This document shows, piece after piece, positions 1 through 64,000 of a stretch of DNA of 64,000 bases (positions are counted from its first letter, which is position 1; each line of letters begins with the position of its first letter). Origin of the DNA: Gautieria morchelliformis (lineage: Eukaryota; Basidiomycota; Agaricomycetes; Gomphales; Gomphaceae); contig WHVA01000565.1 of the NCBI GenBank assembly GCA_015179125.1, positions 1 to 64,000 on the forward strand. The letters are read 5' to 3'. The translations under genes and the position numbers were made by a program. The notes beneath the pieces were generated by a model. That model searched no databases. It worked only from the letters and a program-made list of their open reading frames with translations, and was not told the origin of the DNA.

Positions 1-2243
1 AGAACAGCGTGATACTCGCCAGGTTCTTCAACACCAACACGGTAGTCCGCAAACGATTGCGTAGGATGAAAATTGAAAATGAAGAGCAGGTTGGCACGCT
101 CAAATACTATCACCTTGTCACCCTCATGCTTGAGCGAGACGTAGGCCTGCGGCTCGCTGAGCCAGTGGTACCAGTCTTCGAGATGGTTCATTGCAGCGTC
201 GAAATTATTGAGATACTTGTATCGCAGCAGATCGTCATCGACGACATTCCACTGACGTCTCGCGTAATGGAATGAATTGCCGTTTCCTTCTCGAGGAAAG
301 TCGAGCCACTGTGGGAGCAGGTCAAGGCATGTCTTTAAACACAAGGTCACAAGGTAATACGAACTTCTGGATGTCCAAATTCGTTTCCTTCAAAATTCAA
401 ATAACCTTCTCCCCAAGAGCGTGGACAAGTAACCTAGTGAGTATTAGCGTGGATGCGGTAGACACATCTACAAGCATACCGAATGAGCTTGTGAAGGGAT
501 AGACCACGTTCAATGACTGGAGTCAAAGGAGTAATATCAGACATATTTGTATCTGTATCAAGCTAGTTTTAGTGGCTGAATTTTAGCTGGCTGACACTTA
601 CACATTTCCTTGTCCATCATCCAGAATGCAAGCGTCTTGTCGCCCACGAGGGCCTGATCATGGCTCTCCGCATATGCAACGCTCTTTTCACGGAACCGGC
701 GGTTTGTAAGTGTATGTACGATATCGCCCATACTCCACTCGTCATCATGCTTGTGCTTGAGCAGCTTGATCCACATGTCCGGCACAGCCATCGAGAGACG
801 ATAGTCAAATCCAATTCCGCCTTGTGGAACAGGCACGCATAGCAATGGCATTCCAGACACGTCCTCGGCGATGGTGATGACGGAAGGGTAGAGTGTATGC
901 AAGAGATCATTAGCCTTCATAGAATCAGTACGTGATATATAAAGAAGACAAGCGACCCCACAAGCATCAAATACACCACCCCTTCCTCGTCCACTTCACC
1001 CCCAAAGTACTCTTGATAACCACCCGAAAAACCCGTTCCAATTCCATGATGCAAGTACATCATGCTTGTCACGCCGTCAAATCTAAAGCCATCAAATTGG
1101 TATTCGTCCATGTAGTACCGCAGATTGGAGAGTAGGAATCGCAGAACCTCATGGTGACCATAGTTGAAGAGCCGAGAGTCCCAAAGGTCGTGCTGGCCCT
1201 TGCCACCCGCGTGGAAATACTGATGATCCGTCCCATCGAACTGGTTAAGGCCATCGAGCACATTTTTACATGCGTGTGAATGCACCATATCAAGTAATAC
1301 CGTTAGACCCATGGAATGGGCTGTGTCGATGAGCTCCTTAAGTTCTTCTGGAGTGCCATAGCGCGAACTCGCAGCAAAGAAACTCGTGACTTGGTATCCA
1401 AATGCTGGGAGAGGCATTAGGGCTTGCTCGTGGCGAACTCACTGACGTACAAGCATAATAGGCATGTTCCATGGTGGCCATGAGCTGGATAACATTATAT
1501 CCCAGTTTGTGAATCCTAGGCAGTATGTCCCTTGTGAACTCCTTGTAAGTACCGACTTTTCCCTCCGTGCTTGAAATCCCAACGTGAGCCTCATATATGC
1601 GCACGCTAGAAGGCTGTGGAGGATGCGGATGTTTGAAGTAATATTTTTCTCCGGTGGGCGGATTCCAGAAGCGGGCATCGTACACGGGCGACACAGAGAG
1701 GTCTTGCGTTACACGGGTGATCCAGGCCGGGAGTCGCTCAATACGCTCTCCGGAGGGCAGGATCAGAGATATCTTATGGTAACTGCGTCCATAACGTAGG
1801 ATATATTGGAGAAGGCAGTGCTTACCTTGAGTTTGGTATCATGTTCAATAACTGGGACGCCGTTCTTTGGAGGCAAAGCAATTTGCCACACGCCAAAATC
1901 ATCTCTCTCCATGGGGTGAGAAGATCTGTTCCAGTCATCTTCAAGGCAATATGTAAATTGATGTTTATTTAATTAGGATCTACTCACTGAAATCTCCTAT
2001 GAGGAACGCCTCTTTTGCGTTGGGCGCCCATTCCCTATACACAATTTCACCGCTAGGCTGGACATTGATTCCAAACCGGCGATATCCCTGGGAGAAGGTA
2101 TCGTATCCACCTTCATGGATTTCAATAGAATCCTTCCACTCCCTGAACTTTTCGTAGCGATGTTGGATTGCAGGAATGAAAGGTGATAGGTAGCCGTCAA
2201 GTGCCAGAATAGGTTGAACATCGAGTGGAGTTGGAGACGACAT
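1..2243 (-). CDS. GLC3: 1,4-alpha-glucan (glycogen) branching enzyme, 3' end beyond the window
   Basis: Makes the alpha-1,6 branches of glycogen in the cytosol by cutting and transferring alpha-1,4 glucan chains (GH13 family). The ATG at 2243-2241 opens MSSPTPLDV, followed by the N-terminal CBM48-type stretch ending [17 protein letters not shown]. The GH13 landmarks follow on the minus strand: [10 protein letters not shown] (region I), [13 protein letters not shown] with the nucleophile Asp (about 1100-1050), AEDVSGMP with the acid/base Glu (about 870), and [11 protein letters not shown] (about 650). The C-terminal beta-domain ([20 protein letters not shown]) runs off the left edge. At least six introns of about 45-75 bp separate the exons, for example near 1987-1941, 1824-1780 and 602-550. 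The reading frame looks intact across the visible exons. The stop codon is not in the window. Confidence 0.96.
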
Positions 2244-2418
2244 GATAGCTGGACCGCCTGGACCTATGTTTTTGCCCTCGTCTGTTTTTTTGAGGTTAGT
2301 CTTATCACAGTGTTGGGGTTGAGCGTGGAGTTTGCATATATGAGTATGACGTATTGTGTTTGCGGCTGCGTCGAACTCTTCGCCGGTTGCACTCACGGCC
2401 GTTGTTTCAAATTATAGC
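2244..2418. promoter_or_regulatory. Shared divergent promoter region
   Basis: The branching enzyme start (2243, minus) and the oxidoreductase start (2419, plus) are only 175 bp apart and face away from each other. This interval must hold both core promoters and both 5' leaders. No clear TATA box is visible. Shared control is inferred from spacing only. Confidence 0.6.
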
Positions 2419-3907
2419 ATGCCACTTCCAATTCGCACAGCCGTCGTGGGTGTTGGGCTTGCTGGAACCGTATTTCACTTACCACTTTTAGCTGCGTTGC
2501 CGGATCTTTTCGCGGTCCACACACTCGTGGAGAGAAACCCACAAGAAGGCGGCAAAGCACAAAAATTTGGCCTGAGCCCCAAAGTGGTTGGCTCTTATGA
2601 AGAGGTTTTGGCTGATTCAGAGGTTGAACTGGTCAGAGAAACAATTCGACTGTCAATCGTCCAAAATTTAGCTAGAGTCTGTCTAGGTTGTTATCGGTAC
2701 GCCAAACGCTACGCATTATCCTTTTGCAAAGGCGGCACTTGAGGCGGGAAAGCACGGTAAAATTGAAAGCATCTAAACGGGGGAGGCCGTCTGAACTTTG
2801 TCTAGTTCTCGTCGAGAAACCCATTACTCCCACCTACCGGGAGGCTGCCTCTCTCCAGTCTCTAGCCACGTCCAAACGACTTGTGCTTTGTGAGCATCTG
2901 ACGAGTCATGATGCCTTACCATATGGTTAATCCAACTCATGGTCACATTTAGATGCCTTTCAGAATCGTCGGTGGGATTCTGACTTTTTAACTGTACGAA
3001 AATTGATCCAGGACGGCAGTATGTTTCACGGCATATGTGTACCTCAGCACTAATGACACCTCGAAATAGCATTGGGGTATTTGACCGAGTTTGAGAGCCA
3101 GTACGTTCTGAAATCAACCCCCGGTCCTACATTATCATTTATCATTACTGCTTTGGCTTTCCAGCTTTGACCGATACAGGAAGAGTCTTAGGGTGAATTG
3201 GCATGCGGCAGATGTGCCAGGATCCGGTTTGGTCTATGACCTAGGATCGCATTTGATAGATCAAGCCCTCGTACTTTTCGGAAAGCCAGAGAGGGTGACG
3301 GCTTTTCTACAGAACCTGGGTAACCTGGAGGATGTCGAGGACAATGTCAGTATTTCACGGGCTCGTGGGGTAATTGTCTTACATACGGGCTTAAGTTCAC
3401 AATATTTCTTCATTACGCTTCTAACTCACGGAAGCCCCACCCCGTTACTGTCATCCTGCGTGCTCATTTTCTTTCGGCACGAAGCCCCCAATTCCGCTAC
3501 AGCATAAAGGGAACTAAGGGATCCTATACCAAGGACGGTGTCGACACACAGGAAGACCAGCTTAAGGGAGGAGTGCCCATCTTCGATCCCGCCTTCGGAG
3601 TGGAGCCCGAGGATATCCATGGTTTGTTGGAGATCCTTCAACCAGATTCTACTGTCTTGAAGACGCGGTCAGTCGTATGTCGTCGTAAGCTTGACAGACT
3701 CCTGATTATAATCGACATAGGGTCCCGTCTGAAAAGGGCACGTATGTTTCGCTATATCGAAACCTAGCAGCATCGATTCGCGACCCGAGTGTGCCCCTCG
3801 ACATAAAGTGGGAAGAGGCTGCGACTGTAATCCAGATTATAGAGTTGGCCAAGCAGAGCTCGTCTGAGGGAAAGACAATGGATGTACCAAATAAGGCTCA
3901 TGTCTGA
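2419..3907 (+). CDS. Gfo/Idh/MocA family NAD(P)-dependent oxidoreductase
   Basis: Predicted cytosolic dehydrogenase acting on a sugar, polyol or related alcohol; the substrate cannot be told from sequence. The ATG at 2419 starts MPLPIRTAVVGVGLAG, a Rossmann fold with GVGLAG as the dinucleotide-binding glycine motif. The following exons encode GTPNATHYPFAKAALEAGKH, then VEKPITPTYREA with the family's EKP motif, then NRRWDSDFLTVRKLI. The C-terminal domain includes DLGSHLIDQALVLFGKPERV, typical of the YjhC/YvaA-like branch. The last exon ends at the TGA at 3905-3907. About five short introns are needed, for example near 2640-2685 and 2755-2800. The gene is divergent from the branching enzyme gene. 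Family assignment is firm; substrate and cofactor preference are unknown. Confidence 0.88.
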
Positions 3908-4041
3908 GGCGAAGCAGAAAATTGTATGTACTGTAGTTGAGATTTCAAAATTTTTTGTAGCCTCCGATATATGTGCCGGGCGCTAGTGCTTACACTTACC
4001 GAGCTCCACGTCAGTGTGGCGGCCTGCCGCTCTTAACGTTC

Positions 4042-5731
4042 ATGACGGCCACCACCATCCAAGTCCATCTTCCATCCTTCTCCCATTCCTTCAATGTCTC
4101 AGTTACCTCTGATTCAACTATTATTGATCTCAAGCATGAGATATTCAGAACTTGTATTGGTTCGCCGAACACGGCGGGGCAGCGTGTAATTTACAAGGGC
4201 AGGGTGCTCGACGATAAAGAGATTGTGGGTCATGTATGGAAGGTATGTATCCTTTGGCGCATCCTATCCGACGACTTCCTCATCAGACTGGCAGGCCGAT
4301 GAGCCCCGTATATGTCACCTTGCTGTACACCCATCAGCTTGGACTGCTTCTCCTCCAAACAGTGTGCCCCCTGCCAATGCTACAACCCCATTACAGTCAT
4401 TCCCAATGCCGGGCCCCCCACCTCAAGTTAGGGCCGCCACAGTGAACGTTCCACCACCTGGTACGGTACTGCCACCAGCGGTACAACCTCATGCGACATT
4501 CTTGTATATACAATACTTACACACCAATGCTCTCCGTATTCTCTCACGACAGCCCCGTCTATCCTGGCTTGAGCAGTTGGGCGATATGGAGGGTGCCCGC
4601 GCTTTCGCAAAGCGAGGAATCGAAGCATCGGGTCGCGGCTGGCCCTCTGCCCTTAATCAAGACTTCCCTATTAACGTCCCGGAGCAGGGCGCTGAGGGTG
4701 TCAAGTATGTCAGCACCTACATAGAGTGAGTGCTTCCAATCGGGCTACATGGTCATCATTCTAAATGGGTGCCCTAGCACTCTTCCGTATCTGAGCCTAG
4801 CAACTCCAGACGCTACACCAACTCCTATCCAAATGCAGGCAATCCGTGTACTCAGCTACACGTTTCCTCTCCTTTGCGTCTACGCTCCATCGCAAATGCA
4901 CCACAGAAACCTACTGCAAGTAAATGCGATTCCTCCAGGTCCCCTTGCCCCCCTCGGATTACACATCCGGGGTGCTTTTCAGTTGCCAATCCGCCCCCTC
5001 ATCCTCCCCCTCATCTTTCTGACCATTCGGACCACTCTTCTCCTTTATTTCTTCCAGCCGGCCAGGAAACCTCTGTTTGGCCTGATGGTGTTGATCTGGG
5101 TGGTATGGGAAGTGGCCCGCGCGATTCGTGGGGCGCTAGGGGTGATAATGGTAACGCGGCTGGTCGCCAAAATAACCAAGCTCAAAACGCGGGAAACGCG
5201 GGAAATGCAAATGCTGCCGCCGCTGCTGGTGGTGGTGGTGGTGGTGAGGGTGCTGCAGCGCAGGCGAGGGCCGGCACCAATGACAATAGCAGTCAACCAG
5301 GAGTTCCGACATCTCAAGAAGCCATTTTAAACCACCTTGCGCAACTAAACATCTCCAGAGAAGCTCGTTTCGTCGAGCCCGACTCTACACCGAGTCCGAA
5401 TGCGCCCCCTCCCAAATTAGCACATAAGGTCAAGGCGTTTTGTATGCTCTGCCTCCTTACCCTGCATCCTGCGATCTGGGACAGGAGGCGTACTGCTTTG
5501 AGAGCGAGAGAGGGTCGTGTGCGAGAAGAGGCGAGGACTCGTGAGGCGCGTGCACTGCAGCGTGAACGGGAGAACGCAGAGCGCGAAGAGAACCGACGAC
5601 GGGGGAATGAGTCTGAGAGTGGGGGTGATGCTGCTTCAGCGACGCCAGAACCCCTACCTCCGACGCCAAAACCGTTCTGGGTGGCTGAGTATGTGCAGCG
5701 AGTGCGGTCGGGTGACTGGGTGGACGAGTAG
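4042..5731 (+). CDS. Ubiquitin-like-domain membrane protein (HERPUD/Usa1-like architecture)
   Basis: Starts at the ATG at 4042. The first exon (about 65 residues) is a ubiquitin-like fold: IQVHLPSFSHSFNVSV, IIDLKHEIF and QRVIYKGRVLDDKEIVG. An intron begins at GTATGT near 4242. A Pro-rich exon follows, containing WLEQLGDMEGARAFAKRGIE. Near 5.0-5.13 kb a hydrophobic segment (RTTLLLYFFQPARKPLF and LMVLIWVVWEVARAI) looks like paired membrane helices. After it come an Asn/Gly/Ala-rich linker with a GGT microsatellite, LHPAIWDRRRTALRAREGRV, and an Arg/Glu-rich charged tail to the TAG at 5729-5731. A ubiquitin-like domain followed by a membrane hairpin resembles ER-associated degradation scaffolds, so a role at the ER membrane is inferred. 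The membrane segment and the tail lie in different frames near 5.14 kb with no obvious intron, so the model is uncertain there. Confidence 0.65.
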
Positions 5732-5865
5732 TCTTGTTTTTGTTTTGTGTTGAGTTGAGGCGTAGGGCAGATTGTACGGGAACGCAATGATATTTATTTA
5801 TGACACCCCATACAACTAGATGTATGGCCGCGGTACCCCTTGCTTGCCTTTGCACGTTAATCTGA

Positions 5866-6848
5866 TCAAGCAAGCAAGCATCCTAAATTGATAGTGTATA
5901 TGCATGTACAATTGGTAGGTGCAGTAGACAAGCGTTGTTTCTTCAGTGTCATAGATGATGGCCCAGCCATTAAACTCCTTTTAGTTGGACTCTGGGGCAG
6001 TCCGCAAGGCGCACGCAGCACTATCATTTCACGCAGATCAGCTATTAATGTAGATCCTTTCCTTCCAATTTGGTAGTGAATCAGTGTCAGGTGCACTTCT
6101 ACCATTGCACTGAGCAGACACCGTTCATAGTCTTTAGGGGCAATCATAGAGTAGTCGACATCATAAGCAGGGAGCGGGTTGACGTTGTGTGTGGCCTTGA
6201 CTTCATCGAGCTCATCGCGCCACGGTTGCCTGACTAGCCAACCGTCAAACAATAGTTGCATCATTTTGGCTTTTGCTGATGTTGTCAGTGAGGTAAGTGA
6301 ACGCCTTCACAATGAGCACACACCGTTGTCTTGTTCGGTGAGATCATCTCCATCATTGCATTCTCTCCTGGACGCCAGGGAGTCAGATCTAGTACTTGCA
6401 TGTATTTTATTTGACTCGCAATGACGAGTGGATGTCTGATCATCAGGTGAACAGGTCCGTTCTGCACAGGATCCCAGCGGTCGGAATGTTGGTCTTTATC
6501 TTTGAGTGCTGTTTCGTGGATAGTGCAGATGTTCGCCATATACATCTCCCAATCATGTTTGAAGACTGCGAGCTTGGGGTCCGATGGTGCGATCAGCTCG
6601 AACTTGGCCTTCGCGCCGGTAATATGATCACCAGGGTTGAGTTTCAAGGCAGGATGGTATGCCCCTTCTGCTGAGAGCCATGCGCTGTCATGGGAAACCT
6701 CAACTACTAGAGTCAATTGAACTTCTTCTGGCTGAGGTCATTGACTGCGTCGTGAGGCACCAAACGGTCATCCACACGTCCGCCTGCTATGAATGCTACA
6801 TTCCTTGCAATAACCACACCAGAACAGAATGAAATGTGATATTTATAC
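5866..6848 (-). CDS. Uncharacterised spliced gene
   Basis: I do not recognise a named domain. Read from right to left, a first exon begins after a splice-acceptor-like CAACAG near 6849 with YHISFCSGVVIARNVAFIAGG and PHDAVNDLSQ. It continues in another frame with VVEVSHDSAWLSAEGAYHPA, DHITGAKAKFELIAPSD, HDWEMYMANICTIHETALK and GPVHLMIRHPLVIASQI. After an intron near 6310-6265 the second exon holds PLPAYDVDYSMIAPKDYERC and LIHYQIGRK, then REMIVLRAP. The final stop is at 5868-5866. The amino-acid texture is that of a real soluble protein. The frame change near 6715 could be a very short intron or a lesion. The 5' start is not resolved and may lie further right. It could be a decayed member of an expanded fungal family. 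Confidence 0.45.
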
Positions 6849-7295
6849 TGTTGAAGGTGGTGGACGGGCAAGGCTATGAATAAGAACACTGAGGCCACAT
6901 GACATGAAAGAAAGACATTGAAGAAAGACCAACTGACCACTAACAGGTTGACATCGACAAAAGACCCTGAGCACCAAGGACTAGGACGAGGATGGAAAGA
7001 CATGGACAGGATATGCGAAAGCAGGCGGCAGGCGGGCAAGGCTCAATCAAACACAAAAGCTGTAAGCCTGTAACCTTGGTAAGGAATTGCAGAGGCCGCG
7101 GAGGCCAAGAGTTGAAAAGGCAAGACAAAGAACAAAAAGACATTCATCACTAATGACCAGGACTAATCATGAAAGACATGGACAGGATAAGGGAAAGCAG
7201 GCGGCAGACACAAACAACGGAAACAAAGACAAACACCGTTATAAGGGTGGCAAGGAGTAGCATGAGAGGGCACGAATTGCATAATATGTGGAGAA
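6849..7295. other. Gene-poor stretch with a diverged direct duplication
   Basis: I see no convincing gene. About 40 bp near 6994-7035 (GGAAAGACATGGACAGGATA and onward) recurs near 7170-7210 with a few differences, so part of this spacer was duplicated. It ends at the GAGAA target duplication (7291-7295) of the Copia element. Confidence 0.5.
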
Positions 7296-7589
7296 TGTCG
7301 GGGTGCGATCGCCGGTAAGCTTGGGACGCAGCCCTGTATCACTAGGGATCGAAGGTATGCTCGGAGTCTGTCAGACTCCGACCATAGGTTATATAGCGGA
7401 CAAGTAGTTAGCTGCACCTCAGTGAACCGTATAGTCACTGAGGTGCGTATCACATCTATACAGTACATCGTATTGTTGCTCATCTCTATGTAGGCTCGTA
7501 CTACATAGGTACAGTACTAATGGTAACTCTGAGTGAACCGTATAGTCACTGAGGCTCGTACTACATAGCTACTGCGCCCAATACCAACA
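7296..7589 (+). repeat. Copia 5' LTR
   Basis: Begins TGTCGGGGTGCG and ends ATACCAACA; nearly identical to 18049-18342. It contains internal inverted repeats around GTATAGTCACTGAGG and short duplicated blocks (GAGGCTCGTACTACATAG occurs twice). Confidence 0.95.
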
Positions 7590-7602
7590 GGTTATGGGCC
7601 CC
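7590..7602 (+). promoter_or_regulatory. Copia primer-binding site, half-tRNA type
   Basis: GGTTATGGGCCCC directly follows the 5' LTR. It is complementary to the anticodon arm of initiator methionine tRNA. Drosophila copia is known to prime from such an internally cleaved tRNA, so the same mode is inferred here. Confidence 0.65.
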
Positions 7603-7815
7603 GCAGAGCCCGTTATGTCTTCCACAAACACCAAGTCCTTTGTCGTCCCTAAACTTGCCCGAGATGGCACAAACTGGGTCACCTGGAAGAGTCAGACACT
7701 AGCTACGCTAGCGTCGACTCGTGGTGCCAAGCGACATCTGGAGGGGACCGCTCGAGTCCCACCTCCCATCCCCACTTACCCTGATGGTCACATGCTAACG
7801 GACAAAGAAGGGGAT

Positions 7816-8400
7816 TGTCAGGGGACACCCTGTTTTCCATTTCCAGTTCCAACACCACACCCAGTTCCGACTCCATTTCCAACTCCGCTTCCATCTCCGC
7901 CTCCGCTTTCGGAAATGATTCCGCTTCTGGGAGAACTTCCACCAGTTCTGTTCGCCTCGCCAGTTCCACTCCAATTTCCGACTTCCACTCTCGGAACAGT
8001 GTCGGAAATCAAGCGACTCGCGTAATAGGTGGCATCAAGGGTCGATCAAGGGTCAGGGTGGTCAGGGAGATGCAGGGTTGATGGCGGGTGCCAAGTGTTG
8101 TCCCTGGCTGCGCAGCGTAGTATAATACGGGCTCGCTGACATTGGGGGTCCTTAGACTTTTCTCTTTGGATTTCCCCTTGTATTACGCGAGTCGCTTGAT
8201 TTCCGACACTGTTCCGAGAGTGGAAGTCGGAAATTGGAGTGGAACTGGCGAGGCGAACAGAACTGGTGGAAGTTCTCCCAGAAGCGGAATCATTTCCGAA
8301 AGCGGAGGCGGAGATGGAATCGGAACCGGAACCGGGGAAATGGAGTTGGAACTGGGTGTGGTGTCGGAACTGGAAATGGAAAACAGGGTGTCCCCTGACA
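7816..8400. repeat. Left terminal repeat region of Gypsy copy 1 (mosaic orientation)
   Basis: The left portion matches the start and middle of the family LTR (61649-62125) in plus orientation. The right portion is the first part of the same LTR in reverse. The two portions are inverted copies over about 200 bp and could pair as a large hairpin. Confidence 0.88.
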
Positions 8401-11400
8401 TCACCCCCCCCTCTAGTGTGCTGCGTCCTCGAAGCACGGGACATGAGGGATTGAAATGCCAGTGAGCGGATTCGGCGAGGGGCACAGGGGTGTTTCCTAT
8501 AGAACTCACGGAGTTTGTCTGGAGCGGAAACATCTGGCTCCGGGACCCACGAATTCTCCTTGTACCCATACCCTTCCCATTTCACGAGGAATTGGAGTTG
8601 TCCTCGCACAAACCGGCTGTCCAGGATCCGTTCCACCACATAGTGCTCTTCCCCATCTACAATTTCCGGTGGAGGTGGCGGATGAGCCTTCCGACCTGGA
8701 ATTGGGTCCTCAAGCATAGGGAGTAACTTCACCACATTGAAGACGGGGTGGAGGTGGGACATGGACATTGGAAGTCGGAGGCGGTATGCATTCCGTCCAA
8801 CCCTCCGCGTCACTGTGAAGGGCCCAAGGTAGCGGTGGGCAAGCTTCTGCGAAGGGCGTGTGGTGCGGATGTCACTTGCATCTAGGTACACCTTGTCTCC
8901 AACTTGGTACTCTGGGGCAGGAAGCCGGCGTTGGTTGTAGTACCTTGCCATGTCATCCTTGGCCTTCGCAAGGGCCGACTTGGCTTCCGAAAGGGTGGAG
9001 TCCATGCGGTCCTGGAACTCATTGACCGTCTCGAGTCAGGAGTCAGCCTGGCATGGCTCGAAGCCCATCCGCGGGTGTCGTCCGGAGTCAAGCATGAAGG
9101 GAGTCTGTTGTGTGGCGGAATGTACATGGTTGTTGTATTGGAATTCTGCCAGCGGAAGTAACTCATCCCAGTCATCCTGCCTCTCATTGACAAAGAGGCG
9201 GAGATATTTCTCCAACTCCTGATTGACCCATTCCGTCTGTCCGTCACCCTGCGGATGGTATGCTGTGGTGGTAGCCAGCTTTATGCCGAGCAGGCGGTAG
9301 AGCTCCCGAGTCAGTTCCGTGACAAACTGCGGACCTTGGTCGGAAACAACTTGTTTCGGGAGCCCATGCAACTTCCAGACATGTGCAAGGAACAGGCGGG
9401 CCGCTCCGAGGGCTGTGATCGTCGTGTGTGTCGGAATGAAGTGGGACACCTTGCTTACCAAATCCACGACGTTCATGATTGCGTCGTAGCCATGAGACTC
9501 TGGGAGTTCAACGATGAAGTCGACACTGATGGTGTCCCAGCGGGATTCGGGAATTGGGAGCGGAACAAGTTCTCCGACGGGCGGATGTCGTTGTGCTTTG
9601 GTTCAGAGACAAAGGTCACATGTCTTCACGTATTGTCCAATGTAGCGGGACATCTGGGACCACCAGTAATTCTGAGCCACTAACTCCAGCGTCTTCCACC
9701 TGCCAGCATGCCCAGCGACCCGTGTGTCATGGTGCTGGGACACGATGCGGCGGCGGAGGTCCGTCCCACCTGGAACGTAGACCTTGCCTCTGAAGTGGAG
9801 CAGTCCATCACGTTCCGACCATTCCGCTGCCCGTACAGACCGTGAGTGCCCTTTCCGAAGTTCCTCCACTGCCTTTACCAACGACTCCTCCTTCTCTCCA
9901 TTCCGGTACTGCCTCCGGATATCTCGGAGCATTTCCGCTTCCACCCCAACTGCAGTCACTCCCTCTAGGGCACGGATTGCAAAGAGACTTGGGCGGAGCA
10001 GTGTCATATCCGCGTTGTCCCCACTTCCGCTTCCATGATCCGCATGGTGGGATAGGGCATCGGGCTTGCCCATGGTGCGGCCGGGCCGGTGGTGGAGCAT
10101 GAAGTGGAACCGGGACAGGTGTAGGGACCACTGTGCTTGTCGTCGGTTCAACTTCTTAGACATGCGGAAATACTCAAGGTTCTTGTGGTCTGTCCAGATC
10201 TCAAATGGGCACAGAGCACCCTCGAGGAAGTGTCGCCACTCCTCCAGCACTCGGATGATCGGAAGAAGGCAATTGGATGCCACCTGACCTGCTACCATCT
10301 TCCGATGACTTCTGTGACAAGACCGCTCCGGTGGCTGCGTCAGAAGAATCCGCTTCGACTTGATAAGGACGAGAGTTGTCGGGAAATATCAGGACCGGGG
10401 CAGAAGTGATCAGCTCCTTGAGTTTGTCAAAGGAGGCCTGTTATGGCTCCCCCCACTGCCATCCAACACCCTTCTTGGTGAGGTCGAAGAGAGCACAGGC
10501 ATGGCAGGAGAAGTCCTTGATGAATTGCTGGTAGAAATTGACAAACCCGACGAAGGACTGGACTTCCTTCTTGTTCTGCAGCGCAGGCCATTCCGACACA
10601 CCGGAAACTTTGACTGGGTCCATTTCCACCTTTCCTTCAGACACAATCACCCCAAGATACTCTATCCGCGTCCGCTCAAATTCGCACTTTTCCGGCTTGA
10701 GACACAGGTTGTACTCCCGGAGCCGTTCCAGCACTCTCCGCACTACTTCCCGATGTTCGGACATTGTTTTTGTGAAGATGAGGATGTCATCGAGGTAGAC
10801 GCAGACAACCCCTTCTGCTATCATGTCACGGAAAATGTCATTCATCATCGTCTGGAATATGGCGGGACTGTTGGTGAGGCCAAAGAACATGACCTGTGGC
10901 TCAAAGAGTCCCCGGTTAGTGCGGAATGCGGCCTTCCACTCGTCTCCCTCTCGGATCCGAACATTATTGAAGCCCCAGCGGACATCCAGCTTAGTGAAGT
11001 ACCTTGCCCCATGGAGTTGTGTGATTAGTTCGGAAATGAGTGGAATGGGGTACCAGTTCTTGATCATGATCGCATTCAAGGCCCGGTAATCCTGCACAAG
11101 TCTGAGCGAGTCGTCCTTCTTCTTGATGAAGAACACCGGAGATGCCATGGATGACTTGGAGGGGCGGATCCTCCCTGTGCGGAGGTTTTCTGTAAGGAAT
11201 GCATCGAGCTCTACCTGCTCCTTGGGTGACAGCGGGTAGACTTTGCAGTTGGTGGGCTTTGACCCAGGCTCCAACTCGATGGCATGGTCCCACAGCTTCC
11301 GCGGAGGCAGGGCATCAAACGACTCCTTGGAAAAGACATCCTCGAACTCCCGCAGGTACTCCGGAATTCCACCTCCGCTCTATCATGCTTCTTGGAGGCT

Positions 11401-12070
11401 TCAGCAAGGCATTGCGAAATATTTCCGGTGGCGCAGATGTGTTCCGCTTCCGGCGGAAGGTTTACGTACAGCAAGCGCTCCCCTTCCGCCAGAGTGTCTT
11501 CCGGGCCGAGTCGGATGACGTCGGAGTCGGAATCGGAATCGGAATCGGAATTGGGAGTGGGATCCGGTTCAAATTCCGCTTCCGAGTCTTCTTCTGCAAG
11601 CAGTGGATGGGGGCCAGAACGACTTGTCTGTATGAGCCGTTTGGTCTTCCGCTGCTCCTGGCGTTCCTTCCGCACTTCCGACCGGCACATGTGACACTTG
11701 GCTGGACATCGACTCATCAGTACCTTCCGAGTCTGCCAATTGATCTCCCGGTTGTGCTCCTGAAGCCAGGTGAACCCGAGGATGATGTCTTGCTTCCCCA
11801 GGCTGGTGACTGCAAAGGAAGTGCATTCTGAGTGCCCATCGTAGCGGAGAATTGTGTCTACTATCTCCGTGATGGACCCTGCCTCATTGGGGCTTCCATC
11901 CACATTGAACACCGGGATTGCACGTTGCAACTTCCGCGTGGTCAGTCGGTTCCATTCCACATAGTCCCGGTCTATAAACTGACCAGTGGCCCCGCAATCG
12001 ACAAGGGCGGGTCCGGATTTGACTTCCGCCGTATCTGTTGTCTGGATCTCCACCTTAATGACTAGTGACT
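8401..12070 (-). pseudogene. Gypsy copy 1 pol with chromodomain
   Basis: In transcription order: aspartic protease (ALVDCGATGQFIDRDYVE, near 11990), reverse transcriptase (SPVFFIKKKDDSLRLVQDYR, then [11 protein letters not shown], about 11150-10780) and RNase H ([20 protein letters not shown], near 10200). Integrase follows (zinc region and TCDLCL near 9610; VSDQGPQFVTELTRELY near 9340). The C-terminal chromodomain has EHYVVERILDSRF and FLVKWEGYGYKENSWVPE, near 8580-8520. The chromodomain marks it as a chromovirus, whose integrases are known to target modified histones. Confidence 0.9.
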
Positions 12071-12270
12071 TGGGGCCAGGGGTGGCAGTGACAACATAGC
12101 GCTTCGGAAGGCGTTTCTCCCAAGGGCGGATGCGGGATGGACAGGGTGTCGGATTTGGTTTTTGTGTGACTTTATCTGGTGGGTCTGTATGAAGTGAGGG
12201 GAGTGGGGGCTTTTCATTCTCTACTTCAAGACAGGCAAACCGTTATGTACAGGCAGCAAGGGCACACATC

Positions 12271-13633
12271 TCACCCGCTGTGCGTCACAAAATCCGACGC
12301 ATCCTCCGCTTCCGGTGGACCATGTTCCGCATTTTCGGAAACTTCTTCCACAGTGGGCATTCCGCTTATGTCCACAAGTGCGAGGAACTCTGGAAGGAGC
12401 TCGAGTTTCTCCTCTGTGGTCATAAGCTGGATATCAAAGGCTTGGGGGCACTCGCGAGCATAGTGGCCTGGTTGTCGACATCGGAAGCAGGTGATAGTTC
12501 CGCCGCCTTTTCCACGCATGCGGTCAACATCCATCGGGGCAGGGCCGCTCTTCGAGGGAGGAGGGCTATGGTTCCTAATAGGAGCAGGCGGAGCAAGCAT
12601 CGGAAATAGTTTCCGTGTGGGAATGAATGCGCTTCCGGGTTTTGGCACAGGTGGAGTAGGACGAGTGGAACTGCGTGTCATGTTCCGGCTTGTCTCCACG
12701 AAGGCCTCATTTGCTTCCCTGTTCTGGGACACCCTCTGTGCAGCTTGGTACCACCCTTCCGGGTCATCGAAATCCGGAGCTCCATCCCCAAGCAGCGCGA
12801 CTTGGTTCTGGAGTGTCGGATCAAGTCCTCGTCGGAATTTGATGACGATCGTCTTGTCGTCGTCATACTCCGCAAGGTCGATGAGCTCCTGGAAGCGATC
12901 GATGTAGTCATCGACTGGATCCTTGGCCTGGTACCAGCTGGTCCCCTCGAGCTTCGTAAGGGCTGTGAGCTGCTCATTTTTCGGGCAGAACTGGTCGGAA
13001 AATGTTTTCTCAAAGGCGTCCCAGTCCCAGAAGTAGTTCCCCTTGCCCTTTGGTTCGTGTTGGATCACCTTGTTCGCAAAACGGGCTGCACAGTCCGACT
13101 TGAAAAAGGACAATGCCCAGTGAATCCGAGCCTGGTCGTTCGGAAAGAGGTCTCCAACAATTGCGAAGTAGATGCTGCATGTGTTGAAGAATGCGCATCC
13201 CTTCTCCCGATCTCCGTCAAAGTCCACCGGAGTTGCGGGTTTGACCTTTGCTAACTGCGCGGAGACCCTCTCTTCCGCTACTTCTGCTTTTCCGAAATCC
13301 GGATTGTCCAGCATTTCATTTCCACCACTTTGTGGAATATCTAACTTAGCCAAAATCACTTGTAAGGCTGTTTCAATCGCGTTGGTCTTCATCTGGTTCC
13401 GCGTCAGTTCCTCCTCCATATTCCGAAGACGATCGTCCGGATCCATGTCGGAAGGAGAAATATGGGACAGGATTTCCGGGGTTGGGAGCTCGACGTAAGA
13501 AGAGGGGCTGTCGTATGCTGTGTGTGCGGAAGAGGTCGCAATCTCCGAGTCGCTGTCTCCGATTCCGAATGCACCTATGGAGAATGCAACGCGCAGTACG
13601 ACTGCCGGTCCTCTAGGGGAGAGACTTTTCTGC
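12271..13633 (-). CDS. Gypsy copy 1 gag
   Basis: Open across its whole length. The first ATG in frame is at 13446 (MDPDDRLRNMEEEL); the frame is also open upstream to the LTR. The capsid core includes WALSFFKSDCAARFANKVI and WYQAKDPVDDYIDRFQELID (retrotrans_gag). A CCHC zinc knuckle, CFRCRQPGHYAREC, lies near 12480. The frame ends at 12271. It is a fossil structural protein of the element. Confidence 0.9.
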
Positions 13634-14011
13634 TGTAAGGGCAACCCTGGCTAGTTGTGGAGGTCACACCACCACATAACTGACAAGGGGAAATCCAAAG
13701 TATGTATAAATGAACAGAGTATACAAGAGAGGGGATTCTCACCTGACAAGCATCAAGGGTCGATCAAGGGTCAGGGTGGTCAGGGAGATGCAGGGTTGAT
13801 GGCGGGTGCCAAGTGTTGTCCCTGGCTGCGCAGCGTAGTATAATACGGGCTCGCTGACATTGGGGGTCCTTAGACTTTTCTCTTTGGATTTCCCCTTGTC
13901 AGGTGAGAATCCCCTCTCTTGTATACTCTGTTCATTTATACATACTTTGGATTTCCCCTTGTCAGTTATGTGGTGGTGTGACCTCCACAACTAGCCAGGG
14001 TTGCCCTTACA
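13634..14011. repeat. Right terminal repeat region of Gypsy copy 1 (mosaic orientation)
   Basis: Begins with the LTR tail in reverse (TGTAAGGGCAACCC) and changes to LTR middle-to-end sequence in plus orientation, ending GTTGCCCTTACA. It is complementary in structure to the left terminal region. Confidence 0.88.
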
Positions 14012-14699
14012 GGGATGAGCTGGATGATCGGGAGAAGCGGTGGGACGATTACAACCAACGCGAGGCAACGATCATGGCGCAGATCTTCACAACGGTCCCA
14101 GATAGCGTACTCATCGAAGTGCGGAACCTGACGACAGCAAAGGAAGTTTGGGAAGTGGTATGTGTGAAGCATGAGACTAAAGCACTCACAGTGAAGGTCG
14201 ACATGGGACGCCGAATGTACGAGATGAAGTGCGAGGACGAGTCGAACGTCCGCACGCACTTGGAAAGCCTCATGAGAATGCAGGAACAACTTTCTGGAAT
14301 GAATGCCGCACTCACCGACGATGATTTAGTCACAGTCATCCTCGGTTCACTCCCTAAGTCGTACCGTTCACTCATCAACGCCATTACCATGTCTGCTGCA
14401 CATGCTAAGGCAACGCTAGAGCCAGATCAGGTAGTCAACACGCTCATCGACGAGTTCGAACGACTCACCATTGAGGAGCGCCAGCTCAAAGTGAGCGAGA
14501 ACGCTCTCGCCGCAGTAAAAGGCCGCGGGAAGTCCCAGCCACGCGGAGGCACCTCCAGCACACGAAGACCGACGTAGAGTGCTGGAAATGCGGCAAGAAG
14601 GGCCACATGAAAGCGGACTGTCGCTCTAAAGCCAAGAAAAAGGACAAGAAGGATGAAGATAAAAAGGGGGGCAGATCAGTGAACGCAGTAATGGAGAGC

Positions 14700-17600
14700 G
14701 AGGAATTTGCGTTCACCACGACGTTCGCTGGGACCACACTTGCGCTGGGAACGAGTACATCGACGGGACACGAAGTCGACGTCTATGACTCGGGCGCGTC
14801 AGGTCATATGTCGCCGAGCAGACACTGATTCCTCACCTTCAAGGGGATTGCGCCACGCACAATTAATGCCGCGGACAAGACCGTCTTCCAAGCTATGGGA
14901 ATTGGGAATATGCGAGTCAGCATACCCAACGGCAAAACGACAACGCACGTCACATTGAAGGACGTACTATACTGCCCCAATCTTGCCTTTACCCTAATCT
15001 CCTTAACACGCTGCGATGTGGCCGGCTAATTGGTCCTCCTGAAGGACCAGAAGTGCTTGATTCAGGACGCTCGAGGAACGCTGCTCGGGCAGGTTCTGCT
15101 CTCGAATGGGCCTACAAGGTAGAGCACATGTCAACGGTGGTGACAGCAAATGCAGTACGGAAACCACTCACCCTGGACGAACTGCACCGCCGGATGGGGC
15201 ACATCTCCCCACAAGCCACGAAGAAGCTAGTCCATGACGGCACTGTAACCGGGCTCGATGTCGATATGTCGAGTCAACCCGGGTTTTGCACTGCATGCGC
15301 GCAGGCGAAACCGACACACAAGCCCGTCCCGCAGAAGCGGGAGGGACTGCGTGCCACATCATTTGGTGAAAAAGTCCATTCGGACGTTTGGGGGCCCACG
15401 AACCCCCAAAGTTACGACGGCAAGGAATACTTCGTAAGTTTCACCGATGACTATAGCCGGTGGACATACCTGGAGACCATAGCAAAGAAAAGTGACACTT
15501 TTGGTCGCTACCGGCAATACGAGGCCTGGGTGGAAACTCAGCACAACGCTAAGGTCAAAAGATTGCAAACTGACCGAGGGGGCGAGTACCTCTCCGATGA
15601 GTTCACGGCTCACCTGAAGTCGAAAGGAACTGTGAGAAGCCTTACCGTGCACGACACACCAGAAGAAAACGGCGTATCTGAACGTCTCAACCGTACGCTG
15701 CTTGAGCATGCACGGGCAATGCATCTCACGGCAGCCCTACCGAAGTTCCTGTGGACGGAATCCATCCAACATGCGGTCTGGCTGAAAAACAGGACCTCGA
15801 CGTGCGCGCTCGACGGCAAGACACCGTACGAGATCGTGCACGGCGCGAGACCTGACCTCAGCGACCTCCCGGTATGGGGAGCCAGGGTGTACATCCTGAA
15901 AGAAGACCAGGGAAAATTAGAGCCTAAGGCAGATGAGGGCAGATGGGTGGGCTACAGTGACGAGAGTAAAGGGCATAGGGTCTATTGGCCTGGGAAACGC
16001 CGTGTCACAGTGGAGCGCAATGTGACTTTCGACGAGTCAGTTGTAGTCACCACTGATGCACAGGCTGAGAGGGAGACTACTGCCCAAGACAGCCAGAACG
16101 TCAGCGGCGCCCCACACGGCCAACTGAATGACAGCGACGCCCCACACGGCCAACCCTTACCACCCCCAGCCACAGACCACACACGCATTGACCCCCTAGA
16201 AGCACTCGAGCGACTCGAGGCCCTGGACCCTCTAGCGGACCGGCTGCAGGGTAGGGGCCAACGCGCACGGAAGCCATCCGCGTATGTCTGTGGGATCGCC
16301 GACGGTACCGGCAGCAGTACAGGATGGGCGAACGCACCTACGTATCCTCGAGGACTACCCATGCCCACCGAGAACTCGGCCCTAGTGGCACTGGTGGAGC
16401 TGGAAGAGGGCGATGGGACTGTGGGGGGGGTGCGCCGACCCATCGAATTCTCGATGGCAGCAGCCGCGCACGAGGCAGGGGCTGACCCGGTAAACCTAAA
16501 TGATGCACGTTCGCGTGAGGACTGGCCTGAGTGGGACGCGTCTATAAGGCGTGAACTGGACCAGCACACGAACCTGAGAACATGGGACCTGGTAGAGCCC
16601 CCAGAAGGCGCGAACATTGTCGGCAGCCGACTTGTATTCCACTACAAGCATGACGCGGATGGCAAAGTAGTAACGCACAAGACTAGGCTCGTCGCACAGG
16701 GATTCACACAGACAGAAGGCATAGACTATAATGAAACCTTCTCCCCTACCGCCAAACTCTCCGCCATCCGCATTATCGCTGCAATCGCCATCAGAAACAA
16801 CTGGGAACTTGAACAGACCGACATAGATGGTGCGTACCTCAATGCACCGATTACCGAAACGGTCTACATGTGCCAGGCGAAGGGCTACGAAGTTCCCGGA
16901 AAGGAACACTACGTATGCCAACTCAACCGCGCGATATACGGCCTGAAACAGTCAGGAAGGGAGTGGTACGACATGTTGTGTGACATAATGTACAGGTTCG
17001 GGTTTACTCGCTGCGAAGTTGAGCACGCAGTATTCCACAGGTACGCCGGCCAGAACGCGCTCATCATCACAGTCGACGTCGATGACCTCACCATGGCCGG
17101 TAACACGAAGGAGGTCATTCGAGGGTTCAAAGACGAGCTGCGAACGGTCCTCAAAATTAAGGACCTCGGAGACCTGCACTGGCTGCTGGGAATTGAGGTA
17201 AAACGAGACCACGCGTTGCGCACGATTTCATTCTCGCAGCACGCGTATATCAGAAAGATCCTGGAGCGGTTCAATCTACAAAACGCTAACCCCCTCAGCA
17301 CGCCGCTCGACCCTCACCACAGGCTTTCCTCATCCCAATCCCCTTCCACCCCTCACCAGCTCGAGGATATGCGCGGCGTACCGTACAGGGAGGCGATAGG
17401 ATCCCTTATGTACGCCGCATTGGGCACACGCCCGGACATTTCTTTCACAGTCTCTTTTCTTGCACAATTCATGCAGAATCCTGGTAGACCCCACTGGGAA
17501 GCCGTGAAGAGAGTTTTCCGTTACTTGAAGGGGACGATGGACATATGCCTCGTCATCGGCAGGTCACCCAAGGGCCTAGACGCGTTCTCAGACGTGGACT

Positions 17601-18160
17601 GGGCATCCCAGGAACATCGACACTCGATCTCCAGCTATGTGTTTACGATAGGAGGCGGCGCTGTCTCGTGGAGTTCGAAGAAGCAGGCCATTGTCACGTT
17701 GTCCACCACCGAAGCCGAGTACATCGCTGCGACGCACGCCGCGAAAGAGGCACTCTGGGTGCGCATGTTCTTAGCCGAAATCGCTCGCCCACTCGTGAAA
17801 CCCATCACAACCCACCTCAACAACGTCTCCGCCATTTCCATCACGAAGAATGATGAGTACCACCCTCGCACCAAACACATCGACATACGCTACCATTTCA
17901 TACGTCACGCGGTACAACGACAGCTTATCAACGTCGACTACGTGCCCACGGACAACATGGCCGCGGACATGTTTACGAAGGCCCTCCCCAGACACAAGGT
18001 CGTGCACCTGAATGCACTGATAGGCCTACGTCCAGCTTATGGGGGGGGTGTCGGGGTGCGATCGCCGGTAAGCTTGGGACGCAGCCCTGTATCACTAGGG
18101 ATCGAAGGTATGCTCGGAGTCTGTCAGACTCCGAGCATAGGTTATATAGCGGACAAGTAG
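14700..18160 (+). pseudogene. Copia pol (protease, integrase, reverse transcriptase, RNase H)
   Basis: The protease motif YDSGASGHM lies near 14785. The integrase zinc region (LHRRMGHISPQATKKL, then FCTACAQAK) is at about 15180-15310, followed by the DDE core (DYSRWTYLETI, then LQTDRGGEY and ENGVSERLNRTLLEHARA). Reverse transcriptase spans about 16500-17250 with LVAQGFTQTEGIDYNETFSP and the VDVDDLTMAG active site. RNase H lies at about 17560-17990 (DVDWASQEHRHSISSY, TTEAEYIAATHAAKEALW). Most of pol lies in one long frame, 15053-18160, that ends just inside the 3' LTR. Confidence 0.92.
18041..18048 (+). promoter_or_regulatory. Copia polypurine tract
   Basis: A run of G residues lies immediately before the 3' LTR, in the expected position for plus-strand priming. 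Confidence 0.7.
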
Positions 18161-18342
18161 TTAGCTGCACCTCAGTGAACTGTATAGTCACTGAGGTGCA
18201 TATCACATCTATACAGTACATCGTATTGTTGCTCATCTCTATGTAGGCTCGTACTACATAGGTACAGTACTAATGGTAACTCTGAGTGAACCGTATAGTC
18301 ACTGAGGCTCGTACTACATAGCTACTGCGCCCAATACCAACA
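18049..18342 (+). repeat. Copia 3' LTR
   Basis: Same length and ends as the 5' LTR with about 1% divergence. It is followed by the GAGAA target duplication. Confidence 0.95.
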
Positions 18343-19158
18343 GAGAAACATCAGCAAAAGGTGTAGGATTTCCCACGGTATTCTCACATCCCAGTGCCCT
18401 TGACAAGCAAGGGGACCATTCAAATATTCAGATCTAGCTTCGCCTGGTGTGTTCATACAAGGCCAGTTTCAACTAGAGTGTTTACATAAACCGAAATCAT
18501 AATTCATCTCACCGTCAACAGAGTATATTAGTTTGTAGTATATATTATGTACGATAATCTCATTGAATTCCGGTAAGCCCGCAGACATGGCTCTGGTAAG
18601 GGGCACCGGCACCAAGCGAGGCACCGAAACTTGATTGGGAGAGACGTAGAGTAGTAAAAATACAGCAGTAGGAAAGTAAATGTACGAAAATATGGCATGG
18701 CGTAATGAGAGAAGGAAGAGATGTGAACCTGACGATAACATGTGGCAGTAAAAAACCCACAGGAAAAAGCCTTCATGGCATGCAGGGACATGAAGGGAGA
18801 GGGAGGGAGGGGAAATGCGGTGATCACGATAAGCTGTGCAAATGTCAGCGTGAGCATGGCTGGCGAGCCAAGCAGGGGGGGCGTGCGGATAAAGTTAAGT
18901 AGGCAGGAGTGAGTCACCCACTAAGACAACTGTGCCGGTCCATGACGTGGACACTGACGCGTCTTGTGGGACTTGAGCCTACGCATGCAACGAAGTTCAG
19001 CGGAACTCCTGAGATGGCGAGAAATGCGAGAAATCGACTTACCTCTGGTTAAATAGAGAATGAGAGAAGGAGGGGGGAAACAGCTTTAGAGCTCAGCGCG
19101 GCCTTGTGGACAAGCAGGTGGGTACGGAATTCACCGCATGTAAGCATGCTGTGCTACT
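18343..19158. other. Unassigned spacer between Copia and the Tc1/mariner element
   Basis: No recognisable gene. A segment starting near 18478 (GTGTTTACATAAACCGAAAT and onward) recurs at 44086, next to another repeated segment, so this is probably a fragment of a dispersed repeat. The rest is purine-rich on the plus strand (18.78-18.9 kb and 19.06-19.08 kb). Confidence 0.5.
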
Positions 19159-19160
19159 TA

Positions 19161-19465
19161 CAGCCATTTGCAGTCAAGTCTGGGCTCCGACGCACGTCGT
19201 ACTTTTTCAGCCACTTTATAGCTAAACACACCCCTGGTTTTTCCTTTACAACTAGATGTTATCTCAGCTAGCTTCCTTAATAAAAAACACTCAGAAAATC
19301 ATCATCTAGCTTCTCGTGAAGAGCTTTTAGCTTGGGAGGTCGCCATTAATTGGGGGCCGCAACCAGGCCTCTTGCGGCCCTTGGGGGATTTTTCCAAAGC
19401 TCCTATGCCATTTCACCACACCAGACCTTTTAGAAACTGAAGTCCCGGTCCTGACTGGAGCTATC
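19161..19465 (+). repeat. Left TIR of the Tc1/mariner-like element
   Basis: About 305 bp, starting CAGCCATTTGCAGTCAAGTC. Its reverse complement is found at 32124-32430 with roughly 90% or more identity, continuous through CTGACTGGAGCTATCA. The transposase ATG at 19466 begins right at its inner edge. Confidence 0.93.
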
Positions 19466-20474
19466 ATGAAGAGTTTTTGCCGTTATCTATTTTCTGGTGA
19501 GTGGAACTGTTGTTTCTGGGCTCGAGTGACATTCTCTAAGTGTTCCCACGCCTTGCATTGTTTCGCAGCTCTGCCCACCATGCCCAACCGGATTTGGGTG
19601 TCTGAGGACTTATGCTGGGCAATTATTCATATGCTCTCAGTATTCCCTATTGCTGAGGTTTCTGCATACAGTGGAGTGAGCGTTAATAATATCAAAAGCA
19701 TCCAGGCTTTGCATCATCAAACTGGTGAGGTTGTCAACGATTATGGATTGAGGAGGAGGCGGAGGGCCTTGAGGATGGTGGATATTGAGGTGCGTGTCTT
19801 CAATGTATTTCTTGGCTAATGCTCACCATCAGATTACAGCTGCTCCATGGGTGCTGCTTTGGAACCCTTCAAGGCTTTGGTGTTATTGCTAACACTTCAA
19901 TCTATCAGAACGTGTCGTTTACGAGACTCAAAGAATATCAAACAATGCTGCAGCACAACTCCGGAAATAATTTAATATTTGTACCTTGGTTGCAATCTGC
20001 GTAAGAACTAGTCCAAGTTAATACGGATGGAAGGCAATACGTTTCTTAGTAGCACTGAACAATAAACTAAAAGACTGTAGGTTCAAGGACACTATCAGGG
20101 TCCAAGCGTATTCCAAAATATAAAGGAATGTACTTAGCAGGTGAGTTTATAAATGGACTGCCCTGATAATCTACCAGCGCACTGCAATAAAACAAGGGAT
20201 GAGTTTTGTGAACAAAGCGACTTGTGAAAGTCTCTAATCAGGAAAATCAACTGATCAGATCGTCTTGGGTATTGGAGTGTGAATGGCAAGACTTTCAATT
20301 GACAGACTCACTCTGTAGAATTACACCTGGAGGATTAGTCCAAGTAACTAAGCAGTAAAGTAACTACTTAACAAGGAATTAGGCACTAAAGTAAGTGAAT
20401 AACCCTAGCTGGGATTAGCAGCTTAGTAAGATGCAAGTCACATGAGGTCACGAAAGGCAGGCAAAAGGGCCTCC

Positions 20475-20960
20475 TAGTGTCCTGCAAAGCCCGGCTCGGC
20501 TCACACCGGCTCAGGCTCACCAAATTCAGAGCTGGGCTTTGAGAGCCGGCTCGGGCTCGGCTCGGCCTGGGCTGGGGCTCGTGAGTGGGCACATCGTTTG
20601 AGGGGATGCAATGCCAAACTCAAAATTCTACGTACTTTTAAGTAAACAGTTGTATTCTACATACTCAAATATTCCTTTGAAAGGTGTCTAGACCACCTGA
20701 GGGACCTCCGGACCTTCCTTAATTAATGCCAGCCATGCAAAGATGACACGGCTGAATCTCATAGTTACCCGATTCGCACATAACCGGTGAGCGCTTGGGT
20801 AAGCGCTCAAGCCGCGGCTTGACGGCTCGGCTCGGGCTCTCCAAAACTCAGGCCGAGCCCTAGCTGCCGGCCTCAGGACGGCTTTGGCCCGGCTCGGCCC
20901 GGCTTTTGGCAGCTCGGCTCCAGCTTAGCCACGGCCTAAGCCGAGCTTTGCAGAACACTA
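20475..20960. mobile_element. hAT-type MITE
   Basis: 486 bp with a perfect 8-bp target duplication GGGCCTCC (20467-20474 and 20961-20968) and imperfect terminal inverted repeats (TAGTGTCCTGCAAAGC at the left; TAGTGTTCTGCAAAGC on the complementary strand at the right). The interior is rich in GGCTCGG and GCTCGGCT repeats and has no coding capacity. The 8-bp duplication and TIR shape fit a non-autonomous hAT element. Confidence 0.92.
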
Positions 20961-21037
20961 GGGCCTCCTTTTATATTGTATTGTACAGGCGCTTAACTAA
21001 GCGGTAGAACCTTCTATCTATTAATGGAATGGGGGAA

Positions 21038-21260
21038 TGAGTCACGAAGAAGCTTTCAGAATGTGTGGGAAGGTTCTATCTGACTCATAATGACTCACAG
21101 TGACTTGAAATGACTCCTACTGGTGACTCCACAGGGTTTTCCACCAATCAGGGCTTGATTTGTCAGGAATGAGTCATTAACTGGACTCATGTGATTTATG
21201 ACAGCTTGGGTGAGTCATGTACATGTGACTCATCAAGGTGTGCATGAGTCGGTTGAGTCA
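21038..21260. repeat. Cluster of TGAGTCA/TGACTCA motifs
   Basis: Seven exact copies of the palindromic heptamer TGA(G/C)TCA, plus several one-off variants, lie within about 225 bp. One pair forms a near-perfect inverted repeat, GAGTCATGTACATGTGACTC. The heptamer equals the known Gcn4/AP-1 (bZIP) binding site. Whether it acts as a regulatory array or is a degenerate repeat is unknown. Confidence 0.6.
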
Positions 21261-23211
21261 TTGCGGCTGTACAAGCAAATGACTAGGCTTTTCGAACTCA
21301 GAGGCTGAGTCTGAAGGAGCCGCCTGGCCAGATTTGTGGGTGACCGCAGGTGCACAATCCATGAGTGCGTGAGTGTCTGGTTGGAGTTTGAAATCGGAAG
21401 TGAAGGAGGTAAACGCGTAAGCCAGGGGCAAACCGCATCACCCCGTGTCACCCCATTGTGACAATATATGCGCAGTCTCATTGTTCCACTGTTTTATTGT
21501 CCTATGTGCCTATTGTAGTTTATCTCCCATTGTTCTCCCATAGTATAAAGTAGGTAGCTAGAAGTCCTTCTTCCTCAGTACTTTGCACTTGAGCAATTAC
21601 TGAGGTAAGACATTCGGTATATTTCTTTTATTCATTTTACTTATACGCTTGTATAGATTACTCGCATAGGTAAACTTATATAGTACTTTGCACTGAGCAA
21701 TTACTGAGATTACTCACATAGCTATAATTATTCTTACAGGAAGTCCAAAACAGAGTTGTGGGGACATGTGTATCCACAACTCTGCTGCACAGAAATAAGT
21801 GTGTTTGAGTGAAGACAGCCTCGGAGAATTAAGTAAAATTCATAGATAATTATAGGGAGGTTTGAATAGGCCTTATGAGGATAGTAGATATTTTTATGAT
21901 GGCGATAAATGGTTGTTTTAAAAGCCTCTGATGCAGAATACAAATTTACAGTAAAGAGACAGTTTGAAGGCTGGTTGAACAGCTTGATCTGAGACTATAC
22001 AGTATGCTGGTTGAACAGCAGTTCCCATACAGGTGCTTGCGTCAAAACTGTGACACTTATCTGGATGAATTACAGGTGGCTTTGCGAACTATCCATGGTA
22101 TTACTATATCTCTCGCTACTATATCGTGATCATTGCGGGCATCAGGTTTCTCAATGAAGAAGGTGAGTAAATGTTATCTCTACAGAGCTTTGGAGGTGCT
22201 GTTCTGACTGTGTAAAGCTCACGCGGGTGGCTGCGGAGCGTAGTGCACTCAAGTGTGCAGAGTTTGTGGCAAGGATAGGTAAGTATTCGCGAGAACAGCT
22301 GGTATTTGTGGATGAAAGTGCAGCCGATTGTTGGACAACTTACCGAGGGAGGGCATGGGCCATTCGAGGTCAGTGGGCATTGTGTAAGGCTTGTTTTGTA
22401 CGAGGCAAGAGGTGAGTGAGATGACAATTAGTGGTGTGCGAGGGGACTAGCTGAATGGGGTACAGGTGCTCGATTCTTCCGGCGCTCACGATCAACGGGA
22501 TACTGTACGTTACGATTCTGGAGGGGTCATTCACCTCGGCCACCTTCACACAATTTATTGTGCAGTTGTTGGACCAAATGAGCCCGTACCTGGGACCCAA
22601 TTCTGTCATTGTGATGGATAACTGTAAGATTCACAAGTGCCTGGATATTTTGGAAATGATAGTGGAACGGTATGTGCGTATGTACTTTGGCAGCTCGCAT
22701 ATTGATTTTATTGTCACAGGGGTATGCGGTATGAGTTCTTACCACTGTATTTACTGGATTACAATCCGATAGAAGAGGCGTTCTCAGCGATCAAAGCCCA
22801 CCTCAGGCGCGATGGTGACTTGGTTCGGGTAGGCATGACACAACAAGACGATACGGATGTATATGTATGTTTGCACAACACTGTGTGGTCCATTACAGCC
22901 AAGGATGCACAAGGCTGGTTCAGTCACAGTGGATATTAGGTATAGGAGGGTATCTACTGTATTTCTAACAAGAAGGCAAGCTTGGCTCAATGATACCTAC
23001 GACGCTTGGCACAGCGTTTCTCATTGGCCTCATGCTTGCATATTTTAGCTACTTCCTTCGTTGCCTGCTTCAAAATTAACTTGGGGGTTCCTTTGAAAAG
23101 GCCTGGACAATGTGTGAGCATCTCAGGGATGGTGAGCCCATCTGCAAGCTGTGACATCCTAATATATCCTTGTCCTCGGAGTGGCAGGGCATGTGGCATG
23201 AAGACATGCCC

Positions 23212-23686
23212 TGTCAGGGGACACCCTGTTTTCCAGTTCCGACACCACACCAAGTTCCAACTCCATTTCCAACTCCACTTCCAGTTCTGCTTCCATCTCC
23301 GACTCCGCTTTCGGAAATGATTCCGCTTCGGGGAGAACTTCCACCAGTTCTCTTCGCTTTGCCAATTCCACTCCAATTTCCGACTTCCGCTCTTGGAACA
23401 GTGTCAGAAATCAAGTGACTCGTGTAATAGGTGGCATCAAGGGTCAATCAAGGGTCAGGGAGATGCAGGGTTGATGGTGAGTGCCGAGTGTTGTCCCTGA
23501 CTGCGGAGCATAGTATAATTCGGGCTCGCTGACATTGGGGGCCCTTAGACCTTTCTCTTCGGATTTCCCCCTGTCAGGTGAGAATCCCCTCTCTTGTATA
23601 CTCTGTTCATTTATACATACTTCAGATTTCCCCCTGTCAGCTGTGTGGTAGTGTGATCTCCACAGCTAGCTAGGGTTGCCCTTACA
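23212..23686 (+). repeat. Gypsy copy 2, 5' LTR
   Basis: Starts TGTCAGGGGACACCC and ends GTTGCCCTTACA; about 95% identical to 30038-30512. Confidence 0.94.
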
Positions 23687-23876
23687 GCAGAAAAGTCTCT
23701 CCCCTAGAGGACCGGCGGTCGTACTGCGCGTTGCATTCACCATAGGTGCATTTGGAATCGGAGATAGTGACTCAGAGATCACAACCTCTTCCATGCACAT
23801 GGCATATGACAGCCACAGTTCTTACGTCGAGCTCCCAACCCCAGAAGTCCTGTCCCATACTTCTCCTCCTTTGGAC

Positions 23877-25010
23877 ATGGATCCAGATGATCGCCTTCAG
23901 AATATGGAGGAGGAGTTGACACGGAACCGGATGAAGACCGACGCGATTGAGACAGCCTTACAAACGATTTTGGCTAAGTTAGATATTCCACAAGGTGGTG
24001 GAAATGCAATGCAGGATGAGTTGGATTTCGGAAAAGCGGAAGTAGCCGAAGAGAGGATGTCCATGAAGTTGGCGAAAGTCAAACCCACGACTCCAGCGGA
24101 CTTTGACAGAGATCGGGAGAAGGTTTGCGCATTATTCAACACATGCAGCATCTACTTCACAATTGTCGGAGACCTCTTTCCGAACAACCAGGCTTGGATT
24201 CACTGGGCATTGTCCTTTTTCAAGTCGGACTGTGCAGCCCGTTTTGCGAACAAGGTGATCCAACATGAACCAAAGGGCAAGGGGAACTACTTCTGGGACT
24301 GGGATGCCTTCGAGAAAACATTTTCTGACCAGTTCTTCCTGAAAAACGAGCAGCTCACAGCCCTTATGAATCTTGAGGCGACCAACTGGTACCAGGCCAA
24401 GGATCCGGTCGATGACTACATCGATCGCTTCCAGGAGCTCATTGACCTTGCGGAGTATGACGACGACAAGATGATTGTCATCAAATTCCGAAGAGGACTC
24501 ACTCCAGAACCAAGTCGCACTGCTTGGGGATGGAGCTCTGGATTTCGATGACCTGGAAGGGTGGTACCAAGCTGCGCAAAGGGTGTCCCAAAACAGGGAA
24601 GCAAATGAGGCCTTTGTGGAGACAAACTGGAACACAACACGCAGTTCCGCTCGTCCTACTCCACCTGTACCAAGACGCGGAAGTGCATTCATTCTGACAT
24701 GGAAATTATTTCCTATGGTTGCTCCGCCTGCCCCCACTAGGAACCCTAGTCCCCCTCCCTCGAAGAGTGGCCCTGCTCCAATGGATGTCGACCGCATGTG
24801 CAGAAAAGGCAATGGAACTGTCACCTGCTTCCGATGCCGACAGCCAGGCCACTATGCCCCGAGTGCCCCCAAGCTTTTGACATCCAGCTTATGACCACAG
24901 AGGAGAAACTCGAGCTCCTTCCAGAGTTCCTCACACTGGCAGACATAAGCAGAGTGCCCACTGTGGAAGAAAGTTCTGAAAATGCGGAACTCGGAAGAGG
25001 AAGATGCGTC
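23877..25010 (+). pseudogene. Gypsy copy 2 gag
   Basis: Starts at ATG 23877 (MDPDDRLQNMEEEL). It carries the same retrotrans_gag core as copies 1 and 3 (WALSFFKSDCAARFANKVI) and a zinc-knuckle region near 24830 (CFRCRQPGHY). Decayed; it would have formed the element's capsid. Confidence 0.85.
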
Positions 25011-27531
25011 GGATTTTGTGATGCGCAGTGGGTGCAATGTGTGCACCTGCTGCCTGTACATAACCGGTTTGCCTGTCTTTAAGTAGAGAATGAGAAGCCC
25101 CCACTCCCCTCACTTTGTACAGACCCACCGGATAAAGTCACACAAAAGCCAAATCCAACAGCCCATCTGTCTGCATCCGCCCTTGGGAGAGACGCCTCCC
25201 GAAGTGCTATGTTGTTGCTGCCACCCCAAGCCCCATGTCACTAGTCATCAAGGTGGAGATCCAGACAATGGACATGGTGGAAGTCAAATCTGGACCTGCA
25301 CTTGTCGATTGCGGGGCCACTGATCAGTTTATGGACCGGGACTATGTGGAACGGAACCAATTGACCACATGGAAGTTGCAACGTGCAATCCCAGTGTTCA
25401 ATGTGGATGGAAGCCCCAATGAGGCAGGGTCCATCACCTACAATGGACACACGGAACACACTTCCTTTGCAGTCACCAGCCTGGGGAAGCAAGACATCAT
25501 CCTCGGATTTACCTGGCTGCAGGAGCACAACCCGGAGATTAACTGGCAGACTCGGAAGGTGCTGATGAGTCGATGCCCAGCCAAGTGTTACATGTGCTGG
25601 TCGGAAGTGCGGAAGGAGCGCCAGGAGCAGCGGAAGACCGAACGACTCATACAGACATGTCATTCTGGCCCCCATCCACTGCTTGCAGAAGATGGTCCGG
25701 AAGCGGAATTCGAACCAGCTCCCACTTCCCATTCCACTTCCGATTCTGATTCTGATTCCGATTCCGATTCCGATTCCGACTCCGACATCATCCGACTTGG
25801 CCCGGAAGACACTCTGGCGGAGGGGGAGCACTTGCTGTACGTAAACCTTCCACCCGAAGCAGAACATGTCCCTGCCACCGGAAATATTTCCCAGCACCTC
25901 GCAGAAGCCTCCAGGAAGCATGGTAAAGTGGAGGTGGAGATTCCAGAGTACCTGCAGGAGTTCAAGGATGTCTTTGCCAGGGAGTAGTTTGATGCCCTGC
26001 CTCCATGGAAGCTGTGGGACCATGCCATCGAGTTGGAGCCTGGGTCAAAGCCCACCAACTGCAAGGTCTACCTGCCGTCACCCAGGGAGCAAGTAGAGCT
26101 TGATGCATTCCTTGAGGAGAACCTCCATACTGGGAGGATCCACCCCTCCAAGTCACCCATGGCATCTCCAGTGTTCTTCATCAAGAAGAAGGATGGCTCC
26201 CTCAGACTTGTACAGGCTTACCGGGCTTTGAATGCGATCATGATCAAGAACCAGTACCCCATTCTGCTCATTTCTGAACTGATCACACAACTCCGTGGTG
26301 CAAGGTACTTCACTAAGCTGGATGTCTGCTGGGGGTTCAACAATGTTCGGATCCGTGAGGGAGACGAGTGGAAGGCTGCATTCCACACTAACCGGGGACT
26401 CTTTGAGCCACAGGTCATGTTCTTTGGCCTCACCAACAGTCCCGCCACATTCCAGATGATGATGAATGACATCTTCCGTGACATGATAGCAGAAGGGGTT
26501 GTCTGTGTCTACCTCGATAACATCCTCATCTTCACGAAAACAATGCCGGAACATCAGGAGGTCGTGTGGAGAGTGCTGGAGCGGCTCTGGGAATACAACC
26601 TGTGTCTCAAGCCGGAGAAGTGCGAATTTGAGCGGATGCGGATAGAGTATCTTGGGGTGATCATGTCAGAAGGAAAGGTGGAAATGGACCCAGTCAAAGT
26701 TTCCGGTGTGTTGGAATGGCCTGCGCTGCAGAACAAGAAGGAAGTCCAGTCCTTCGTCGGGTTTGTCAATTTCTACCAGCAATTCATCAAGGACTTCTCC
26801 TGCCATGCCTGTGCTCTCTTCGACCTCACCAAGAAGGGTGTTGGATGGCAGTGGGGGGAGCCATAACAGGCCTCCTTTGACAAACTCAAGGAGCTGATCA
26901 CTTCTGCCCCGGTCCTGATATTTCCCGACAACTCTCGTCCTTATCAAGTCGAAGCGGATTCTTCTGACGCAGCCACCGGAGCGGTCTTGTCACAGAAGTC
27001 ATCGGAAGATGGTAGCAGGTCAGGTGGCATCCAATTGCCTTCTTCTCCAAGAGCCTTAGTCCGGTGGAGCGGAATTATGAGATCCACAACAAGGAAATGC
27101 TACCGATCATCTGAGCGCTGGAGGAGTGGTGACACTTCCTCGAGGGTGCTCTGTGTCCGTTCGAGATCTGGACAGACCACAAGAACCTTTAGTACTTCCG
27201 CACATCCAAGAAGTTGAACCGACGACAGCCACGGTGGTCCCTATACCTGTCTCGGTTCGACTTCATGCTCCATCACCGCCCCGGCTGCACCATGGGCAAG
27301 CCTGATGCCCTATCCCGCTGTGCGGATCATGGAAGTGGAAGCGGAGATAATGCTGACATGACATTGATCCACCCAAGCCTCTTTGCAATCCGTGCACTTG
27401 AAGGGGTGACCACAGTTGGGGCGGAAGTGGAAATGCTCCGGGACATCTGGAGGCAGTACCGGAATGGAGAGAAGGAGGAATCGGTGGTGAAGGGGGTGGA
27501 GGAGCTGCGGAAAGGACATTCATGGTCAGTA

Positions 27532-28599
27532 TTTTTGGATTAGGATGTTAATTGGTGCCTTTTAACAAATAAGATCTATTGCTCAGTGGTTGGGACCACT
27601 GTGTTCACCTCTCTTCTATGTGCTGACTAAGCCTTTCGAGGCGCGTCCGACACTGATGGATGAGAGTCACGTGACCGTGTCGACAGAAGAATGGTGTCGA
27701 TCCAAGGGATAACCAAATCAAAAGCATTCGCTTTTAAGGTAGTATAGAGTAAACAGTGATAGTGAACCCTCAACGAAGATTTGGAATAAACTATCAAGAT
27801 TTGGACCCTGTAGCTATCAAACAAGACTACAGTGGTTTCAGGGGGTAAAATAATCGATTCTGGATGATCTCGTTCATACATTTGTACTAGCTATTTATAC
27901 TATGTTAATAGTAACTACTAGTGTTCAAGATATTGGACAGATGGGTCGAAAAGCTACTTGTAACTAAGGGGTGACTAATTTATAGTCATAAAGTCATGGG
28001 GTGATGGAGATAGTATCAGGATTACTTAGGCTTTGGAATAGAAATCTGTACTTAGCATACAAAGCCCCTGTCCACATGATGTTAGGATAATAGTCAGCCG
28101 GTCATGTCATGGAGTTCAAATAGAAAAATGGAGTTAAATCTGCCCTGCCTAGCATAAATGCTAGGCTTGGTGATGGGGCCGCTGTCTCTGTGCCTTTTCT
28201 GTGGGGCAGCTAATTGAGTGTGTGTACTGTGGATGATATTCTCAAATCACTCCACAGTACCCTGTGCTCCTGCGCAGTCTATTACTCTCTGCGGCGTTTG
28301 GTGCCCGCACCCTCTCCATGCCTGTGGCCTGGCACTTGTCAACGTCATGGCCGATGCCATCACTCGATAGGCGCGCTATCCCTGATCGACCGCACGTGGT
28401 CGATGCCCGAACCTCTGTACCTTACCCGATCTATGGGTAAGGTAGCAAGTCATAAATTCATGTGCTCGTCGTCTGTGCTGACGTCTATCGTGAGTGTCAT
28501 TTCTATCTTTTTTTTTTGATCTTTTTCTTGTTTTCTTTCTTTATTAGTTTCTTTTATATATAAATGATTTAAAATAGGATAGTTGCGTTTATCACAACA
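27532..28599. mobile_element. Unclassified 1068-bp insertion in Gypsy copy 2, hairpin-rich
   Basis: The pol sequence of copy 2 is interrupted here relative to copy 1. The flanks share AGTA (27528-27531 and 28600-28603), a likely 4-bp target duplication. No coding region or terminal inverted repeat was found. A tRNA-like box A (GCTCAGTGGTTGGGACC, 27581) and a weak box B-like stretch (27633) hint at a SINE-like head. The right half holds a series of hairpins (28147-28442) and then a T-rich tract. The class is unknown; a structured-RNA-derived element or an organellar fragment are alternatives. Confidence 0.6.
28147..28442. repeat. Series of short perfect hairpins
   Basis: Consecutive inverted repeats: GCCTAGCAT/ATGCTAGGC (28147-28166), GTACTGTGGA/TCCACAGTAC (28224-28260), GTGCC/GGCAC (28301-28335), ATGGC/GCCAT (28347-28360), GATAG/CTATC (28366-28380), ATCGACC/GGTCGAT (28385-28404) and CCTTACCC/GGGTAAGG (28420-28442). 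Stems are 5-10 bp with short loops in most cases, which suggests a folded RNA or mobile hairpins. Confidence 0.7.
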
Positions 28600-30037
28600 A
28601 GTATGGGTGGCAGAGTGGTCAGAACATGATGGGTTGCTCCACTTCAGGGGCAAGGTCTATGTTCCGGATGGGGTGGACCTCCCCCGCTGCATTGTGTCCC
28701 AACACCATGACACCTGGGTCACAGGACATGCTGGCAGGTGGAAGACACTGGAGTTAGTGGCTCGGAATTACTGGTGGCCTCAGATGTCCCGCTACATTGG
28801 ACAGTATGTGAAGACGTGCGACCTTTGTCTCCAGACCAAAGCACAGCGGCATCCACCCATTGAGGAGCTTGTTCCACTCCCGATTCCAGAATCCTGCTGG
28901 GACACCATCAGTGTCGACTTCATCATTGAACTCCCAGAGTCTCATGGCTACGACACAATCATGAACGTCGTGGACGTGGTAAGCAAGGTGTCCCACTTCA
29001 TTCTGACACACACAACGATCACGGCCCTCGGAGTGGCCCGCCTGTTCCTTGCGCATGTCTGGAAGCTGCATGGACTCCCGAAGCAAGTCGTTTCTGACCG
29101 AGGTCTGCAGTTCGTCGCAGAACTGACATGAGAGCTCTACCGCCTGCTCAGAATAAAGCTGGCTGCCACCACAGCATACCATCCACAGGGTGATGGACAG
29201 ACAGAACGGGTCAATCAAGAGCTGGAGCAATAGCTCTGCCTCTTTGTCAACGAGAGGCAGGATGACTGGGACAAGCTACTTCCACTGGCGGAATTCCAAT
29301 ACAACAACCATGTACATTCTGCCACACAGCAGACTCCCTTCATGCTTGACTCCGGACGACACCCGCGGATGGGCTTCGAGCCATGCCAGGCAGAGTCCTG
29401 ACTTGAGACAGTCAATGAGTTCCGAGACCACATGGACTCCACCCTTTTGGAAGCCAAGTCTGCCCTTGCAAAGGCCAAGGACGACATGGCAAGGTACTAC
29501 AACCAATGCCGAGTTTCTGCCCCGGAGTACCAAGTCAGAGACAAGGTGTATTTAGACACAAGTGACATCCGCACCACACACCCTTCATAGAAGCTTGCCC
29601 ACCGCTACCTGGGGCCCTTCACAGTGATGCGGAGAGTTGGACGGAATGCATACCACCTCCGACTTCCGATGTCCATGTCCCACCTCCACCCCGTCTTCAA
29701 TGTGGTGAAGTTACTCCCTATGCTTGAGGACCCAATTCCAGGTCGGAAGGCTCAACCACCACCTCCACCGGAAATCATAGATGGGGAAGAACATTATGTG
29801 GTGGAACCAATCCTAGACAGCTGGTTTGTGTGAGGGCGACTCCAATTCCTCATAAAATGGGAAGGATATGGGTATGAGGAGAATTCATGGGTCCCAGAGC
29901 AAGATGTCTCCGCTCCGGACAAACTCAGTGAGTTCTATAGGACACACCCTGGTGCCCCTTGCCAAATCTGTTCGCTGGCCTTTGAATCCCTCGTGTCCCA
30001 TGCTTCGAGGATGCAGCATGCTAGAGGGGGGGGGTGA

Positions 30038-30512
30038 TGTCAGGGGACACCCTGTTTTCCAGTTCCAAAACCACATGAAGTTCTGACTCCATTTCCGACT
30101 CCGCTTCAAGTTCCGCTTACATCTCCGACTCCGCTTTCGGAAATGATTCCGCTTCAGGGAGAACTTCCAGCAGTTCTCTTCACTTTGCCAATTCCACTCC
30201 AATTTCCGACTTCCACTCTCGGAACAGTGTCAGAAATCAAGTGACTCGTGTAATAGGTGGCATCAAGGGTCAATCAAGGGTCAGGGAGATGCAGGGTTGA
30301 TGGTGAGTGCCGAGTGTTGTCCCTGACTGCAGAGCATAGTATAATACGGGCTCGGTGACATTGGGGGTCCTTAGACTTTTCTCTTTGGATTTCCCCCTGT
30401 CAGGTGAGAATCCCCTCTCTTGTATACTCTTTTCATTTATACATACTTTGGATTTCCCCCTGTCAGCTGTGTGGTAGTGTGATCTCCACAGCCAGCTAGG
30501 GTTGCCCTTACA
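30038..30512 (+). repeat. Gypsy copy 2, 3' LTR
   Basis: Preceded by a G-rich polypurine tract (AGAGGGGGGGG, about 30024-30034) and followed by the target duplication TGCCC. Confidence 0.94.
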
Positions 30513-32123
30513 TGCCCATCTTGACCAAGTGGACCCTGCTTCAATTTAGCTACCCATTCTTTGACATGGGGGAAGAGCATGGGATCCTCAATCTCCTCCA
30601 GATCGGAACTTGGGTTACTTTCCCACGTGCGTGGTGTTTGTGCACTGGTCCGTGGCTCTGAATGTGGGGTGCCATATGATGCCTGTAGATAGTGGCCATA
30701 ATATGGTGGTGGGGGTGGTGGCACCCAGTAATGATATGGCATTCCCCCTGGAGGCAGATTGTATGGCGCCATATCAGGTGCATATGCAGGGGGATCTGGA
30801 GCTGCGGCTGGTCTTCCTCTTCCTCAGGCTGGCACTCGGCCATCCAGCAGCCCAATTTCTGGTGGCAATTCTTCCAAATCCTTGTCAGCTTTGCCTTGTT
30901 CCTAGAATAAATGATCAAACTTGCCCTGCAATAAGTTGTGTGATTTACTCACAAGCAACAAACCCCACAAGCTCAAATCACTGGATTTTAACTTGTTATG
31001 GACACCTCCAAAGCCAATCTTGCAGTATTCCCCACCATGCTCCTGGCAAGTATATTTCTGTTGTAAATCAAGCACCCAATGTGCCTGAATCGAACCATTG
31101 CGGCCTTCCTCCGGCGCATGGGTACTATTTCTGTCACTGTCGCTGTTATCGTTCCCATGCTTGCGCTTCTTGCTCAAGTGATCACCTTTGGTCTTTGCTT
31201 TATCCTTCACTTCTCCTGTCCATGCTCTTTGGGCCATAAGTCAAATAAAATTACCTCAAAACCCTTGAGTTTCTTGCTGCATGCTTTTAGAACCTTCTGT
31301 TGAAGCAGTTCCTCATGTACTGCAGTTGCCCTGTCCTTTAACTCAAGCCAGTGACCAAGCGTGTTCAAGAGGCGTGCGGGTGCATCTTTTGTTTCAGTGC
31401 TGAGCTTGTAAGACAAATCCAGACACTTCACGGCTATATCCATTTTGTCTGCGATGTGGTATTGTACGCTTGTCCAGGATGCATCAGATGCGATCTTGAG
31501 TGTGTCGATTGTCTTTGGGCCTGTTGGCACCTGGAATGGTATATCCCAGACTGTATGACATGAGCAAACCGCTCATGTCAGGTCGAGAAACCCCCTTACC
31601 AGGTACTTCTACCACCAACTCATCCTCATCATTGTCAAATGAATTAATTGACCCATGTACAGATTCGGCCCCCAGCTCCATAATATCACTGTCTAACTCT
31701 TTTGAATCATTGTCCATCGCCCTCACATCACTTTCCAACTCGGCCTCTATACCCTTCAATGTCATCCTTATCCCACTCACGGAACTCACATTTCCATCAC
31801 CTTGCAGCAAAAACAACAAGGCCTCCCCAGCTTGAATTTCAGCATTGGTGTTTGTAGTGACTGATGCCCTAGCAGAATCCCATGTCGGTTGCGGTCTAGC
31901 TCGTGCTCCTGGTCCCAACACCGGTGGCTGTGGCTGCAACATCATAGTCTCCATTCCCATGTTCTTCAGGCTCACCGGGACCTTGGCAGGACAGCCCTTT
32001 TTTCTCTTTGCTCCTGACATAGGACAGAGCAATTCTAGACAAGCTTACTTGCATGAGACGCTGGAAAACCACTCAAGAGGACTTTCCACTCACCAGAAAA
32101 TAGATAATGGCAAAATCTCTTTG

Positions 32124-32430
32124 TGATAGCTCCAGTCAGGACCGGGACTTCAGTTTCTAAAAGGTCCGGTGTGGTAAAATTGCGTAGGAGCTTTGGAAAA
32201 ATCCCCCAAGGGCCGCAAGAGGCCTGGTTGCAGCCCCCAATGAACGGCGACCTCCCGAGCTAAAAGCTCTTCGTGAGAGGCTAGATGATGATTTTCTGAG
32301 TGTTTTTTATTAAGGAAGCTAGCTGAGATAATGTCTAGTTGTAAAGAAAAAAACCAGGGGTGTGTTTAGCTGTAAAGTGGCTGAAAAAGTACGATGCGCG
32401 TCGGAGTCCAGAATTGACTGCAAACAGCTG
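32124..32430 (-). repeat. Right TIR of the Tc1/mariner-like element
   Basis: Inverted copy of 19161-19465, ending CAAACAGCTG and followed by TA. Differences from the left copy are scattered point changes and one or two short indels. Confidence 0.93.
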
Positions 32431-32432
32431 TA

Positions 32433-32614
32433 AACTCTGAATTATCGTACAATAATATTGCTGCCCAGGGAAATAATATTTTCCACAGTTAATTAGATGC
32501 ACGTGACTGACACGTGTTTAGGACCATATATTCCGAACACGCTGCTCCATCCTCACTGCTCTCCTTATGCCTACTGTCAACCCCCACCAGTGAAAGACAC
32601 TTCTTGCCACTGTT
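32433..32614. other. Short A/T-rich spacer
   Basis: Lies between the Tc1/mariner right end and the Harbinger transposase. It contains an imperfect inverted repeat ATAATATT ... AATAATATT (about 32452-32482). The left end of the Harbinger element should be in or near it, but I could not define a TIR. Confidence 0.4.
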
Positions 32615-33930
32615 GTGCCCCTCCTCCTTCTGCAACAACGTACTCCTGGCTCTGGGATACACCCCTCTGGCACCACAGCCACTGAACCGACCGATGACCT
32701 GAACCCTGACAATGACCTGAACCCTGACAATGACCTGAACCCTGACAATGACCTGAACCCTGACAATGACCTGAACCCTGACAATGACCTGAACCCTGAC
32801 AATGACCTGAACCCTGACAATGACCTGAACCCTGACGACACTCTTGCCATCTCAGTCATCTGCAGTTCTTTGCCCAAGGTGGTCCCACACCTGGAACAGG
32901 GGGGCGAGTGGATAACGCTGGAGTACCTCCAGCTGATGAGTGAGGCCGAGTGCATCTGGAGGTTCAGGTGAGTATACACTACTCCACCTGAGCGCTTGAA
33001 CAAACTCACAAAAACACACACATTAGGTTTACAGCAGGGGAACTTCAGCTCTTTGCAGATCTTTTGCAGCTCCCGAAACCTCTCATCACAGCCTCCAGGA
33101 GCTGCGCAAGTGCCCTCGAGGTGATCTCACTTCTTTGTGCATGCCTGCGGAGCCCAGAGGACCAGTGGTCCTTATCCACAAAGTATCACCGTCCTCAGTG
33201 CACTATCTCCCAAATCACCAATGAGACGGCCTCATTCATCAATGCCTGGTGGGGCTTTCTCCTTGACTGGGACCAGCATGGGCTTCTGTCCCCGGAGAAG
33301 CTGTGCAAGTATGCCGATGCCCTCTACAATTTTGGAGCACCCTGTCACAGCATCTTTGGCTTCATCGATTGCACAATCCAGCAGACGTGCCGGCCAGGGA
33401 TGTATCAGGAGCTTGCCTACACCGGTTATAAGAAATGTCATGGGATGAAGTTTCAGGGGGTTGTCATCCCCAATGGCTTGATTGCGCATCTTGATGGCCC
33501 ATACAGGGCCCCACAGAACGATGCTGGAGTCCTGAAGAAAAGCTCTCTGCTCAAGCATCTCGAGCAGTATGCGATTCAGCCTGGGTCACGGGAAGGGGAT
33601 GCACCTGGGGATCGTTATTTCCAGGTGTACGGTGATTCACCCCTTTATAGTGAGTCCCTATTCCACGGTGAATGTGCTTACCCCAGAACAACGTGCCTGG
33701 AACACTGCAATGGGTGGGGTACGGATATCCGTGGAGCATGGCTTCGGCCTCATTTTGCAGGATTGGCCATTCCTCCATGCCTTTTGGAAGCACAAGATAT
33801 GGGGGAATGGGTGTGGGACCATGTACCATGTTGGTGTTCTCCTCACAAACAGGCATTTGTGCTTGGAGCTGAATCAGACTTCCCTTTGTTATTCATGTCC
33901 ACCCCCTTTCCTCCAAGAATACTTCCATGA
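32615..33930 (+). pseudogene. PIF/Harbinger transposase (DDE_Tnp_4), one apparent frameshift
   Basis: Harbinger transposases move DNA with a partner MYB-like protein. An upstream exon holds eight in-frame DLNPDN repeats and ends YLQLMSEAECIWRF. An intron (32968-33026, GTGAGT to ATTAG) leads into FTAGELQLFADLLQLPKPL. The catalytic core has IFGFIDCTIQQTCRPG (first Asp, 33352), KCHGMKFQGVVIPNGLIAHL, DGPYRAPQND and FQVYGDSPLY (second Asp, near 33632). The rest, LTPEQRAWNTAMGGVRISVE (catalytic Glu, near 33740) and HGFGLILQDWPFLHAFWK, lies in another frame, so a frameshift near 33640-33650 separates them. No ATG was found near the 5' end, so the start is unresolved. The gene is probably inactive. 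Confidence 0.87.
32693..32836 (+). repeat. 18-bp tandem repeat, 8 copies, in frame
   Basis: Eight copies of AATGACCTGAACCCTGAC (the first starts with G), nearly perfect. They encode (DLNPDN)n in the N-terminal part of the Harbinger transposase. The homogeneity suggests recent slippage. Confidence 0.95.
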
Positions 33931-34003
33931 ATAGTCATGTTCTGTAGCAGTTTTATGCATGTATGCCACCCCTGGCCCTGTTTGTAGAGCCCACAAACAA
34001 TTT

Positions 34004-34176
34004 TTAGGTCTTTTTTTTTTTTCAAGAAAACCCTTTTTTTGCCAAGAAAAAATAATTTTGTCAATTTTGTCAAGAAAACAATATTTGAGGTCTTTTTTTT
34101 TCAAGAAAACCTTTTTTTTTTTTTTGCCAAGAAAAAATTGTTTTGTCAATTTTGTCAAGAAAACAATATTTTGCAA
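34004..34176. repeat. Two-copy T-rich direct repeat
   Basis: A unit of about 90 bp (GAGGTC, a T tract, CAAGAAAACC, a T tract, GCCAAGAAAAAAT, TTTTGTCAATTTTGTCAAGA, AAACAATATT) occurs twice in a row. It sits between the convergent Harbinger genes. Confidence 0.85.
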
Positions 34177-35040
34177 GTGAGACATCTCAAACTAATTAAG
34201 CAACCCCTGCCGCAAGATATCCAGGAGCGCTGTGCTTGTCCTCTCCTGCTGGTCATTCGCACGACATGTCTCCTCAAGGAGCGCCTGGCATGCCTTCCTC
34301 TCCTCCTCACGTTCCGCCTCACACATCTTGCAGTCAGCCTCACGCATCTGGCGGTCCTCTTCACACATCTTGCATGCCTCTGCACGTGCTTCCTCCAGGA
34401 GCTCAACCAGTCGTCTACTTTCAGTCCTCCGCCTCCCTCCCACACAGGAACGTTTCCGTCCAAGGCTCTCACATGTATCTGTCCCAGATATGCTTGCCAT
34501 TGACTGCCATCATTCTCCTTCTCGGAAATCCCAACTGATGGAGATGGGGAGCATCCTTGCTTCTGCCTAGGTCGCTGGCATATCACCATGGCATCTTGCA
34601 TAGACTCTCCCGCATCCTTCGCCACGTTCTGGGCCTGTTGATTAGATAGTTAATAGACAATATATATCATGAACAAAGCCCTTCACTCACCTGTTTTTCA
34701 CGCTCCTTCTGATCCTCCTTGGTCCCTTTCGCCTCCAACTTGAGATGCTGCACAGCATCCAGCTTCCCTGAGAGCAAGGTGAACAGGGCTGGATTGTGCT
34801 CCCACTCTTTACCAAGAGCAGACCAGGGAGTCTTCTTTTTTTTCCCCTACTCTCTTCTAGTCAGCAGGCAAAGATAAAATAAATACACTAGGACGCACCT
34901 CCACCCAAGCAAGCAGTGATGCCAGCTTGTTCTTGAGTGTGTCTGACTCACCGTTCAGGCAACACCCATTCTCTTGCACGCACCTGGCCACTTCTTTCCA
35001 GTGTTCACCAAGCTTCGCACGTGGTGCCATGTACAGGTTG

Positions 35041-36801
35041 TGTTACGTATCGGAATTCCCGGAGGTCGGAACTGGAAAGGACAATGGCTTCAACTTATAT
35101 GTTGCGCCCCTGATGAACTACCGTCCTAAGTATTTCGGAATTGACTTGCGGATGTCGGAGAAGGTGGAAGTCGGGAACGGAGTACTGAGGGTCGAAGGGT
35201 TGGAGAACAAGGGTCGGAAGAGGCGGAAGAGGCGGAGAACAGAGGGTCGAGAGCGGAGGGAAACAAGACTAGCAAAAACTCACTGTGCTAAGAACAGGAG
35301 ACAGTGCGAAGGGATTTACCTATCGAAGTCGATTATCTGATTGCAGAAACAGAGACATACATGAGGGGGTTTTATACAAAGAGCAGAAGCAACAGGTAAT
35401 GGTATGGTACTAAGCAAATTCCGGAGAGTGCGGGAATCGGATAGACATACGGGTAAGTAACTAATGCGGAACAAGGGGATGACAAGGGGGGTGCAGGGTA
35501 GCATAAGTACAATGGTAAAGAACAAGGCGAGTAAGTACAATGGGCAATCAGAACAAATGGAATTATGGAAATGGTATCTTGCTGTGTTCAGGGTCGAGTA
35601 CGGGGGCCAGTATCTGGAGGTGGCCAGGGGTACTGAAAGAACAAGGGGTCGAGGTAGAGGGTTGCGGATGTTGCAGATGTTGCGGAATAGGGTCGGAGGT
35701 AGCTGTCATGACCTGTCTATTTCTCTTACCCCACTGCCTCTATGTTCCCCCTCGTCACTCCCTAGCATCTTTGCCAGAGTTCGCCTCACCCTCCCACCAC
35801 TCCTCCTCTATGTCCACTCTATCCGCTGTTCGCCCCATTCTCCGAACCGCTATTCGCTGCTCGCACATTTCGCCAGCAGGCACGCCATCAAATACGATCG
35901 ATACCATTTACCCGGCATGATGGTTCATCACTAACCCCATCATCTTCTTAATCCAACCCCTTTGGGTGTTCGTATGGCCAAAGTGTGTTCGTGGGATGTC
36001 CCTTCCGTAGGTCGTGTGGGATCAACCCAGTAGATGAAGAGTCCGTGCAGGGTAGCATGTATGCAGGTCCCAAGACATGGTTTTGTACATGAGTGCCTTT
36101 GTCACCTTTACTCTCCATCGTTTCATGTTCGCACTCTTCCCTCACTCTATTGTATGTTTATTCCATCTACTTAGTATTATGACTGTGCACCCCTATCCAA
36201 CCTGACTCACGATGGCCTCTTTCCTATTCACTGATACCTTACAAGCATTCAATATAAGTAGTTTACATTCGCATGTATATTCTCCAGTTCAATTATCATA
36301 CGTTGTCCATCTTGTGCAAACTTGACCTTGCTGTGATCATCGTCTTGAGCCTTCTCCTGGAGATTTCTACCTTCGACCAGAAGAGGATTTAGGCATCACT
36401 GGTGAGTTCCCATACTTCATCGTCATTACCTTAGTCTTCAAACCATTTTCGGTGCTGACGGCGAAGGGCTCCGAAAGAGCACCTTCGCCGGCGAAGGGAT
36501 TGCCGCTACTTAGACAACCCTTCCGTGACACCTTGTACGTTACATCGTCAAGTGCCACGGGCTATTTCGCTACGACTGTAGATAGGGCGAGCTCCACTCG
36601 GGCAGCCCTCTTATCTTGTGAACATTTATTGGTTCACCTATTCGCTGAACAGCATACTTATTCGCACAAGTTATTCGGGCATTCTCTGTGTTCACTAATA
36701 CACGATATTAACGCCTAAAAACCAATCTTGACAGTAGGGTGGAGGTGATGTGGAGAGGATGCGGAGGTGGCGGAGATGGTTGGTCGGAAACGGTCGTAAC
36801 A
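35041..36801 (+). repeat. Solo LTR (family A) containing a second solo LTR
   Basis: Starts TGTTACGTATCGGAATTCCC and ends CGGTCGTAACA, flanked by the 5-bp duplication GGTTG (35036-35040 and 36802-36806). The outer parts match the solo LTR at 39564-40182. The middle holds an unrelated insertion of about 1 kb. No internal retroelement genes are present, so it is a recombination remnant. Confidence 0.88.
35704..36733 (-). repeat. Probable solo LTR (family B) nested in solo LTR A
   Basis: A 1030-bp block with TG...CA ends (TGTCATGACCTG ... AATCTTGACA) and near-matching 5-bp flanks, GTAGC and GTAGG. Its complementary strand also reads TGTCAAGATTGG ... GGTCATGACA. A part (about 36150-36430) matches 61171-61500 in the opposite orientation. 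Confidence 0.65.
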
Positions 36802-37689
36802 GGTTGACCTCGATCACAGCGCAGAGGAGTTGGTCGAGGTCACACAAAGAAAATGCTTCATGCGCCTTGTGTGAAGATATGGGTTGTGACCCAAGACCCT
36901 TAGATGACGTGTCTAACCTGGTGTTCGATGACTTGTCAGGTGTGTTAGGGGGTGCAGTGACAGAGGTAACAAGGGAGGGGGCAACAGCCGGTGGATGGGG
37001 CACGTTAGTAGAGTTCAGAAAAGGGCGGGACCAAGCCTTTCCTCAATCCCACCTGCTTGTGATGTGATCGGAGCGCTAGGGGTGTTATAAAAGACAGTGG
37101 GTGGGATAGGCTGCATACTCACATGCGATGCAGTGGGTGTGGGTTGGAATGGACACGTGGGTGTGGGCTGGAGTGGATGTGCATGTGATAATATTTTCTC
37201 ATGCACCTGTAGGATAGGATTAGCAGTTCAGTGTAGTCCGCAACTAATATCTATTACAAACTAATATTGTCTAAGGCCGCAAGGCAATATCAATAGTATA
37301 AAGATGGGTGCGTGGGTGGTTGTGGGGGTGTTTGTGTTTTACGTAATCCTGACTAAGATGCAAACAAACCACGCATCCAACTTTCTACTGACAACGCGCA
37401 GTGCAGTGAGCGCCCCTGGTCACGTGACCAGTTCGCGTCCAACGCTGCTGCGCGCGCACCCACCTTCCCTCAACCCTCCTGCTGCCATTTCCTCTGGTTC
37501 AACTGGCAACCTCTGGCTCTCCTGCCCACTGTCTCTGTGCCTGCTGGATCTGTCTGTCTGCTGCTGGCTCTCTGCATCTGGATCTCTGTCTGGCTCTCTG
37601 TGTCTGGCTCTCTGTGTCTGTTTCTGGCTCTCTCTTTCTCTGCTGGTGGGTCTGTCTGTCACTGCTGGTAACTTTTATTTCTCTACAGT

Positions 37690-38460
37690 CCCCTCAGGTA
37701 TTTCTTCCAATATTTTCGCTTTTTTAACTCTCTTTTTTTACTTCTTTTCAGCCTAGGGTGCTCCTCTCATTGCCTCCCATCTTTCCTGATGCCTCTGGTG
37801 TGTTTTCTACTTCTCATATCTGTCATTTCCTGCAATAATTTTCGCTTTTTTATCCTCTTTTTTTTTTCTTTTTCCTTTTCTTCTTCAGTCCAGGTTCCTC
37901 CTCTCAGTGCTCCCACTTTTCCTGTCAGTCATGGCTGCATCTTGTGTGTGTGTTGCTACCATATTTGTGTTGTTTTGATATTTATTAGGATCAGCTTCTC
38001 TCCATGGTAAGTATTGCTATTTCTTGCCATAATTTTCGCTTTTTTAATCTCTTTTTGCCTTTGTTTCTCCTCTCATTGCCTCCCACCTTTCTTGGCCATC
38101 ATTACAGTCCCTGTTGTGTTTTTTCTGTCATTTCTTCCAATAATTTTCGCTTTTTTATCCTCTTTTTGCCATCTTTTCAGCCCAGGTTCCTCCTCTCTAT
38201 GCCCCCCACCTTTCCTGTCTGTTATTTCTGCATCTGGTGTGTGTCCTGCTATCATATTTTTGTGTTTTTTTTTTTATATTTATTAGGATCACCTTCTCTC
38301 CATGGTATTTCTTCCAACATTGTCGCTTTTTTAACCACTTTTTGACTTTTTTTCAACCTAGGTTGCTCCTTTCATTGCCTCCCAACTTTCCTTATGCCTC
38401 TGGTGTGTTTTCTACATCTCATATCTGTCATTTCCTGCAATAATTTTCGCTTTTTTATCC

Positions 38461-38507
<47 letters not shown>

Positions 38508-39250
38508 CTTCAGCCCAGGTTCCTCCTCTCAGTGCACCCACCGTTCCTGTCAGTCATGGCTGCATCTGGTGTGTGTGTGTTGCTATCATATTTGTGTTGT
38601 TTTGATATTTATTAGGGTTAGCTTCTCTCCATGGTAAGTATTGCTATTTCTTGCTATAATTTTCGCTTTTTTAATCTCTTTTTGCCTATGTTGCTCCTCT
38701 CATTGCCTCCCACCTTTCTTGGCCACAATTACTGCCTCTGGTGTGTTTTTTCCTTATCATATCTGTCATTTCTTCCAATAATTTTCGCTTTTTTATTCTC
38801 TTTTGGCCTTCTTTTCAGCCCAGCTTCCTCTCAGTGCCTCCCACCTTGCCTGTCTGACATTGCTGCATCTGGTGTGTTTCTTGCTATCATATTTATGTTG
38901 TTTTGATATTTATTAGGATCAGCTTCTATCCATGGTATTTCTTGCACTAATTTTCGCTTTTTTACCCTCTTTTTGACTGCTTTTCAGCCTATGTTGCTCC
39001 TCTCATTGCCGCCCACCTTTCATGGGTATCATTACTGGCTCTGATGTGTTTTTTCCTTATCATTTCCAATAATATTCTCTTTTTTATTCTCTTTTGGTTT
39101 ATTTTTATTTATTTTTATTTTTATTTTTATTTTCTGCCCAGGTTCCTCCTCTTAGTGTCTCACAGCCTGTCTGCCATTGCTGCATCTGGTGTGTGTCTTC
39201 TATCATATTTGTGTTGTTGTGATAATTATTAGGATCACTGCCTCTTTTTT
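37690..39250 (+). repeat. Degenerate satellite array with splice-like motifs
   Basis: About ten copies of a T-rich core (ATAATTTTCGCTTTTTTATC and variants) alternate at spacings of roughly 110-180 bp with blocks such as CCCAGGTTCCTCCTCTCAGTG, TGCATCTGGTGTGTGT and TTGATATTTATTAGGATCAGC. Many units contain TTTTCAG before CC and some contain CCATGGTAAGTATTGC, resembling acceptor and donor sites. A higher-order unit of about 290-600 bp is suggested. Confidence 0.75.
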
Positions 39251-39439
39251 AATTGTTATTTAATTTTTTAAATTTTTGTGTATATATGTGTACTGTAGAG
39301 TTGTAAAATCAAATATTGAAAAATATCCTTGACTTTGCTAAAAATTGATGACAACAGCTGCTTGCAGTAAACTCTCTGACATTTATTTATTTCCTCTTGC
39401 CCCTACAATAATTTCACTTTTAGGCTCTTGGGGATATGC

Positions 39440-40420
39440 CATGTATGGAGGACATACTACAGACAAGAGACATGCTACACTTGGTCAAGGCAGGCTATAC
39501 ACAGGGGCATGCTACTCATGGGGACACACTGCACATTGGGAAACGCAGGCTATACACAGGGACTGTTACGTAGCAAGATTTCCACAAGTCAGAACTAGAA
39601 AGGACAACGGCTTCAACTTATATGTTGCGCCCCCAATGAACTATCATCCTAGGTATTTCGGATCGCGAGTCAGAAGTTGGGTCAGAAGGCAGAAGGGGGA
39701 GAGACAGAGGTCTTGCAAAACTCACTGTGCTAAGGACAGGAGATAGAGCAAAGGAAATCACATATTGAAGGCGATTATCTGATTGCAGAATAACGAGCAT
39801 GCATGAGGGGTTGTTATACAAAGAGCTGAGACAACATGTAATAGGGTAGTACTAAGCAAATTCCGGAGGGAGCGGCAGTTGGATAGACATACAGGGTAAA
39901 CAACTAATTGGGAACAAAGGACTACAAGGGGGTGCAGGGTAGGGTAAAGAACAATGGCAAAAGAACAAGGGGTCAGAAAGTATATCTGACATAACAAAAC
40001 AACAAGACTCCAAAGGCGGCTGGACATATGGTCTTGCTGTGCTGCGAGGCGAGTCTGGTGGGTCGGAGTAATAGAGTCGAAAGAACAAAGGATATCACAA
40101 GGGGCGGGAATGTTGGGATTATTGGAGGGGTGGAATGTGAGTGGAACTGAGTGTCGGAAGTCAGAACTGCATGGTCGTAACAGGGACACGCTACAATGGG
40201 GACACACTACACATCCGGGACACACCACAAACAAGGGACATGCTATACGTGATATACTTCAGGGGACATGCTGTGCACACAATACTTGAGTGCTTATGCA
40301 GAATGGTATGCAATATCAAGACACACTACACTCAGGTAATGCATGCCATACATGGGGACATGCTACACGTGGGGACATGCTACACATGAGGGGCACGCAG
40401 ACATGGGAGAAATGTGTGGA
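39440..40420 (+). repeat. Minisatellite of GGGGACATGCTACACATG-like units, split by a solo LTR
   Basis: Degenerate units of about 17-20 bp (GGGGACAYRCTACACATG) occur before 39563 and after 40183. They surround the solo LTR and end near 40420. Confidence 0.75.
39564..40182 (+). repeat. Solo LTR (family A), second copy
   Basis: 619 bp, starting TGTTACGTAGCAAG and ending ATGGTCGTAACA, with a perfect 5-bp duplication GGGAC (39559-39563 and 40183-40187). It lies inside the minisatellite and shares its ends and middle with 35041-36801. Confidence 0.92.
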
Positions 40421-40895
40421 GACATTACCTACCCAGATGTGTTACTTGGAGCTACATTCAATTGTGATAAGATGCATTTTACTTATCCCAAGTTTCATTT
40501 ACCCAATGTGTTTGGCCTAACCCCTGGGCAAAGCACGGGTCCCCACCCTAGCAGTGGTCCCAGCGCATCCAGGCTTATACCACAGGTCCCAGATGGTCCT
40601 TACCCAGTGGTGTGCCACATCCAGGCATATCCTGGTATGCAGCACAGGAATAGACTTGCGATATGCAGTATTTTCCCATGGGCAGATTTACATTGCACTA
40701 ATTGGAACAGAGTCCATGTTCTTTAGGCTTTAGGGGAGGGGAATACAACATCTAATATTGTATACAAAGAGGTGCTGCTAAAGCCTGATTAAATATGTAG
40801 TTTCATTTCATCAAATAATTCTTTAATTCTATTAACTACCCATGTGCAATGTTAACCTTAACTCACCCGGTGCGAAGCACGGGTCTATTGGCTAG

Positions 40896-41332
40896 TGTAT
40901 AAGATACAAACAAGCATTTGAACTGATCACCTCATCAGCTGCAGCACACTTCATGTCACAGCAATAGGTAAGCATGCTCACTCCTGTCAATGAACCTGGC
41001 TGGTTCCATCAATAGGACAAAGGAGTGGCATTGAATTCTTGCATGGTATAACCAACTGCGCAATACATGGAATGATACAAGTGTCATTGCAAAGGAGTGG
41101 GATAGGTTTACCGAACCAGAGCAGTTTTCCTATTGCAGGGAGCTGTTAGATATTGTTGAGGTGCCTCAGTGGTATCCTGAAGACTGGGCCGAGGAAATAT
41201 ATTGCGCCAGAGGCAAGCTATGTGAGGCTTGGAAGAAGCTAGTAGGTAACGGTGAGGCAGATGAGTGGGTTCGAGGTGTTGGTGAAGGAGGGAGGGAGGA
41301 TTGGGTTATGATGCGGCACTTGCTGAAGGTAA
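40896..41332 (+). other. Possible exon and repeat segment of unknown origin
   Basis: The first 100 bp (CATCAGCTGCAGCACACTTC, then ATGTCACAGCAATAGGTAAGCAT) match 44180-44240. After it, an open stretch reads WNDTSVIAKEWDRFTEPEQF, CRELLDIVEVPQWYPEDWAE, RGKLCEAWKKLVGNG and WVMMRHLLK, then a donor-like GTAAGT at 41331. Protein-like texture suggests an exon of an unknown gene, perhaps captured by a mobile element. No start codon could be fixed. Confidence 0.35.
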
Positions 41333-41339
41333 GTAGAAA

Positions 41340-41860
41340 TCGAAGAAATTTGAGCTGTCTGTAGGCTCGCCTGCATCCAGGATTATACGGAGAATGACCT
41401 TTGCTTTGCCATCTATTGTGATCCGTTGTACAATAAATATATACTTGATCTGAGCTTCTTCTACAGTGCAGGCTGATGTGGCATCCAAGGGGTAATATTT
41501 GACGCCCTGGGACTTTGTAAACTCAGCACCAGTGATGAGTTCGGTGAGAGTAGTGTGCCATGAAATGTAACTGCCAGCTAAGCACCAATAGGAAACAACA
41601 CCAAGACCTTGATAACCCAAAAGAGGATATCTGGGTCTGATTGGTATCCCAATAACTTCATAGTGCATTGTCCTGACTGCTGGAAGCAAAGGTCCCAAGT
41701 GTCATAATGCATGGTATCCTCTGGGACAGCAGCACCAAGAAAGTAGAATGCTGAGACAAATGAAACTGAGAATGTCACAGGCATCTACAATATGTTGCAA
41801 CCATAAAGTAATGGACCGAGGCGCTCACCCTTGTATACATGCAAGTCGACGACCCACCGC
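41340..41860 (-). pseudogene. Uncharacterised gene fragment
   Basis: On the minus strand, MRWVVDLHVYK runs into a donor-like GTGAGC near 41828. After an acceptor near 41785 comes VTFSVSFVSAFYFLGAAVPE and DTMHYDTWDL. In a shifted frame it continues LLPAVRTMHYEVIGIPIRPR, LLGYQGLGVVSYWCLAGSYI, LTELITGAEFTKSQGVKYYP and TVEEAQIKYIFIVQRITIDG, with an end near 41306-41340. I do not recognise the family. The frame change near 41690 suggests a decayed copy. Confidence 0.4.
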
Positions 41861-42242
41861 ATGCGCTGGATCGCACATCAAGTCATAGAGCCAAGCCGAG
41901 GCACCACATGTGCGATAAGGTCTGAGTACTAGCCAAAACCGAATACATGGACTGTGGCTCATCTGTAGGGAGCTGGCTGCATATGCGCATCAGCCACAGC
42001 GTATTTCAACATCTATTTAGCCTGTAGCCAAACTCCTATCCACCACAGTATAAGTCCCATCCCATGTACCGTAGAATACACACAAATCTTATCTGTTCGG
42101 CTTCGAGTCACAAGCCGCCGTCATTCTCTGCGCTCGAGTTAATGTGCACCCTGAGTCAAGTCGAGTCTGTCACTGCACTGAGTTAATGCACATACGTCCC
42201 CAAGCATCTCTAACATTATAATAATACAATATACACATATTA

Positions 42243-42342
42243 GTGTGCGAGCAACTCTCCTGGCTAAGAAATATTGAAGCGTGCAATACGACCACCTTTT
42301 GGAGTTGAGTATTTCTGAGACTTCAAACTCAGGCTCACTGTG
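42243..42342 (-). pseudogene. Chromodomain remnant of a Gypsy element
   Basis: SEPEFEVSEILNSKR on the minus strand closely matches EPEFEVSEILDSK in the chromodomain of the Gypsy at 53.7-61.2 kb. No other part of that element is visible around it, so this is a small fossil fragment. It lies about 470 bp upstream of the TFIIF beta gene. Confidence 0.7.
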
Positions 42343-42812
42343 CTGCCAAACATGAGCATAAATTGGGATAAGAGGCCCTTCCATCGCATCGACTAGGCGA
42401 TTATCCTCATCGTAAGACGGCGTAGGAACAACGGACTGATCGCGTCATCACGTATGTTCGTGGACGACTTAGCACTTGAAAGGCAGGCACAGCGTCTTGC
42501 GGCCACTGTGGACGAAGAACAACTCCTGGTGAGACTCTTATTCCCATCTTGACGACATTGCGCTTGTGGCTACAGGACATACATCATCAACGCACAGCTC
42601 GTCCGCTGGCAGGATGCCCCATCGCGTCCAAGCACAGGACACATTGTGGTCGCCTACGGTTCCGCACCGGTGAACGTTGTAGTTTCGGTTACATAACGTG
42701 GTAGCCGGCTAGGCGAAGCCGGATGTGACGCTGACTCGGCATACTTACATAATAATACTATGAGTAGTGGCTATCGGGCGCCTACGATACGTGCCCCTTC
42801 GACTCGTTCAGG
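42343..42812 (+). other. Upstream region of the TFIIF beta gene with a short ORF
   Basis: An ATG at about 42452 opens FVDDLALERQAQRLAATVDE, followed by an intron-like GTGAGA...CTACAG and a short second reading frame. This could be an unrecognised small gene, the tail of a lost gene, or leader sequence. I cannot assign it. Confidence 0.25.
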
Positions 42813-44014
42813 ATGGACATAGATCAAGCTACGGATGACAAGAAACCTCTGGAATCACTCGAAGAGCCCAATGAAGATGAAACACAACCGGATCCCGACG
42901 AAACGTTGCAGTTGGACTCGGGAGGTGGCAAAATCTGGCTAGTCAAGGTCTATATTGCCATGACCCAGTATACTCTTTCTCAGTCATTCTCACACCTCTA
43001 GATTCCAAAATTTCTCATGGAGCGATGGTCTACTATCTATGCGGATGGTATCCATCTTGCAACACTGCGAGTATGGAATGAACGCGACCAGAAGACAGGA
43101 AAGCAACTGATGTCATTATTTTTGCCTCCCGAGCAACCTGATGGGATTCCGGAAGAGTACAAACTGGACATGGTACAGGAAGCGGTGGAGAACCAGATTG
43201 TTATAGCAGAAATGGACAAAGAACAGGGCAACTTGGCCAGCCGGGCGAGTGAGCTGCTGTTCGCATATTCATCCGTGACATCCTCATGCTGTGGAATTTG
43301 CCTACAGAGACCACCATCATGTCTGGTCGGATTAAACATGAAGTAAATGTACGCCCACGATACAACGAGAACTACAGTAATCGCATGCGGGCCCGACATG
43401 AGGCCGCGTCGGAGCCGGTGCGCCAGATTAAGATGATAGAGGATAGTCTCCCTGGTGGACGCGGTAACATCAACATGCTTAGTTCAGGTGCAAACCAGAG
43501 AACCGGCTCCTTTGATTCACTTGTGGCATGTATCATTTCCCATGCAATGCAATGTATTTTTAACCTGTCATTTGTCCAGCGGACGTCCAAGTCGGCTCGG
43601 GCTTCTGGACAGCAGCATGAGCGGTTCGCTCGTATGCCTCAAAACCAGCTCCTAGATGCACTGTTCGGACTATTTCGAGAAAACGAGTTTTGGAGCGTCA
43701 AGGACCTGCGGTTAAAAACAGAGCAGCCGGAAGCTTATCTCAAAGAAACGCTTGGGCAAATCGCAACGCTTCACAGAAGCGGACCGGTGCGCTTGTCATG
43801 TCTTGTACTGTTTTGATTCAATCTTACCTTCCTTGTCGGCGCGCAGCACAACGGCCTCTGGGGGCTGATGAGCAACTTCAAGGATGGAGCTCCAAAATCA
43901 ACTACTGGTGATGGCGCCGTCCCATATTCGAGCGAGGTTGAAGCGCCACACAGTGTGAAAATGGAGGGAGTGGACGATGATGACGATGACGATGACATGG
44001 AAGAAATACCATAG
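42813..44014 (+). CDS. TFG2: Transcription initiation factor IIF subunit beta
   Basis: Small subunit of TFIIF, which binds RNA polymerase II in the nucleus and helps it into the pre-initiation complex. The ATG at 42813 starts an acidic leader (MDIDQATDDKKPLESLEEPN) leading to GGGKIWLVK. Exon 2 begins IPKFLMERWSTI (43002) and carries the dimerisation barrel (QLMSLFLPPEQPDGIPEEYK). Exon 3 has GRIKHEVNVRPRYNENYSN and RQIKMIEDSLPGGRGNIN. Exon 4 holds the winged-helix domain (ERFARMPQNQLLDALFGLFR, then KTEQPEAYLKETLGQIATLH). The last exon ends in an Asp-rich tail and stops at 44014. Introns: about 42948-43001, 43250-43303, 43490-43579 and 43790-43847. All frames are intact and the length fits the family. 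Confidence 0.95.
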
Positions 44015-44683
44015 CACAAATCCTGCACCCATGGCATGCAATGATATGCTTGACGCTGCGTATGGACTAGACGGTGTGTGAGAGTGTTTACATAAACCGA
44101 AATCATACCTCGTCTCACCGTCAAGGCCTCAAGACAATATATACACATGTATAAGACAGAAACCAGCGTGAATTTTGAACCCGCTCATCAGCTGCAGCAC
44201 ACTTCATGTCACAGCAACAGGTAAGCATCCTCACTCATGTCAATACTGTTGTTCATGATGCCTACTCTCTTCCCGATATCTCACCAACCTGATGGGTTGG
44301 CTTACTGACCTCATCACTTCAGCCGTGAATCTGACAGCCGTCAGAGGTCCCAACCCTAGCTCCCAAGCCCCTCACCCCGACGTGAAACCAGACCAGACTC
44401 GGACGAGGGCCTTCTAGAGACCAAGCTAGACCCTCTCTGTCTTGTACTCGGCACTGGAGCAAGAAATGGTGTACGGTTTCGTCGGCACGCTTCAGCTCCG
44501 AGTGGTTAGTCACGACAAGCCTGCTCCCTGGCGAGCGGCCTCTGGATAGTATGAATCACGCCCAGTTCCTGGTCAAAAATCGACTTTCGACTTACCGGGG
44601 ACCTGGACACCGCCTATCGATCACTCGATGAGGCAGAGCTTACATTAAGCAGACACGAATAATACACTATACTGTTACTGTTG
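44015..44683. other. Convergent intergenic region with dispersed-repeat fragments
   Basis: Between the stops of the TFIIF beta (+) and SWD1 (-) genes. 44086-44125 matches 18478-18520 (GTGTTTACATAAACCGAAAT and onward). 44120-44160 resembles the flanks of the Helitron-like element. 44180-44240 matches 40934-40990. The remainder (44.3-44.68 kb) shows no gene. Confidence 0.55.
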
Positions 44684-46701
44684 TTAGTCCTCATTGTGCA
44701 TAATGATACGCATCGTCCAGTTTGGAGTGTCTTCATCAGGGGATGCGGCAGCCCATCGAATATCTTCTTCCCAACCATTCTCGCTCGTTTTGAGTTGCTG
44801 TTCTACAGTTACCGTCTCTTCATCCCATCTATCGACATCGACATCTTCCTCCTCAGCCCTCATCTTGCGCGCCGTGATCTGTTCTTCATCTTCCTATAGG
44901 CCCATTTGAAACAGTCAATGCCGATGCGCAAGGGGCAAACCCGAAAGGTGCAACTCACGATATCAAATTCGTCCTCCTTCTCTACGTATTCCACATTCTC
45001 ATCCAGCTCCTCGAAGTCGCCTGCAAACGCGCTCCACTTCTCGAGCGTGGGGCAGTGCCAGATCAGGATGTTACCCCGGCTTGTCGTTGATGCCATTGCA
45101 GGTTTGTTCGGGTGCCACTTCAATGTTACCTATGAGCAACGACGCTGGAATGAATGAGGTTACCATCACCTCAACATCAACCAGCGCTTCACGACCCCCC
45201 TCCAATGTCTCATGGAGCACCCCTTCCTGCGACAAATCCCAAACATAAATCTTGTGCTTTGCAGCGTCCGCAGCACCTGCCATGCCAATTTCGTGAGCAC
45301 TTCCAGAGTACCCATATGAAGCTCCCTACCGGCGATGACCCACTCGGAATCGGCACTATACCCAATGCCGTTCCACGAGACCTTGTCAACGGGATCGGCG
45401 AATTTGTACAGTGGCTCAATGTCTTGCTCGATGTACTCTGATGCTGCCTCTGATTCAGCCGAAGGGGGTTGGTAAGCGGGTACTTCAAAGTGACGGATCA
45501 CCCGATCCGTAGAGTTTGTAAGGAGGAAACTGCGGCGTACCGGCAGCGTGAAATGAGAGGCAATTCAGAGGGATAGGTTAGGTTTGGGTGGTGGAAAATG
45601 CCACATACCGACCGCAATGGCTGAGCTTGAGCTGCTTCATAGAGAGTGCGCCATTGACTCGATGTCGTGCGATCATCTATATGCCGAACGTCTATAAATT
45701 CAGAGCATACTTGAAAAACAATAATCACGACATACCCGCTTCGTGCGTGTGCTGAATACCAGCACATAACCTAATGATGTTCCCGCAAAAATGAGCCGTC
45801 CAGTAGGATGGAACGCGGCGCACGTAATAGCAGAACTAGACGAGGGCCTCAGTGACAGACCGCATGATAGCAGCCCGACAGGTAGACATACTGCGGGCGC
45901 GCAGTCCTCTGCGCCTCGTCCTCATCACTCTCATATACGATCTCGCACAACTCCACACGGGACGCCTGTCCGGCCCGTGAGTCGTCCAAGAACATCTCAC
46001 CTGTCATGAGCACCACGAGGACGATCTTACTATTCAAAAACATTAAAATCGTGGCTTGTCATTAAATGACTGGTGCACACGCATGCACACACACGTACCT
46101 GTTGCGTGGATGAAATAGTGCGTGTGTGAGGGGGACGTCGAATCGGATGGTGCTGCGGCGCTGCGGTGGATCGACGCCGGAAGCGAGGTCCCATATAATG
46201 CAGTTCCAGTCCAGGGACGCCGTCATAACATACCGCGAGTTTTGTGACCAGCTGTGCGGAGGGGCGTGCCATTGAGATGAGAATGTACCAAGCAGCAAAG
46301 CAGGATGGGTAATAAAGGGTTCAGAGCTGATGTGCTATCATCTTTCCACAGCCACGCAGAATAAAGAAACGAAACACAGATGACGAAATGAAATTGAAAC
46401 AGCGGCCCTCACTCAATATCCACGATTTTCGACATATGCCCTTCTAACACTCGCGCATGGGACATGGTATCCAAATCCCACAAAATAGCCACAGAATCCG
46501 AGCGCGCAGTTGCGATGTATCGCCCGGTGGTGTCGAAACGCGCGAAGTACGCAGACGCGACAAGCGACGCTTGGATCGCCTTTGGGATGCGAAATGCGAA
46601 GTGATCTGCCAGCGAGTGAGGTGTTTGTTGTAAAGAATGATTTTGTGGGGGGTTAAGAAAACTCGAGAGAGGCGGAACTTACTTAGCAGAGGCGGCTTCA
46701 T
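44684..46701 (-). CDS. SWD1: COMPASS complex subunit SWD1/RBBP5 (WD40)
   Basis: Core WD40 subunit of the Set1/COMPASS histone H3K4 methyltransferase, in the nucleus. The ATG at 46701-46699 starts MKPPLL; after an intron comes HFAFRIPKAIQASLV and GRYIATARSDSVAILWDLDT, the first blade, with ARVLEGHMSKIVDI. The next exons give NSRYVMTASLDWNCIIWDLA and DVPLTHALFHPRN. A later exon has EYIEQDIEPLYKFADPVDKV and WNGIGYSADSEWVIAG. Then comes the family's conserved KWHPNKPAMASTTSRGNIL with IWHCPTLEKWSAFAGDFEEL and DENVEYVEKEDEFDI. The acidic C-terminus ends MRIIMHNED with the stop at 44684. About seven short introns. Divergent from the M28 peptidase gene. Confidence 0.94.
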
Positions 46702-46816
46702 TGAGAGTTGGTATACCGTTTATGGACTATTAGCTTCTTGGGATGACTCATCAACTGACGTTCCCATCCACCATCACTTGCTCGTGCTTACATACCACGA
46801 ATAGAGTCGGGAAACG
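46702..46816. promoter_or_regulatory. Short divergent promoter
   Basis: Only 115 bp separate the ATG of SWD1 (46701, minus) from the ATG of the M28 peptidase (46817, plus). Both promoters and leaders must fit or overlap here. No TATA box is obvious. Confidence 0.6.
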
Positions 46817-49800
46817 ATGGCTGAAAAACCCCAGCTGATCGATGTACAGAAGGAATCCAATACCAATACCTTGACTTTACCTGTCTCTTCCACTCCCTCC
46901 CACTCCCGTCCCCCGAAGTCTCGCATTTTCATTCGTTTCTGCCAAGTCATTTTTGCAGTTGGTTTCCTATATTCTTTGCAATCATGGTTTTATGGCCGCT
47001 TTGCAAGACCTCATGATCAGTTTGGTGCCCCCCGCCTGTACCCCGCCGAAGCATTCAGTCATCTGCATGGCCACAAAGACGACATTTTGAACGGACAGCG
47101 TGCAGAGCAGATCTACCTGTGAGATATTCGACAATCCTTGAATGTCTTCAAATTATACATCTTCTCTTAGTCAGGTTCCAGATGAAGCCAGTGCTATCGC
47201 AGCTAGTAGGGCCTATGCTACCCTTCCTCACCTAGCGGGCAGCGACCAAGATCTGGTCACGGCCAAATACGTGCTCAACCATTTCCAGAAAAGCTTCAAC
47301 ATTGATTCACCTTCCAGCGAGCCTGTTTTTGCTGCAGGTTCTATCGAATCACGCAATGCAACTCTGAATATCCCGTTTACCAAGGAGCCGCGTGCTTGGA
47401 TTGATACCTATTACCCCCTAATGAATACCCCGCTGAATCACAGCCTTCATATTCTTGATGAAAGTGGAAACGTGGTTTGGACCGCTCAGCTGGAAGAGGA
47501 CGGGGATCCTCTTGACGAAAATGCCGCCAATGCTCGTACTGCTGTCCCCGCCTTCCATGGTCTAAGCAAAGACGGTGATGTGACAGGAGAGTTGTTTTAT
47601 GGGAACTATGGTCGGCAGGAAGATTTCGACGATGTTGAGCGCTCTGGGGTTAACATCACCGGCAAGATCGCTCTTGTTCGGTACGGAGCCATTTTCCGTG
47701 GTCTTAAAGTACGCAGCCTCAAGGTATAGCCACGGATCCTAATAAATCTATCCCCAGGTTAAAGGTGCGGAAGAGCGAGGAGCCATTGGGACCTTGATAT
47801 ACTCTGATCCACGGGATGACGGGAGCGTAACCGTGGAAAACGGATATGCACCCTATCCTCATGGGCCGGCTCGCAATCCAACCTCCGTTCAGCGTGGTTC
47901 TACACAGTATTTATCCTCATATCCCGGTGATCCGACAACCCCTGGATATCCCGCCTACGAAAACAGTACCCGCACCGAAAGTAATGTTATACATTTCTTT
48001 TTTCGCGTCTCTTGCATATTAACACGCCGTCCTACGTAGGCTCAAACATCCCCCATATTCCTAGTCTCCCCATTAGCTGGTCCACTGCGAAGACTCTACT
48101 CCACGAGATTAGCAAAGATGGACAAGGCCGAGCTGTTAGGCTCGTCAATCGAGGTGCGAATCCGCCTTTGACACGTATTTGATCTGCCAATACATTCCCC
48201 AGTTGACAACAAAATCACACCAATCTGGAACACCATGGCGCTGATCCCTGGACATATTGGAACAGAAGTAGTTGTTCTAGGAAACCATCGCGATGCTTGG
48301 GTCATGGGCGCCGCTGACCCATCATCTGGAACCACAAGCGTACATGAGGTGATTCGAGGCCTTGGCACCCTTTACCAGAAAGGCTGGAGGCCTCTCCGTA
48401 CCATTTTACTTGCCAGCTGGGATGCAGAAGAGTATGGTCTCATTGGTAGCACAGAATGGGGCGAAGACTTCCATGGGTGGATCAAGGAACATGTTGTCAC
48501 CTATATCAATGTCGGTGCGTGTGTTTCCAATGCAAAAGCATGACAATCAGTTGAGAAGGTGGGCATAGATACGTCTGTCTCTGGGTCAAGATTTCATACC
48601 AGCGCCTCTCCGTCGTTAGCTCATACGATTAGGAGGGCAGCACAGGATCTTCCGCACCCAACCCGCGAAGGCAGCACACTCTGGGACGCTAGAACCGACA
48701 AGGGACCACTGAACGGCCCCGCAGACGCTGATGTTATTGCAATGGCCAGCGCTGAGGAGCAGACTACTTACCCTAATTTTGGGGTCTCTCCTCTCGGCTC
48801 TGGCAGCGATTACACAATCTTTTTGCAACGAGTCGGCGTGCGTTGTCTCTACAGTGCCATTTTCTGCGTCTAAGTTCAAGTTCTAGATTGCGAGCTCGGA
48901 CGGTGGGTTTGGATCGACCTTGTCCGATCCAGTATACCACTACGTGAGTTGGACCGTGGACATATGTTGTGGACACTTCGCTAAGTTTATAATCAACAGC
49001 ATTCCATCTACGACTCGCAGAGATTCCAAGAAATTTACGCTGACCCTGGCTTCTACCGTCATGTGCGTATTCCCTTTTCGTTTGTTTTTCTTTCACTCAA
49101 CAAATTTGTAAAATCCACCAGGTTGCTGTGTCCAAATATCTGGGTCTAGTCGTCCTTCGTCTAGCAGACTCTATCACCCTCCCTCTGAACACGACACATT
49201 ACACGCTGGAACTTGAATCATACATTGACCGGTACGTCTTTACGTAACGAAACAATCACCTGGCTCACCTCTTGCGCGTCAGGGTCGAAAGCATTGCTGC
49301 CAACTTAGATCTCAAGGTCAAGTTGAAACCTCTGCGTCACGCCGTGAAGAAGCTACATAAAGCCAGCGTGAAGCTTGACAAGGAGAAGCACGACGCCGAG
49401 GAACACCTCAGGGATATCATCAAAGATTGGCAGCACCATCGTCGCCCCCACCACCACCCCAGCCCTCACAGTCACCGCTGCGGATCGCGGTGGCAGCGTA
49501 TAAGCAGATGGGTTAAGAACGTCTTTGGAGCTGTTAACAAAGATGCATATGGACTTGACGGTTCCAACAAGGGTTCCGATGGTGATATCCATTCGCCTCA
49601 GCCTGACTCATCGTCGGCTTCCGTTTCCCATCATCCCCACCCCCATCACCCACCTCATAAGCTGATCAAAGCAGTGAAACGTGTTCAAGCTGTGAACAAG
49701 AAGCTTTCGTCTTTCGAAAGTGGTTTCATTAGCAAGGAAGGTATCGTGGAAAGAGAGTGGTATAAGCATCTTGCCGTTGCGCCAGGAAAATGGCTGGGGT

Positions 49801-49982
49801 GAGTAAGCCCAATACTACGAAATGGCTTTTCTTGACGGATCTTCTTATTTAGATACGGAGCTACTACCTTACCTGCTCTTACAGAAGCGTTGACTATCCA
49901 GCAAGACAGTTCACTGGCGAAGCACGAGACGAAGAGGTTGAAGAAGTTGGTGAAGAAACTTACTAAAGCAATTCATGTCTGA
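46817..49982 (+). CDS. M28 zinc metallopeptidase, glutamate carboxypeptidase II / transferrin receptor-like (Vps70-like)
   Basis: Type II membrane aminopeptidase- or carboxypeptidase-like protein. The ATG at 46817 gives a cytosolic tail of about 35 residues and one membrane helix (residues about 37-58, FIRFCQVIFAVGFLYSLQSW). The protease-associated region carries GVNITGKIALVRYGAIFRGL and KGAEERGAIGTLIYSDPRDD. The M28 core has the zinc ligands: GNHRDAWVMGAADPSSGT (His and bridging Asp), SWDAEEYGLIGSTEW (Glu pair) and SDPVYHYVSW with a later HSIYDS (His region). The C-terminal dimerisation domain (about 49270-49980) has a His/Pro-rich insert (residue run HHRRPHHHPSPHSH). The gene ends at TGA 49982. 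About ten introns of 50-70 bp. In yeast the family includes Vps70 and Tre1/2, which act in vacuolar sorting; the role here is inferred only. Confidence 0.92.
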
Positions 49983-50196
49983 GAGGGATGGGGAACATTA
50001 TCCTCTTGTTCTGAGCAAATATTGATTTGCCCTGTTGCATGTTGTAGCGAGCAGTTACCAAAAACATGTGCTGATTAACGAATACCGAGCAAATACCTTC
50101 ATCATAAATTAGCAGCTTGAAAACATGCCCCATTCTTTATCACCGAATACAAATTAGCCGCACTGACAAGCATCAGATTCTCGGATGCCAGATTTA

Positions 50197-51885
50197 TCAG
50201 TCATCCTTCGTCCGTTCTTGGGACGGCGGTGGCCCCTCTTCTGGGCGTCTCCCTGAAACTTTGACAAAGCCTTGCATTGTGTAATCGGCCACAGAAAGCT
50301 GGGAGTTTGCAGCCTTTGAGTAACCGTAAAATACACCGAAGCCACACGCACCCATTGGAAAAAGTCTCGACCGTAACTGGGCAGAATACCTATCCATCGC
50401 ACAAAGTGGGTATAGAAGGGCATACAAATTGTACGGGACTCTTCCTCGTCTAAGGCGGCGATCACGGCTTTCGCAACAACGTGTGGGGGTAGAGATGGCA
50501 CCAAGAACTTATACCATGCAGCAGACGGGAGCGAAGCCGTGGAGAAAAGTGGTGTCAACGTATGGCCTGGAAGGAGAAGAGTCGTGCGAATTTTGGGCGT
50601 TCTGTATCTATAGGTCTGTGAGTTGAAATAGAATGAGCCGAACAGAGTCTTGTGTACGTACCGCTTGTCTAACTCATAACGAAGGGATTCATGCAGGTTA
50701 ATAAGCGCAGCCTTCGATGCCGTGTAATCGGCTGGAGGCGTCCGATGAGCTGTGGTACAAGTGGAAAGAAAGTAGGCTCAGCGGACACATCTGTGCACCC
50801 CCTACCAACCCCATGACGGATGAGACTGTCACCTAATCGACAGGTATTGAAGATGGTGAGATAGCAACTGTAAAAAACGCACTATGTGACCGGCCTTTTC
50901 CTTAATCATCTGGGGGAGGAATGCTTTAAGGACCCAAAAGTGAGCGAGGACATTGGTGTTGAATGTTCTATGATGAGACGACGTGAAATGCGGAACTTGA
51001 GAAAGGGGGCGGCATGGGACGCAACTGCTTGATATCATCTGATGTCAAATCCAATATTAATTTTCCTTGAACGACGCCTGCGTTGTTGATTATGATGGTA
51101 GGATGTCCGATCTGTAACGATACAATTGATTAGAGTGATGGGATAGTCCGACCTGCTTACATCTTCTTTGACTTTATTTGCAACTTCCTCGACCTCATCC
51201 GACTTGGATATATCGCAATTATAGTAAGCAATATTATCTGCAAACATGAACACATGGAGATAGAAAGAGCGAAAGACGAATCACAGTTCTCAGTTTCAAT
51301 CGGGTTGATATCGAGGACAACAACGGTAACGTTGCGGACAGCGAGCGTCCTTGCGATTATCGAGCCAATACCAGATGCGCCTGCATGCATTCTTGAACAC
51401 CATACCAACAGGGGAATGTGACGGAGACATGAGCTCACCGCCAGTAATGAGGACCACTTGTTCTCCCCAATCTATCCTGCGAGGCTTAATCAAACTAAGG
51501 CCATTTCTCCACAATGTGGAGATAAACTTCAAGGTCCCTAATACCGAATCAATGATGAGCATTTGAAAGCGATGACGAGGATGAAGACTTACAGAAAAGG
51601 CAAAGTGCTGCAAAGTAGGACAACGAAGAGACGACGATAGGTGCGTTCCATTGAGCTCCCTGCGCTCGATAGAACATTGGAATCCAGAAGACAAAGAAAG
51701 GACCTAATAAAATATAACAGATATGACAGGAGACAACCATGCATATATATAAAACCAGATTGGATCAGACAACAAAGCATACAGAATAGCATGACTTGGT
51801 ACTGACTGAAGACAGTATTAGAAAGCACTTTGATAATTAAGTCGATATCTAGGGAGTCAAATATGGGACTTCCATCTGTATCCAT
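50197..51885 (-). CDS. Short-chain dehydrogenase/reductase, membrane-anchored (RDH/DHRS-like)
   Basis: NAD(P)-dependent oxidoreductase of the classical SDR family, probably acting on a lipid or retinoid-like alcohol or ketone. The ATG at 51885-51883 starts MDTDGSPIFDSLDIDLIIKV. A hydrophobic N-terminal stretch comes next, then WRNGLSLIKPRRIDWGEQVV. The cofactor motif TGGASGIG is split across an exon junction near 51435-51375 (VVLITGG, then ASGIGSIIARTL). VVVLDINPIETEN and YYNCDISKSDEVEEVANKV follow, then IIINNAGVVQGKLI with the NNAG motif, FNTNVLAHFWVLKAFLPQMI and ADYTASKAALINLHESLRYE with the catalytic YxxxK. The C-terminal exon has SLPPHVVAKAVIAALDEEES. A 53-bp intron near 50360-50310 leads to the tail DYTMQGFVKVSGRRPEEGPP, with the stop at 50197. 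Frames look intact. The gene is convergent with the peptidase gene (214 bp apart). Confidence 0.9.
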
Positions 51886-53066
51886 GACGATAGGTGCTCG
51901 TTTTGGCTTCCAAGTGGCTCAGAAACAGTAAGTATCTGGTCACTGCCCGTGACTGTATGCAGAAACTTTCAAGGTTACTTATGCTTCAAGTGCAAGCATG
52001 AATAAGTATGATCAGACAGATGATGTAATAGTTATGGGTCATACGGCACCTGGAACTCAAGTCAGAGATCAGCAATGACTCTACTTGTGTTCGAGGCTCT
52101 GACCTGGCTGTTCTATACGGATACGTTAGATGGTGTTAACACTGTTAAGGAAGAACTCCGACTGTGGACTGTTGTAGGCGTCGGTGACGGCTATGTTCAT
52201 GACCAATTACCAAGTATCCCTCGACGGACGATATCACTGGTGGTGCAGGGGCGCGTAGATGCAATACTCGCCCAGGCTGGCTTGCTAGCGTGGACCATCA
52301 TGGACGCGTCTGTCACGTGATTTTGGTCTCTTCTCATCGCCGATGGCGATCGACTCTACATATATGGCACGCAGCCCTCTGGGCTGAAGGACATTGTCCG
52401 CTCTTCCCATGGCTCGGGGATATTATCGCGCCATACATTGTGCATGGTTTCTCCCTAACAAGTCGCTGAAAGTAGCACTGTAGTATGACTGTGGCATTGC
52501 TACTGCAGTCTGCCGAACGACAATAGTAATTTTCCCAACACCAAGGTAAGCAATACGGTTGGATGTTATGGATACAACGTCTCCGCAACAGAGGCTATTA
52601 GAAGTAGTAGCGAGTGGCATTGTGGTAGATTTCGGAAGCTTCCTGATAGTTTTTTTTTCTTAAATAACTAATTGCTTCTATTTTCTGACTGCCAGTCGAC
52701 GTATGGAGGTAGTACACTACTGCTAGTGACTCAGCGCAGGCATTACGCCCGCTTCGAGCCCACCGCCATTGCCCCCATTCTCTCTCCTCCCCACACCTAA
52801 CAAGGCCACCTGGCCGAGTGAAGATCGTCGAAAATCATGCTTTAGAAGGTATTTTAATCAATATCGGACCGGCTAGCGTTGGAACAGATACGATAGATGT
52901 TAGTCCACTCCCAACGTCATCCTGCGATTAGTATAGTCCCATTCCCTTCTGCAACAGAAATCCCGGGCCATACGAAAGCCTGTCGTACTCACGCAAAGAA
53001 TTTCCGCTCCCATGCGATCTTTTCTGGGAGTTGTCTTCTATACAACCTGAAGCTATTGACCACATT
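51886..53066. other. Intergenic region without an assigned gene
   Basis: Two opposite short open stretches (52075-52320 plus; 52423-52620 minus, containing TSNRIAYLGVGKITIVVRQT) show no recognisable domain. The rest shows no clear feature. It may hold the promoters of the SDR gene and of the ORF starting near 53.08 kb. Confidence 0.4.
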
Positions 53067-53078
53067 ATCGTATGGATG

Positions 53079-53718
53079 TTATGTATACCTCTTTCCCTCG
53101 AGGTTCACCTTTCACTTTATCCCAGCTAAACACACAGCTATCCCCATCCGTGTTGCAACCGGAAGTCCCGATTCTTCAGCTAACCGAGGTCTCCAAGGTC
53201 AGCTTGGAGACTAAACACGACTCAGTCCGAAAGCGTCTTGACCGAAGAATCAGTGGCGTCTGCGCACACCTCATCTCGAAGACAATCGTCTGCGCTTATC
53301 ACGTTCTTATGCAAGCCTTTAGAGTCTCTTCTTGGAGACTTATGCGGTGACGATGATGGTCCAGACGACGTAGAATCCGTATGTATATGCGTCATCACTG
53401 ACAAAAGCTCCAACTTGCTAACACATCACATCGACCAGGAACCAGCCATAACTGCTGTGAACACGTCTGTAATGTTTGAAACCCCTGTTTGTCTATCGCC
53501 TGTGGCGCGCACTTCCTCTCCAGCTCCTAATTTGCCTCCCTTATTGCACGTTGACATGCTTTCCCGGACGAGCGGACGCTTCACTAGGACCAAGGGTTAT
53601 GCCATCAATAATACATCCTCTTTAGAGCCCCTCAAAGCACCGGCAGCTTCAAAAAAAGAAGGTTTTGTCATCACCTTTCCTACCAGGAGCTCTTCGCCAA
53701 CAGCACAGACAGGGGTTC
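53079..53718 (+). CDS. Uncharacterised gene cut by a Gypsy insertion
   Basis: A possible start at 53079 (MYTSFPRGSPFTLSQLNTQL) leads into VLQPEVPILQLTEVSKVSLE. In another frame from about 53260 it continues with FLCKPLESLLGDLCGDDDGP, TAVNTSVMFETPVCLSPVAR, LHVDMLSRTSGRFTRTKGYA and PAASKKEGFVITFPTRSSS. The Gypsy element enters at 53719 in this frame. Just beyond the element, 61176-61193 is open and followed by a GTGAGA donor-like site, so the exon may have continued there. The protein is Ser/Pro-rich and low in recognisable structure. An intron near 53250-53270 or a frameshift is needed. No family recognised. Confidence 0.4.
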
Positions 53719-54280
53719 TGTAAGAACCCGGCCTTTGGCCGGTTACTTACCGGTAAAACCTTCTTCCAAGCCCGAGCCGTATGATATTCGTGCCCGAGTA
53801 CATATGATCCATATCTGCACCCGAGCCCGAGCCCGAGCTTGAGTTCATATCCGACCTTGATCCCATGCCCGTATCCCCTTAGTTACTGATTCCGCTCCAT
53901 CACGCATCATTTGTATATTACCTCGCCCTGACCTCGGTCTCCTGACCTCGCCCTGACCTCCACTAATATGTTGACCCCTGACTCGCACCCTCGCCCGTAT
54001 ATGGTTCCCCCTTGTATGCATTCCTACTCCTCAGTCTGAAAATCAACTATCGTATCCCTTGATCCTTAGCTAGTTTCTAAGCCTCGCCTCTTAAGCCAAA
54101 CCTCGCCTCTTATTCGTTTGCCTCCGAAGTTGGGACTCGTGCGTAGGGTCGGCGCAGCACATAAGCTGAAGCCAAGTCCCTCTCCGACTTCCCCATCCAA
54201 ACCTCGCCTCGTGACCTCGGACCTTACCTTGGGCTTCGCTCCCGACTTCGGTCAACCTTATGATGGATCATATCGTAACA
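53719..54280 (+). repeat. Second-family Gypsy 5' LTR
   Basis: Starts TGTAAGAACCCGGCC, contains the palindrome-rich GGCCTTTGGCCGGTTACTTACCGG and GAGCCCGAGCCCGAG repeats, and ends CGTAACA. Confidence 0.93.
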
Positions 54281-54499
54281 GTATTTTCAGACTGCTTACA
54301 CCCTACGTATCCCTTTTCTTCACTATGTCCATGATGACTAGTTCTCGCACCCTTCGGGGTATATCAGAACAACGACGTTTCTCGGAAGCCCCCGACGACT
54401 CTCCACCGTCCCAGGGATACCCCTTGCAGACCCCGCCGAGCCTAGTAACAAAGGCAAAGGTAGGGCTAACCCCGGTGATCCTTCAGGTGATCCAGGTGA

Positions 54500-55489
54500 T
54501 GGCTCGGGAAGTTCTGACAATGATCAGGACCTCCCCAACCTACCACCCGAGGACCTCGGTGACCTCGAAGACAACGAGCTTATGCGTCAAGTGTTCATCA
54601 AACTCGCGAAACCTCACGAGTCCGAAGCACGAGCCAAGGTCAAGGAACCGGATATTTATGACAGTACTGACCAGCCAAGCTTTGCACCTTCTTCCTTCAA
54701 TGCGTACTCAACTTCCGAGATCGCCCCACAGCTTTCAAGACTGGGGCCTCGAAGGTACAGTATGCTATTTCTTACCTGTCCGGCTCAGCTCTACAGTATT
54801 TTGAACCGGCGATCCTCGGCAAAGTCCAACCCGAGCCAGATTGGCTCGAGGACTGGGACAGCTTCAAAGCCGAGCTCGAGCTCAACTTCGGCCCATACGA
54901 CAACGCTGCCCAAGCCGAGATTGACCTTGAGAAGATCATTATGAAAGAGCACCACAAGGCCGCGCGATTCTTTATCGACTTCGCCCGAGCTTCAACTCGG
55001 ACTCAGTGGAACGATGCGGCCCTCCGACACTTCGCCTACAAGGGCTTGGCCAAACGAATCAAGGACGACTTGCTTCACTTCCCTCGATTCCGCAGCCTCG
55101 CCGAGCTTAGGAACTTCGCGCTGGAATGCGACAGCCGTTACTGGGAGCGTAAGGAATATGACGCCATGATCAATGGTCATAGCTCCCAGCCGGTACGCAC
55201 TGCTAATCAGTCCAGCAGCAATGCCACCAACAACAACCAGTCGTCCAGCGGTTCTAATAACAATAAGAACCGCAACAAGACTAACAACAACGGCAAGGGT
55301 TCCAACAACAACTCTTCAAACAACAAGGGTCAGCCCGACATTTCGAGCAAACTCGGGAAGGATGGCAAACTACTTCCCGAGGAGCGCCAACGTCGGGTCG
55401 ACCAAGGCCTTTGTCTGCTTTGCGGCACCAAAGGCCACATCGTCAAGGACTGCCTGAAGAACAAGTCTACCAGTGGTAGCAGGTTCTAA
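54500..55489 (+). pseudogene. Second-family Gypsy gag
   Basis: The capsid part includes KEHHKAARFFIDFARASTRT, WNDAALRHFAYKGLAKRIKD and LAELRNFALECDSRYWERKE. An Asn/Ser-rich low-complexity linker follows, then a CCHC knuckle (CLLCGTKGHIVKDC, near 55425-55465). It would form the element's particle core. Fossil. Confidence 0.85.
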
Positions 55490-55639
55490 AGGTTGGGCAG
55501 CAAAGACCCCTAACGAGGGGACTTCGGCCTCCATTATGGAGGTGAAAAAATAGGTAGCAACCTCGGAACCACACGATCCGAGGATTGCGGTAACCTCACC
55601 TGTGTGCTCAGACTCAGTGCCGCTTCTCATTCATTGTCC

Positions 55640-58600
55640 AAAGATTCCCTTAATGTAGATTTAACCTCGCCTTCGCTCCCCAACGTCGCTTTTGTTGCAT
55701 TAGTTGACTGCGGGTCCTCAGATTGTTTTATTGAATCCAGATTTGTCCAGAAGTACTCTATGCCTGCTTATCCTGTCTCCCTATACCTCTGAAACTATTT
55801 GACGGTAGTACTAACACTACCATTACCCAAGCTCTAGACCTCTGCATTTGCTTTCCGACTGGCGAACAATGGGTTACCTTCTACGTAACCTCGCTCAACT
55901 CGAGTTGCTCGATGGTACTTGGCCACAACTGGCTCACCCGCCACAATCCGTCGATTGACTGGGTATTGGGCAGTATTACGTTCAAGACCATCGACCTAAC
56001 TACGACTCCAGCGACCACGGCGATGTCAGCCCGCTCAGCTTCGGCTACGACTTCGACCTCGCCTATGGCATCTTCGCCCCCGCCTCCGACCTCGCCTCCG
56101 AAGTTGCAAGCACCGCTCGTTTCCCTAATCGATGCACCCGCTTTCATGCGCGCATCTAGATTGGAAGGGTCCGAGGTGTTTCAGCTCAATCTGGCTTCGC
56201 CTGGGCTCCTCGCCAGAGGGGCAACGTTGGGAAAAAGTTCCTCTGAACTTTCTGAGAATGTTAAGAAACATGTTCCCGAAGTATATCACGAATTTGCAGA
56301 TGTGTTCAGTAAAGCACGCGCTGACACTCTAGCTCCCCACCGACCCCACGATATCAAAATCAACCTCGAAGAAGGAACCTCGCCGCCTATCGGTCCCATC
56401 TACTCTCTCTCGGTTTCCAACTCAAAGCACTTCGTGAGTTCATCGACGAGCACTTGAACATCGGTTTCATCTGACCTTCACGCTCGCCTCATGGTGCACC
56501 GGTATTGTTTGTTCGCAAAAAAGATGGCTCACTTCGGTTGTGTGTCGACTTCCGAGGTTTAAACAAGATCTCGAAAAAAGATCGGTATCCATTGCCATTG
56601 ATTGCTGACTTACCTGATGCTCCAAAGAATGCTCGCATCTATACGAAGATTGACCTTCGTCACGCTTACCACCTCGTATGGGTGGCCGAGGGTGACGAAT
56701 GGAAAACCGCCTTCAGGACTCGCTATGGGTCTTTTGAATGGTTGGTTATGCCATTTGGTCTCACTAACGGCCCTGCTGCTTTCCAGAGATTCATGAACGA
56801 GATTTTCGCCGACCTTTTGGACGTTTGTTGGTGGTATACTTGGATGACATTCTAATCTACTCCAGTGACCCCTCCAAACATGTTGAACATGTCCAGGAAG
56901 TCTTGCGACGACTGCGACTCAACAACCTCTTCGCCAAAGAAGATAAATGCGAATTTCATCGCGACTCGGTTGAATTCCTCGGCTACATACTCTCCCCGAG
57001 GGCCTCACTATGGCGGACGACAAGGTAAAGGTCATTCAAGACTGGCCTGAACCTCGCAAAGTTCGCGACATCCAATCCTTCCTCGGCTTCGCCAACTTCT
57101 ACCGACGTTTCATTCACAACTACTCCGACATCACCATTCCCCTCACCCGACTCACCCGCAAGGGACCCCTTGGAACTTTTCCGAGGATTGTCGGCAGGCG
57201 TTCAACCTGCTGAAGAGGGCGTTCACTACCGCTCCTATCCTTACCCATTGGATTCCTACCTTCCGCTAATCGTAGAGACTGATGCTTCGATTATGCCTTA
57301 GCGGCAATCTTATCACTGCGAACCTCGGAAGGCGAACTTCATCCCGTCGCTTTCCACTCCTGCACATTCACCTCTACCGAGCTCAACTACGATGTTCACG
57401 ACAAGGAGCTCCTCGCCATTTTTGAAGCTTTTCAACGCTGGCAACACTACCTAGAGGGCTCTGGCGACCCTGTCGACATTATCACCGACCACAAGAACCT
57501 CGAATACTTTTCAACAACGAAGCTCTTGACCCGTCGACAAGCTCGGTGGTCAGAATACCTTCCCAATTCAACCTGCCATACGTTTCCGACCTGGTCGCCT
57601 CGGAAAGAAGCCTGACTCACTCACTAGACGATGGGACATCTACCTTAAAGAGGGGAATAGCGACTATGCCACCATAAACCCACAGAACCTATGGCCAGTG
57701 TTTACCCAACACCATGCGGCATTGTCCCTTAGAGCTACTAACCTCGCTCCCGTCGTACTCTGAGCCGCTTCACTGCTTGATACCAGCAGATCCGAGCTGA
57801 CATACTAGCAAACCTCCCCTCGGACCCCATAGCCAAGTCGCACCTCGGCTTGGTTAATGACCCGAGGTGGACCACAGACCCCGAGGGTTTTCTCAAGCTT
57901 GACAACCGAACCTATGTTCCAGCGGCCCAAGACCTTCGACTTCGCATCCTGCAATACAAGCACACCACATTCTCTCAGGACACTTCGGGGTCAACAAGAC
58001 CTTGGAGCTGATCCGACGAGACTACACTTGGCCAGGGATTAGATCCTTTGTCAAGGAGTATTGCAAGACGTGCACCACTTGTATGCGAAGCAAGCCGCAA
58101 CGTCACAAACCCTATGGTCTCCTCAAACAACTTCCCGTTCCCGAGAAGCCTTGGAATTCCATCTCTATGGATTTCATTGAGCAGCTTCCCCCTTCATCCG
58201 AGTTCACCTCCATACTAGTGATTGTTGACCGCTTCACTAAGCAGGTTATCTTCATTCCAACCACGACAAGATAACCTCGCAAGAGCTCGCTCATCTCTTC
58301 GTCCTTCATGTCTTTTCCAACATGATCCCTCGCACGTCACCTCGGACAGGGGTTCCGAGTTCGTCTCGCACTTCTGGCGTTCCCTAGGGAAAGCCTTGGA
58401 CATGCGGTTGCATTTCACCTCGGGATATCATCCCGAGGGTGACGGTCAAACCGAGCGTGCTAACCAGACCTTGGAACAGTACCTCAGGATATATTGCAAC
58501 TATCAGCAGTCCAATTGGGCTTCGCTCCTTCCCCTAGCCGAGTTCGCCTACAACAATGCGCCTAGCGCAACCACCGGCATATCCCCTTCTTTGCTAATAA

Positions 58601-59242
58601 GGGTTACCATCCGAACCTCGCAGTTCACCCCGAGCGCGATCTCGCCTCGGCACGAGCCGAGACTTCGTGGTTGACCTGGACGAGCTTCACCAAGAACTTC
58701 GCCGCGCCATCCTCGAGGCTCAGAAGACCTACCAAGCCTCGGCCGATGTTCGCCGCAAACCCGCTCCTGATTTCCAAGTAGGATCCCTCGCCTTTGTGAA
58801 GGCACAGTACTTCAGAACGACTCGCCCTACCAAAAAGCTCGCCGAGAAGTTCTTGGGTCCTTTTGAGATCATTTCCCGAGCGGGTACTCACTCCTTCACC
58901 CTTCGACTTCCAGAACACATGCATTCAGTCCATCCAGTATTCCACGTATCTATGCTCGAACCAGCCTCGCCCAACACCATCCCGAACCGAGTTCAGCCGC
59001 CTCCGCCCCCAGTCGTTATCGACGGCGAACCCGAGTTCGAGGTTTCCGAAATCCTCGACTCGAAGATCGATAATAGACGCAAGAGCTGCAAGTTACTCTA
59101 TCTTGTTAGGTGGACTGGTTACGAAGGTACCGACGAAGAAACCTCGTGGATCCTCGCTTCCGAGCTTGATCATGCCTCGGAGCTGGTCACTGACTTCCAC
59201 GAATCTTACCCGGCCAAGCCAGGACCTTTGACTGCTCTATGA
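55640..59242 (+). pseudogene. Second-family Gypsy pol with chromodomain
   Basis: Protease (FVALVDCGSSDCFIESRFVQ, near 55690-55750), reverse transcriptase ([20 protein letters not shown] near 56505; [20 protein letters not shown] near 56830) and RNase H (about 57250-57560). Integrase follows (TCTTCMRSKPQRHKPYGLLK near 58065; SISMDFIEQLPPSSEFTSIL near 58160; SGYHPEGDGQTERANQTLEQ near 58420). The chromodomain (EPEFEVSEILDSK, then LLYLVRWTGYEGTDEETSWI, near 59030-59155) precedes the end of the frame at 59242. The chromodomain matches the small remnant at 42.3 kb. Confidence 0.9.
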
Positions 59243-59487
59243 CCATTCCTTGTTTAACCCCATGAACCCAGTAGCTAGATAACAAAATCCCCTCAACGAA
59301 CAACAAAAAAATCGATAAAATCCAAGAAATTCCATTATTCCTTAGTAGTTACTCCACCATCCTCATATCCTCTCCCTCGCTCTCCTCGCTACCCTCGCCT
59401 GACTCCTCCTCATTACTACTGCTACTTCGCTCCACCAGACCCCCATGTCCCCATAATCTGCCAAGTCCCTCGCCCCCTGCATCCGCT

Positions 59488-60481
59488 TCAATAATTCCGC
59501 CTCCTCCTTATCCTCATAAACTCCACATCCGCCCGATTCATCCTATCATTCGCCGCCCTAAACTCCCCCAACAACTCACACACCCTTCCCCAACCTCGCC
59601 AACCTTCTGTCCCACGTCCCTCACCGCCGCTATCAACTCCCTCATCTCCGCACTTCGCTCCGACCTTTTCACTTCTTGTCCTTCTTCGCCCTCCGACCTT
59701 CCACCTCGGTTTCCTTCCCCTCACTCTGCCTCGCTCCCTCTGTCCCCTTACCCTTCTCCTCGCTCATCCTCGCTTCCATCCTCTCACCCTCGTCTCAATT
59801 CCGCTCGACCCAGTCGCTCGAGTCGTTGTCATCCTCAACCTCGTCCCGAACCTTGGCCTCTTTCCTCGGCCTCGGCCATCCTCGGCCTCGCTCCTCGCTC
59901 GCTTCTTGCCCCGGCACCCGCCTGACCTTTTCCTGAGGTCGCCTTGCTGCGGCGACCTTGGGCTATGCTACAGCCCAAGGAGCGTGTCCTGCACCACACG
60001 CAGGCACCCTGGTCGGCGAGGCCGAAGTCGAGACTAACGGCCCGAAGGCACGTATAGTCGCGCTCTTCGCAGCGCGCGCACCTCGCCTCGGCCTTGGTCG
60101 CGAGTTGCCACTCACGAGGTCCCCCGTCGGCGAGCTTGTACCCGTATAGGGACAAGTCGGTCGGGTGGTACGAGAATAACATTCGCTTGTACTACTCAAG
60201 TCAGCGAACAGCAAAAACGATACTACTCGACGACTCACCTTTTTGCCATTCGGCCCTTCCTGCCACGGCTGCCGCATGTCGATGGCCCCCGTCTCATCAA
60301 TTGGCAATGTGCCAACCTCGGGTCGATCCTCGGGCATAACCTCGCCCGAGGCTCCGTTCTCCTCAGACAGCAATGTCTGGTCGAACGCGTTGTTCGCGCT
60401 GTTCTCGTCGACGGCTGAGTTGAAGAGGGGTTGCGGGCGCACCATATTCGTTGGCACTTGGGTTCGCTGCCTCCTACCCAC
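59488..60481 (-). other. Antisense Cys-rich ORF region in the 3' part of the Gypsy element
   Basis: Opposite to the retroelement genes. One open stretch starts MGRRQRTQVPTNMVRPQPLF near 60481 and reaches a donor-like GTGAGT near 60240. After an acceptor-like GAGTAG, another has YGYKLADGGPREWQLATKAE and a cysteine pattern C-x2-C-x6-C, then C-x2-C-x6-C (CARCEERDYTC; CVWCRTRSLGC) near 60080-59970, followed by a basic stretch. A further Arg/Glu-rich part lies at 59.72-59.49 kb. The cysteine spacing resembles a fungal zinc-cluster DNA-binding fold. Function and expression are unknown; it is treated as part of the fossil element. Confidence 0.5.
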
Positions 60482-60617
60482 CCTTTTATCTAACCTCGGC
60501 TACGATTTAAGCTTCGCCTTTCCGGCTACTTAACATCGGGCCGGGATCTAGATTCGAGGATAGGCGAACCTTGTTCACATTACGGCCTCGAGGGTCTCGG
60601 CCATAAGGAGGGGATAC

Positions 60618-61170
60618 TGTAAGAACCCGGCCTTTGGCCGGTTACTTACCGGTAAAACCTTCTTCCGAGCCCGAGCCGTGTGATATTCGTGCCCGAGTAC
60701 ATATGATCCTTATCCGCGCCCGAGCCGAGCCCGAGCTTGAGTTCATATCCGACCTTGATCCCATGCCCGTATCCCCTTAGTTACTGATTCCGCTCCATCA
60801 CGCATCATTCGTATATTACCTCGCCCTGACCTCGTCTCCTGACCTCGCCCTGACCTCCACTAATATGTTCGCCCCTGACTCGCACCCTCGCCGTATATAA
60901 CCCCCTTGTATGCATTCCTACTCCTCAGTCTGAAAATCAACTATCGTATCCCTTCGATCCTAGCTAGTTTCTAAGCCTCGCCTCTTAAGCCAAACCTTGC
61001 CTCTTATTCGTTTGCCTCCGAAGTTGGGACTCGTGCGTAGGGTCGGCGCAGCACATAAGCTGAAGCCAAGTCCCTCTCCGACTTCCCCATCCAAACCTCG
61101 CCCGTAACCTCGGACCTTACCTCGGGTTCGTCCCGACCTCGGTCAACCTTACGACGGATCGTACGTAACA
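60618..61170 (+). repeat. Second-family Gypsy 3' LTR
   Basis: Starts TGTAAGAACCCGGCC after the purine tract AAGGAGGGGA and ends TACGTAACA. It matches 53719-54280 with small indels. Confidence 0.93.
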
Positions 61171-61648
61171 GGTTCAAAGATGAAAGTGGTGAAGGTGAGA
61201 TATAGAAACTCACCAGGGGTGCTTTAAGCTCTACTCTAGTTTAAAGGTAGTAGTCTGAGAAGAGGGCTTTAAGATGATGTCACAGTGTAGTTGGGTTTGC
61301 ACAAGATAGACATATGATAATTGAACTGCAGAATATACATGTGAATGTAAACTACTTATACTGAATGCTTGTATGCTACAGTGAATAGGAGAGGCTGTTG
61401 TGAGTCAGGTTGGATAGGTGCACATTCAGGATACAAACAGATGAAACACATATACAGTAGAACTAAGCAGAAGTGCAAACATGAAACAATGGGATGAAAG
61501 CGACAAGCACCTAGTAAGGAACACCCGAACCTGTTCATCTTACCCTGCATGGATCTTGGTCTAAGGGTTGATCCTGCATGATCTATGGTATGTAAGAGGT
61601 TTGGCTAATACTTGTTTATCCAAGGTAACAGCTAACCAATAGTGGGAT
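61171..61648. repeat. Decayed LTR-like repeat between two Gypsy elements
   Basis: 61180-61500 matches about 36430-36150 in reverse orientation (shared blocks: ATGATAATTGAACTG, AATATACATG, GAATGTAAACTACTTATA, GAGTCAGGTTGGATAG). It is the same family as solo LTR B but strongly diverged and incomplete. The last bases, GGGAT (61644-61648), are the target duplication of the next Gypsy copy. Confidence 0.65.
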
Positions 61649-62125
61649 TGTCAGGGGACACCCTGTTTTCCATTTCCAGTTCCGACACCACACCCAGTTC
61701 CGACTCCATTTCCGACTCCGCTTCCGGTTCCGATTCCATCTCCGCATCCGCTTTCGGGAACAATTCCGCTTCTGGGAGAACTTCCACCAGTTCGTTCGCC
61801 TTGCCAGTTCCACTCCAATTTCCGACTTCCGCCCCGGAACAGTGTCGGAAATCAAGCGACTCGCATAATAGGTGGCATCAAGGGTCGATCAAGGGTCAGG
61901 GGGATGCAGGGTTGATGGCGGGTGCCAAGGTTGTCCCTGGCTGCGCAGCGTAGTATAATACGGCTCGCTGACATTGGGGGTCCTTAGACTTTTCTCTTTG
62001 GATTTCCCCTTGTCAGGTGAGAACCCCCTCTCTTGTATGCTCTGTTCATTTATACATACTTTGGATTTCCCCTTGTCAGTTGTGTGGTAGTGTGATCTCC
62101 ACGACTAGCCAGGGTTGCCCTTACA
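61649..62125 (+). repeat. Gypsy copy 3, 5' LTR
   Basis: TGTCAGGGGACACCC ... GTTGCCCTTACA, 477 bp, the reference LTR for this family in the window. It contains a repeated CTTTGGATTTCCCCTTGTCAG motif (61997-62018 and 62060-62079). Confidence 0.94.
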
Positions 62126-62312
62126 GCAGAAAAGTCTCTCCCCTAGAGGACCGGCGGTCGTACTGCGCGTTGCATTCGCCATAGGTGCGTTCGGAATCGG
62201 AGACAGCGACTCGGAGATCGCAACCTCTTCCGCACATACAGCGTACGACAGCCCCTCTTCTTACGTCGAGCTCCCAACCCCGGAAATCCCGTCCCATATT
62301 TCTCCTTCCAAC

Positions 62313-63488
62313 ATGGATCCGGACGATCGTCTTCGGAATATGGAGGAGGAATTGACGCGGAACCGGATGAAGACCGACGCGATTGAAACAGCCTTACAAG
62401 CGATTTTGGCTAAGTTAGATATTCCACAAGGTGGTGGAAATGAAATGCTGGATGATCCGGATTTCGGAAAAGCGGAACTAGCGGAAAAGAGGATGTCCGC
62501 GAAGTTAGCAAAGGTCAAACCCGCAACTCCGGCGGACTTTGACGGAGATCGGGAGAAGGGACGCGCATTCTTCAACACATGCAGCATCTACTTCGCAATT
62601 GTCGGAGACCTCTTTCCGAACGACCAGGCTCGGATTCACTGGACATTGTCCTTTTTCAAATCGGACCGCGCAGCCCGTTTTGCAAACAAGGTGATCCGAC
62701 ATGAAGCAAAGGGCAAGGGGAACTACTTCCGGGACTGGGACGCGTTCGAGAAAACATTTTCCGACCAGTTCTGCCCGAAAAACGAGCAGCTCACAGCCCT
62801 TACAAAGCTCGAGGGGACGAGCTGGTACCAGGCCAAAGATCCGGTCGATGACTACATCGATCGCTTCCAGGAGCTCATCGACCTTGCGGAATATGACGAC
62901 GACAAGACGATCGTCATCAAATTCCGACGAGGACTTGATCCGACACTCCAGAACCAAGTTGCGCTGCTTGGGGATGGAGCTCCGGATTTTGATGACCCGG
63001 AAGGGTGGTACCAAGCTGCGCAGAAGGTTTCTCGGAACAGGGAGGCAAATGAGGCCTTTGTGGAGACGAGTCGGAACACGACACGCAGTTCCGCTCGTCC
63101 TACTCCACCTGTGCCAAAACCCGGAAGCGCATTCATTCCCACACGGAAATTATTTCCGATGCTTGCTCCGCCTGCTCCTATTAGGAACCATAGCCCTCCT
63201 CCCTCGAAGAGTGGCCCTGCCCCGATGGATGTTGACCGCATGCGCGGAAAAGGCCACGGAACTATCACCTGCTTCCGCTGCCGACAACCAGGCCACTATG
63301 CTCGCGAGTGCCCCCAAGCCTTTGATATCCGGCTTATGACCACAGAGGAGAAACTCGAGATCCTTCCAGAGTTCCTCGCACTTGCAGACATAAACGGAGT
63401 GCCCACTGCGGAAGAACTTTCCGAAAATGCGGAACATGGTCTACCGGAAGCGGAAGATGCGTCGGATTTTGTGACACGCAGCGGGTGA
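62313..63488 (+). CDS. Gypsy copy 3 gag
   Basis: Open from the LTR edge; the first ATG is at 62313 (MDPDDRLRNMEEELTRNRMK). The retrotrans_gag core (FLRRGLDPT-like FRRGLDPTLQNQVALLGDG) and zinc knuckle CFRCRQPGHYARECPQ (near 63270-63320) are intact. The frame ends at TGA 63488. About 392 residues from that ATG. Confidence 0.9.
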   Translation: MDPDDRLRNMEEELTRNRMKTDAIETALQAILAKLDIPQGGGNEMLDDPDFGKAELAEKRMSAKLAKVKPATPADFDGDREKGRAFFNTCSIYFAIVGDLFPNDQARIHWTLSFFKSDRAARFANKVIRHEAKGKGNYFRDWDAFEKTFSDQFCPKNEQLTALTKLEGTSWYQAKDPVDDYIDRFQELIDLAEYDDDKTIVIKFRRGLDPTLQNQVALLGDGAPDFDDPEGWYQAAQKVSRNREANEAFVETSRNTTRSSARPTPPVPKPGSAFIPTRKLFPMLAPPAPIRNHSPPPSKSGPAPMDVDRMRGKGHGTITCFRCRQPGHYARECPQAFDIRLMTTEEKLEILPEFLALADINGVPTAEELSENAEHGLPEAEDASDFVTRSG

Positions 63489-63694
63489 GATGTGTGCCCC
63501 TGCTGCCTGTACATAACCGGTTTGCCTGTCTTGAAGTAGAGAATGAAAAGCCCCCACTCCCCTCACTTCGTACAGACCCACCGGATAAAGTCACACAAAA
63601 ACCAAATCCGACACCCCATCCATCCCGCATCCGCCCTTGGGAGAGACGCCTTCCGAAGCGCTATGTTGTTGCTGCCACCCCTGGCCCCAAGTCA

Positions 63695-64000
63695 CTAGTC
63701 ATTAAGGTGGAGATCCAGACGACAGATACGGCGGAAGTCAAATCCGGACCCGCCCTTGTCGATTGCGGGGCCACTGGTCAGTTTATGGACCGGGACTATG
63801 TGGAACGGAACCGACTGACCACGCGGAAGTTGCAACGTGCAATCCCGGTGTTCAATGTGGATGGAAGCCCCAATGAGGCAGGGTCCATCACGGAGATAGT
63901 AGACACAATTCTCCGCTACGATGGACACTCAGAACGCACTTCCTTTGCAGTCACCAGCCTGGGGAAGCAGGACATCATCCTCGGGTTTACCTGGCTTCAG
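63695..64000 (+). CDS. Gypsy copy 3 pol, protease part only (partial)
   Basis: Contains ALVDCGATGQFMDRDYVERN, the aspartic protease active-site region with DCGATG, and continues to the window edge (DIILGFTWLQ). The rest lies outside the window. Confidence 0.85.

Follow-up and report, generated by a model that had tools for sequence, protein, structure and literature searches.

The window analysed here is a 64,000-nucleotide stretch of DNA from Gautieria morchelliformis (contig WHVA01000565.1, positions 1 to 64,000 of the forward strand), and at 19161-32430 it carries an element of the Tc1/mariner-IS630 type that is flanked by TA and has the ends TTA-CAGCC...CAGCTG-TAA (Table 1). The outermost 75 bases of its terminal inverted repeats (TIRs) pair at 91% without gaps, whereas the best of 5000 random stretches of the window reached 34%. 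Between the repeats, a transposase gene on the forward strand and a second gene on the reverse strand converge, and their stop codons are separated by 47 bp, both by the window coordinates and in the C372 copy that supplied the gene models. The initial annotation had recognised a DDE transposase facing a convergent second gene, an arrangement that is seen in the window, in uninterrupted copies and in a diverged family (described below). Its inverted repeats ending at TA and its close spacing of the stops are likewise borne out, but the repeats are ~347 bp long instead of about 305 bp and the measured distance is 47 instead of 48 bp. Nor can the whole span be taken as the length of the element: the 13,270 bp include two later insertions, and comparison with the uninterrupted copies leaves ~3,782 bp of its own once these are removed.

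Table 1 Features of the two-gene element and of the insertions it contains, in window coordinates.
Feature	Position	Strand	Evidence
Left TA target duplication	19159..19160		Sequence TTA-CAGCC
Left TIR, ~346 bp	19161..19506	+	92.5% to right TIR over 347 columns, one gap
Transposase gene, interrupted	19580..22939	+	tblastn pieces 19580-19792, 22010-22171, 22215-22688, 22715-22936; C372 gene model; Pfam
2,176-bp insertion, start of transposase exon 2	19856..22031		Comparison with uninterrupted copies; 6-bp duplication GGTGCT
Second gene, interrupted	22987..32020	-	tblastn pieces 32020-31598, 31536-31255, 31213-30455, 23211-22990; C372 gene model
Gypsy-type LTR retrotransposon, nested in last exon of second gene	23212..30512	+	5-bp duplication TGCCC
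Right TIR, ~347 bp	32084..32430	-	Matched to left TIR
Right TA target duplication	32431..32432		Sequence CAGCTG-TAA

The insertion in the transposase gene is an abundant interspersed repeat that is itself interrupted, while the retrotransposon in the second gene has LTRs of ~475 bp (94.5% alike across 472 aligned bp) and domain matches to RVT_1, Integrase_H2C2 and, weakly, zf-CCHC. The matches to the transposase contain four stops and those to the second gene two, some of which may lie in introns. The window copy is a relic with both genes broken, an older insertion that was disrupted afterwards by the two other elements.

The host genome holds 45 matches to the left-TIR stretch 19161-19470. 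Five copies (C372, C674, C217, C737 and the one in the window) contain the two genes and a TIR at either end, and constitute family A, in which the uninterrupted element measures ~3.77 kb, with TIRs of ~345 bp and the termini CAGCCGTTTGCAGTC. C674, C372 and C217 are mutually 98.2-99.2% alike, with TIR pairs that agree at 97-99%, and the window copy is ~93-94% alike to them. Family B has diverged from A and keeps the same plan of a DD34E transposase and a convergent second gene; its copy C226:129316-133074 contains both genes in the same order as in A, between TIRs of 336 bp (97.9% alike). Paralogous empty sites reveal a TA duplication for three copies, namely C674 (compared with C915 and C892) and C217 (with C634) of family A, and C226 (with C1) of family B. 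A second site related to C226 (C941) has a 10-bp deletion at the target, and the related site of the C504 derivative, in the window, reads CA instead of TA. A longer target duplication, prompted by the TTA...TAA ends, was ruled out, as the empty sites fit TA only.

The initial annotation had proposed a fungal Tc1/mariner lineage with a second gene, to be checked by searching related fungal genomes for copies in which one pair of TIRs encloses both genes and TA duplications flank them; such copies recur within the host genome, in support of the proposal. Its two suggested grounds for doubt were TIR copies devoid of the second gene and a second gene residing mainly at host loci without TIRs. Those TIR copies examined that lack the gene wholly or in part are either deletion derivatives that have also lost the transposase (three of ~1.5 kb, in which the second gene's end persists, and a fourth of 762 bp) or, in the case of C453, cut by a retrotransposon that is also present in C201; the small derivatives would presumably be mobilised in trans. 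As for the second gene, 13 of the 14 loci found in the genome have a TIR match nearby, and the single locus devoid of one within the 8.4 kb examined (C471) is a relic that is interrupted and contains stops.

Several features of the transposase (5 exons and 322 aa in the C372 model) assign the element to the IS630-Tc1-mariner superfamily. The protein matches DDE_3 in Pfam (E=3.2e-30) and the IS630 family NF033545 in NCBIfam (152.1 bits, cut-off 100), shows the catalytic spacing DD34E in both families, and has an N-terminal helix-turn-helix (HTH_33, 30.5 bits, cut-off 25; HTH_Tnp_Tc3_2 reached 18.5 bits, under its cut-off of 31.5), to which the TIRs and the TA duplication can be added. No match was found in the PDB at E<=1. 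The models of both genes are predictions with splice sites derived from the sequence alone.

The second protein comprises 530 aa in the C372 model, or 517 aa once a doubtful 39-nt intron is removed. This stretch, omitted from the A and B sequences as a putative intron, contains an in-frame stop in both family-B copies read. Because the other introns are longer and, to the eye, the stretch differs between A and B in a codon-like manner, the second gene of family B may be broken in these two copies. Frameshifts are also present in the last exon of the gene in C674 and C217. The protein has no Pfam match at E<=1, including none to Myb/SANT/MADF, recombinase or zinc-finger families, and no NCBIfam match, and a scan of viral_contigs with a two-member alignment confirmed none. 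Three weak hits to unrelated proteins in a PDB profile search (E 0.0056 to 1.2) were rejected, as was a SAM-like or zinc-finger reading (Pfam yielded no SAM match and nothing beyond a DSL hit at chance level, E 0.035, in one piece). Single-sequence structure predictions of two fragments from the window were uninformative (mean pLDDT 57 and 54). Our own reading of its sequence suggests a basic, AT-hook-like start, a C-x2-H...C motif and a conserved C-terminus with a basic tail.

Between families A and B, the transposases are 81% identical in amino acids (dN 0.117, dS 2.38, dN/dS ~0.05) and the second proteins 64% (dN 0.262, dS 1.98, dN/dS ~0.13), with a pN/pS of 0.317 for the second gene (bootstrap 0.267-0.372), all from one A-B pair with dS near saturation. 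That both proteins are conserved when synonymous change has come close to saturation suggests that the second gene belongs to the element and is under selection. We favour, with a probability of roughly 0.6, the view that the element is a true cut-and-paste member of the IS630-Tc1-mariner superfamily with two genes, and that its second protein is a nuclear accessory factor. Judging from its motifs, this protein would bind DNA or chromatin in the nucleus; by contacting the long TIRs or the transposase, it could aid either the assembly of the transposition complex or the delivery of the transposase, like the Myb-like protein of PIF/Harbinger, and a nuclear accessory protein of that kind is what it most likely represents.

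The two insertions nested in the window copy might suggest a chance composite, in which nested insertion enclosed unrelated genes between copies of the TIR, but family B and the 3.77-kb copies free of insertions both have the second gene, which refutes this and leaves it virtually no probability. DNA transposons are known to capture genes between their TIRs, and the second gene could be a host gene acquired in this way, a passenger of no use to the element; the kinase of sister family D (see below) indeed belongs to a host family, FunK1. Nonetheless, both genes have been kept together and conserved while their synonymous sites approached saturation, the genome yielded no clear homologue at a host locus, and C471, the one locus lacking a nearby TIR, is a decayed relic, all of which make a passenger improbable. 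Another possibility, which we regard as unlikely but worth weighing, is that the second gene acts outside the transposition machinery as a selected survival helper, for instance as a regulator or an antagonist of silencing that maintains transposase expression. Its lower conservation relative to the transposase (by dN), the lack of a known catalytic domain in Pfam and NCBIfam, and the kinase at the same place in family D, which suits regulation better than DNA cutting, all point this way, although the long TIRs and the close convergent arrangement of the genes agree equally well with a role in the machinery.

Tc1/mariner elements are the textbook transposons that need a transposase alone, and the conserved second gene of families A and B departs from this single-gene plan. 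If the two-gene reading is true, the retention of the second gene across deep divergence and the kinase found in its place in the sister family would mean that some of these elements rely on, or take advantage of, a partner protein. PIF/Harbinger elements encode a transposase and a DNA-binding partner, and the available text reports that both proteins are required in the rice and zebrafish systems (PMC9710019). The present element shares the two genes, but its transposase is of the DDE_3/IS630 type and has no match to PF13359 (DDE_Tnp_4) in Pfam at E<=1, and its second protein lacks a Myb/SANT/MADF Pfam match, although a remote relation of fold is possible. PIF/Harbinger target duplications are of 3 bp, in contrast to TA here. 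The Tec and TBE elements of ciliates, as portrayed in the accessible portion of PMC7325037, belong to the Tc1/mariner superfamily, have DD34E transposases and carry extra ORFs (one in complement in Tec), with TIRs of ~700 bp in Tec and purifying selection reported on the ORFs of TBE. They thus resemble our element in superfamily, catalytic spacing, extra gene, long TIRs (Tec) and purifying selection (TBE), but their extra genes are described there as encoding a site-specific recombinase or a zinc-finger protein, or as having no assigned function, whereas the present second protein has no Pfam match.

Among basidiomycetes, the excerpted description of TIR_1 from Pleurotus ostreatus matches ours as a Tc1-mariner element with a DDE_3 transposase, long TIRs (214 nt), a TA duplication and truncated non-autonomous copies (PMC4905642). 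TIR_1 is set apart, by description, by a size of 1.6 (apparently kb) and by the mention of a transposase alone in that excerpt, compared with 3.77 kb, TIRs of ~345 bp and two genes in the present family. The mushroom Marasmius oreades likewise has, by description, a mariner-type element, MarorTcMar-18, which measures 3,972 bp and has a smaller mobile relative of 1,120 bp (PMC9674265). Among the papers listed, titles and abstract openings yielded no description of a two-gene fungal Tc1/mariner element or of a transposon-borne FunK1, which does not prove absence from print.

Sister family D is commoner and has similar ends, and in it the convergent position of the second gene is occupied by a FunK1 kinase. 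Tentatively, and at somewhat less than even odds, one fungal branch of IS630-Tc1-mariner may have a standing convergent second gene whose identity is swapped between families (an orphan in A and B, FunK1 in D), so that some FunK1 kinase genes would belong to transposons and transposition would be controlled by kinase signalling or by the orphan protein. Lineage-specific expansions of FunK1 have been attributed to duplication. In Paracoccidioides, according to the portion of the report available, FunK1 genes are enriched at non-syntenic places (PMC3203195); a swapped second gene, if true, would provide a direct, testable account of their multiplication at such places in some fungi. Among the matches listed, 26 of 83 FunK1 loci are situated no more than 4 kb from a relative's transposase, and all 26 are convergent with it.

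Close inspection of the copy at 19161-32430, which the initial annotation had read as a single Tc1/mariner-like element with two genes and terminal inverted repeats (TIRs) of ~305 bp, shows that inverted repeats, TA ends, a convergent gene pair and a short stop-to-stop gap are all present in the sequence. The TIRs do end at TA, but they extend over ~347 bp (92.5% alike) rather than ~305 bp. Likewise, the interval is indeed TIR-bounded, but the element's own length is only ~3.78 kb, the remainder consisting of two insertions relative to the uninterrupted copies C674, C372 and C217. One of these is a repeat that is very abundant in the genome (1,676 first-look candidates, 40 scored); its matched parts lie at about 3-597, 1105-1546 and 1884-2176, other sequence interrupting the repeat. 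Since the window copy is ~93-94% identical to those three, which share 98.2-99.2% identity among themselves, it is an older insertion and a relic.

Positions of the insertions, of the neighboring features and of the second-gene loci
Feature	Location	Context	Basis or detail
Abundant-repeat insertion	window 19856-22031	inside window element	comparison with uninterrupted copies C674, C372, C217
Gypsy-type retrotransposon	window 23212-30512	nested in second gene	LTRs 94.5% alike
Copia-type polyprotein ORF	window 15053-18160	just upstream of element	1,035-aa open frame; RVT_2 4.8e-70
Tandem 18-bp copies, about eight (ATGACCTGAACCCTGACA)	window 32694-32836	inside 118-aa open frame	
ORF matching DDE_Tnp_4	window 33064-33930	just downstream of element	E=1.4e-10
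Second gene, family A	C372, C737, C217, C632, C674		
Second gene, family B	C226:130.8k, C743		
Second gene, relics	C138, C471, C228		
Second gene, 1.5-kb derivatives	C728, C1081, C226:609k, C748		

Both genes were modelled on the C372 copy, with splice sites predicted from reading frames. The transposase model comprises 322 amino acids in five exons separated by introns of 50-55 nt; the protein matches DDE_3 (3.2e-30) and HTH_33 in Pfam, is classified as IS630 by NCBIfam, and has DD34E catalytic spacing. The second gene, whose stop lies 47 bp from that of the transposase, is predicted to encode 530 amino acids in three exons (introns of 79 and 51 nt). Its product matches no NCBIfam family, nor any Pfam family at E<=1; it starts with a basic N-terminus (KRKKGRPAK) and contains a C-x2-H...C motif, a stretch rich in proline and tyrosine, and a conserved C-terminal segment of 98 residues (67% between family A, to which the window copy belongs, and the diverged family B).

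Genome searches with the second gene, in which all first-look candidates were scored, returned 14 distinct loci, 13 of them with a TIR match nearby. At the remaining locus, C471, no TIR was found within the 8.4 kb fetched; one match lies about 20 kb upstream in a fitting orientation. Both genes occur in all six copies that are readable inside on both sides (C674, C372, C217, C737, C632 and C226), while C138 is a rearranged relic with parts of both, and the second gene carries frameshifts in its last exon in C674 and C217. The mapped 1.5-kb derivatives (C1081, C226 and C728) retain the TIRs and the region of both convergent gene ends. In L013, L014, L016 and L017 (C1081, C226:609k, C728 and C748) the terminal TIRs are accompanied by an internal one that has diverged (72-77% to the window TIR). 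A 762-bp copy in C504 matches at its ends only. In C743 the second gene is present and the match to family B stops just past it, adjoining an ORF that appears gag-like by eye. C453 and C201 possess the transposase side followed by one and the same retrotransposon, which in C453 interrupts the transposase and whose ORFs resemble by eye those of the Gypsy-type element in the window.

Target sites were analysed by joining the element flanks with one TA and aligning them to paralogous sites. The joined flanks aligned unbroken to empty sites for C674 (C915 and C892, 98% over 107 bp each), C217 (C634, 93%) and C226 (C1, 97% over 118 bp). A site related to the C226 insertion site (L040, C941:5390-5719) has lost 10 bp at the point of insertion, perhaps as the scar of an excision or through an unrelated deletion. 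The C504 derivative is inserted in a copy of the abundant repeat found within the window transposase, and its joined flanks match window 19855-20038 at 97% (178/184), with CA where TA would be. Most of the element ends listed lie in a T-TA / TA-A context, except that L019 has CAA on its right and L028 has CTA on its left.

The family B copy L018 (C226:129316-133074) has TIRs of 336 bp (97.9% alike) with the same ends as family A, and its two genes converge in the same arrangement. For one pair of A and B copies, synonymous sites approach saturation (pS 0.72 for the transposase and 0.70 for the second gene; NG86 dS 2.38 and 1.98), dN is 0.117 and 0.262, and pN/pS is 0.150 (0.112-0.191, codon bootstrap) and 0.317 (0.267-0.372), respectively. 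A 39-nt stretch of the second gene was omitted from both sequences because the exon containing it has an in-frame stop in each of the two family B copies read, C226 and C743; should this stretch prove to be coding, these copies have a broken second gene today, with constraint elsewhere in the gene still visible.

These elements combine TA-targeted insertion, two conserved genes and small derivatives with matching TIRs. The two-gene reading holds beyond the window, as both genes recur between TIRs in C674, C372, C217, C737 and C226, with TA duplication indicated by empty sites for C674, C217 and C226, and the window-type element is a well-supported, real two-gene variant of the IS630-Tc1-mariner superfamily. 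Because the ciliate elements Tec and TBE are multi-gene relatives (PMC7325037), and a mushroom element with long TIRs is known (PMC4905642), we regard it as a variant within a known kind; a search of titles and abstract openings returned no description of a two-gene fungal Tc1/mariner element. By analogy with PIF/Harbinger, where both proteins are described as required and the Myb-like partner as binding subterminal DNA and being needed for nuclear co-localisation (PMC9710019), the second protein probably assists transposition. It may instead serve as an anti-silencing or regulatory helper, although this seems less likely.

The genome holds far more transposases at about 45% identity (at least 241 matches). 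Those of a sister family, D, lie in elements whose ends read TTA-CACCCGTTTGCAGT, close to CAGCCGTTTGCAGT; this end gave 297 first-look candidates, of which 40 were scored; these are 98-100% alike, and among them are six opposite-orientation pairs 4.9-14.5 kb apart. One family D locus, L035 (C158:127900-135050), has an inverted repeat of at least 714 bp (96% alike) with TA beside both ends. Three relatives, L030 and L032 of family D and the more distant L031, were tested for the A/B second gene, and none yielded it. In its place, family D carries a FunK1 kinase (PF17667) convergent with the transposase, supported by one piece of L035 over the cut-off (1.5e-7), by pieces of L030 and L035 below it (3.6e-5 and 0.004) and by an HRDVSVGNVML motif read by eye. 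The reading frames of the L035 kinase are broken, so the family D kinase may not be functional.

Among 83 listed FunK1 loci (118 listed pieces merged), at least 26 have one of the listed related transposases within 4 kb, and all 26 are convergent with it; this is a lower bound, since the two lists rest on 107 of 377 and 124 of 601 candidates and do not place L035 among these loci. The other 57 have no listed transposase within 4 kb and include the strongest FunK1 matches. FunK1 is described as having undergone lineage-specific expansion by duplication, with enrichment in non-syntenic regions (PMC3203195), and its carriage by family D transposons may explain part of these fungal expansions.

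Elsewhere in the window, strand asymmetry is strong at 37000-39000 and 53000-61000, with an AT skew of -0.57 at 38-39 kb and a GC skew that reaches -0.45 at 59-60 kb.
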